Positions 1-41,837 of a stretch of 41,837 nt of DNA are shown in pieces. Within the stretch, counting starts at the first letter, position 1. Each line of letters opens with the position of its first letter. The notes beneath the pieces are model-generated. The model did no database searches. It was given only the letters and a program-made list of their open reading frames with translations, and had not been told where the DNA came from. The stretch is from Solirubrobacterales bacterium (GTDB taxonomy: Bacteria > Actinomycetota > Thermoleophilia > Solirubrobacterales > 70-9), in the NCBI GenBank assembly GCA_020438355.1, contig JAGQUT010000017.1, positions 1 to 41,837 on the forward strand, written 5' to 3'. The position numbers were made by a program, and so were the translations under genes.

Positions 1-1272
1 GACGCAACGGATCGCCCGCTTGAGGTCCCGCGTATAGATGTTTGCTCCCAGTCCGAAATCAAGGCCGTTGGCAAGGGCAATTGCCTCGTCAAGGTCCTTG
101 ACCGGCACGATCGGGGCTACCGGACCGAAGGTTTCTTCCCGAAGCAGGTCCGCTCCTGAAGGTACGCCAGTCAGCACGCAGGGCTCGAGGTAGTGACCCT
201 TGTCGAAGCCGGCGTTGCCACCCCCGGCCAATAGTTCGGCACCGGCCGCGACGGCATCCTCGACCTGCCCGAGCGCCTTGGCCTTCTGCGGGCCCGAAAC
301 CATCGGTCCGAGGTCGGTGCCCGGGACGAGAGGGTCTCCGATCTTCAGTGACTTCGCCTGGTCGACGAACGCGTTGACATAGTCGTCGAAGATGGTCTCC
401 ATCACGTAGAAACGTTCCGAAGAGGTGCAGACCTGGCCGGCGTTCAGATAGGCCGCCCAGACCCCACCCTTTGCGGCGACATCCAGTCCGTCCTTGCCGA
501 TGTCGTCACAGACGATGAAGGGGTCCTTGCCACCCATTTCCAGATTCACGCGGGCGTTTCGGGAGGCGGCGGCCATCCCGACCTTGCGACCGGTAGCCAC
601 CGAACCCGTGAAGGCGACGCAGTCGATTCCCGGGTGCTCGGCGATACCGGCGCCGATGTCGCCGGCGCCGGCCAGGAGGTTGACCGTGCCTTCCGGAAGT
701 CCTGAAAAGACGTCGGCAATCGCGAGGGTGGAGAGTGGCGTCAGCTCGGAGGGCTTGGCGACGATGGTGTTTCCGGCGGCCAGCGCAGGAGCGACCTTCC
801 AGACCAGCAGCAGCAGAGGGAAGTTCCAGGGCACGATGCAGCCGACCACTCCATGGGGCTCCTTCACCACAACCGAGAACTGTGAAGCCTCGATCGGAGG
901 GATCACCCGACCGATCTCCGACCTTGCGACCTCAGCGTAGTAGTCGAAACAGGCCGCGCACCACTCAACCTCGTCGGCGGACTCGGTCAGTGGCCGGCCG
1001 ATCTCCGTGGTCATGAGAAGCGCGAGCTCGTCGGTCTTCTCGCGGAGCGCGGCGGCAATCTCATGGAGCAGGGGTGCCCGGTCCACGGCCGGCATTCTTC
1101 CCCAGGTCTCCTTCGCCCGGGTGGCCGCCGTCACGGCGAGGTCAAGCTGCTCCAGCGAAGCCGCCCCGACAGCGGCCACGATTTCCTCGGAGACCGGGTT
1201 CTCCACCTCGATCGAAGCTCCGGCACCATCTACAGGTTCTCCGCCAATCAGCAACCGCGTCTCGTATCCCAT
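1..1272 (-). CDS. NAD(P)-dependent aldehyde dehydrogenase, C-terminus cut by window edge
   Basis: I translated this frame from the ATG at 1272; it stays open to base 1 (424 codons), so about 50-70 C-terminal residues are missing. The aldehyde dehydrogenase fold is clear: the PWNFPL loop near residue 150, the general-base glutamate in NLEMGGKDP near 245, and the catalytic cysteine in NAGQVCTSSER near 282. The family oxidises an aldehyde to a carboxylate with NAD(P)+. The gene lies 52 bases downstream of potC on the same strand, so it probably belongs to the polyamine uptake operon. A succinate-semialdehyde or aminoaldehyde substrate is then plausible but inferred. A hairpin in the gap may reduce read-through, and no strong Shine-Dalgarno precedes the ATG. 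The family is certain, the substrate is not. Confidence 0.9.
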   Translation of the reverse strand, partial: MGYETRLLIGGEPVDGAGASIEVENPVSEEIVAAVGAASLEQLDLAVTAATRAKETWGRMPAVDRAPLLHEIAAALREKTDELALLMTTEIGRPLTESADEVEWCAACFDYYAEVARSEIGRVIPPIEASQFSVVVKEPHGVVGCIVPWNFPLLLLVWKVAPALAAGNTIVAKPSELTPLSTLAIADVFSGLPEGTVNLLAGAGDIGAGIAEHPGIDCVAFTGSVATGRKVGMAAASRNARVNLEMGGKDPFIVCDDIGKDGLDVAAKGGVWAAYLNAGQVCTSSERFYVMETIFDDYVNAFVDQAKSLKIGDPLVPGTDLGPMVSGPQKAKALGQVEDAVAAGAELLAGGGNAGFDKGHYLEPCVLTGVPSGADLLREETFGPVAPIVPVKDLDEAIALANGLDFGLGANIYTRDLKRAIRCV

Positions 1273-1293
1273 GACTGAAGGCTAACTGCAGGA

Positions 1294-1320
1294 GGCGAGC
1301 TTCGCCCCGTCTCGGGGCGA
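1294..1320. repeat. Dispersed intergenic palindromic repeat copy 1 with fused hairpin
   Basis: The 16-mer GGCGAGCTTCGCCCCG lies at 1294-1309 and recurs at 11481 and 41491. Its core GGCGA-GCT-TCGCC is itself a short hairpin. In this copy the right part also forms a perfect 8-bp stem: 1302-1309 pairs with 1313-1320 around a 3-base loop. It sits between potC and the aldehyde dehydrogenase gene and could act as a weak terminator or processing site; no T-tract follows on either strand. Confidence 0.6.
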
Positions 1321-1324
1321 CCGA

Positions 1325-2176
1325 TCAGACGGGGATAGAGATGGCGGGCTTGTTTGCCACTTCTTCGGGCCTCATCGCTGCCGCCTTCTCGGCCCGCTTC
1401 TGCTGGATTATCACGGCGAGCATCGCGATGATCGTTACCGCGAAGAGCATCGTCGCGATCACGTTGACCTGGACCGGGATCCCGCGCTGATTGGCTCCGA
1501 AGATGTAGAGCGGGAAGGTCACGGTCGATCCCGAGTTGAAGTTCGAGATCACGAAGTCGTCAATCGAGAGGGCGAAAGAGAGAAACGCGGCCGAGGCTAC
1601 ACCCGGAGCGATCAGTGGCAGGGTCACCTTCCGGAAGGTTGTGAAGGCGTTCGCGCCGAGATCGGCGGCGGCCTCTTCCAGCCTCCTGTCGAAACCGATC
1701 AGCCGGGACCTGACGACGATGACCACGAAGCTCACCGAGAACATGATGTGGGCGATCAGCAGGGTCGTGAACCCGAGCTGGAACACGTCCAGGGTCAGGA
1801 AGAAAGAAAGAAGCGCGGCACCGATCACGACCTCGGGCGTCGCCATCGGGATGACGATCAGCAGGTTCGCGGCCCGGCGGCCGAAGAACTGGTACCTGAC
1901 TAGGGCGATGGCCAGCAGGGTGCCGAGTATGGTCGCACCGATCGCGGTGAAGAAAGCCAGACGGATACTGGTCAACAGCGACTCGGTCAGTTCTTCGATC
2001 CCGAAAGCGTCTGCCCAGTACTCGGTCGTGAAGCCGGCCCACTCGAAGTTGTAACGACCGGGGGGATCGTTGAAAGAAAAGACCGCGATGACCAGAATCG
2101 GCACGAGCATGTAGGCGATCGCCAACAGCCCGATGATCAGGATGGAGTTTTCCCTAAGCCACCGCCAGGCCCTCAC
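1325..2176 (-). CDS. potC: Spermidine/putrescine ABC transporter permease PotC
   Basis: This 283-residue inner-membrane permease has about six hydrophobic segments, the first at residues 12-34. It carries the cytoplasmic EAA coupling loop (EEAAADLGANAFTTFRKVTLP, near 168-188) that docks on the ATPase. Length and loop fit the PotC/YdcV class of polyamine permeases. The ATG at 2176 overlaps the potB stop by 4 bases (ATGA), so the two are translationally coupled and should form a PotB-PotC heterodimer. It is the last transporter gene of the potA-potD-potB-potC unit. The C-terminus is a short charged tail. Putrescine versus spermidine specificity cannot be read from the permease. Confidence 0.93.
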   Translation of the reverse strand: MRAWRWLRENSILIIGLLAIAYMLVPILVIAVFSFNDPPGRYNFEWAGFTTEYWADAFGIEELTESLLTSIRLAFFTAIGATILGTLLAIALVRYQFFGRRAANLLIVIPMATPEVVIGAALLSFFLTLDVFQLGFTTLLIAHIMFSVSFVVIVVRSRLIGFDRRLEEAAADLGANAFTTFRKVTLPLIAPGVASAAFLSFALSIDDFVISNFNSGSTVTFPLYIFGANQRGIPVQVNVIATMLFAVTIIAMLAVIIQQKRAEKAAAMRPEEVANKPAISIPV

Positions 2177-3039
2177 TTGGCTTCCTCCTCGTCACCCATA
2201 AGGGCTTCGGTTCCAGCGAACTTGATGTAGAAGAGCAGGCCGACCAGAATGATCGCCATCAGGGTGAACGAGAGCGCGGCGGCTTCCGAGTAATCGTTGA
2301 CGACCAGGTACTTGGACTGGATGACGTTTCCGATCATCGCCTGGTCCGGGCCGCCGAGGAATGTCGCATTCACGTAGTCACCGGCAGCGGGGATGAAAGT
2401 CAGCAGAATGCCGGCGATTATTCCGGGCATGGTGAGCGGGAGGGTCACCCGCAGGAAGGTCTGCCTGGCCGAGGCATAGAGATCCTGGCCGGCCTCGAGC
2501 AACCTTCGATCGAGCCGCTCCAGTGAGGCGAACAGCGGAAGGACCATGAAGGGAAGGAAGTTGTAGGTCAGGCCGGCGATCACGGCCGCGTTGGTGGCCA
2601 GCACCCTTCCGTCCGGAGCGAGCTGGAGGAACTCGAGAACGGAAACCACCGGGCTGCTGTCGCTCAGGATGGTCTTCCACGAGATCGTCCTGATCAGATA
2701 GGTGGTGAAGAAAGGTGCGACTACCCCGAAGAGCATCAGGTTCTTCCATCGCCCCGACTTGAAGGCGATCGCGTAGGCCAGCGGATAGCCGATCAGCAGG
2801 CAGAGAATCGTTGCTACACCGGCAAAGTAAAAGGCGCGGAGGAACTGGGTGCTGTAGTCGGTGATCGCATCCGCGTAATTGCTGAAGGCCCAGGTCATTT
2901 CGTAACCCGTGGTCAGGGTTCCTGTCTTCAGCGAGAGCTCGCCCATGTAGTACATGGGCACCACAAAGAAAATGAACAGCCAGATCAGGCCTGGCGCGAG
3001 AAGCCAGTAGGGAGTCATGCGCTGACGGAGCGTGGTCAT
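2173..3039 (-). CDS. potB: Spermidine/putrescine ABC transporter permease PotB
   Basis: This 288-residue permease has a first membrane segment at about residues 12-33 (WLLAPGLIWLFIFFVVP) and five more. The EAA loop near 180-200 contains LEAGQDLYASARQTFLRVTLP. It matches the PotB/YdcU class and pairs with PotC. The ATG at 3039 is favoured because it keeps the full N-terminus; a second in-frame ATG (M8) lies at 3018. A perfect 14-bp inverted repeat flanks the start region, so the start codon falls in the loop of a potential mRNA hairpin. It is 67 bases downstream of potD and overlaps potC by 4 bases. Confidence 0.93.
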   Translation of the reverse strand: MTTLRQRMTPYWLLAPGLIWLFIFFVVPMYYMGELSLKTGTLTTGYEMTWAFSNYADAITDYSTQFLRAFYFAGVATILCLLIGYPLAYAIAFKSGRWKNLMLFGVVAPFFTTYLIRTISWKTILSDSSPVVSVLEFLQLAPDGRVLATNAAVIAGLTYNFLPFMVLPLFASLERLDRRLLEAGQDLYASARQTFLRVTLPLTMPGIIAGILLTFIPAAGDYVNATFLGGPDQAMIGNVIQSKYLVVNDYSEAAALSFTLMAIILVGLLFYIKFAGTEALMGDEEEAK

Positions 3040-3078
3040 CGGTTGATTCTCATTTCCGATCTGTCTCCGTCAGCGCAT
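3017..3078 (-). promoter_or_regulatory. Inverted repeat enclosing the potB start codon
   Basis: ATGCGCTGACGGAG at 3017-3030 is the exact reverse complement of CTCCGTCAGCGCAT at 3065-3078. The 34-base loop between them holds the potB ATG (3037-3039) and its upstream ribosome-binding region. In the potD-potB transcript this would form a 14-bp GC-rich stem. Such structures after a binding-protein gene are known in other ABC operons to stabilise the upstream message or lower expression of the permease. That role here is inferred. Confidence 0.6.
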
Positions 3079-3106
3079 TCCCGTATTGCTTGCTGGTGGC
3101 TACCTG

Positions 3107-4255
3107 CTAGCCGATCTTGGCGTTCTCGAAGGCCTGCTCGACCTCCTGTACCTGCTGCTCGTCACCCGGAGGCGAGACCTGCGCGAAGCAGTTCTTCGTG
3201 AACTCCTCGGACGGGAAGATCAGGTTGTCATTGGCCAGAGCAGGATCCTTCTTGGCCAGGACTTCCTTCACGCCAGCCACCGGGCTCACGTAGTTCACGT
3301 ACTCCGTGATCTGGGCCTGGTTCTCGGGGTCGTAGACGTAGTTCATGAACTTGTAGGCGGCCGCCGGGTTGGGCGCTCCGACCGGGATCATCATGTTGTC
3401 CGACCAGATCGAGCAGCCCTGTTCAGGCTGGACGTACTTGATGTTCGGATTGCTGGTCTGGGTGGTATCTCCTGACCAGCCGATCGCGGCAACCACGTTG
3501 CCGTTCTCGAGATCCTGGATGTAGTCGTTGCCGGTGACCTTTCGGACCTGGCCGTTGCCGACGTTCTCCTTCATCTTGGCGATCGTGTCCATCCACTGCT
3601 CGTCAGTTGCCTCTTCCGGATTGATGCCATCCGCGGCCATCATCAGCGGAATCGTGTCCCGCATCTCGTCGAGCAGGGTGACCTTGCCCTTGTACTTCGG
3701 GTCGAACAGGTCGTTGATCGACTTGATGTCAGGCGCCAGGTCGGTACGGACCACGAGTCCCGTCATGCCGGACTGCCACGGAACCGAGTACTCCCTGTTC
3801 GGGTCAAAGGCCGGATTCTGGAGGCTGGGGATCAGGTTCTTCTCGACGTTCGGGATCTTCGACTTGTCGAGCTTCTGTACGTAACCGAGCTTCCACATCT
3901 TCTCGGCCATCCAGTCGGTCACCACGATGATGTCGCGTCCACCGGAGTCGCCGTTGCTGAGCAGCGGCTGCATCTTTCCGAAGAAGTCGGTGTTCGAGTT
4001 GACGTCATCCGTGTAGGTAGTGCTGGTTCCCGCTGCCTGATCGAATTCCTTGATCGTGGCGTTGTCGATGTAGAGGGGCCAGTTCGAGATCTTCAGGTTC
4101 CCCTGCGGGTCACCACCGGTGGCCGTCGTCACATCCGAGTTGTCGGAGCCACTGAGACCACCTCCCCCGTCGCCTCCGCAGGCGACCAGGACCATTGAGG
4201 CTGCCAAAGCCAGCACAGCCAGGACGAGTAGTCGGGACTTCTTCATTACGCTCAT
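3107..4255 (-). CDS. potD: Spermidine/putrescine ABC transporter substrate-binding lipoprotein PotD
   Basis: This 382-residue extracytoplasmic solute-binding protein begins with a lipoprotein signal peptide: KK, a hydrophobic core, then lipobox LVAC with the cysteine near residue 26, followed by a Gly/Ser/Asp linker. The mature part matches the PotD/PotF family, with a LKISNWPLYID strand near 55 and YSVPWQSGMTGLVVR near 162. Its job is to capture polyamine outside the membrane and deliver it to PotBC. The start overlaps the potA stop by one base (TGATG); a second in-frame ATG three codons on (MKKSR) is also possible. It lies upstream of potB, whose start is enclosed in an inverted repeat that may set the binding protein to permease ratio. 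Confidence 0.93.
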   Translation of the reverse strand: MSVMKKSRLLVLAVLALAASMVLVACGGDGGGGLSGSDNSDVTTATGGDPQGNLKISNWPLYIDNATIKEFDQAAGTSTTYTDDVNSNTDFFGKMQPLLSNGDSGGRDIIVVTDWMAEKMWKLGYVQKLDKSKIPNVEKNLIPSLQNPAFDPNREYSVPWQSGMTGLVVRTDLAPDIKSINDLFDPKYKGKVTLLDEMRDTIPLMMAADGINPEEATDEQWMDTIAKMKENVGNGQVRKVTGNDYIQDLENGNVVAAIGWSGDTTQTSNPNIKYVQPEQGCSIWSDNMMIPVGAPNPAAAYKFMNYVYDPENQAQITEYVNYVSPVAGVKEVLAKKDPALANDNLIFPSEEFTKNCFAQVSPPGDEQQVQEVEQAFENAKIG

Positions 4256-5478
4256 CAGTTCACTCCTTGGGTGACGTTGTCGGTGGGCGTTTCGTCAGCG
4301 GTTGCCTTGTTCCCTGCGGATTCAGCAACCAGGTGCATGTGTTCGGGCAGCCAGGAGATCCTTACTCTCGCTCCGGCACCGGGAAGGCTCTGACGCTCCT
4401 CGTCGGAGACATTGGGGCAAAGGACCGTCATCGAGACACCCTCGGCCACCCGGACTGCCATCTGGGTGGCTGTCCCCAGGTACAGGGAGGTCTCGACCAC
4501 CCCGTCCACTCCGGGCTTGCTTGTGTCCCCCCGGCCTTCAAGGTCGATTTCAAGTTTTTCGGGACGGACCACGGCGAAGCACCTCTCGCCGGTGCCGAAC
4601 CTCGAAGCCTCCGGGGTGGCGATCGCCGGACCGGTATCCAGCTTGATTTCAGAAGATGAACTGGCCACAGCGGGCAAAAGGTTCGAAACGCCGATGAATC
4701 CGGCGACGAATGTGGTCGACGGTCGTTCGTAGACGCTTTCCGGGTCGTCGCATTGCTCGATGCGACCCTCGTTCATTACCGCGATCCGGTCGCTCATCGT
4801 GAGCGCTTCTTCCTGATCGTGGGTCACGTAGACGAAAGTGATCCCGACGTCCCGCTGGATCTGCTTGAGCTGGACCTGCAGTCCCTTGCGGAGCTTCAGG
4901 TCGAGGGCGCCGAGCGGCTCGTCGAGCAGCAGTACTTTGGGCAGGTTGACCAGGGCCCGGGCAAGGGCGACACGCTGCTGCTGGCCGCCGGAAAGCTGGT
5001 TGGGCTTGCGCTTGGCTTCCCTGGAAAGCCCGACCCTTTCCAGTTCCCCGGCAACGCGCTTCTTGATCTCGTCCTTTGGGACCTTCTTGCGCTTGAGTCC
5101 GAAACCGACGTTCTCTTCGAGAGTCATGTGGGGGAAGAGCGCGTATGACTGGAAGACCGTGTTGGTCGGTCGCTTGAAAGCCGGCAGGCCAGCTACATCC
5201 GAGCCGTCAATCAGGACCTTGCCAGTGGTCGGCTGCTCGAATCCGGCGATCATCCTCAGGGTCGTGGTCTTGCCACAACCCGATGGGCCGAGCATGGTGA
5301 AGAACTCGCCGTCTGCGATGTCGAGGTCCATCTCCTCGACGGCAGTGAAGTCACCGAACTGCTTGGTGACTCCTTCGAGGCGTACGCCTCCGCTCCCAGA
5401 TCCCGCGGCTTTTCCGGCTGCTTGCTCCGCTCGATCCTCTGCAGAATCTGTCGGCGGTAGATCTGGCGAGCCTTCCAT
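4255..5478 (-). CDS. potA: Spermidine/putrescine ABC transporter ATPase PotA
   Basis: This 407-residue ATPase has Walker [10 protein letters not shown] at residues 64-72, the signature [15 protein letters not shown] near 162, Walker [12 protein letters not shown] near 183 and a switch histidine in [10 protein letters not shown] near 217. The C-terminal third (about 290-390) is the TOBE domain typical of PotA/CysA/MalK-type importers. About 30 extra N-terminal residues rich in Gly, Ala and Ser precede the ABC domain. The ATG at 5478 has an AGAGAGGGG Shine-Dalgarno. It is the first gene of the pot unit; 164 bases separate it from the upstream permease gene, enough for its own promoter. It couples ATP hydrolysis to polyamine import through PotBC. 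Confidence 0.93.
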
Positions 5479-5583
5479 CGAACCCCTCTCTCAGGTGGAC
5501 AGAACCGGAGGCGTGGCTGACACCCCTCCAGCTACTTCGGCTAGAACCGTATGCGAAACATCACTTGCTCCGCAACCACGTTT

Positions 5584-5621
5584 TGTCCAAAGACCGGCTG
5601 GCCGATGTGCCAGCTGTCCAA
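5584..5621. promoter_or_regulatory. Candidate regulator site upstream of potA
   Basis: Two direct repeats of TGTCCAA (5584-5590 and 5615-5621) lie 31 bases apart, close to three helical turns. Between them is a perfect hairpin or palindrome, GCTGGC-CGATGT-GCCAGC (5597-5614). The element lies in the 164-base gap between the APC permease and potA, about 110-140 bases upstream of the potA ATG. I recognise no named binding motif. Confidence 0.3.
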
Positions 5622-5642
5622 TAGAGCCCGCTGTTGAGGGCG

Positions 5643-7196
5643 CTATCCCTCCGACCCGGAAAGGGCCGCGGCTGGCTCCGTCTTGCCGGTCAGAAGGTCC
5701 GGATCTGCGATCTCGCGGCGTCGCTTGAAGAACGGTTCGTCCTGGTGGGCGCGCCATGCGATGAGGAGGATCACCCCGAGCAGGAGGAAGCCCACTCCGA
5801 TGATTGCCGGCGGGGCGAAGCCGAACCAGGAAGCCCCTGTGTACGAGTTGGCCGGGTCCGTCCAGTCGACCAGTGACTTGAAGAAAAGGTAGGTCAGCAT
5901 CAGGGAGCCAATTACCGGTGCGACGCCTATGAAAAGGAGGTTCTTCGCCGACTTGAACAGCTCGCGCCGGTAGTAGATCGCGCAGGCGAATCCGGTCATG
6001 GCGTAATAGAAGGCGATCATCAGGGAAAGCGCCGAAAGTGAGTCGAAAAGAAAGTTCTCGCTGATCAGCTTTGAAGGCAGGTACCAGACGATCGCCAGGA
6101 CGCCGATCGTCACGGTCGAGACAACGGGGGTGAAGAAGCGGCTCGAGATCTCACCGAGCGCGTGAGGCATCGCCTCCGCCCGCGCCATGGAAAGCGAAGT
6201 CCGTGAAGCCGGGAGAATCGTCGTCTGGGTTGACGCAAGAGCCGAGACAACTACCGAGAGCAGGACCAGGAGTCCAAGGGTTCCGCCCAGTACTTCCTTG
6301 GCGTAGGTGGAAAGGATCGCGGCGTCGTCATCGAACTTCTCGGCTCCACCGATTCCGCCCCAGGCGACGATCGCGGTCGCAACTCCGAGATAGGTGATCA
6401 GGAGCAGGGCGGTGGAGATGACGCCAGCCAACCCCGGCTTGTCAGCGTCTCCCTCGGTCTCTTCGTTGAGGTTGACCGCGCTCTCCCAGCCCCAGTAGAT
6501 GAAGACGGCCAGGAGCATGGCGCCGGAAAGCGCCGCCGCCGGAATGTCGAAGGGGTTGAACCAGGAAAGCGACGGGTCGATCGCCCCGACCGGCGCGTCG
6601 CCGCTCCATACCTTCACCAGGGCGACCACCATGAAGAGGAGCAGCGGGACGATCTGGATTGCCATCAGCACCTTCTGCAGGTTTGCCGAGATCTCGGTTC
6701 CCCAAATGCAGATCCAGGTCATGATCAACATCAGGATCACGGCCCCCGTAGCGACAGCCGCCGTGCTATTCATCAGACTTTCGGCTCCGATGAGATCGAA
6801 GAAGCTGTAGACCGCTACGTCGGCGAGCGAACCGATCACGAGAATGCCGGTCACGCAGATCGCCCAGCCAGTGATCCACCCGGACTGGGGCCCGATCGCC
6901 CTGGTCACCCAGGAGAAACTGGTCCCGCAGTCCTGGTCAGCCTTGTTCATGTAGTAGAAGGCCGCGGCGATGAAGAACATCGGAACGAAGGCCACCAGCA
7001 GGGCGGCCGGGGCCTGAAGCCCGACCAGGACGACTATCGAGCCGATCACTGCAGCGAGCGAGTAGGCCGGCGCGGTTGATGCGAGTGCGATGGCGAGGCC
7101 GTCGGTGAAGCTGATCGCATCCGCCTTCAGATGCGGCTCGTCTCCCTCGTTCGGTACCGACCCCGGATACTTCGACGGAACTTCTGAACTCTCCAT
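5643..7196 (-). CDS. APC-superfamily amino acid/polyamine permease
   Basis: This 517-residue polytopic membrane protein has about 12 hydrophobic segments. It opens with a soluble N-terminus, then [20 protein letters not shown] near residue 35, the usual first-helix region of the amino acid-polyamine-organocation superfamily. The open frame runs upstream to 7889, but that part lies antisense to the aminotransferase gene and does not look like protein, so I start at the ATG at 7196 ([12 protein letters not shown]). It is divergent from the aminotransferase-alanine dehydrogenase-aldehyde dehydrogenase operon and upstream of potADBC. A role in importing putrescine, GABA or a related amine is likely by context, not by motif. 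The C-terminus is polar and cytoplasmic. Confidence 0.88.
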
Positions 7197-7311
7197 GGCG
7201 GAGAAACCTAGTGGGAATCGCGGCGTCTGTGTGCGTTCAGCGGAAAGTTCGCCATGCCGCGCTGGAGACGAGAGGTCATGACAAACCATGGGGTTTTTAC
7301 GTTTCGTCGAC

Positions 7312-7340
7312 TTGCCAGTGTGATCCGGCCGACATAAGGT
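7312..7340 (+). promoter_or_regulatory. Putative sigma70-type promoter of the putrescine catabolic operon
   Basis: TTGCCA (7312-7317), a 17-base spacer, then TAAGGT (7335-7340), which fits TANNNT. Transcription would begin near 7347, leaving a leader of about 70 bases before the GTG at 7416. The leader can form two small GC hairpins. The match is reasonable but unproven. Confidence 0.45.
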
Positions 7341-7415
7341 GAAGGCAGAAATCACCGTGGCCCGCCTGACTGCCACGGGGCCCGCCTCAGTCGGGCATGA
7401 CCGAAGGAGGATTCC

Positions 7416-8795
7416 GTGTCCACCGCATCGCCCAGCCAGACCACAGTCGACAATCTCCAGGAGCAGGCCCGCCGCCATCTCTGGATGCACTTCTCCCGCA
7501 TGGGCGGGTACAGCGATGAGCACGAGATCCCGATCATCACCAGGGGCGAGGGTGCGTACGTATACGACAGCCACGGCAAGCGTTACCTCGACGGTCTTTC
7601 CGGCCTGTTCTGCGTGAACGCGGGCCACGGTCGTCCCGAACTCGCTGAAGCAGCGGCCCGCCAGTACGAGGAACTCGACTTCTTCGTGATCTGGAGCTAC
7701 GCCCACCCGCGGGCGATCGAACTTGCTTCCAAGATCGCGTCGATGACCCCGGGTGACCTGAACCGTGTGTTCTTCACCAGCGGCGGTGGTGAAGCAGTTG
7801 AATCGGCCCTGAAGCTGGCGCGCAACTACCACCTGATGCGCGGCAACGGCCGCAAGCTCAAACACATCGCCCGCGAAGTCGCCTATCACGGCACCACCCT
7901 CGGAGCCCTTTCAGCCACGGGAGTCACCGACCTGCGCCAGCAGTTCGAGCCGCTGGCGCCGGGCGGCTGTCACGTGCCCAACACCAACATTTACCGCTGG
8001 CCTGAGGATCGGGAGCCGATCTGGGCGGCTGACGCGATCGAGGAGCGGATCCTCTTCGAGGGGCCCGACACGGTCGCAGCAGTAATCCTGGAACCGGTTC
8101 AGAACGCGGGCGGCTGCTTCGTACCGCCAGACGGCTACTTCCAGCGGGTCCGGGAGATCTGCGACAAGTACGACGTCCTGCTGATTTCCGACGAAGTGAT
8201 CTGCGCCTGGGGCCGGCTCGGGCATTACTTCGGCTGCGAGAGGTTCGGATACCAGCCGGACATCATCACCTCGGCCAAGGCTCTCACTTCGTCCTATGTC
8301 CCGATGGGAGCGATGATCGCGTCGGACAAGGTCGCCGAGCCCTTCATGGAGGGCACCAACTCCTTTGCTCACGGCTTCACTTTCGCCGGCCATCCGGTCG
8401 CGGCTGCCGTTGCCCTGGCGAACATCGAGATCTACGAACGGGAAGATCTCTGTGGACATGTGCGCGAGAAGGAAGGCGAGTTCCGTGGCATGCTCGAATC
8501 GCTGCGCGACATCCCGATCGTCGGCGACGTTCGAGGTGCCGGTTACTTCCAGGCGATCGAATTGGTCAAGGATCAGGACACCAAGGAATCCTTCAATGAC
8601 GAAGAGTCAGAGAAACTGCTCCGGGGTTTCCTCTCAGGCGCCCTTTACGAACGCGGGCTGATCTGCCGGGCGGATGATCGTGGTGACCCCGTGATCCAGT
8701 TCTCGCCTCCCCTGATCTGCGATACCGAGCAGTTCGAGGAAATGCATGACGTTTTGCGGCCGGTCCTGACCGAAGCCGCTCAGATGATGAGGTAA
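7416..8795 (+). CDS. Class III PLP aminotransferase, probable putrescine:pyruvate aminotransferase
   Basis: This 459-residue aspartate-aminotransferase-fold (class III) enzyme has a GTG start at 7416, fixed by a strong AAGGAGG at 7404-7410. Visible features are the PLP-contacting FFTSGGGEAVESALKLAR near 119, the LISDEVICAWGRLG aspartate motif near 255 and the Schiff-base lysine K288 in SAKALTSSYVPMG. Length and motifs fit the SpuC/omega-aminotransferase group, which moves the terminal amino group of putrescine or similar amines to pyruvate. The next gene is alanine dehydrogenase, which would recycle the L-alanine product. The gene after that is an aminobutyraldehyde-type dehydrogenase that would use the aldehyde product. 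Alternatives are beta-alanine or taurine:pyruvate aminotransferase. Confidence 0.87.
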   Translation: MSTASPSQTTVDNLQEQARRHLWMHFSRMGGYSDEHEIPIITRGEGAYVYDSHGKRYLDGLSGLFCVNAGHGRPELAEAAARQYEELDFFVIWSYAHPRAIELASKIASMTPGDLNRVFFTSGGGEAVESALKLARNYHLMRGNGRKLKHIAREVAYHGTTLGALSATGVTDLRQQFEPLAPGGCHVPNTNIYRWPEDREPIWAADAIEERILFEGPDTVAAVILEPVQNAGGCFVPPDGYFQRVREICDKYDVLLISDEVICAWGRLGHYFGCERFGYQPDIITSAKALTSSYVPMGAMIASDKVAEPFMEGTNSFAHGFTFAGHPVAAAVALANIEIYEREDLCGHVREKEGEFRGMLESLRDIPIVGDVRGAGYFQAIELVKDQDTKESFNDEESEKLLRGFLSGALYERGLICRADDRGDPVIQFSPPLICDTEQFEEMHDVLRPVLTEAAQMMR

Positions 8796-8847
8796 TGACC
8801 CGGCCTGTGCCGGACCCCACCCCCCACCAGAGAGGACGAGGAAAGAC

Positions 8848-9969
8848 ATGAAGGTCGGCGTCATCAAGGAGATCAAGCAGGACGAGTACCGGGTGGCAAT
8901 AACGCCAGCCGGCGTTCGGGAGTTCGTCGAACACGGCCACGAAGTTCTGATCGAGGACGGAGCCGGCGAGGGCTCGGCCATTTCCAACACCTCCTACGAG
9001 GCACAGGGTGCGCGCATCCTTCCCGACGCAGCGTCGGTCTTCGATGCCGCAGAGATGATTCTCCACGTGAAGGAGCTGCAGGCTTCCGAGATCGAGATGC
9101 TGAAGCCCGACCATCTGCTCTTCACTTACCTCCACCTGGCTCCGGATCCCGAGCAGACTGCCGGCCTCATGAAGTCAGGGGCCACATGCGTCGCCTACGA
9201 AACCGTCGAGGACGCTGAGGGGCGCCTGCCCCTGCTCGCCCCGATGAGCGAGATCGCCGGACGGATCGCGACCCAGGCAGGCGCCTTCATGCTCGAAAAG
9301 CCGCTCGGTGGCCGCGGGGTTCTGCTCGGTGGAGTCCCCGGGGTCGCAGCAGCGAACGTGGTCGTGATCGGTGGCGGCGTTGTCGGCACCAACGCGGCCT
9401 TCATCGCAATGGGGATGGCCGCTGATGTCTTCATTCTCGATCGTTCACTCGACCGTCTGCGGGAGCTCGACCTGCATTACGCCCGCGAGGCCTCGACCGT
9501 CTACTCCACGACCCTGGCAGTTGAGGAACTTCTGCCCAAGGCCGACCTGGTCATCGGGGCGGTTCTGGTCCACGGCGCCCGGGCGCCGTGGGTGGTGAAC
9601 CGCGAACAGCTCAAGCTGATGAAGCCCGGCGCCGTACTGGTTGACGTAGCGATCGACCAGGGTGGCTGCTTTGAGACCTCACGCCCGACGACCCACCGGG
9701 ACCCGACGTACGAGGTTGATGGAATCACCCATTACTGCGTCGCGAACATGCCCGGCGCGGTGCCGATCACCTCGACAAGTGCTTTGACCAACGCGACACT
9801 TCCTTACGCGCTCACTCTCGCCGACCACGGCATTGAGGCTGCGGTCTCCCGGGACCCGGGTCTGCGCCCCGGCGTGAACGTGGCGGCTGGAAAAGTGACC
9901 CACGAAGGCGTTGCCGAGGGCACCGGCCAGCAGTATGTGCCCGTAGAGAAAGCGCTCAACTGGGTCTGA
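8848..9969 (+). CDS. ald: Alanine dehydrogenase
   Basis: This 373-residue enzyme matches the family's usual length. K75 (in HVKELQ) and H96 (in FTYLHLAPD) fall exactly where the catalytic lysine and histidine of characterised alanine dehydrogenases lie. The NAD-binding Rossmann motif [13 protein letters not shown] is near residue 171. It interconverts L-alanine with pyruvate, ammonium and NADH in the cytoplasm. A GAGGA-type Shine-Dalgarno precedes the ATG at 8848, 52 bases after the aminotransferase stop; a small CCGGC-CTGT-GCCGG hairpin lies between them. In this operon it most likely regenerates the pyruvate used by the aminotransferase and releases the amine nitrogen as ammonium. Confidence 0.96.
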
Positions 9970-10025
9970 GGCCCGTCCAGCAGAGAACCAGACGCCGGTC
10001 AACCGGCAGCAGCAGGAGGAGAGAG

Positions 10026-11474
10026 ATGGCGATCAGCGAGAAGCTGAAACTGCAGAACATGATCAATGGCGAGTTCGTCGACCCCGTTGACGGCGGCTCG
10101 GAGGAGGTGATCAACCCCTCCACCGGAGAGGTGATCGCCGATTCACCCCTTTCCGGGGTCGAGGATGTGAACCGGGCGGTCGCTGCGGCCAAGGCCGCCT
10201 TCGAGAACGGCTGGGCAAACACGACACCCCGCGAGCGCTCGGACCGGTTGCTGGCCCTCGCGGACGCAATCATCGAGAACGGCGACGAGCTGACCGACCT
10301 CGAATCCGCCGACGCGGGCAAGCCGCGCCAGGCCTTCATCGACGAAGAGCTCGACACCACTGCCGATCACATCCGCTACTTCGCGACCGCCGCCCGCAAC
10401 CTAGAGGGCAAGGCCGCGATGGAATACCTCGAGGGCCATACCTCCTTCATCCGGCGCGAGCCGGTCGGTCCGGTCGCCCAGATCACCCCCTGGAACTACC
10501 CGCTGATGATGGCCGCATGGAAACTCGGCCCGGCACTCGCGACCGGCAACACGCTGGTACTGAAACCGGCAGAGTCAACCCCTGTCACCACGCTTCACAC
10601 CCTGGCCCGGATCTGCGCCGAGATCTTCCCGCCCGGAGTGACCAACTTCATCGGCGGTCACGGCGATCCGGCCGGCTCGACACTGGTCACCCATCCGGAC
10701 ATCAAGATGGTTTCACTCACCGGCTCGATCGGTACCGGCAAGTGGATCGCCAAAGCCGCTGCCGACTCTCTGAAGCGGGTCCATCTCGAACTCGGTGGCA
10801 AGGCGCCAGTGATCATCTTCGACGATGCCGACCTTGAAGCCGTTTACGAGACGATCGCCGGCACCGCTCTGTTCAACGCCGGGCAGGACTGCACCGCCGC
10901 CACCCGGATCCTCGCCGGTCCCAAGGTCTATGACGATGTCGTCAACGGACTGGCGAATGAAGCGAAGGGTTATGTGATGGGGGACCTCGACTCGGCTGAC
11001 ACCACTCTCGGTCCGGTCAACTCCGCCAGGCAGCTCGAACATGTGACCGGCTTCTTTGACCGGGCACCCTCACACGCCGAGATCGTGACCGGTGGCCGTC
11101 AGGCCGACCTGCCCGGGTTCTTTGTCGAACCAACCGTGGTGGCCGACCTGCGGCAGGACGACGAGATGGTCCAGAACGAGATCTTCGGTCCAGCCATGAC
11201 CGTTCAGCGGTTCACCGACGAGGAAGAGGCGATCAAGTGGGCCAACGGCACCAAGTACGGTCTTGCCTCATCGGTCTGGACCCGTGACGTAGGTCGCGCG
11301 ATGCGTGTCACCAACGCCCTTCGCTTCGGAGCGGTCTGGGTAAACGATCACATCCTGATGGCGGTCGAGATGCCTCACGGGGGATACAACGAGTCCGGCT
11401 ACGGCAAGGACATGAGCATGTACTCCCTCGAGGACTACACCCAGATCAAGCATGTGATGATCAACAATGAATGA
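10026..11474 (+). CDS. Gamma-aminobutyraldehyde dehydrogenase-like aldehyde dehydrogenase
   Basis: This complete 482-residue aldehyde dehydrogenase has N157 in TPWNYPL, E255 in HLELGGKAP and the catalytic C289 in [12 protein letters not shown]. The GQDCTA context resembles E. coli PatD, which oxidises 4-aminobutanal to GABA. The start at 10026 has an AGGAGGAGAG Shine-Dalgarno. It is the third gene of the aminotransferase-ald operon, 56 bases after ald, matching the order of steps in putrescine catabolism. The downstream gap holds a dispersed repeat and a hairpin that likely ends the operon. Substrate assignment rests on similarity plus context; a betaine-aldehyde dehydrogenase activity is the main alternative. 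Confidence 0.88.
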
Positions 11475-11476
11475 GT

Positions 11477-11502
11477 AGTCGGCGAGCTTCGCCCCGCCTC
11501 CC
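11477..11502. repeat. Dispersed intergenic palindromic repeat copy 2
   Basis: The 26 bases here are identical to 41487-41512, and the inner 16 match 1294-1309. The core GGCGA-GCT-TCGCC is a short palindrome followed by CCCGCCTCCC. It begins two bases after the stop of the aminobutyraldehyde dehydrogenase gene. Confidence 0.65.
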
Positions 11503-11512
11503 TTCTGAACCC

Positions 11513-11547
11513 GCCCGCCCACTGAGCAAGAGAACGGTTGGGCGGGC
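11513..11547. terminator. Hairpin between convergent genes
   Basis: GCCCGCCCA (11513-11521) pairs perfectly with TGGGCGGGC (11539-11547) around a 17-base loop. It lies between the convergent aldehyde dehydrogenase and propeller-protein genes, where a two-way transcription stop is expected. There is no clear T-run, so efficiency is uncertain. Confidence 0.5.
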
Positions 11548-11576
11548 TCTGTCCGGAGATTCGGAGGCTGGTTCTC

Positions 11577-13097
11577 CTACTCGCTGTCCCGGAGGGCAGC
11601 GATGCCACCGATTACTCCCAAGTATGCGGTGCCGTCCGGGCCGAGACCGAGACCTGCGTAGTTGTTGTTGAAGAGGAATCCCGAACCCGCGTACTTGTTC
11701 CAGGCCGTCTTTCCGTTGCGGAAATCGATCGCGGTCCAGTAGTAGCCCTGCGATCCGCTCGGATCCGGAGGACGGGTGTACGCGTAGATGAGGCCCGTCT
11801 TCGATGACATCTTCGGAACGACGGAGGCTCCCCGCTCGGTCCAGTTGGTCCAGATCTTCCTGCAGCCCTTGCCGTCCTTGCGGATGTCCACCCTCGCGAA
11901 GCCGGCCTCGGTCACAACCGAACCGGCGCCCGGGGCGAAAATGTCGGTGTAGCCGTAGTTGTTCTCGACGATCAGGGAACGACCCGTCGTGATCAACGAA
12001 TTCTCGGTCGCGCTCTTGTTCTTCTTGAACACCGGGACCTCGCAGACCTTGCGCTTCTTGCCACGCAACTTGTCGGCGGTCCGGTAGACGACCACGTTCT
12101 CGGGGTTGGCGTTGTCGACGATCGCGACGTAACCGCCGGTCAGGATGTCGGGAGTGGTGCCGGTACCGGCATCGGCCTGGCCGGGCTTCTGGACTCCGTC
12201 GTTTCGGTATTTGACCTTCCACTGGACACGGGGCTTGCCGTTCTTCTGTTTCGTCAGTTTGTAGAGCCGCTTGCTGGTGGCCACATAGACGGCGTTCCGA
12301 TCGACCGTGAAGGAGTTCTGGATTTCCTCGCCGAGCCGCAGGAACCTGATCTGTTCGGTCTTCGGATCGATTGTGCCGACCTCGCCGGTCTGCTTGACCA
12401 CGAACCAGAGCAGGCCCTGGAAGTCGGGTAGCGCCGAATTCATCCGTTCGGTCGCCGGGTCAACCACCGAAGTGACGTCGATGTCATCAACCAGTTGGAA
12501 CTCGGACCCGTCCGGGGTCTGACCAAGGATCAGGATGTGGTTGGTCCTGGTCGGGATGACCAGCTGATTCCTGTTGTTCAGATAGAAGTAGCCGCCAGCA
12601 GAGAAGTTCTGGTAGGCCGGAGTGTTGCCTACTGGAGCCGCGTTGGGCAGGTCGTAGGTGTCGATCACCTCGAGGGTGTACGGATCGACGATTCGGGCCT
12701 GGGGAGGGGCAATCGTGGAAACGCAGACCGTGACTATGCGGCCACGGGAATCGAAGGCGATGGTGGAGCAGACTCCGTTCGCAGCCGATCCGGAACTTGC
12801 GACCAGGTTCCTTCCGACAGGTCCGGGCCAGCTATAGGTGCCGGTCATCCACGTGTCGTTGTGAATGTTGCTCTTCTGGTTTTTCGCCATGAAGGGGTTC
12901 TGCGGTGCCCTGGTCGCGCCCTTGATCGGGGTCGGCTTGAAGGCCATTCCGGAGAAGTTCGGGAGCGAAGGCGCGGGAGCGGCCGAACTGATCGGGGCCG
13001 AAGATGCGGCCGGGGCGAAGGTCAGTCCGATCACGGCTGCGAATGCCACCACGACGGAAACGGACCGCGCAATAAGGTGAAGCTCACGAAAGGTCAA
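11577..13097 (-). CDS. Secreted protein, probable beta-propeller, function unknown
   Basis: This 506-residue protein has an N-terminal signal peptide (Arg in the n-region, hydrophobic core about 15-30, Ala-Ser-Ala-rich cleavage area near 35), so it should be exported. The rest consists of repeated short strands with PYTLEVIDTYDLP, NRNQLVIPTRTNHILILG and GPDGTAYLGVIGGIAALRD. These resemble blades of PQQ-like or NHL-type propellers; I see no catalytic motif. Two cysteines near the C-terminal half may pair. Its ATG overlaps the protease stop by 4 bases, so the two are co-translated and probably work outside the cell together. Whether it is a substrate, partner or inhibitor of the protease is unknown. 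Confidence 0.75.
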   Translation of the reverse strand: MTFRELHLIARSVSVVVAFAAVIGLTFAPAASSAPISSAAPAPSLPNFSGMAFKPTPIKGATRAPQNPFMAKNQKSNIHNDTWMTGTYSWPGPVGRNLVASSGSAANGVCSTIAFDSRGRIVTVCVSTIAPPQARIVDPYTLEVIDTYDLPNAAPVGNTPAYQNFSAGGYFYLNNRNQLVIPTRTNHILILGQTPDGSEFQLVDDIDVTSVVDPATERMNSALPDFQGLLWFVVKQTGEVGTIDPKTEQIRFLRLGEEIQNSFTVDRNAVYVATSKRLYKLTKQKNGKPRVQWKVKYRNDGVQKPGQADAGTGTTPDILTGGYVAIVDNANPENVVVYRTADKLRGKKRKVCEVPVFKKNKSATENSLITTGRSLIVENNYGYTDIFAPGAGSVVTEAGFARVDIRKDGKGCRKIWTNWTERGASVVPKMSSKTGLIYAYTRPPDPSGSQGYYWTAIDFRNGKTAWNKYAGSGFLFNNNYAGLGLGPDGTAYLGVIGGIAALRDSE

Positions 13098-14218
13098 AAG
13101 CAGATCCTCTCCGAATTGTCCCGGCTGTCACTCAGCCGGTTCTTGGCGTTCTTCAGGCTCCGCTTCGCCGCCTCGATGCGGTCGCGATTTCCCGTCCTCC
13201 TGGCGGCCTCCAATGCCCGCTCACTCGACTCTACCCTCTGTTCGGCGATTTTTCTCGCTTTGATCGAAGCGGCGCAGCCATAGGGACGGGCTTGGGAGCC
13301 GATCACATTGATGCCCGAGTAGGCGTCGGGAAAGTCGTCGAGTGACTCGATCAGCTCGACTTCGCTCTGAATGTCCTCCGCAAGTTCCGGTTCCGCAACC
13401 CTCGAGTAGATGCCAGGGAAATAGTGCAGCGCGCAGCCCTTGCCCGTACTCACGATCCCGATCAGTCTTCTCGCCCCCTTGTCGCCGGTGACGCTGAGCG
13501 GGCCGCCGCTGTCCCCCTGGCAGGCGTCCCGGCCTCCGGCTATATAGCCCGCACAGAGCTGTGTCGTGCCGTCGAAGGCGGCGCCGTAACGGCTGCAGCC
13601 GGAATCGGCGAGAACGTTGACGGTCACCCGCTGCAGAACGGTCGAGCTCGGTCCACCGTCGTACAGATCACCGAACCCCGTGACGGTTGCCTTACGACCG
13701 GGTTCCCAAAGAGGCAACTCGTCGGGCCCGGCGATCTTCAGCGTGGGGGCCGAAGCAGGACTATCCAACGAAACGAACCCCCAGTCGTAAACGGTCCGGA
13801 TTGCGTCATAGCGCGGGTCGACGCGGGCCGAATGCCAGTCCAGCTCGACGCCCCCGGCATTCACCCGAGTGCGCCCGGTGTAGGCACGAAAAACCAGGCC
13901 CGGCCTGTCCTCGTAGTAGTTGCCGTAATCGTCGACAAGACAGTGGGCGGCAGTCAGAATGATCATCGGATGGATCAGGGAGCCACCGCAGAACTCCTTG
14001 TTGTTGGCGGTGATCAGAACCTGCCACGGGAAGTTCGATGCGGTAGTACTCGTCCCGCCGACGATCGACGAGCTCGCATCGACCCGGGTCTTCGCAGAGC
14101 TATGGCTGACAAATTCCGATGGTGTATTTGCTGCCAGAAACAGCGCTGCCAGGAGCAGCGCGAGGGCCGTAGCCGCAATCAGCAGCGGCTTGAAAGCTGG
14201 GGTTTTTCGCGTTCCCAC
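13094..14218 (-). CDS. Secreted trypsin-like serine protease (S1 family) with helical C-terminal tail
   Basis: This 374-residue protein has a signal peptide or anchor at residues 11-30 and a chymotrypsin-fold domain starting at IVGG (52-55). The triad is H92 (TAAHC), D145 (YDWGFVSL) and S237 (GDSGGP). D231, six residues before the serine, predicts cleavage after Arg or Lys. Paired cysteines match the fold. Zymogen-style activation would need a cut before I52, but the preceding residue is Ser, so self-activation by a trypsin-like cut is not obvious. After residue 310 comes a charged helical segment (about 317-370) bounded by Cys315 and Cys373, absent from plain trypsins. It overlaps the propeller gene by 4 bases. 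Confidence 0.92.
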   Translation of the reverse strand: MGTRKTPAFKPLLIAATALALLLAALFLAANTPSEFVSHSSAKTRVDASSSIVGGTSTTASNFPWQVLITANNKEFCGGSLIHPMIILTAAHCLVDDYGNYYEDRPGLVFRAYTGRTRVNAGGVELDWHSARVDPRYDAIRTVYDWGFVSLDSPASAPTLKIAGPDELPLWEPGRKATVTGFGDLYDGGPSSTVLQRVTVNVLADSGCSRYGAAFDGTTQLCAGYIAGGRDACQGDSGGPLSVTGDKGARRLIGIVSTGKGCALHYFPGIYSRVAEPELAEDIQSEVELIESLDDFPDAYSGINVIGSQARPYGCAASIKARKIAEQRVESSERALEAARRTGNRDRIEAAKRSLKNAKNRLSDSRDNSERICF

Positions 14219-14235
14219 CTCGTTTCACAACCCGG

Positions 14236-15408
14236 CTAGAGGCCAAATGTCTTGCCGATGATCTCCTTCATGATCTCGTCGGTTCCTCCTCCGATCGGGC
14301 CGAGACGCGCGTCCCGAAGTGCCCGCTCAATCCCATACTCCCTCATATAGCCGTATCCGCCATGAATTTGGAGAGCTTCGTCAGCGATCTCGCAAAGCGC
14401 CCGCTGGGTCATCAGCTTCGACATCGAAACCTCGCGGATCACATTCTCGCCTTCGTTGAAGCGGCGCAGAGTGTCGTAGGTGAGCGTCCTGGCCGCGGCA
14501 GCGGTGGTCGCCATCTCGGCGATCTTGTGCCGGATCGCCTGGAAAGAACCGATCGAACGGCCGAAGGCCTGCCGCTCCCCCGCATAGGCGATCGAGGACT
14601 CGATCAGGGCATCCATTGCGCCCACCGCACCGATTGCCATCAGCAGACGCTCCCAGGCGAAGTTGGACATGATCAGCTGGAAACCTTCGTTTTCCCTGCC
14701 CAAAAGGTGCTCCTCCGGCACCTCGACGTCGTTGAAGGCGATCTCGCCCGTGTCGGAGGAATGCCAGCCGAGCTTCTCCAGCTTTGAGGTGACCTCGTAG
14801 CCCGGCGAGTCTGTGTCAATTACCAGGAAAGAGATGCCGCCATGGCCCCCCTCCTCGGTTGTCTTTACAGCACACACGAGGAAGTCCGCCCGGACACCAT
14901 TGGTGATGAAGGTTTTCGAGCCGTTCACGACATAACCGCCATCGACCTTGCGGGCCATGGTGCGAAGCGAGGCAACATCAGAGCCTGCCCCCGGTTCGGT
15001 AATCCCGAGGGCGCCGATCTTCTCACCCTTGATCCCCGGTACCAGCCACTTCTGGCGTTGCCACTCGTTCCCGAACTTGAAGACCGGCGGCATCGCGATC
15101 GAGGCATGCGCGTTCAGGCCGGCAGCGACTCCGCCCGAGGCACCGCGCCGGGAGAGTTCCTCGACCCAGATCGCGTCGTGAAGGTAGCTCCCGCCCTGGC
15201 CGCCGTACTCCTCCGGGAACTTCAGCCCGAGGAAACCGAGTTCACCGCAGCGGTCGTAGAGCTCGCGGGGGAAGAGCCTCTCTTCCTCCCACTCTTCGAT
15301 GTGAGGCGCAATTTCGTTTTCGACGAAGCGCCGGACCGACTCCCTCAGGTCCTCGTGCTCCTGGGTGAAGGGGGGAGGGATGGCGGGGGTGCCGTTCTGG
15401 TCAGGCAT
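14236..15408 (-). CDS. Acyl-CoA dehydrogenase
   Basis: This 390-residue FAD enzyme introduces a double bond at C2-C3 of an acyl-CoA. The family signatures [16 protein letters not shown] (near 132) and [18 protein letters not shown] (near 342) are present. The C-terminal motif usually read YEGT is GGGT here, so the medium-chain catalytic glutamate is missing. Instead a glutamate at about 253 (WERLL) sits where long-chain and isovaleryl-CoA dehydrogenases carry theirs. A branched or long-chain substrate is therefore more likely than a medium-chain one. The start overlaps the aldo/keto reductase stop by 8 bases, and the protease gene follows 17 bases after its stop. Confidence 0.92.
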
Positions 15409-16375
15409 CGATGCTTCCCATCAGGGTCGGGGCGTAACGGTCGCCCTGCGGCCTCGGTAGCGCGTCGAGCGCAGCCAGGTCGGACTCACTGAGTGACACC
15501 GCTGCCGCCGCTGCGTTCTCCTCCAGCCTGGAAATCTTCTTGGTTCCGGGGATGGGGACGACGTCGCTTCCCTGGGCCAGGACCCAGGCAATCGCCATCT
15601 GGGCCGGCGTTACGTCATGGGTCGACGCGAGTTCTTCGATCGCCTCCACGATCGTGAGATTCCGGCGGAAGTTCTCCTTGCTCATCCGGGGGTCATGGCT
15701 CCTGAAGTCGGCCGAGTCGAAGTCGGCCTCCGAGCGGAACCTGCCCGTAAGGAAACCCCGGCCGAGCGGGGAGTAGGGCACAAGGCCGATTCCCAGCTCC
15801 CGCAGGACCGGCAGAACCTGTTCCTCGAGGCCTCTTTCGAACAGCGAGTACTCGGACTGGAGGGCCGATATCGGGTGGACTTCATTTGCCTTCCTGATCG
15901 TCTCCACCGATGCTTCCGAAAGTCCGAGGTAGCGGACCTTTCCGGCCTCGACCAGTTCCGACATGGCCCCGACCGTTTCCTCGATCGGCACGGTCCGGTC
16001 AACCCGGTGCTGGTAGTAGAGGTCGACGTGATCGAGCCCGAGGCGGGTCAGAGATTCGTCGATCGAGCTTCGAACGTAGTCCGGGTGACCACTGATCGAC
16101 CGTTCGTTGCCTTCCCCGCGAACGATCCCGAACTTGGTCGCGACGACCGCCTGATCCCGCCGGTCGGCGACTGCCCGGCCGACCAGCCGCTCGTTGTCTC
16201 CCCGGCCGTACATGTCGGCCGTGTCGAGAAGGTTGACTCCGATTTCCAGGGCCCGGTGAATGGTCGCGATCGATTCCGCCTCGTCGCTTTCGCCATAGAA
16301 ATCAGACATGCCCATGCAGCCGAGCCCGATGGCGGAAACCTCGAGCCCTTCACTGCCCAGCTTGCGATTCTCCAT
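15401..16375 (-). CDS. Aldo/keto reductase
   Basis: This 324-residue TIM-barrel oxidoreductase has the tetrad residues in view: Asp and Tyr in DTADMYGRG near residues 51-56, Lys in VVATKFG near 80 and His in LYYQHRVD near 123. The C-terminal VVPIPGTKK contact for NADPH is near 275. Members reduce aldehydes or ketones; the sequence is closest in feel to the AKR11/13 (YajO/PLP-reductase-like) groups. It is first in a unit with the acyl-CoA dehydrogenase (8-base overlap). A strong hairpin at 16443-16469 separates it from the upstream hydrolase gene. The physiological substrate is unknown. Confidence 0.92.
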
Positions 16376-16442
16376 CGACCGATCATAGAACCGGGCATCG
16401 ATCCGGCGAACCCAGCTTCGCCCGCTTGATGGTCCTTAACGG

Positions 16443-16469
16443 ACGAAACGCCCCGGCGGGGCGCTTCGT
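16443..16469 (-). terminator. Hairpin downstream of the NlpC/P60 gene
   Basis: Two 12-base arms (16443-16454 and 16458-16469) pair with a single mismatch around a 3-base loop. It lies 30 bases after the hydrolase stop at 16499 and before the reductase start. It is a very stable stem; only TTTCG follows on the minus strand, so it is a terminator with a weak tract or an mRNA-stabilising end. Confidence 0.6.
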
Positions 16470-16498
16470 GACTGAACCTGCTGTGTCGGCTGTCGGTC

Positions 16499-17020
16499 CT
16501 AGAAGCCCGCGGGGTGCCTGGCGGTGAAGCCCCGGGATGACCGGATCGTGGTGCTCCAGCGATTGCCTCCGGTGGAGCTCATATTGGAGGTGTCGAAGGA
16601 GAGACCGGCGATGACCATGTACATGTGGCCGCCGTTGGCGTAGGTGGTGATCCACCTGCCGACTCCGGGCTTCTGCCAGTTGACGAAGCTTCCGGAAGGC
16701 ATCGGGTAACGGAGCAGGCCGGCGGCGCGGAGCGCGTAGCTGACCGAGCCGGAGCAGTCGTAACCGCGATCGAGCCGGCGGCTTAGGCTGTGACCGCCGC
16801 CGTACACGTAGCGCATGTTGCGGATCCGGTTGGCGGCCGCGATCGCCTTCTTGACGGCCAGCGGAGCGGTTGACGGGGCGTAGGCGACGCCGCGGATGAG
16901 GCGGGCCTTCTTGACCGGCTTGCAGTCCGACGGGGCGATGGTGAGTCCACCACTCGAAGCGTCCTTGCAGCTGGCGGCCTGGGCCGCCGGGGCCAGAGAC
17001 GAAAGGGCGATGAAGGCCAT
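16499..17020 (-). CDS. NlpC/P60-type cell-wall hydrolase, secreted
   Basis: The form listed begins at the first canonical start codon (ATG, 17020) and has 173 residues. It shows YVYGGGHS then GYDCSGSVSYALRAAGLL with the catalytic Cys89, and a His132 in GGHMYMV: the Cys and His of the NlpC/P60 peptidoglycan endopeptidase fold. The ATG gives a signal peptide without its basic n-region (MAFIALSSLAPAAQA). The open frame continues upstream to an ATC at 17101 that follows AAGGAG by 7 bases and would add a proper n-region (SRTTK) and a longer hydrophobic core, so the real start is probably upstream. A c-di-AMP-class riboswitch lies directly upstream, as known for actinobacterial wall hydrolases. Confidence 0.85.
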   Translation of the reverse strand: MAFIALSSLAPAAQAASCKDASSGGLTIAPSDCKPVKKARLIRGVAYAPSTAPLAVKKAIAAANRIRNMRYVYGGGHSLSRRLDRGYDCSGSVSYALRAAGLLRYPMPSGSFVNWQKPGVGRWITTYANGGHMYMVIAGLSFDTSNMSSTGGNRWSTTIRSSRGFTARHPAGF

Positions 17021-17118
17021 GGCTGCGAGAGCTATGGCAAAGGCAAGTGCCCGGAAAGCATTGGAACTGCTGAAAGGCTTGGTTGTGCGCGACAGGTTGA
17101 TACCGAATCTCCTTGGTC

Positions 17119-17241
17119 GGCCTACGGGGTTAGCTGTCGGGCTGGCGCTTTAGGAGCCGCGCCCCCACCTGATTCAGTGGGTTCGCCCCAGAAACTCGGT
17201 TCCCCCGTTCCCGGTCACAGAGTGAGCGGGATTCGGCGTCT
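17119..17241 (-). promoter_or_regulatory. c-di-AMP riboswitch (ydaO/yuaA class)
   Basis: Read on the minus strand, the conserved blocks appear in order: GCCGAATCC (GAATCC at 17229-17234), GGGAACGGGGGAACC (17198-17212), GGGGCGAA, and CCCGACAGCTAACCCCG (17125-17141) followed by AGGC closing P1. These are the hallmark segments of the ydaO aptamer, which binds cyclic di-AMP and usually turns expression off. The Shine-Dalgarno of the NlpC/P60 gene (AAGGAG, 17114-17109) begins four bases after the aptamer. No terminator stem is evident, so control of ribosome access is likely. Identification is from memory of the consensus, not a covariance search. Confidence 0.9.
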
Positions 17242-17260
17242 CGGTTTTTGAACTTGCGGG

Positions 17261-17266
17261 ATAATA
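17261..17266 (-). promoter_or_regulatory. -10 element for the riboswitch transcript
   Basis: TATTAT on the minus strand lies 20 bases upstream of the aptamer and would place the transcript start near 17254, just before the riboswitch. No convincing -35 hexamer is visible at 16-18 bases. Confidence 0.4.
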
Positions 17267-17346
17267 GACGATCTGCATGTCATTCGCTAACAAACCCCCG
17301 CTCTCCTTCGTTTGTCCCTGCAATTTCCGGAAACATGATGTCCTCC

Positions 17347-17360
17347 GAATTCGGCACGAG
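17347..17360. other. 14-base match to an EcoRI cDNA-cloning adapter sequence
   Basis: GAATTCGGCACGAG is identical to the adapter junction commonly seen at the 5' end of lambda-ZAP cDNA clones. It lies in the intergenic region between the riboswitch promoter and the SDR gene. It may be a coincidence or a trace of contamination or chimerism. Confidence 0.3.
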
Positions 17361-17409
17361 ATGCGAAGTCTGGCCGGGTCTGGAGCGTTTCCGGTGCTAG
17401 GTTTGACTG

Positions 17410-18210
17410 GTGGAAATTGCTGGCAAGACGGTGCTGTTGACAGGTGCGACCGGAGGCATCGGCCGCTCGATCGCCAGTACCCTCGCTGACGCCGGCGGAA
17501 GCCTGATTCTGTCTGGACGTTCCGCTCAAGCCCTTGAAGAACTGGCAGCAAACCTGCCGGGAAGCGGGCATTCGGTTCTGGCAGCAGACCTCGGTGATGA
17601 GGGTGCGGCCCTCGATCTGGCCTCCGCGGCCGGCGCGGTCGACGTTCTGGTGGCCAACGCCGCCCTGCCAAGCACCGGCCGGGTAACCGAACTCTCGGAT
17701 GCCCAGGTAGCCCGGATGCTCCGCATCAATCTCGAGGCGCCCATCCTGCTCGCTCAGGCTCTGCTTCCCGGAATGCTGGATCGCGGAGACGGAAAGCTCG
17801 TGATGATCGGCTCCCTGGCCGGCAAGGCCGGCAGCCCCCGTTCTTCCATCTACAACGCGACGAAGTTCGGGCTTCGAGGTTTCGTCTTCGGGCTGGCTGC
17901 CGATCTTGCTGACACACCGGTGGGGGTAACGCTCGTCGCGCCCGGATTCGTCAGGGAGGCGGGGATGTTCGCCGACTCAGGCGCCGATGCTCCGCCGGGG
18001 TTAGGAACTACTACACCGAAAAAGGTCGCCGCCGCCGTCCTCAAGGCCATAGGCTCGAACCGGGTCGAGATTGCGGTGGCACCGCTAGTCCAGAGGACGA
18101 TGGCGCATGTGGGGCTCATGAGTCCCCACGTCTCCCACCGGGTTCAGTCCGGAAGCGCCGGCCAGAGCGCCGCCGAATCCCTGGCTCGCGGCCAGACCGA
18201 CAAACGTTGA
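17410..18210 (+). CDS. Short-chain dehydrogenase/reductase (classical SDR)
   Basis: This 266-residue protein has the NAD(P)-binding TGATGGIG near residue 11, the VANAAL motif near 82, a catalytic serine in MIGSLAG near 137 and YNATK near 151. The family performs NAD(P)-linked oxidation or reduction of alcohols, ketones or sugars. The GTG at 17410 is used; there is no good Shine-Dalgarno, but TAGGTT lies at 17398-17403, so the message may start at or next to the GTG (leaderless). It is divergent from the riboswitch-controlled hydrolase, and aconitase follows after 32 bases. The C-terminal 40 residues are polar and probably disordered. The substrate is unknown. Confidence 0.88.
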   Translation: MEIAGKTVLLTGATGGIGRSIASTLADAGGSLILSGRSAQALEELAANLPGSGHSVLAADLGDEGAALDLASAAGAVDVLVANAALPSTGRVTELSDAQVARMLRINLEAPILLAQALLPGMLDRGDGKLVMIGSLAGKAGSPRSSIYNATKFGLRGFVFGLAADLADTPVGVTLVAPGFVREAGMFADSGADAPPGLGTTTPKKVAAAVLKAIGSNRVEIAVAPLVQRTMAHVGLMSPHVSHRVQSGSAGQSAAESLARGQTDKR

Positions 18211-18242
18211 CTCCCACCCACCAATAAAGAAAAGAAAGAACC

Positions 18243-21059
18243 ATGAGCAGCAACTCCAGAGATTCGTTTTCAAGCAAGGACAGCATCGAGGTAGGGGGCC
18301 AGAGTTTCGAGATCTTCAGGCTCGACGCGCTTCAGCCGAAGTTCGACGTTGCCCGCCTTCCCTACTCGATCAAGGTGCTGCTGGAAAACGTGCTCCGGCT
18401 CGAAGATGGTGTTTCGGTCAGCGCGGCCGATGTTGAAGCCATCGCCTCGTGGGATGCGAAAGCTGAACCGTCCGTTGAGATTCCCTTCCAGCCCGCACGT
18501 GTGCTGATGCAGGACTTCACCGGTGTCCCGGCGGTCGTGGACCTCGCGGCCATGCGCGACGCAATGGCTGACATCGGGGGTGACGTTTCGGCGATCAATC
18601 CGCTTGTTGATGTCGACCTGGTGATCGACCATTCGGTCCAGGTAGACGCCTTCGGCAACGGCATGGCCTTCGAAATCAACGCCGAAAAGGAGTTCGAGCG
18701 AAACCTCGAGCGGTACGAGTTCCTGAAATGGGGCCAGGGTTCCTTCGACAACTTCAGGGTCGTGCCGCCCGCCACCGGCATCTGTCACCAGGTGAACCTC
18801 GAATACATCGCCCAGGTCGTCTACAGCCGGGAGAACGACGGCGTCCTGCAGGCATATCCGGACACCCTGGTCGGTACCGACTCACACACCACAATGGTCA
18901 ACGGCCTTGGCGTTCTGGGCTGGGGCGTGGGCGGCATCGAGGCCGAGGCGGCAATGCTCGGCCAGCCGATCTCGATGCTGCTGCCGCAGGTGGTCGGGTT
19001 CAAACTTGACGGCAAGCTCCCCAAGGCAGCCACAGCGACCGATCTCGTACTCACGGTCACCGAAATGCTCCGTGAGCGTGGCGTCGTAGGAAAGTTCGTC
19101 GAGTTCTACGGTCCGGGCCTCTCGACCTTGCCGCTGGCCGACCGCGCCACCCTCGGCAACATGTCCCCGGAGTTCGGTTCGACCTGCGCGATCTTCCCGC
19201 CTGACGCGGAAACGCTTCGTTACCTGGAGCTGACCGGCCGGCCTACAGCCACAATCGAACTGGTGGACGCCTACGCGCGACTCCAGGGCACTTTCCACAC
19301 CGCCGACTCGGAGGACCCAGTCTTCAGCGACACGCTCGAGCTGGAGCTCGATTCGGTCGTGCCTTCAATCGCCGGGCCCAAGCGCCCCCAGGACAGGGTC
19401 TCCCTGTCCGACGCCAAGCCGGCCTTCCTCGAGGCTCTCTGCGAGTTCGACGAGGACGCCTCCAACCAGCTCAGCGCGTATGACGAGGCGCTCGAGGAAT
19501 CCTTCCCGGCGTCTGACCCGCCAGCCGAGGATCGTTCGAGCGAAGCCGGCAAGCCGGCCGGGCCACCGTCAGGTGCCGATGTTGCGGTCGCCCTTGAGCG
19601 TTGCAGCGAAGACATGGTCGGTGTGACCCTGGAGGACGGAACATCTTTCGATCTCGATCACGGGCGTGTAGTGATCGCTGCGATCACCTCCTGCACTAAC
19701 ACCTCGAACCCGTACGTCATGGTCGGGGCCGGCCTGCTGGCCCGCAACGCGCTTGCCCGGGGCCTTGAGCGCAAGCCCTGGGTCAAGACCTCGCTCGCAC
19801 CGGGTTCAACTGTGGTCACCGACTATCTGGACCAGGCCGGCCTGACCGAGTACCTGGATGAGCTTCAGTTCAACCTGGTCGGCTACGGCTGCACGACCTG
19901 CATCGGCAACTCCGGCCCGCTGGCGCCCGAGATCTCCGCAGCGATCGAAGAGAAGGATCTCGTGGTCTGCTCTGTTCTCTCCGGCAACAGGAACTTCGAA
20001 GGCCGGATCAGCCAGGACGTGAAGGCGAACTACCTCGCCTCTCCTCCGCTGGTGGTTGCGTACGCACTTGCGGGCCGCATGGACATCGACATCCAGAAGG
20101 ATCCGCTCGGAAACGACCCTGAAGGCAACCCGGTCTATCTGGATGACATCTGGCCCGACCCGGAAGAGGTCGCGAAGGTTGTCGGCGACTCGATCCGGCG
20201 CGAGATGTTCGAGAAGAATTACGGCGACGTCTTCAAGGGTGACGAGAACTGGCAGAACGTATCGGTGCCTGAAGGCGACCGATACACCTGGCCCGACTCC
20301 ACCTACGTCAGGAAGCCCACCTTCTTCGAGGACCTGCCGGCGGACCCTCCCGGGCTTGACCCGATCAGGGGTGCCCGGGTCCTTGCCAAGCTCGGTGACT
20401 CGATCACGACCGACCACATCTCACCGGCAGGAGCGATCAAGAAGGACAGTCCGGCTGGTGCCTGGCTCATCGAGCAGGGCGTCGGCCCCGCCGACTTCAA
20501 CTCCTACGGTTCCCGCCGGGGCAACTACGAGGTGATGGTGCGCGGCACCTTCGCGAACATCCGGCTTCGAAACCAGCTGGTCGAGCGCTCCGGCGGCTAC
20601 ACCCGTCACATCCCGACCGGAGTCGAGACCTCGATCTTCGAAGCTGCCCGGCTTTACGCCGACGAGGGGGTTCCCCTGGTTGTGCTTGCGGGCAAGGAGT
20701 ACGGATCAGGTTCCTCTCGCGACTGGGCTGCCAAGGGCACCCGGCTGCTCGGTGTCCGTGCGGTGATCGCCGAAAGCTACGAGCGAATCCACCGGTCGAA
20801 CCTGATTGGCATGGGTGTAGTGCCGCTCCAGTACCCGGCAGGTGAGAGCACGGAGTCGCTCGGCCTGACCGGTGAGGAAGTGATCACGATCGGCGATCTC
20901 CAGGGCGGTGAAGCCAGGACGGTTCAGGTAACCGCGGAGCGGGAAGGCGCCGAGCCGGTCACCTTCGAAGCCACCGTGCGCCTCGACACTCCGAACGAGA
21001 TCCGCTACATCAACAACGACGGAATCCTCCAGACCGTTCTCCGCGACCTGAACGCGTAG
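18243..21059 (+). CDS. acnA: Aconitate hydratase (aconitase A)
   Basis: This 938-residue cytoplasmic [4Fe-4S] enzyme of the TCA cycle converts citrate to isocitrate. The cluster cysteines are visible: C484 in TSCTNTSNP, and C550 and C553 in [11 protein letters not shown]. The swivel domain with [13 protein letters not shown] is near residue 820. The length fits the AcnA/IRP1 class. A linker of about 60 residues between domains (around 410-460) is rich in Pro, Ala and Asp and contains [10 protein letters not shown], a short motif also seen in unrelated small bacterial proteins. The ATG follows an A-rich AAAGAAAGAA stretch rather than a strong Shine-Dalgarno. It is convergent with the small gene ending at 21093. 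Confidence 0.96.
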
Positions 21060-21092
21060 CTGACGCTGGTTTACGGAGCCCCGGTCCCGGTC

Positions 21093-21491
21093 CTACCTCA
21101 AACGGTCGGGCGGGATCGGGGGAAGGTCGTCGGGACTGCTGGTGAATGGCTCGGCGACCTGCTTGCTGCCGAGGAGCTGTTCGCGGTGCCTGACTGCGTC
21201 CCCGTAGTACGCGGTCCGATAAGGAGTCCCCGATTCTTCGAGCAGGCCCGAGTACTCGTTCAGTTCGACGGGGTCCCGGCCGAAGAGGAGCAGACCGACC
21301 TTTCCGTGTGCCGGTTCGGCGACCAGCATGCAGGTGAGCCAGGTGTGACCGGTTCCCTCGGCAACCCGGGCGTAGGTTCCGGTCGCTTCGTCTTCATCGT
21401 CAAAGAGCCGACAGAGGAAGAAGAAGATCTCCCCGTCAACATCGACTTCAACCGGATCGAAAAGGCCCGCTTCCAAAGGTTCATCACCCAC
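21093..21491 (-). CDS. Hypothetical protein
   Basis: The 132-residue form starts at GTG 21491 (MGDEPLEAGLFDPVEVDVDG). The frame stays open to 21779, but the upstream part covers a promoter-like site and three hairpins and does not resemble protein, so I use the shorter start. Codons in this part are strongly GC3-biased like real genes here. It is an acidic alpha/beta protein with a strand-rich core (EIFFFLCRLFDDEDE, HTWLTCMLVAEPAHGKVGLLLFG) and a Pro-rich tail (PDDLPPIPPDRLR). No family is recognised. It is convergent with aconitase, 33 bases apart, with a structured leader of about 270 bases upstream. Confidence 0.6.
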   Translation of the reverse strand: MGDEPLEAGLFDPVEVDVDGEIFFFLCRLFDDEDEATGTYARVAEGTGHTWLTCMLVAEPAHGKVGLLLFGRDPVELNEYSGLLEESGTPYRTAYYGDAVRHREQLLGSKQVAEPFTSSPDDLPPIPPDRLR

Positions 21492-21560
21492 AAGTCCATG
21501 CTGACACACAGCAACATGTGGGGCGAAGACCGGACCGACTGCAGTTAAGAGTTGGCGGGC

Positions 21561-21668
21561 GAGGGTCGCGGGAGGCAGGGGGTCCGCGCGACCCTCACCA
21601 CGCCTGCGCGTCGGTAGCCAGGGAGGGATGCCGACGCGAACGCTTCCGGGGATTAACCGCCGGAAGCG
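21561..21668 (-). other. Three consecutive perfect hairpins in a 405-base gap
   Basis: Bases 21492-21896 hold no convincing gene. Within them are three perfect inverted repeats: 10 bp (21561-21570 with 21587-21596), 8 bp (21608-21615 with 21631-21638) and 9 bp (21641-21649 with 21660-21668). A fourth possible stem, GGTCCG with CGGACC, lies nearer the promoter. I do not recognise a known riboswitch or ncRNA consensus. Strand is assigned from the promoter-like site at 21771-21799; the hairpins form on either strand. Confidence 0.5.
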
Positions 21669-21770
21669 GGCTTGGAAAATTTGAACTGGGTGACTACCCC
21701 TCCTGGGCGAGTGGGTCCGATCCTGCTCCTTCCCTTTTCTCCCTAGTGCTAAAGCGGACCTGCAAGAGAG

Positions 21771-21799
21771 GTTATACACCTATTGGCGACCCGCGTCCA
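21771..21799 (-). promoter_or_regulatory. Putative sigma70-type promoter for the structured leader
   Basis: On the minus strand: TGGACG (21799-21794), a 17-base spacer, then TATAAC (21776-21771). Transcription would begin near 21764 and run through the three-hairpin region into the small gene at 21491-21093. Confidence 0.45.
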
Positions 21800-21896
21800 C
21801 TTAAGCGCGCGCCCGGTTACAGGTGGGCCACGATTCCGGCCTTCCAGCCCAATGGGTGGGGCGTTCAGGCGTCCGGAATGGGCGGTTCCAAAAGGC

Positions 21897-24800
21897 TCAG
21901 GGGGTGAGAGCCGTGAGCACGATTCGTTCCTGCTCGCGGATGTGCGCGACCGAGTAGCCCTCCGAGGGACTTGACCGTTCCGGACGACCGATGTACTCGA
22001 GATTCACCCCGTCCGGGAGGATCGGAGGCAACCGTCGCCACATCGTTGCCCAGGCGCCCATGTTCTTCGGCTCTTCCTGGACCCAGGCCACTTCCTTGAG
22101 GTTCGGGTAGAGCTTGAACATCTCGGCCAGCTGCCGGCCCGGGAACGGGTAGAGCAGCTCGACTCTCGCCACGGCGACCCGCTCGGCGGTATCGCGAGGG
22201 GCCGCAGCATCCAGGTCGTGGTAGATGCGGCCGGAGCAGAGGACCAGTCTTTCGACCTTCTCGCGCCGATCGATCGCCTTCGGATCGTCGAGGATGAAGT
22301 GGAAGTGTTCTTCTGTTAGCTGCTCCAGCGATGCAGTCGCGGCGGACTGTCGCAGCAGGCCCTTCGGGGTGAAGACGACCAGCGGTCGCGCCTTCTTGAT
22401 CAGCGCCTGCCGTCTGAGCAGATGGAAGTACTGGGCGGCGGTCGAGGGGTTCGCCACGCGCATGGAGCCTTCTGCGGCCAACTGGAGGAATCTCTCCATC
22501 CTGGCGCTGGAGTGCTCGGGTCCTGCTCCTTCGTGGCCGTGGGGAAGCAGAAGCGTAAGTCGCGAAGTCAGACCCCATTTCGCCTCTCCGGACGCGATGA
22601 AGCTGTCGATGATCACCTGGGCCGAGTTGGCGAAATCTCCAAACTGTGCTTCCCACAGGACCAGGGAGTCCGGGTTGGATGAGGCGTACCCGTACTCGAA
22701 CCCGAGGCAGGCGATCTCCGAAAGCGGGCTGTTGTGGAGCTCGAACGGTGCGGTCGCGTCGGCAAGGTGCTGGATCGGCGCGTACTTGATGCCGGTCTTC
22801 TCGTCGTGGAGGACGAGGTGCCGCTGCGAGAAGGTTCCCCGTTCGGTGTCCTGACCGGTCATTCGAACGTGCTTGCCCTCGGTGATCAGGGAGGCGAGCG
22901 CGAGCGACTCGGCATGCGCGAACTCGACTCCGCCTTCTTCCAGCGCCTCGATCCGCCGGTTGAGAGGCTTTCGGAGCTTGCGGTGGATCGTGAAACTGGC
23001 CGGGACTTCCAGAAGTGCCTGGTTGAGTTCGCGCAGGCGATCCGCCGGCACGGCGGTCTGGACGGGCGGGCTGGCTGAACGGTCGAGCTCCCCGGTACCG
23101 ATGTTGGTGACGGTCGGATCCTCGTAGACGCCCGTGTCCATCTTCTTGCGGAGACCTTCGAGGGTCTCCTTCAGGTAGCTGCGACGCTTCTCGGCAGCGG
23201 CTTCGACTTCCTCTGCGGTGACGACCTTCTGTTCGATCAGCTGCTCGGTGTAGATCTCGGATACGGGCTTGTGTTTCTTGATCTCCGCGGCCATCAGTGG
23301 CTGCGTGTAGGCCGGCTCGTCTGTTTCGTTGTGCCCGAATCGGCGGTAACCGATCACATCGATAACGATGTCCCGGTTCCAGCGTTCGCGGTAAGCCATC
23401 GCGAGTCGCATCGCCTGCGAGCAGGCCTCGACGTCATCCGCGTTTACATGGAGGATCGGAACGTTGAATCCCTTGGCCATGTCCGCCGCGTAAGGGGTGG
23501 AGCGGCCATCGGTCGGGTTGGTCGTGAAGCCGATCTGGTTGTTCTCGATGATGTGGATCGTGCCGCCCACCGAGTAGCCCTCCAGCGACTGGAGGTTGAA
23601 GGTTTCAGCGACAACTCCCTGACCAGGGAACGCGGCGTCGCCGTGAAGGACCACGGGCACCGCGCTGGACGGGTCCAGGGTCAGGCTTCCGCCATCGATC
23701 ACTCCCTGCGAGTAGCGGGTGGCTCCCGTGACGACCGGGTCGACGAACTCGAGGTGGCTCGGGTTCGGGTAAAGGTGCACGTTGATGCTGGTTCCGTCGT
23801 GATGCTCTGCCACACCCTCGTGCCCGTAGTGGTACTTGACGTCGCCGGTTCCGCCATGGGGGATCGCGGCCAGTGATTTCACGTCTTCGATCCGCTTGCC
23901 ACCTTCGAATTCGGCGAAGATCGCTTCCGCGGGTCGGCGGACCGTGTGGGCAAGCACCGAGAGGCGACCGCGGTGGGCCATTCCCAGCACGACTTCCCTG
24001 GCCCCGCCTCGCGCCGCGAGGGTCGTCAGTTCGTCGAGCATGGTGACGATCGAGTCGAGCCCCTCGATCGAGAACATTTTCTGTCCCAGGTAGGCCTTCT
24101 CGAGGAATCTCTCGAACTCGAAGACGTCGATCAGCCGACCCAGCAGCCGCTTCTGTTCTTCCTTGTCGAAAGCCTTGCGGTGAGCGCCGGTCTCGACCAT
24201 TTCCCGCAGCCAGACACGCTGACTATGCGACGAGATGTGCTCGAACTGGTAGCCGATTGAACCGGTGTAGGCGGCCTTCATCCGGGGGAGGGCTTCGAGC
24301 AGGGTCTCGCCCGGGACACCGATCCTGAGGATCGACGCCGGGATCTGTGCCATGAGTTCCGGGGTCAGGTGGACCGTTTCCGGGTCAAGTGCCGGATCTC
24401 CCTTGGGTTCGGCACCTAGCGGATCGAGATTGGCGGCGAGGTGACCGTGAGTGCGGTAGGCCTTGAGCAGCGAGGTTGCCGCCTGGACAGCCTGGAGCAG
24501 CTCCGGGCTCGGAGCTTCGGCGATCGCGCTCGGTGAGGGGGCAGCGGCAGCCGCCAGGGGCGGCGCCTGTTTGGCCTTGGCCTGGGCTGCTGCCAGCACG
24601 GTCCGGTCGACGCCGAGATCGTCGGCAACGGACTCGTAGAACTCCTCGCCGCCGGCCAGCAGGCCGTCGAGCGTCTTCAGGAAGTTGCCCGACTCGGCGC
24701 CCTGGATGATCCGGTGGTCATATGTGGAAGTGAGGGTCATGACCTTGGAGATGCCGAGCTGCTCGATCTTCTCCTTGTCGGCCAGTGACCACTCGGGCGG

Positions 24801-26192
24801 GTAAGCGATCGAGCCGGCAGCGACGATTGTTCCCTGCCCGGTCATCAGGCGGGGAACGGAAGCGACTGTTCCGATCCCGCCCGGATTCGTGAGGGTGATG
24901 TTCGTTCCGGCGAAATCGTCGGGGGTGAGGCGGTTTTCCCTGGTTTTGGTGATCAGGTCTTCGTAGTAGGCATGGAAAGCAGTGAAGTCGAGCTGGTCGG
25001 CACCCTTGATCGCAGGAACCATGAGCGAGCGGGAGCCGTCCTTCTTCTCGACGTCGACCGCGATGCCGAGATTGATCTGCCCGACCGAAACCGAGTAGGT
25101 CTTGCCGTCGCGCTCTTCGAAATGCCTTGCCATGACCGGCCACTGGCGGGCGGCCTGCACGATCGCCCAGGCCACGAGGTGGGTGAAGGAGACCTTCATC
25201 CCCCGTTCCGCGAGGGCACCGTTCAGGCCCTTGCGCTTGGCGTCCAGCGTGTCGACGGCAATCGTCCGGAACGATGTCGCGGTCGGGATCGACCGGCTCT
25301 CGTCCATCGCCTTGGCGAGCATTCCGGCCGGACCGCGGAGAGCCTTCTCCTCGCGGTCTGCCGCGACAGCGCCGCTACCGTTGCCGGCCGCGAGAACGTC
25401 CGCCTTGGTCACCTTTCCGCCCGGTCCGCTGCCTGAAACCTGGTCGATCCTGAGCCCCTTCGCCGCGGCGACCCGTTTGGCGACCGGGGTCGCACGACCG
25501 TCGCCGACATCGGCGGCGATCGACGCTTCAGGGGCGGAATCGGAGGCAGCGACAGCGCTGCCACCACCGGAACCCGCACCGGGAATCATCCGGCAGAGGG
25601 CTGCCCCGATCGGAATCACCTGATCGGGATCGACAAGAAGTTCCGTGATCTCTCCGGCGCTCGGGGCCGGGACTTCGGCATCAACCTTGTCGGTTGAAAC
25701 CTCGACCAGGGTCTGGCCTTCCTCGACCTGGTCACCGACCGCCACATGCCATTCGAGCACGGTCCCCTCGGTCACCGACTCGCCCATCTCGGGCATCGTC
25801 ACTTCAACCGGCTCTCCCGCAGGCTCATCAGCTGCGGGTTTGCTCCCGTTGGGGGCGCTGGAAGCCTTCGGGGTAACGCTGTCGCCGAGGTCCGAGTCAC
25901 CTTCGCCACCACCGGTGCCCGAGGAGGGGCCGGAACCACTGGCATCCGGGTCAATGACCGCAAGGATCGAGCCAATCGCGATCTCGTCATCTACTTCCGC
26001 ACGAAGTTCGGTGACGGTGCCGGAAACCGGGGCGGGAACCTCTGCGTCGACCTTGTCGGTCGATACCTCAACGAGGGTTTCGCCCTCCTCGATGGTGTCG
26101 CCGACCGCTACGTGCCATTCGAGCACGGTCCCCTCGGTCACCGACTCGCCCATCTCGGGCATCGTCACTTCAACTGCTGTCGCTTCGGCCAT
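21897..26192 (-). CDS. kgd: Fused 2-oxoglutarate dehydrogenase E2-E1 with two lipoyl domains
   Basis: About 1431 residues from the ATG at 26192 (a TTG three codons upstream is possible). In order: lipoyl domain 1 (lysine K47 in STDKVD), lipoyl domain 2 (K169), peripheral-subunit-binding domain (about 233-269, ATPVAKRVAAAKGL), E2 acyltransferase core (about 297-522, YDHRIIQGAESG with H493), and E1 thiamine-diphosphate dehydrogenase (about 555 to end, LGMAHRGRLSVLAH and GDAAFPGQGVVAET). The E2-E1 fusion is the actinobacterial KGD/OdhA layout, but characterised KGD/OdhA proteins lack lipoyl and binding domains and borrow AceF's. This one carries both, so it lacks only E3. It makes succinyl-CoA in the TCA cycle. 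No Shine-Dalgarno is evident; TACACT just upstream would allow a leaderless message. Confidence 0.95.
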   Translation of the reverse strand: MAEATAVEVTMPEMGESVTEGTVLEWHVAVGDTIEEGETLVEVSTDKVDAEVPAPVSGTVTELRAEVDDEIAIGSILAVIDPDASGSGPSSGTGGGEGDSDLGDSVTPKASSAPNGSKPAADEPAGEPVEVTMPEMGESVTEGTVLEWHVAVGDQVEEGQTLVEVSTDKVDAEVPAPSAGEITELLVDPDQVIPIGAALCRMIPGAGSGGGSAVAASDSAPEASIAADVGDGRATPVAKRVAAAKGLRIDQVSGSGPGGKVTKADVLAAGNGSGAVAADREEKALRGPAGMLAKAMDESRSIPTATSFRTIAVDTLDAKRKGLNGALAERGMKVSFTHLVAWAIVQAARQWPVMARHFEERDGKTYSVSVGQINLGIAVDVEKKDGSRSLMVPAIKGADQLDFTAFHAYYEDLITKTRENRLTPDDFAGTNITLTNPGGIGTVASVPRLMTGQGTIVAAGSIAYPPEWSLADKEKIEQLGISKVMTLTSTYDHRIIQGAESGNFLKTLDGLLAGGEEFYESVADDLGVDRTVLAAAQAKAKQAPPLAAAAAPSPSAIAEAPSPELLQAVQAATSLLKAYRTHGHLAANLDPLGAEPKGDPALDPETVHLTPELMAQIPASILRIGVPGETLLEALPRMKAAYTGSIGYQFEHISSHSQRVWLREMVETGAHRKAFDKEEQKRLLGRLIDVFEFERFLEKAYLGQKMFSIEGLDSIVTMLDELTTLAARGGAREVVLGMAHRGRLSVLAHTVRRPAEAIFAEFEGGKRIEDVKSLAAIPHGGTGDVKYHYGHEGVAEHHDGTSINVHLYPNPSHLEFVDPVVTGATRYSQGVIDGGSLTLDPSSAVPVVLHGDAAFPGQGVVAETFNLQSLEGYSVGGTIHIIENNQIGFTTNPTDGRSTPYAADMAKGFNVPILHVNADDVEACSQAMRLAMAYRERWNRDIVIDVIGYRRFGHNETDEPAYTQPLMAAEIKKHKPVSEIYTEQLIEQKVVTAEEVEAAAEKRRSYLKETLEGLRKKMDTGVYEDPTVTNIGTGELDRSASPPVQTAVPADRLRELNQALLEVPASFTIHRKLRKPLNRRIEALEEGGVEFAHAESLALASLITEGKHVRMTGQDTERGTFSQRHLVLHDEKTGIKYAPIQHLADATAPFELHNSPLSEIACLGFEYGYASSNPDSLVLWEAQFGDFANSAQVIIDSFIASGEAKWGLTSRLTLLLPHGHEGAGPEHSSARMERFLQLAAEGSMRVANPSTAAQYFHLLRRQALIKKARPLVVFTPKGLLRQSAATASLEQLTEEHFHFILDDPKAIDRREKVERLVLCSGRIYHDLDAAAPRDTAERVAVARVELLYPFPGRQLAEMFKLYPNLKEVAWVQEEPKNMGAWATMWRRLPPILPDGVNLEYIGRPERSSPSEGYSVAHIREQERIVLTALTP
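25747..25808 (-). repeat. Exact 62-base repeat within the lipoyl domains, copy in domain 2
   Basis: These 62 bases are identical to 26113-26174. They encode the N-terminal part of the second lipoyl domain (VTMPEMGESVTEGTVLEWH). The exact identity, including wobble positions, means recent duplication or gene conversion. Confidence 0.9.
26113..26174 (-). repeat. Exact 62-base repeat within the lipoyl domains, copy in domain 1
   Basis: Partner of 25747-25808, offset 366 bases (122 codons, in frame). It lies at the start of the fused dehydrogenase gene. Confidence 0.9.
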
Positions 26193-26201
26193 GTGGTCCA
26201 A

Positions 26202-26216
26202 GTGTATGCATTTGTG
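26202..26216. promoter_or_regulatory. Operator-like 15-mer between kgd and the fatty acyl-CoA reductase gene
   Basis: GTGTATGCATTTGTG differs by one base from GTGTATGCATTAGTG, the minus-strand reading of 31062-31076 in the tautomerase-tetR operator. It overlaps the TACACT element ahead of kgd and lies about 130 bases upstream of the reductase GTG. Only one half of the palindrome is well conserved here. Confidence 0.35.
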
Positions 26217-26348
26217 TGAGCCGCGTTCTATCCATCTGTACTGGCTGGGTCCGGAAATACAGGGGGTAACCGCTTCGCCTGGTTTTGACGGTGGCTGTAG
26301 GGTCTCCGCAAGTCAGCTATCAAGTGTTGATTGCTCGGAGGAGGAGCT

Positions 26349-28340
26349 GTGGATTACTTCATCACCGGAGGCACCGGTTTCATCGGTCGCTACCTGATCG
26401 AGAGGCTGCTGAAGCGCGACGGGACGGTGCATGTTCTGGTGCGCGAAGGCTCACGAGGAAGGTTCGAGGAGATGCGCGCCGGCTGGGGAGAGGATGGCGA
26501 GCGCGTCGTGCCGGTGATCGGCGACATCGGGCAGGCCAACCTGGGTCTCGATGCCGAACAGATCGCGGAACTGAAGGGCAGGATTGACGCCTTCTACCAC
26601 CTGGCTGCGGTATACGACATGGAAGCCGACGAGGAAGCGATCCGGGCCGGCAACATCGAGGGGACGATCAACGCAGTCGATCTGGCCAACGAACTCGAGG
26701 TTGGCTGCTTCAACCACGTCAGCTCCATCGCCGCCGCGGGCCTGTTCAAGGGCACCTGGCGCGAAGACTTCTTCGACGAGGCCGAGAACCTTGACAAGCA
26801 CCCCTACTTCCGGACCAAGCACGAGTCGGAGCGGATCGCCCGTGAGCGGACGACCGTGCCGTGGCGGGTGTACCGGCCGGGAATCGTGGTCGGTGACTCC
26901 GAGACCGGCCAGATGGACAAGATCGACGGTCCGTATTACTTCTTCAAGCTGATCCAGCGGCTGCGCAACGTCCTGCCTCCCTGGGCACCCACGATCGGCA
27001 TCGAAGGCAAGCAGATCAACGTGGTGCCGGTCGACTTCGTCGCGGACGCGATCGACCACATCAGTCATCTCGAGGGCAAGGACGGGATGGCCTTCCACCT
27101 GACCGACCCCAACCCGCTTCGGGCCGGTCAGATCATCAATCTCTTCGCCCGGTCGGCAAACGCCCCCCAGATGTCGATGCGACTGGATCCCCAGATGCTC
27201 GAGGTCGTTCCGCCGGCGGTCCGCGGCGGCCTGATGATGCTGCCTCCGGTCAAGCGGATAACCGATTCGGTGCTCGAGGATCTCGGTATTCCCCGGGAAG
27301 TTCTGGTCTACATCAACTACCCGACCAAGTTCGACTGTTCGAACACCCTCGAGGCTCTCGAAGGCACCGACATCGCGGTCCCGCCTCTTGCCTCGTATTC
27401 GGACCAGCTCTGGGACTACTGGGAGCGAAACCTCGATCCTGACCTGTTCAAGGACCGCTCGCTCGGTGGCGCGATCGGCGGCAAGGTCGTGATGATCACC
27501 GGTGCTTCTTCCGGGATCGGCGAGGCGGCAGCGATCAAGGTGGCGGCCGCCGGAGCGAAGGTTCTGCTCGTTGCCCGCAGCCGGGACAAGCTTGAGGAAA
27601 TCCAGACTCTGATCGCCGAGGAGGGCGGCGAGGCATACATCCATACGGCCGACCTCTCGGACACCGATGACATCGAGCGGATGGCGGATGAGGTGCTGGC
27701 CGAGCATGGTCACGTCGATGTGCTGGTCAACAATGCCGGCCGCTCGATCCGGCGTTCGGTGGCACTTTCGTACGACCGGTTCCACGATTACGAGCGGACA
27801 ATGCAGCTCAACTACTTCGGATCGCTGAAGCTGATCCTGAAGCTGCTTCCGAGAATGCGCGAACGCAAGTCGGGTCACATCATCAACGTGAGCTCGATCG
27901 GCGTCCAGACCAATGCGCCGAGGTTCTCGGCCTACGTCGCCTCAAAGGCGGCGCTGGATGCGTTCAGCCGCTGCATCGGCTCGGAGATCATCGACGACAA
28001 GGTGCACATCACGACGATCCACATGCCCCTGGTGCGGACCGCGATGATCGCCCCGACCAAGATGTACGACGCGTTCCCGGCCATCAGTCCGGATGAAGCT
28101 GCGGAGATGATCACCGACGCGATGATCCGCAAACCGAAGAAGGTGGCGACCAGGCTCGGAACGTTCGGCGAACTTCTCTACAGCCTCTCCCCGAAAGCAT
28201 CGGACGCGATCCTCAACACCGGCTACAAGCTGTTTCCCGACTCCAAGGCAGCCAAGGGCGAGGATGACACCGGGACCGACAAGGCTCCGTCGACCGAGGC
28301 AGTTGCCTTCGCGCACCTGTTGCGCGGCGTCCACTGGTAG
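26349..28340 (+). CDS. Two-domain fatty acyl-CoA reductase (alcohol-forming, Marinobacter type)
   Basis: This 663-residue protein has a GTG start fixed by GGAGGAGGAG at 26337-26346. The N-terminal half is an extended SDR/NAD-binding domain: TGGTGFIG at 6-13, HLAAVYDM near 83, HVSSIAAAGLFKG near 125 and YFRTK near 155. The C-terminal half is a classical SDR: TGASSGIG near 385, NNAGRSIRRS near 465 and YVASK near 530. Length, domain order and long stretches (VDGPYYFFK-type, YWERNLDPDLFKDR, ERTMQLNYFGS) match the Marinobacter enzyme that reduces fatty acyl-CoA to fatty alcohol using NADPH. The next gene starts 2 bases after its stop and resembles alkyl-DHAP synthase, which consumes fatty alcohol. 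Wax-ester synthesis is the main alternative role, but no wax synthase is in the window. Confidence 0.93.
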   Translation: MDYFITGGTGFIGRYLIERLLKRDGTVHVLVREGSRGRFEEMRAGWGEDGERVVPVIGDIGQANLGLDAEQIAELKGRIDAFYHLAAVYDMEADEEAIRAGNIEGTINAVDLANELEVGCFNHVSSIAAAGLFKGTWREDFFDEAENLDKHPYFRTKHESERIARERTTVPWRVYRPGIVVGDSETGQMDKIDGPYYFFKLIQRLRNVLPPWAPTIGIEGKQINVVPVDFVADAIDHISHLEGKDGMAFHLTDPNPLRAGQIINLFARSANAPQMSMRLDPQMLEVVPPAVRGGLMMLPPVKRITDSVLEDLGIPREVLVYINYPTKFDCSNTLEALEGTDIAVPPLASYSDQLWDYWERNLDPDLFKDRSLGGAIGGKVVMITGASSGIGEAAAIKVAAAGAKVLLVARSRDKLEEIQTLIAEEGGEAYIHTADLSDTDDIERMADEVLAEHGHVDVLVNNAGRSIRRSVALSYDRFHDYERTMQLNYFGSLKLILKLLPRMRERKSGHIINVSSIGVQTNAPRFSAYVASKAALDAFSRCIGSEIIDDKVHITTIHMPLVRTAMIAPTKMYDAFPAISPDEAAEMITDAMIRKPKKVATRLGTFGELLYSLSPKASDAILNTGYKLFPDSKAAKGEDDTGTDKAPSTEAVAFAHLLRGVHW

Positions 28341-28342
28341 GG

Positions 28343-29971
28343 ATGCGCCGACTCAAACACTGGGGCTGGGGTTACGAAGACCAGCAGCAGCCGCATGAGC
28401 AGATAGTTGCCGCCTCCGAGGGCATCATCCCGATGCTCGGCTTCGGCCTTGCGCCGGAGCGGCCCGTGCCCCTCGACCAAGTCGAGCTCAGGCCCTCAAG
28501 GCTTGATTCGCCAGGCGGAATCTTCACCGACGACCTGCATGAGCGGGTAGTCCACTCACTCGGCAAGGCCTACCGGGACATCGTTCGGGGCTTTTACGGG
28601 CAGTTCGAGAACCCGCCGGACCTCGTCGCCTTTCCCGAGGACGAGGCCGGGGTGGTCGAAGTCCTCGAGCGGGCGGCTGACTGGGGTGCGGCCGTGATCC
28701 CGTTCGGTGGCGGGACCTCGGTATGCGGGGGGGTCGAACCCCGCTTTGATGATCGACCGGTCGTATCCCTGGACATGACCCGGATGAACCGGCTGCTCGA
28801 AGTCGACGAGACATCGCTGGCCGCCAGGATCCAGGCGGGAGCACGAGGACCGCAGCTCGAAGAACAGTTGAAGGCGCAGGGCCTGACCCTTCGCCACTTC
28901 CCTCAGTCCTTTGAATACGCGACCCTCGGTGGCTGGCTGGTGACCCGGGCCGGGGGCCATTTCGCGACGGGCGAAACCCACGTAGACGACCTGACCGAGT
29001 CGATCCGGGCGATCACCCCGGCCGGTGAATGGGAAAGCCGACGGCTGCCAGGCTCCGGCGCCGGCCCTTCCCCGGACCGGATGCTGCTCGGCTCGGAGGG
29101 CATTCTTGGTGTGGTGACCGAAGCCTGGATGAGGGTGCGACCCCGACCGGATTTCAAGGCGACCACAACGGTCGAGTTTCCCCCCGGTGACCGCGCCTTC
29201 TCCGAGGCCGCCACGGGCGCGGTCCGGCTGATCGCCCAGTCGCGGCTCATGCCGAGCAACCTGCGGCTGATCGACTCGCTTGAGGCGAAGACCACGATGG
29301 CCGGGGACGGCTCCGCGACTTTGCTGATCATCGGTTTCGAGTCTGCCGGCCAGCCGGTCGAAGACAGGATGGACCAGGCGGTGGCGATCGCCGAGTCCGC
29401 TGGAGGCCGGGTCGCTTCCCGGAGTTCGTCGACCCCGGCCGACCGGGCCTCAGGCCAGGACGGTGTGGAGGATGCGGGGGCCGACCGGTGGCGTTCCGCT
29501 TTCCTCATGGCTCCCTACATGCGGGACACGTTTGTCGCCTGCGGAGTGATTGCCGAGACCTTCGAGACCTCGATCACCTGGGACCGGTTCGATGACTTCC
29601 ATCGCGATGTCATCGAGTCGACCCGAAAGGCTGTCGCCGAAGTGACCGGCGCCCCGGGAGACGGTGATGGTGCCCCGCGGGTGAGCTGCCGGTTGACCCA
29701 TGTCTATCCGGATGGAGCCGCGCCCTACTTCACCGTGCTCGCACCGGCGCGCCGGGGGAGCGAGGTCGAACAGTGGGACGAGATCAAGGCGGCTGCCTCG
29801 GAAGCGATCGAGAAGGGTGGAGGCACGATCACCCACCATCACGCAGTGGGCCGTGATCACCGCCCCTGGTACGACCGTCAGCGTCCGGATCAGTTCGCCG
29901 CCGCTCTGGCCGCCGCCAAGTCAGCCGTCGACCCGGACAACATGCTGAATCCGGGGGTCCTGATCGGCTGA
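28343..29971 (+). CDS. FAD-binding oxidase family, probable alkyldihydroxyacetonephosphate synthase
   Basis: This 542-residue flavoprotein of the VAO/PCMH fold has the FAD-binding PFGGGTSVCGGVE near residue 121, SFEYATLGGWLVTRAGG near 190 and the DRMLLGSEGILGVVTEA loop near 250. It ends with THHHAVGRDHRPWY near 497 and DPDNMLNPGVL. The His-rich motif close to the C-terminus and the short N-terminal LKHWGWG segment are features of alkyl-DHAP synthase (AGPS), which replaces the acyl chain of acyl-DHAP by a fatty alcohol to form an ether bond. It is 2 bases downstream of the fatty acyl-CoA reductase, so the pair is co-translated. A D-lactate or glycolate oxidase-like enzyme is the alternative; the HHH motif and context favour AGPS. 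Confidence 0.85.
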   Translation: MRRLKHWGWGYEDQQQPHEQIVAASEGIIPMLGFGLAPERPVPLDQVELRPSRLDSPGGIFTDDLHERVVHSLGKAYRDIVRGFYGQFENPPDLVAFPEDEAGVVEVLERAADWGAAVIPFGGGTSVCGGVEPRFDDRPVVSLDMTRMNRLLEVDETSLAARIQAGARGPQLEEQLKAQGLTLRHFPQSFEYATLGGWLVTRAGGHFATGETHVDDLTESIRAITPAGEWESRRLPGSGAGPSPDRMLLGSEGILGVVTEAWMRVRPRPDFKATTTVEFPPGDRAFSEAATGAVRLIAQSRLMPSNLRLIDSLEAKTTMAGDGSATLLIIGFESAGQPVEDRMDQAVAIAESAGGRVASRSSSTPADRASGQDGVEDAGADRWRSAFLMAPYMRDTFVACGVIAETFETSITWDRFDDFHRDVIESTRKAVAEVTGAPGDGDGAPRVSCRLTHVYPDGAAPYFTVLAPARRGSEVEQWDEIKAAASEAIEKGGGTITHHHAVGRDHRPWYDRQRPDQFAAALAAAKSAVDPDNMLNPGVLIG

Positions 29972-29990
29972 CCCGGATTGCCCGGGGAGG

Positions 29991-30548
29991 TCAGGCCAGG
30001 GCCGCGGTGTAGATCTCGTGGAGTTCCTGGCGGGTCTGGTCGAGAGGCTCCACAGATTTCTCGGTGCGGCTGAGCACGATTGCTCCCTCGATCGCCGAAA
30101 TCGCCAGGGTCGCGAGTGAGCTGGCCCGCCTGGCCTCCACTCCTGCTTCGATCAGGGCGTTGGTCAGCGAGGTGTGAATCTGGCTGAAGGCTCGGGCGGC
30201 GGGGATGGAGGCTTCTTCGCTGGCACCGGCCACTGCCGCGGCCATAAGGGGGCAACCCTCCCGGAAATCGGTGCGCTCCAGCTCGCGCATGTAAAAACTG
30301 GCAAAGCGGTCGACCATTTCGGCGGGCCCATCATCTGCCTGGTCGAAATTGGCGGCAACGTAGACCCCCGCCGACTCGATCGCTTCCGAAACCAGCTGCT
30401 TCTTCCCTCCGGGGAAATGGTGGTAGACCGAACCCCGGGGGGCTCCGCTCGCTTCGAGTACGTCGGCAAAAGAGGTGTCGCCGACACCACGCTCACGAAA
30501 GAGCCGTATAGCCGAGCCGAGCATCGCCTCCCGGGTTCCAGTCGCCAT
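29991..30548 (-). CDS. TetR-family transcriptional regulator
   Basis: This 185-residue regulator has the N-terminal helix-turn-helix in TSFADVLEASGAPRGSVYHHFPGGK (about 25-50). The C-terminal domain contains REGCPLMAAAVAGA near 97, as in the LmrA/YxaF-like subgroup. The frame continues upstream to 30677 but overlaps the tautomerase gene; the ATG at 30548 with GAGAGG seven bases before it is the better start. It lies 25 bases after the tautomerase stop and is likely co-transcribed from the promoter at 31068-31097, which carries two palindromes suited to a TetR dimer. It is convergent with the alkyl-DHAP synthase gene, 19 bases apart. The ligand is unknown; an acyl-CoA or fatty alcohol would fit the neighbours. 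Confidence 0.92.
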   Translation of the reverse strand: MATGTREAMLGSAIRLFRERGVGDTSFADVLEASGAPRGSVYHHFPGGKKQLVSEAIESAGVYVAANFDQADDGPAEMVDRFASFYMRELERTDFREGCPLMAAAVAGASEEASIPAARAFSQIHTSLTNALIEAGVEARRASSLATLAISAIEGAIVLSRTEKSVEPLDQTRQELHEIYTAALA

Positions 30549-30573
30549 TCGATCTACCTCTCTCCGCAGTCGG

Positions 30574-31032
30574 TCAGGCGGCGGCGCCCGCTTCGGCCTT
30601 CGCTTCTTCCCGCTGTGCCTTGGCGATCTCGACCAGTTGCTTGTAATGGACCACGTTCCCACCGGCTCCCCAGCCACCGTCGACCACGTCGCGGCAGAGA
30701 ACCCAGACCTTCAGCAGGTCCTCGTCAGCGACACCAAAGGCTTCGCGGATCGCCGCGGTACCGGCTTCGATCATTCGCGCGCGGCGCTCGTCGTTCAGGG
30801 CGCCTTCGGGAGTGACAACGTCGAGCTTGACGACTCCTGCGCCAGGCCTGTCGCCGGCATAAACCAACTCGGCAGGACGCTCATTGACGAGCACCCAGGT
30901 GACGCTGCGGAAGAACTCTGTGTTCGGGGCACCTTCGGCCTTGAGCAGGCTCGTGGTGAGTGTCTCGACCAGTTCGTCGCGGACTTCGGGGGTGATCGCC
31001 CCTTGCTGGTAACTCAGTTCCATCAGTGGCAT
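30574..31032 (-). CDS. Tautomerase-superfamily protein
   Basis: This 152-residue protein becomes Pro-1 after Met removal (MPLMELSYQQGAI), the N-terminal catalytic proline typical of 4-oxalocrotonate tautomerase, MSAD and cis-CaaD relatives. It seems to contain two beta-alpha-beta units (about 1-60 and 65-130), with VTWVLVNERP near 44 and LKVWVLCRDVVDGGWGAGG near 105. The tail is a Lys/Glu/Ala helix. The start is the ATG at 31032. It is the first gene of a unit with the TetR regulator. The substrate is unknown; tautomerases of this size act on small keto-enol acids or dehalogenation products. Confidence 0.8.
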   Translation of the reverse strand: MPLMELSYQQGAITPEVRDELVETLTTSLLKAEGAPNTEFFRSVTWVLVNERPAELVYAGDRPGAGVVKLDVVTPEGALNDERRARMIEAGTAAIREAFGVADEDLLKVWVLCRDVVDGGWGAGGNVVHYKQLVEIAKAQREEAKAEAGAAA

Positions 31033-31057
31033 TGGAATCTCCTCGGTTGGATCGGAT

Positions 31058-31097
31058 TATGCACTAATGCATACACTATGCAGGGGTGCATAGTCAA
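31058..31097 (-). promoter_or_regulatory. Promoter with two palindromic operators for the tautomerase-tetR unit
   Basis: Two perfect palindromes are present: TATGCA-CTAA-TGCATA (31058-31073) and CTATGCA-GGGG-TGCATAG (31076-31093), with centres 19 bases apart. On the minus strand a -35 TTGACT (31097-31092) and a -10 TATGCA (31073-31068) are separated by 18 bases, so one palindrome covers the spacer and the other the -10. This is the typical layout for repression by the adjacent TetR protein. Confidence 0.75.
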
Positions 31098-31169
31098 ATG
31101 AAGGGGGCAGTTCACCGAAGAGTGCACCGGATGTATGACGGCGCGAGTCAGTAGCCTTCCCCGGCCCCG

Positions 31170-32075
31170 ATGGAAGCTTCCTCCGAATACAAACTCACCG
31201 AGCGCGGACCACTGCGGGCTGCCCTCAAGACGGCGCGGCCCCAGGAATGGGTCAAGAACGTCCTGGTCTTTGCCGGAGTCATCTTCTCCGGTCAGCTCGA
31301 CGACACATGGGCGATCGGCCAGGCGCTGATCACCTTCGCCTGCTTCTGTGCGATTTCGAGCGCCGGCTACTTCATCAACGACCTCAACGATGTCGAACTC
31401 GACAGGCAGCATCCGAAGAAGCGCTTTCGCCCGATCGCTGCCGGCCAGCTGCCTATCGGGGCCGCATGGGTGATCTCGGCCGGACTCGCGATCGGAGCGA
31501 TCGCCGTCGCCTTCGGCGTCGTCAACTGGCAGGTCGGCTGCATGGTCACCGGATACGGAGTCATCCAGGTCGCCTACAGCTTCGGCCTCAAGCAGGTCGT
31601 GATCATCGACGTGATGACCCTGGCCACCCTGTTCATCCTCAGGGTGATGGCCGGTGCCGAAGCGGTCGATGCGCATGCATCCGAGTGGCTCATCCTCTGC
31701 ACCGGCATGCTCGCCTGCTTCCTGGGCTTCACCAAACGGCGCCAGGAAGCCGTTTCCGAGCTACACGAAGGGACCAGCAGCAGGCCGGTTCTCGAGCATT
31801 ACTCGCTGCCGTTCCTGGACCAGATGGTCGCCATGGTCACCACCGGCACCGTGGTCAGCTACTCGATCTACACCGTCAACTCGCCCCTGGCGGGTTCGGA
31901 GATGATGCTGACGATTCCCCCCGTCGTATACGGGATTTTCCGCTATCTGTACCTGATTTACGACCGGTCTGACGACCGTTCGACTGCGGCAATAGTGGCC
32001 GAGGACCGGGGCGTGATGATCGCCGGTGCGGTCTTCGTGGCGATGGCACTTCTCGTGCTTTACGCCTTCGATTGA
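31170..32075 (+). CDS. UbiA-family polyprenyl-phosphate phosphoribosyltransferase-like membrane enzyme
   Basis: This 301-residue protein has about 8-9 membrane segments. The first UbiA aspartate motif is NDLNDVELD (70-78), followed by RQHPKKRFRPIAAG. These segments, together with RPQEWVKNVLVFAG near 23 and FTKRRQEA near 190, match the decaprenyl-phosphate phosphoribosyltransferase group (mycobacterial Rv3806c type). That enzyme moves phosphoribose from PRPP onto a polyprenyl phosphate for arabinan or ribosyl donors. No Shine-Dalgarno is seen at the ATG. Outside mycobacteria the final product is uncertain; no DprE1/DprE2 partners are in the window. The promoter of the giant gene overlaps its stop codon. 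Confidence 0.85.
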   Translation: MEASSEYKLTERGPLRAALKTARPQEWVKNVLVFAGVIFSGQLDDTWAIGQALITFACFCAISSAGYFINDLNDVELDRQHPKKRFRPIAAGQLPIGAAWVISAGLAIGAIAVAFGVVNWQVGCMVTGYGVIQVAYSFGLKQVVIIDVMTLATLFILRVMAGAEAVDAHASEWLILCTGMLACFLGFTKRRQEAVSELHEGTSSRPVLEHYSLPFLDQMVAMVTTGTVVSYSIYTVNSPLAGSEMMLTIPPVVYGIFRYLYLIYDRSDDRSTAAIVAEDRGVMIAGAVFVAMALLVLYAFD

Positions 32076-32101
32076 CAGAAACATCTGCCTTGCCGTAGGA
32101 T
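32072..32101 (+). promoter_or_regulatory. Sigma70-type promoter of the giant secreted-protein gene
   Basis: Consensus TTGACA (32072-32077), an 18-base spacer, then TAGGAT (32096-32101). It overlaps the UbiA stop codon at 32073-32075. The expected transcript start near 32108 leaves a leader of about 250 bases. Confidence 0.6.
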
Positions 32102-32360
32102 TTTCGATCCCGACGGTGAAACCTTTCGTATTCAGAGGGGTTATTTCCGTTGAAGACATACCCATATGAACATGGGAGACGGGTTCGGGACCCATCGAGA
32201 ACCGGCATCAGGCCGGGGATCCCGAGGAAACCCTGTGAGCTGCAAATTCTCGAACCCTTGCGGCAGCTGACCGGGCCTTCGAGGCTTTCCCACCGTTCGC
32301 ACCAGGCCAATTGGATATTGACCGGGTACCAATCAGGTGACCCAGAGTCTCGGAGATGAA
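32102..32360 (+). other. Long 5' leader of the giant secreted-protein gene
   Basis: No gene is seen here. Several short stems can form: CCCAT-ATGAAC-ATGGG, GGGT-TCGGG-ACCC, CGGC-ATCAG-GCCG and AGCTGC with GCAGCT. I could not match it to a known riboswitch. It may set mRNA stability or translation for a very large secreted product. Confidence 0.4.
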
Positions 32361-35300
32361 ATGAACCCGAATAACCGCATCGCTGTCAGCATTATCGCCC
32401 TCCTCGCCCTCGTGGCCGGGCTGCTCGTCTCAAGCGCGCCCGCCAGCGCCGCCGGCACGCCTGACCTGGCTATTTCAGCCAGCGCGTCGAGTCCGCTCTA
32501 CGGCGAGACCGGCACGGTTTCGGTAACCGCGTCCCTCCCTTCCGGGCAGCCCAAGGGCTACAACCTCGCGTTCAGGGTCGTCCTTCCGAAGGGCATCTCC
32601 TACGCGGGCGGCGCCGAGTTCGCCCCCACCGTGATCGCGGACAAGCCGAACACCGGCGAGACCACCCTCCTTTTCAACAACATCTCGGACCTCGTCCCGA
32701 ATTCCTCGCAGGGGATCTCGTTCGAGGTCAACCACGACAAGACCCTCTTCGACGTCGGATCGACCTACAAGATCGACTACGAGGCCTTCATCAACACCGA
32801 TCCGCGCATCATGCCGGACTTTGATGGTGCCGGAGCCCCGATCGTCGCTAGTTCGACCGGCAATGCCTCCACCTCGACTACCTCGCGGATCAACGCGATC
32901 AAGATCAGCAAGTCCGAGCCGAGCCGTGAAGGCGAGATCCTTCGTGGCGTCCACAACCACCAGACGATCTACACGCTGAAGGTCCGCAACAACCTGGTCA
33001 ACCCGACCAAGGGCACCGCGATCGACGACTGGCTCCCGGCCGACCTCGAGTTCCTGGGCTGCGAGGGTGATCCGGACAACACCACGGACGCGCCGACCAA
33101 CCCCGGTTCCAGCGAGGAGTACCCCGGATCCGGTCCGATCAAGATCAACCCGGTTGACGACTGCTACAAGCCGGTTCTGGTCGAGACCGTCATGGCCGAC
33201 CCGGACGGTTCGGGCCCGATGCCCGAGGCCGTTTACACGCATGTGGGCTGGGACACCGGCGACCTGGCTCCCGGCCAGGAGATCACCTACCGCTACCGCG
33301 CCGCGGTTCCACTCTCCGAGAACACGCTCGAGTGGAGCGGCACCGAGCCGACCCCCGAGTCGGGTGCGCAGGCTGCGAATCTCGATAACAACGCCGTCAA
33401 GCCCGCCCTGGAAATCCAGGACGAACAGAAGATCGTCAACTACGCGATCGCGACCGGCGAGTACCAGTCCAACACGGTCCCCTTCAACGTTTCCGACGAA
33501 ACCACCCTTGAACGTACCGCCGAGGACCTGGTCGTCTACAAGTCGAACCTGACCTCGAACCAGCTCGCCCAGAACGCGATCAACACCTGGGAGCTCCGCT
33601 TCCGCACCGGCGAGTACCGCTACAGCGACGAGATCGTCGTCACCGACACACTGCCTTCGGGCCTCTGTCCGCTCGGACCGCAGAACTACACCACGAATAA
33701 CGACTCCAGCGACAAGGAATGCGATCCGACCGGTGACAACCCGAGCGTTCCTTACCGGGATGTGACCGAGAACGCTGACGGTACCTTCACCATCACCTGG
33801 GACAAGTCGGTCCTCGCCAAGCTAGGTCACACGGATGTGAGCGACGAGTTCGTGATCACCTTCCCGACCCGCACTCGAAGCCACTACCAGGCCGACTTCA
33901 AGCCGAGCACCCCGCTGCTCGCCCGGGACTCGATCTCGAACAAGGTCAACCTGACCGGTGACGCCTACTCCCGCTGTGTCGATCCCGGCACCCCGGACTG
34001 CGCCACCCCGGGTCCGCAGATCTGGAGTGACGGGCAGCAGCCCGAGCCGGTTGTCGACGCATCCTCGGCCGGCCAGAGCGCCCCGGGCGTCGTCCTCAGC
34101 AAGCAGGTTGCCGAAAGCGGCAGCAATTGTGTGACCGCGACCTGGGTCAACACCATCCCGACCTACCAGCCCGGCGACACGATCTGCTGGCGAGTGACCC
34201 TGGACTTCCCGGCAAACGTGGACACCAGGCAGCTCCGGGTCACGGACTTCCTTCCGCGAAACGCTGCCTACGTGCCCGGCAGCTACGCCGACACCTCGGC
34301 CAACACCACTGACAACGCGATCGACACCAGCATGAGCGCCAACGGCGTCCTCTTCTGGGACATCAACGACGTTTACGTGCCCAAGGGCTCCCAGAAGTTC
34401 CAGGTCACCTTCAAGACCACGATCGAGCCGACCGGCGTCCTGCCTCCCGTTGACATCGAGGGCAACCTCGCCAAGTTCGCTTACTCGAACACCGCGGGCA
34501 CCTCGTTCCCGCTCAGGGACCAGGCCGACTTCCAGACCGTGACCCCCACGCTTGAACTCAAGAAGGGTGTCCGTCAGGTCGATTCCGGAACCGTCAACAA
34601 CCCGCCGATCGACGGTGTGACAGTGCGCGGCGGCAACATCGTCACCTACCAGGTGGACGTGAAGTCCACCCGCGACACCAAGGACATCCAGGTTTGGGAC
34701 CAGCTTCCGGCCGCCTACGACTGCTCGATGGTCTCCTCGATTTCCGATTCCGGCATCTGCGTTGACGGCGGAAGCGGAGTCGACCGGATCAAGTGGACGG
34801 TCCCGGCGATCAACGACGGCTCGACCAAGTCGCTCACCTACAAGGTTGCGATCCCGGGAACCTTCGGCCCCGAAAACACTTACGTGAACAAGGCCGGCGT
34901 TCGCCAGTACGAATCGGACACCAACACGGGTGGCCGCTACATCTACACCCCGCAGAACAACATCGACCCGGCTAACCCCCGGACGCCGAACGTGCCGCGG
35001 GTTGATGACGAGAGCAACGTCAAGACCCCGAACGTCGGACTGGTCAAGACCCGCTCGACCTCGATTTCCGAGACTGGCAACAGCGCCTCGAGCCAGGCCA
35101 CGATCGGCGAGCTGATCAACTACACGGTCACCGCGACCCTGCCGCAGGGGACCACGTTCGGCAAGAACGCGAAGATCACCGATACCCCGAACTCGGCCAC
35201 CACCCAGCCGCTGACCGGGCCCGCGACGGCGCTGCTCAACGGCTCGCCCCTGCCTGCCGGCTGGAGCATCGCCACCGTCGGTCAGACCATCACGGTCAAC

Positions 35301-38300
35301 ATCCCGGACAACTACGTGGTGCCGGTCGGCTCGGACCACACCGTCACGATCACCTTCCAGACCCGGGTCACCGATGTTTCAGCGAATGTCCGGGGCCAGA
35401 ACCGCACCAACCAGGCGAACATCGCCTGGACCGACGGTTCCGCCAGAAGCAAGAACTCGAACTCGGTCTCGACGACCATCGTCGAGCCGCTGATCTCGCA
35501 GACGAAGACGAACAACAAGTCATCGAACGCGAAGCCGAACGACGTCGTGACCTACACCCTGGTCACCGCCAACTCGAACTCGTCGAACGTCAGCATTGCC
35601 CATGACGTCGTGATCAAGGATGTCGTTCCGGCTGGAATCACCCTGATCGACGGCGGGGGCAACCCGCTCGCCGACGGCGCGGTCGTCCCGGGCACCGGCG
35701 GAGCCACATGGAACGCCGCCACGAGGACCATCACCTCCGCTGCATCACCGGCGATCAACATCAACCCGGGCAGCAACGTCACCTGGACCTACCAGGCAAA
35801 GATCGACTCACCGGCGGTCGCCGGCAGCGTGTTCACCAACACCGCCAATGCCCGCACCACCTCGATCGACGGATCCAACCCGAACGAACGGACTGCATCG
35901 AGCGGCACCAACACCGGCTACGTCGCTTCCTCCAGTAGCAACGTCCGGGTTGGCGGCAGCTCGGTGACCAAGTCAGTCGATCCCGCGTGGGTCACCATCG
36001 GCACGCCGATGACCTACAAGGCGACGGTCACGATCCCGAAGAACCTGAAGTTCTTCAACCTGACCGTGCTTGACCTGCTCCCCGACTCGATTGATTTCGA
36101 CGGCTACGTCGGCTCGAGCTGCATCAGCGGCTGCTCGGTTTCCAACCCGGCTCCGACCGTCCAGAACTACAACGCCCAGGTCGCCCCCTCGGCTACCACA
36201 ATCGGATGGGACCTCGGCACCGTAGATGCCGGATCCGCCGATCGCGTCATCGAGTTCACCTACAAGGCCCATGTCCGTGACACCCACCGCAACGGTGGCG
36301 CCAAGGTCCTGGCCGGCGAGAACATCGTCAACAAGGTCAACTCGATGTCCAACACATCGGTCAAGTTCACCTTCGATCCGAACGTGATCAGGCCGACCAA
36401 CGGATTCGACCACCTCTCGCCCGAGGCCAAGACGACGACCCCGGTGCGCGAGCCCAAGGTCACGCTTGACAAGAAGGTGAAGATCGGTGCCGGGAGCTTC
36501 GTTGACGGACCGGCCCAGAGCCAGCCCGGTGACGCACTGACCTATCGCATCGTCGTCACAAACAGCGGCACCAGCCCGGCCTACGACCTGGTGGTCGACG
36601 ACATGCCCGATGCCGAGCTCACCAACGTTGTGCTCGATCAGGGATCTTCCTTCAACACCAAGGCGTGGAGTGCCGGCGACCGATCGATGCGCTGGGTCAT
36701 CCCCGGCCCGGTCAACCCCGGCCAGAGCGTCACGCTGACCTACACCGCCAACGCCGTCTCCTCGGCCCAGCTCGCCAACGGCGACTCTGCGATCAACACT
36801 GCCGGTTCTTCCTACTGGGGCATCCCGGTGGCCGAGCGGACCAACCCGTGGACCTACCGCGGTTATGACAGCAACCAGGACACGGTCCGGATCGACTTCG
36901 AGTTCCCCGAACTGACAGTCGTGAAGACCACAGCGGCGCCGGGCTTCCCGGATATCGCCGACGCGCAGGTGGAGCAGCCCTTCGGCTGGAGGATCGTCGT
37001 GACCAACTCGGCGACCACCGCGAAGGCCTTCGACACCGTGGTGCGCGACGTGCTGCCGCCGCACTGGACCTACAACGCCGGATCGACCGTTATCACCGGA
37101 GCCACCGGCGGAGACCCGTCGGTCGCGACGGACCCGGCTGGTGACGTCCTGACCTGGAGCTTCAACGGCCAGGTGATCCAGCCCGGAGCGAGCGTCGTGA
37201 TCAGGTTCACCGCGACCCCGCAGCTCCCGGCCCGCGCTAACCCGCCGGTCCAGGTCAACGACGCGGATGCGACGACCAGGGACGCCAGCGGCGCCAATGG
37301 CAACAAGACCGGTCCCTACAAGGACGAGGATGATGCCAAGGCGACCCTGAAGTTCCCGATCGCCGATCTCAAGATCGAGAAGTCGGCACCGGCCCAGGTC
37401 AACGTGCTCGACGAGTTCGACTACGTGCTCAAGGTGACCAACAAGGGTCCGGACACGGCTACCCAGGTCGCGATCAGCGACCCGCTGCCGGCCGGCCTCC
37501 AGTTCGTCTCCTCGGCTGACTGCACCGCTGCGATTTCCTGCAGCCTCGGGACCATGGTCTCGGGTGCTTCGAAGACCGTGACCATCCGGGTCAAAGCGAC
37601 CTTCGCTGCCGGCGGCAACACGGTCCACAACGTGGCCACCGTGACCGGCAAGGAATGGGAGCCGACTCCGGAGGACAACACGGATGACGCTGACACCTTC
37701 GTCGTCGGTGTTCCCGATCTGAAGATCACGAAGACTGCCGTGCCGACGAATGCGCGTCCGGGCCAGACGGTTACTTACACGCTGAAGGCCGAGAACATCG
37801 GTAATGCGCGTGCGGAGAACGTTGTGATCACGGATCCGGTTCCGGTTGGTCTGACCTTCGTGAGTGCTGACGCTCCCTGTGTCGAGGCCGCTGGCACGGT
37901 GACCTGCGCGATCGGTTCGCTTGATCCGGGTGAGGTGAAGACCTACCAGGTGAAGGCGACCGTGGATCAGTGGGGTGATGCTGATCCGACCCAGAACCAC
38001 CAGCTTGACGTCCAGAAGGTTGAAACCCAGATTGATCTGAATCCGGGTGAAGTGAAGACGATCCAGGCGGTCTGCCCGTCGGGTTACTTCGCTTCTGACG
38101 GTTCGGTCCGGATCGACCATGTCGATCAGGGCACCGGTGACTGGACTGCTCCGCAGGTTCTGGAGTCAAGGGCTGCCGGTCTGGACAGGTGGCAGGGCAC
38201 CGTGAAGAACACGGCGACCGGCCGGGTCCAGGCGAAGATCTTCGCGGTCTGCATCCAGAAGCAGACGGTTGCCGATGGCACCCACACCCATGATCTGATC

Positions 38301-39275
38301 GTCTCCGACGCAATAACCGTCACCGACCTGGTTCCGGTTGCTGGCAAGAAGACCGCGACGCTGATGTGTGGTCCCGGCCAGATCGCGATCCAGCCCGGTT
38401 TCCAGAGCGACAAGGAAGCCGATCTCGTTTACAGCGAGCCGGAGGGCAACGGCTGGAAGTTCGTGCTTGATGTTTCCGAGCCGGCCCAGGTGACCTTCTC
38501 GATTCGCTGCATGACCAGGCAGGTCAGCGTGACCGACGGTCACACCCATGACCTTGCCTTCGAGCATCTGGTGAAGGAGTTCACGATCCCGGCGGGCACC
38601 GTTTCCGAGGCCCAGCTGACCTGCTCCGATGGCGGCAAGGGCATCGTCGCTGACATGGACCTTGATGACGGTCTCGTGTCACTCGGCAACGATCCCCGTC
38701 CGGTCACCCGAGCGTTCAAGATCTACAACCCGACCGACAGTGACCTGAAGGCCAGGCTGAGCCTGCTTTGCCTGGGTCTGCGCACCGCTGGCGAGCATGT
38801 CCCGCCGAAGGTCCTGCAGAACACCGCCTACATCTCGACGACTTCGCTCGAGGAGATCACCACCAACAACCACTCGACCGCGACCGTGATCGCCGAGGAC
38901 ACCGACATTCACGAGCCGATCGATCCGGTTGATCCGGTCAAGCCCACCCCGAACAATCCTGTCGCCAAGACGATCGTCGGCAAGGGCGTCAGCTACTCCG
39001 CCAGCGGAGTCACCTTCACCCTGAAGTGCACTGGCGCCTGTGGCGGAACCGCCAAGCTCAGCACCCTCTCCAGGGTCAAGGCCGGTGGCAAGCAGTTCGC
39101 CAAGGGCACCGTGCTCGCGAAGAGGACCTACTTCGTCGGCAAGGCCGGCACGAAGAAGATCAAGCTTGGCCTGACCAGGGCCGGCAAGGCGATCCTCAAG
39201 TCCGGCAAGGCAAAGAAGGCAATCCTTCGTGTCTCCGGCAAGACCGCCAAGGTGGTCAAGGTCGGAAGGCGCTAG
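32361..39275 (+). CDS. Giant secreted surface protein with tandem DUF11-like repeats
   Basis: About 2304 residues. The ATG at 32361 (CGGAG upstream) is chosen over a GTG at 32337 because it gives a standard signal peptide ending APASA near residue 31. About eleven domains of 110-190 residues begin with a strand of the type VxLxK: near 180, 391, 577, 731, 892, 1045, 1200, 1367, 1518, 1670 and 1787. Each continues with TYTLKVTN-like and DPLPAGL-like strands, as in DUF11/B_ant_repeat modules. Residues about 1900-2140 hold three repeats with cysteine pairs (1905/1964, 2003/2050, 2088/2137) and THTHDL or GHTHDL motifs. A basic Gly/Lys-rich domain ends the protein; no LPXTG or membrane anchor is visible. 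It is probably an adhesin or cell-envelope stalk. Confidence 0.9.
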   Translation: MNPNNRIAVSIIALLALVAGLLVSSAPASAAGTPDLAISASASSPLYGETGTVSVTASLPSGQPKGYNLAFRVVLPKGISYAGGAEFAPTVIADKPNTGETTLLFNNISDLVPNSSQGISFEVNHDKTLFDVGSTYKIDYEAFINTDPRIMPDFDGAGAPIVASSTGNASTSTTSRINAIKISKSEPSREGEILRGVHNHQTIYTLKVRNNLVNPTKGTAIDDWLPADLEFLGCEGDPDNTTDAPTNPGSSEEYPGSGPIKINPVDDCYKPVLVETVMADPDGSGPMPEAVYTHVGWDTGDLAPGQEITYRYRAAVPLSENTLEWSGTEPTPESGAQAANLDNNAVKPALEIQDEQKIVNYAIATGEYQSNTVPFNVSDETTLERTAEDLVVYKSNLTSNQLAQNAINTWELRFRTGEYRYSDEIVVTDTLPSGLCPLGPQNYTTNNDSSDKECDPTGDNPSVPYRDVTENADGTFTITWDKSVLAKLGHTDVSDEFVITFPTRTRSHYQADFKPSTPLLARDSISNKVNLTGDAYSRCVDPGTPDCATPGPQIWSDGQQPEPVVDASSAGQSAPGVVLSKQVAESGSNCVTATWVNTIPTYQPGDTICWRVTLDFPANVDTRQLRVTDFLPRNAAYVPGSYADTSANTTDNAIDTSMSANGVLFWDINDVYVPKGSQKFQVTFKTTIEPTGVLPPVDIEGNLAKFAYSNTAGTSFPLRDQADFQTVTPTLELKKGVRQVDSGTVNNPPIDGVTVRGGNIVTYQVDVKSTRDTKDIQVWDQLPAAYDCSMVSSISDSGICVDGGSGVDRIKWTVPAINDGSTKSLTYKVAIPGTFGPENTYVNKAGVRQYESDTNTGGRYIYTPQNNIDPANPRTPNVPRVDDESNVKTPNVGLVKTRSTSISETGNSASSQATIGELINYTVTATLPQGTTFGKNAKITDTPNSATTQPLTGPATALLNGSPLPAGWSIATVGQTITVNIPDNYVVPVGSDHTVTITFQTRVTDVSANVRGQNRTNQANIAWTDGSARSKNSNSVSTTIVEPLISQTKTNNKSSNAKPNDVVTYTLVTANSNSSNVSIAHDVVIKDVVPAGITLIDGGGNPLADGAVVPGTGGATWNAATRTITSAASPAININPGSNVTWTYQAKIDSPAVAGSVFTNTANARTTSIDGSNPNERTASSGTNTGYVASSSSNVRVGGSSVTKSVDPAWVTIGTPMTYKATVTIPKNLKFFNLTVLDLLPDSIDFDGYVGSSCISGCSVSNPAPTVQNYNAQVAPSATTIGWDLGTVDAGSADRVIEFTYKAHVRDTHRNGGAKVLAGENIVNKVNSMSNTSVKFTFDPNVIRPTNGFDHLSPEAKTTTPVREPKVTLDKKVKIGAGSFVDGPAQSQPGDALTYRIVVTNSGTSPAYDLVVDDMPDAELTNVVLDQGSSFNTKAWSAGDRSMRWVIPGPVNPGQSVTLTYTANAVSSAQLANGDSAINTAGSSYWGIPVAERTNPWTYRGYDSNQDTVRIDFEFPELTVVKTTAAPGFPDIADAQVEQPFGWRIVVTNSATTAKAFDTVVRDVLPPHWTYNAGSTVITGATGGDPSVATDPAGDVLTWSFNGQVIQPGASVVIRFTATPQLPARANPPVQVNDADATTRDASGANGNKTGPYKDEDDAKATLKFPIADLKIEKSAPAQVNVLDEFDYVLKVTNKGPDTATQVAISDPLPAGLQFVSSADCTAAISCSLGTMVSGASKTVTIRVKATFAAGGNTVHNVATVTGKEWEPTPEDNTDDADTFVVGVPDLKITKTAVPTNARPGQTVTYTLKAENIGNARAENVVITDPVPVGLTFVSADAPCVEAAGTVTCAIGSLDPGEVKTYQVKATVDQWGDADPTQNHQLDVQKVETQIDLNPGEVKTIQAVCPSGYFASDGSVRIDHVDQGTGDWTAPQVLESRAAGLDRWQGTVKNTATGRVQAKIFAVCIQKQTVADGTHTHDLIVSDAITVTDLVPVAGKKTATLMCGPGQIAIQPGFQSDKEADLVYSEPEGNGWKFVLDVSEPAQVTFSIRCMTRQVSVTDGHTHDLAFEHLVKEFTIPAGTVSEAQLTCSDGGKGIVADMDLDDGLVSLGNDPRPVTRAFKIYNPTDSDLKARLSLLCLGLRTAGEHVPPKVLQNTAYISTTSLEEITTNNHSTATVIAEDTDIHEPIDPVDPVKPTPNNPVAKTIVGKGVSYSASGVTFTLKCTGACGGTAKLSTLSRVKAGGKQFAKGTVLAKRTYFVGKAGTKKIKLGLTRAGKAILKSGKAKKAILRVSGKTAKVVKVGRR

Positions 39276-39296
39276 GCCCTTCCGAAACGAATTCAG

Positions 39297-39330
39297 GAAG
39301 CCCCGGTCGAAAGGCCGGGGCTTCTTCGTT
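39297..39330 (+). terminator. Intrinsic terminator after the giant gene
   Basis: A 12-bp stem (39297-39308 with 39313-39324, one G-T wobble) closed by a GAAA tetraloop, followed by TTCGTT. It lies 22 bases after the stop at 39275 and may also serve the convergent small gene that ends at 39341. Confidence 0.88.
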
Positions 39331-39340
39331 AAGGCTCGCT

Positions 39341-39661
39341 CTACTCGAAGACGGGAAGATCGCTGGCGAATTCAGTCTTGCCGGACTTCTGGAACTGGAC
39401 GTCGACGGTTTCGTCCTTGTTGTAGAAGCCGACCACTCCGAGCAGCATGAACAGCTTCTTCTTCCCGGTCTTGTCTTCCTTGATGATCTCGCGGGTGAAG
39501 AGGATCTCGTGGTCGCGGATCGCGTAGTCCTCGCCCTCGGACTGGGCGACGCCGTTTACGAAGACGACGATCGGCTTCTCGGCGCCTTCAGGCAGGGTCA
39601 CCCGGCGCCCGGCCGCATATGAACCCTTCGGAATTTTCTGTTCGCTGCTTTCTTCGCTCAT
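39341..39661 (-). CDS. Small conserved-looking hypothetical protein
   Basis: This 106-residue acidic protein starts at the ATG at 39661, which overlaps the upstream gene's stop by 4 bases. It looks beta-rich: IVVFVNGVAQSEGEDYAIRDHEILFTREI resembles the FVNG-x-DY-x-(v/I) sandwich repeat seen in phage tail and carbohydrate-binding proteins. KKKLFMLLGVVGFYNKDETVDVQF follows. No signal peptide. No known family is assigned. The coupling suggests it works with its 114-residue neighbour; both follow citrate synthase. Real coding is supported by the overlap and the strong GC3 pattern. Confidence 0.75.
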   Translation of the reverse strand: MSEESSEQKIPKGSYAAGRRVTLPEGAEKPIVVFVNGVAQSEGEDYAIRDHEILFTREIIKEDKTGKKKLFMLLGVVGFYNKDETVDVQFQKSGKTEFASDLPVFE

Positions 39662-40002
39662 GCGCTCAGGAACATTTTCAACGATTTGATCGCCTGGGGC
39701 AGCGTCGACCCCTCCAGGGTCTGTCGGCGGACACTTCCCGCATAAGGAACGATCCTGAGGTCACCCTGGATGTCGATGCCGGCCGTAGGAGGCTTGAAGA
39801 TGCCCTTGCCGGTGATCTCGATCCGCGCGTTGACGATCTGGGAAGGCTCGTACTCCCGGATAGCACTGACCGGGTCGAGGGGTCCCTCAGAGACCACCTC
39901 GTCCGCGGCTTCGCGGGCAGCGCCGAGGGCAGAGTCGAGATCGTCGAAGGTCTGGCGACTTACGTCAGGGCCGTGCCTGACGGTGAGTTTCCACTGAGCC
40001 AT
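39658..40002 (-). CDS. Small conserved-looking hypothetical protein
   Basis: This 114-residue cytoplasmic protein begins MAQWKLTVRHGPDVSRQTFDD, followed by an alpha-helix (LDSALGAAREAADEVVSEG), the pattern of a small alpha/beta domain. IVNARIEITGKGIF and GIDIQGDLRIVPYAG form the second half, and a short amphipathic helix (LPQAIKSLKMFLSA) ends it. I recall similar proteins in Thermoleophilia genomes but know no function. It starts 33 bases after the citrate synthase stop and overlaps the next gene by 4 bases, so the three genes are probably one transcript. Confidence 0.78.
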   Translation of the reverse strand: MAQWKLTVRHGPDVSRQTFDDLDSALGAAREAADEVVSEGPLDPVSAIREYEPSQIVNARIEITGKGIFKPPTAGIDIQGDLRIVPYAGSVRRQTLEGSTLPQAIKSLKMFLSA

Positions 40003-40035
40003 GCGCTCCCCCTGCCTGGACGGACCGGGATCTGC

Positions 40036-41421
40036 TCAGGAGGGACGGGTGGCCGGACCGGAGATCCGGTCGTCGCCGGTCCTCTCGCCGATCGGCACGT
40101 AGTCTGCCTCGCGCGCCCCGGTGTAGATCTGCCTGGGGCGGGCAATCTTCTTGTCCGGATCCTCGGTCATCTCGAGCCACTGGGCGATCCAGCCTGCCGT
40201 ACGGGCGATCGCAAAGATCACGGTGAACATTCCAGGCGGAATCTTCAGGGCCTCGTAGATGATTCCCGAGTAGAAGTCCACGTTCGGGTAGAGCTTGCGT
40301 GAGGTGAAGAACTCGTCGTCGAGAGCCTGCTTCTCGAGTTCCGTGGCCAGTTCGACAAGGGGGTTGTATTCGGTCGCCTCGAACACCTCGTCGGCATGGC
40401 TCTTGATGATTCGCGCCCGCGGGTCGTAGTTCTTGTAGACCCGGTGGCCGAAGCCCATCAGCTTCTCTTCCCGGTTCTTGACCGCCTCAAGGAAGTCCGG
40501 GATGTTCTCGACCCTTTCGATCCGCCGGAGCATCTGAAGTACCGCCTCGTTGGCGCCACCATGGAGCCTTCCGTAAAGGGCCGCGATGCCCGCCGCCACC
40601 GCCGAGTAGGGGTCCACGTCCGAGGAGCCGACGCCGCGCACGGCGCTGGTCGAGCAGTTCTGCTCATGGTCCGCGTGAAGGATGAAGAGCACGTCGATCG
40701 CCTTTGAAAGCCGGGGATCGGGCTCGTACTTCGTCTCGGTCATCTTGAACATCATCGAGAGGAAGTTCTCCGGGTAAGACAGATCGTTGTCCGGGTAGAC
40801 ATAGGGCAGGCCCATGTTGTGGCGGTAGGAGAAGGCCGCCAGGGTCGGCATCTTGGCGATCAGTCGGATCGTGGCCAGGTAACGCTCGATCGGATCGAGG
40901 ATCTGGTTGGCGTCCGGGTAGAAAGTCGAGAGCGCGCCGGTCGACGCGAGCAGCATTCCCATCGGGTGGGCGTCGTAACGGAAGCCGGTCAGGAACTTCT
41001 TGATGTCCTCGTGGACGAAGGTGTGGTGGGTCACGTCGTGGACCCAGGCCTCCAGCTGAGGCCGGGTCGGCAGGTCACCGAAGACCAGCAGATAGGCGAC
41101 CTCGAGATAGGTCGAGTGCTCGCAGAGCTGCTCGATCGGGATGCCGCGATGTTCGAGGATCCCGGCGTCACCATCGATGTAGGTGATTGACGAACGGCAG
41201 GAAGCAGTGTTGGTGAACGCCGGATCGAAGGCCATCATCCCGAAATCGTCTTCGTGGACCTTGATCTGACGGAGATCGAGAGCCCTGATCGTGTCGTCCT
41301 CGATCGGGAGTTCGTATGTGCGCCCGGTCCGGTTGTCGGTGACGCTAAGGGTGTCGCTCCCGGTGGCTACCCCACCTACGTCGCTCTCCGCGGACGCTTC
41401 ACTCTGCTGTTCGCTCGACAT
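40036..41421 (-). CDS. gltA: Citrate synthase
   Basis: This 461-residue enzyme makes citrate from oxaloacetate and acetyl-CoA at the entry of the TCA cycle. The catalytic triad is visible: H287 in LHGGANEA, H326 in GFGHRVYK and D382 in NVDFYSG. The HADHEQNCSTSAVR segment is near 249. The family and its N-terminal beta domain (about 25-80) fit the GltA (type II-like) class, which can be hexameric and NADH-regulated; regulation here is not shown. The ATG at 41421 has a good GAGGAG a few bases before it. Two small hypothetical genes follow closely. A copy of the dispersed repeat lies upstream, between this gene and the PfkB kinase gene. Confidence 0.96.
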   Translation of the reverse strand: MSSEQQSEASAESDVGGVATGSDTLSVTDNRTGRTYELPIEDDTIRALDLRQIKVHEDDFGMMAFDPAFTNTASCRSSITYIDGDAGILEHRGIPIEQLCEHSTYLEVAYLLVFGDLPTRPQLEAWVHDVTHHTFVHEDIKKFLTGFRYDAHPMGMLLASTGALSTFYPDANQILDPIERYLATIRLIAKMPTLAAFSYRHNMGLPYVYPDNDLSYPENFLSMMFKMTETKYEPDPRLSKAIDVLFILHADHEQNCSTSAVRGVGSSDVDPYSAVAAGIAALYGRLHGGANEAVLQMLRRIERVENIPDFLEAVKNREEKLMGFGHRVYKNYDPRARIIKSHADEVFEATEYNPLVELATELEKQALDDEFFTSRKLYPNVDFYSGIIYEALKIPPGMFTVIFAIARTAGWIAQWLEMTEDPDKKIARPRQIYTGAREADYVPIGERTGDDRISGPATRPS

Positions 41422-41486
41422 GCATCTCCTCGAATCCTGATCTCTTTCTTTGTCGAAATCAGTATTTCAGTTCGGACTTAACTGCA

Positions 41487-41512
41487 AGTCGGCGAGCTTC
41501 GCCCCGCCTCCC
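41487..41512. repeat. Dispersed intergenic palindromic repeat copy 3
   Basis: Identical over 26 bases to 11477-11502. The eight bases TAACTGCA just upstream are also shared with copy 1 (1283-1290), so copies 1 and 3 are related beyond the core. It starts right after the kinase stop region, on the 5' side of citrate synthase. Confidence 0.65.
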
Positions 41513-41515
41513 AGG

Positions 41516-41837
41516 TCAGGCGCCTGGTGCGGTGAAGTCGGTCATGGAGCGGAGTGCGACCAGACGGGACTCGATCTCGTCTCGGGTCAGCCTCCCGACT
41601 CTTTCGGTTCCGAACTCCTCGACGTTGAACGAAGCGAGCACCGTCCCGTATCCCATCGCGGTCCTGAGCGCTCCGGCATCGATATCGCCGGCTTCGCCGT
41701 CCAGGTAACCGAGGAAGCCGCCAGCAAAGGAATCGCCGGCACCGGTCGGATCCCTTACATCCTCGAGGGGAAAGCCCGGGAGGGCGAAGAATCCACCCGG
41801 GGTGAAGAGCGCGGCTCCGTATTCGCCCTGTTTGGCG
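41516..41837 (-). CDS. PfkB-family sugar/nucleoside kinase, N-terminus cut by window edge
   Basis: I translated the last 107 codons from the right edge to the TGA at 41516-41518. The PfkB signature 2, DPTGAGDSFAGGFLGYL, is near the centre; its Asp is the catalytic base and GAGD forms the anion hole. The rest of the protein (about 200 residues) lies beyond the window. The family phosphorylates ribose, fructose, adenosine or related substrates with ATP. The gene is upstream of citrate synthase on the same strand, with a repeat in the 94-base gap. The substrate cannot be told from this end alone; adenosine kinase-like and ribokinase-like enzymes are both possible. Confidence 0.88.
   Translation of the reverse strand, partial: AKQGEYGAALFTPGGFFALPGFPLEDVRDPTGAGDSFAGGFLGYLDGEAGDIDAGALRTAMGYGTVLASFNVEEFGTERVGRLTRDEIESRLVALRSMTDFTAPGA

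What the first reader, a model, noticed from the sequence alone, without database searches (positions are those of the whole stretch)
26349..29971. Fatty acyl-CoA reductase coupled to an alkyl-DHAP-synthase-like gene: candidate bacterial ether-lipid module
The sequence shows a two-domain alcohol-forming reductase ending 2 bases before a VAO-fold flavoprotein with the C-terminal HHH motif of AGPS. In eukaryotes, fatty alcohol from FAR1 is the substrate with which AGPS forms the ether bond of alkyl-DHAP. Finding the two activities as one translationally coupled unit in an actinobacterium suggests an aerobic ether-lipid route separate from the anaerobic plasmalogen (PlsA/R) system. The missing DHAP acyltransferase could be elsewhere in the genome. 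The biochemical assignment is inference.
Basis: partly seen in the sequence, partly recalled or inferred. Interest (0 to 1): 0.82.

Follow-up and report, generated by a model that had tools for sequence, protein, structure and literature searches.

The report
Fatty-alcohol reductase paired with AGPS-like flavoenzyme
In one family of actinobacteria, a gene for making fatty alcohols is kept directly in front of a gene resembling the animal enzyme that joins fatty alcohols into ether lipids; this makes an aerobic ether-lipid route plausible but unproven, because the first enzyme of that route was not found and the flavoenzyme's relatives elsewhere sit in other surroundings.

Summary
A two-domain fatty acyl-CoA reductase (26349-28340, +) ends 2 bases before an AGPS-family flavoprotein (28343-29971, +) in a Solirubrobacterales MAG. 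The flavoprotein is not a glycolate/lactate oxidase: its best solved relatives are AGPS (E 3.5e-69; fold Z 37 against about 30 for D-lactate dehydrogenase), and it keeps the Arg/Arg/Tyr shown important by mutagenesis plus the His-His-His motif.

The tandem is conserved in 26 genomes of one family (median gap 35 nt). In other families of the order both genes occur but apart, and no FAR was seen beside the flavoprotein in other orders or phyla.

Three results temper the ether-lipid reading. (1) The flavoprotein belongs to a widespread bacterial clade that lacks a 27-residue AGPS segment and is not the clade closest to eukaryotic AGPS; a second AGPS paralog exists whose clade, in other actinobacteria, lies beside GlpD and a lipid kinase. 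(2) No PlsB/GNPAT-type DHAP acyltransferase was found. (3) Wax ester synthases are present in every relative, so the reductase could serve wax esters. Myxococcus already has a FAR-AGPS operon.

Verdict: real, new variant of a known kind; ether-lipid function about 40% likely.

The parts
26349..28340 (+). Two-domain fatty acyl-CoA reductase (FAR; Maqu_2507/FCR1 type, NF005539/PRK07201), 663 aa
   Evidence: relatives; characterised homologues in PMC3522743
28341..28342 (+). 2-nt spacer between the FAR stop and the ATG of the flavoprotein
28343..29971 (+). AGPS-family FAD enzyme, 'clade A', 542 aa
29264..29266 (+). Codon of R308, equivalent of guinea-pig AGPS R419 / Dictyostelium R352
29522..29524 (+). 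Codon of R394, equivalent of R515 / R447
29726..29728 (+). Codon of Y462, equivalent of Y578 / Y508 (proposed catalytic base)
29834..29842 (+). Codons of H498-H500, equivalent of AGPS H615-H617
29991..30677 (-). TetR-family regulator (TetR_C_13_2), convergent neighbour; not shown to regulate the pair
31170..32075 (+). UbiA-family protein (decaprenyl-phosphate phosphoribosyltransferase model, 228 bits, cut-off 207), recurrent downstream neighbour in the family
21897..26201 (-). Fused 2-oxoglutarate dehydrogenase E2/E1 (KGD type), divergent upstream neighbour conserved in the family

Best explanation
The pair is an operon in which the FAR reduces long-chain acyl-CoA to fatty alcohol, and the AGPS-family flavoenzyme uses that alcohol to replace the acyl group of acyl-DHAP (or a close analogue), forming alkyl-DHAP, the first ether intermediate. 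Shown: gene order, conservation, family membership and intact catalytic residues. Inferred: enzyme activities, that the alcohol passes from one to the other, and that acyl-DHAP is the second substrate. Not identified: the acyl-DHAP-forming enzyme.
For: AGPS is the best solved relative by sequence and by fold, including the N-terminal domain absent from the D-lactate dehydrogenases (Z 37 with 508 residues aligned, against about 30.7 with 436). R352, R447 and Y508 of Dictyostelium AGPS, shown important by mutagenesis (PMC3509576), and the HHH motif are kept in the window protein and nearly all relatives, but the GlcD-type outgroup has E, E, H and GEH there. FAR-AGPS order and strand are conserved in 26 genomes of one family. 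AGPS consumes fatty alcohol, and FAR is the enzyme class that makes it. FAR and clade-A AGPS co-occur more often than chance in the rest of the phylum (6 genomes with both; 17 and 14 carriers of 284; Fisher 4e-5, not corrected for relatedness). Precedent: the M. xanthus operon MXAN_1676 (AGPS)/1675 (FAR1-like plus GNPAT-like), with a minor but measured role in ether lipids (PMC9131029).
Against: No GPAT_C (PlsB/GNPAT) protein in the genome or in nearly all relatives. WS/DGAT in 61 of 61 relatives. Clade A lacks about 27 residues (guinea-pig 433-462) present in eukaryotic AGPS and in bacterial clade C. Eukaryotic AGPS groups with clade C (UFBoot 89), not A. Neighbours of clade A in other phyla are alcohol and aldehyde dehydrogenases, CoA-transferases, TPP enzymes and the like. 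Either gene occurs without the other, e.g. G020, G043, G058 (FAR only) and G042, G060 (AGPS only). No lipid data.
Confidence: 0.42

Rival explanations
1. The FAR supplies fatty alcohol to WS/DGAT enzymes encoded elsewhere for wax-ester storage, and the AGPS-like flavoprotein is co-transcribed for a different, related purpose (for example a FAD-dependent oxidation step in fatty alcohol or hydroxy-acid turnover).
For: Characterised homologues of this reductase type, M. tuberculosis FCR1/Rv3391 and Marinobacter Maqu_2507, feed wax esters (PMC3522743). Three WS/DGAT genes in the own genome and at least one in all 61 relatives. Clade-A genes in other phyla sit beside redox and catabolic genes. In some genera the operon region continues with two acyl-CoA dehydrogenases.
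Against: No WS/DGAT lies in the window or on its contig. The conserved close linkage with an AGPS-type enzyme would be a coincidence. The flavoprotein keeps the residues of AGPS chemistry rather than those of GlcD/LDHD.
Confidence: 0.33
2. Ether lipids are made in these bacteria, but by the second AGPS paralog (clade B, G000:C78:141490-143085), while the window's clade-A enzyme uses the fatty alcohol with a non-DHAP acceptor.
For: In genomes that look like Mycobacterium and Streptomyces clade B lies next to GlpD (makes DHAP), a TetR and, in one, a DAGK/YegS lipid kinase; clade D likewise shares its locus with GlpD and a DAGK. In Solirubrobacterales clade B is near PgsA and often within 5-12 kb of WS/DGAT. 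Clade B keeps more of the AGPS segment that clade A lacks.
Against: FAR is linked to A, not B, in this family. Both paralogs keep the catalytic residues. By phmmer the window protein scores higher than B against mammalian AGPS (230 vs 195 bits), though lower against Dictyostelium (237 vs 265).
Confidence: 0.15
3. The flavoprotein is an ordinary glycolate/D-lactate dehydrogenase and the pairing is meaningless.
For: Shared VAO fold; weak GlcD model matches far below cut-off.
Against: AGPS-type residues and N-terminal domain present, GlcD-type residues absent, large score gap; linkage conserved in 26 genomes.
Confidence: 0.05

Closest known systems
Myxococcus xanthus MXAN_1676-1674 operon (AGPS; FAR1-like + GNPAT-like fusion; NAD-dependent epimerase/dehydratase) (PMC9131029)
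   Same: A bacterial operon joining an AGPS-family flavoenzyme with a fatty acyl-CoA reductase, in an aerobe.
   Different: There the reductase is FAR1-like and fused to a GNPAT-like acyltransferase. Here it is the two-domain Maqu_2507/FCR1 type with no acyltransferase in the operon.
Eukaryotic FAR1-GNPAT-AGPS peroxisomal ether-lipid pathway
   Same: The same two activities by homology; AGPS catalytic Arg/Arg/Tyr and HHH conserved.
   Different: No GNPAT homologue found; clade A lacks a 27-residue segment; eukaryotic AGPS is closer to a different bacterial clade (C).
Mycobacterium tuberculosis FCR1/Rv3391 and Marinobacter Maqu_2507 fatty acyl-CoA reductases
   Same: Two-domain architecture and length; 41-47% identity of the window FAR to homologues in family f32, which I take to be mycobacteria.
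   Different: Those serve wax esters; none is reported next to an AGPS gene in what I read.
Actinobacterial GlpD-TetR-AGPS(-DagK) loci (clades B and D here)
   Same: AGPS-family flavoenzyme with the catalytic residues.
   Different: Neighbours point to DHAP and lipid phosphorylation rather than to fatty alcohol; about 32-43% identity to the window protein.
Anaerobic PlsA/Ger ester-to-ether reductases (PMC11150832, PMC13274423)
   Same: Also produce bacterial sn-1 ethers.
   Different: Different chemistry (reduction of an ester in place) and a different protein family.

Membership tests
[quoted passage not shown]
   AF2 model pLDDT 88.6 aligns from residue 1 to AGPS 84-658, Z 37.4, rmsd 2.5, 508 residues
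[quoted passage not shown]
   R308, R394, Y462; roles from PMC3509576
[quoted passage not shown]
   H498-H500; HHH in all 57 AGPS-family sequences, GEH in the outgroup
[quoted passage not shown]
   Clade A lacks guinea-pig residues 433-435 and 439-462, but I could not map the published gating helix onto this segment
[quoted passage not shown]
   Eukaryotic AGPS groups with clade C (UFBoot 89); A is a separate clade; support for the root split and for A is weak (49, 59)
[quoted passage not shown]
   Needs an enzyme assay
Bacterial two-domain fatty acyl-CoA reductase (Maqu_2507/FCR1 type) | N-terminal NAD_binding_4 plus C-terminal SDR, full-length model above cut-off | tested here: met
   NF005539 956 bits over residues 1-663; PF07993 and PF00106
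Bacterial two-domain fatty acyl-CoA reductase (Maqu_2507/FCR1 type) | Nucleotide-binding and YxxxK motifs in both domains | tested here: met
   TGGTGFIG and YFRTK; TGASSGIG and YVASK, read in the translation
Bacterial two-domain fatty acyl-CoA reductase (Maqu_2507/FCR1 type) | Reduces acyl-CoA to alcohol | not testable with these tools
   Needs an assay; homologues are active (PMC3522743)
Aerobic FAR-GNPAT-AGPS ether-lipid pathway | PlsB/GNPAT-type DHAP acyltransferase (GPAT_C) | tested here: not met
   PF19277: no match in the own genome; only 1 of 61 genomes above cut-off; control rang in E. coli. Six PF01553 acyltransferases of LPAAT or unassigned type exist
Aerobic FAR-GNPAT-AGPS ether-lipid pathway | Plasmalogen desaturase CarF/PEDS1 (needed only for vinyl ethers) | tested here: inconclusive
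   PF10520: no match in 41 genomes, but no control rang
Wax ester pathway | WS/DGAT in the genome | tested here: met
   3 copies in G000, none on the window's contig; present in 61/61 genomes
Glycolate/D-lactate oxidase (GlcD/LDHD) | GlcD-type active-site residues and better score than AGPS | tested here: not met
   99.7 bits vs cut-off 567.9; active-site columns differ

The most novel reading that the evidence does not exclude
A family of Solirubrobacterales makes alkyl-ether glycerolipids aerobically with a wax-ester-type FAR coupled to a divergent, compact AGPS clade, fed by a DHAP acyltransferase not related to GNPAT. Its widespread clade-A relatives (Chloroflexota, Binatia, Proteobacteria, Streptomyces) would then be an overlooked pool of ether-bond-forming flavoenzymes.
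Probability: 0.3. Interest if true: 0.7.

Novelty: new variant of a known kind. Interest (0 to 1): 0.45.

Why it matters
The source of alkyl ethers in aerobic, non-thermophilic bacteria is mostly unknown outside myxobacteria, and mixed ether/ester membrane lipids are reported in another actinobacterial order, Rubrobacterales (title cited in PMC11150832). A conserved FAR-AGPS operon gives one concrete two-gene hypothesis that can be tested by expression in E. coli and lipid analysis, and the survey separates four bacterial AGPS clades that are worth assaying side by side.

Tried and rejected
Rejected: the flavoprotein as a GlcD/LDHD enzyme. Considered, not followed: a DprE1-like decaprenyl-ribose module, because a UbiA (DPPR synthase model) lies downstream; DprE1 matches the model much worse than AGPS does (Z 23.8 against 37). 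First tree with outgroup L003 discarded because L003 is a distant FAD oxidase with a very long branch; rerun without it. My simple GC-position gene caller missed the flavoprotein in some loci, so neighbour tables are incomplete. Sequences of eukaryotic AGPS in the tree were copied from the alignment printed (about residues 108-584 and 175-652 only).
Full report
WHAT IS THERE. The window is contig C42 of a 2.6-Mb, 97% complete MAG. The closest named records carrying the flavoprotein are Solirubrobacterales / Actinomycetota MAGs (85-88% identity). The FAR frame runs 26349-28340 from a GTG with a strong upstream GGAGGAGGAG, and the flavoprotein 28343-29971 from an ATG two bases after the FAR stop codon. 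The divergent upstream gene is a fused 2-oxoglutarate dehydrogenase E2/E1; downstream lie a TetR regulator and a tautomerase on the other strand, then a UbiA-family gene.

FAR. The protein matches the full length of NF005539/PRK07201 (956 bits; cut-off 549) and has a NAD_binding_4 and an SDR domain, both with intact cofactor and YxxxK motifs (read). This two-domain type includes M. tuberculosis FCR1/Rv3391, which reduces acyl-CoA to aldehyde and alcohol, is 40% identical to Marinobacter Maqu_2507, and is needed for normal wax ester levels (PMC3522743).

FLAVOPROTEIN. Sequence search of the PDB gives AGPS first (E 3.5e-69 and 5e-67) and glycolate oxidase at 1.5e-18. An AlphaFold2 model (pLDDT 88.6, 25-sequence alignment) matches mammalian AGPS over 508 residues including the N-terminal domain (Z 37.4) and D-lactate dehydrogenase over 436 residues without it (Z 30.7). 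Residues R352, R447 and Y508 of Dictyostelium AGPS, important by mutagenesis (PMC3509576), correspond to R308, R394 and Y462; the HHH motif is H498-H500. In a 58-sequence alignment HHH, the first Arg and the Tyr are invariant in the family and different in a GlcD-type outgroup; the second Arg aligns in 27 of 32 clade-A members.

FOUR BACTERIAL CLADES. A tree of bacterial and two eukaryotic sequences separates clade A (the window), B (a second copy in this genome at C78:141490-143085, 38% identity), C and D. Eukaryotic AGPS joins clade C (UFBoot 89). The deep root is not resolved (49) and clade A's own support is 59, so I do not claim which clade is oldest. Clade A lacks 27 residues (guinea-pig 433-435, 439-462) present in eukaryotes and in all six clade-C sequences and partly in B; the D and outgroup sequences also lack most of it. 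A gating helix is described as AGPS-specific (PMC3509576), but I could not establish whether this segment is that helix.

HOW CONSERVED IS THE PAIR. Among 61 related genomes, 26 of the same family carry FAR then AGPS on the same strand and contig, median 35 nt between match edges. In one family member they are on different contigs (G023), and one complete genome has FAR without clade-A AGPS (G020). In the other families of the order both genes are mostly present but were not adjacent. In a 296-genome sample of the phylum, six genomes outside the order have both, all unlinked; co-occurrence exceeds chance (Fisher 4e-5) but the carriers are related. In 80 named loci, many from other phyla (Chloroflexota, Binatia, Deltaproteobacteria, Alphaproteobacteria, SAR86, Streptomyces, a haloarchaeal record), FAR is next to the gene only in close relatives of the window; neighbours elsewhere include alcohol and aldehyde dehydrogenases, CoA-transferases, TPP enzymes, luciferase-like monooxygenases and aminotransferases. 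Linkage to FAR is therefore a local feature of one family, while the flavoenzyme is widespread.

PATHWAY CONTEXT. AGPS needs acyl-DHAP. The PlsB/GNPAT C-terminal family (PF19277) is absent from the own genome and above cut-off in only 1 of 61 genomes. Six other PF01553 acyltransferases exist, one fused to a GpsA-type glycerol-3-phosphate dehydrogenase; any of them might acylate DHAP, untested. WS/DGAT enzymes are in every relative, three in the own genome, none on the window's contig. CarF/PEDS1 was not found, but the search had no positive control. By contrast clade B (in genomes that look like Mycobacterium and Streptomyces) lies beside GlpD, a TetR and, in one locus, a diacylglycerol-kinase-family gene, and clade D shares its locus with GlpD and a diacylglycerol-kinase-family gene, a context that supplies DHAP and phosphorylates lipids. 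In Solirubrobacterales clade B is near PgsA and often WS/DGAT.

MECHANISM. Most likely (0.42): acyl-CoA is reduced to fatty alcohol by FAR and the adjacent flavoenzyme inserts it into acyl-DHAP by the AGPS mechanism described in PMC3509576 (Tyr removes the C1 proton, DHAP-flavin N5 adduct, loss of fatty acid, attack by the alcohol). The gene order and residues are shown; both activities and the acyl-DHAP step are inferred. Main rival (0.33): the FAR serves wax esters and the flavoenzyme does something else. Second rival (0.15): clade B is the ether-bond enzyme.

COMPARISON WITH THE KNOWN. Bacterial FAR-AGPS operons are not new: M. xanthus MXAN_1676 is an AGPS about 42% identical to the human enzyme, in an operon with MXAN_1675, which has FAR1-like and GNPAT-like domains, and its loss slightly lowers ether lipids (PMC9131029). 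What differs here is the reductase type, the AGPS clade, the missing acyltransferase and the phylum. I therefore call it a new variant of a known kind.

Noticed in passing
G000:C78:141490-143085 (L098:8982-10607, -): A second AGPS paralog (clade B) with all catalytic residues, its start overlapping the end of a lipid-transport-type SRPBCC gene and near a CDP-alcohol phosphatidyltransferase (PgsA-like); in many relatives a WS/DGAT gene lies 5-12 kb away.
   Followed up: partly
L190, L192, L206, L207: In other actinobacteria AGPS clades B and D share loci with GlpD and (L192, L207) a DAGK/YegS-type lipid kinase, a better ether-lipid context than that of clade A.
   Followed up: partly
G000:C45:139543 (L089:1366-3036, +): Acyltransferase (PF01553) fused in frame to an NAD-dependent glycerol-3-phosphate dehydrogenase (GpsA).
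   Followed up: partly
window 31170-32075 +: UbiA-family gene (decaprenyl-phosphate phosphoribosyltransferase model) recurs downstream of the pair; in some genera two acyl-CoA dehydrogenase genes follow (L049-L051).
   Followed up: partly
window 32337-39275 +: A 2312-aa protein that by reading consists of repeated conserved blocks typical of DUF11-like surface proteins; no family search was run.
   Followed up: no
L060, L061, L067: In a sister family of the order the KGD-type 2-oxoglutarate dehydrogenase gene is still near clade-A AGPS but FAR is elsewhere, suggesting FAR was gained or lost between them.
   Followed up: no
L164:8001-9617: A clade-A AGPS gene in a record titled Halorientalis regularis (haloarchaeon); possible transfer to archaea or contamination.
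   Followed up: no
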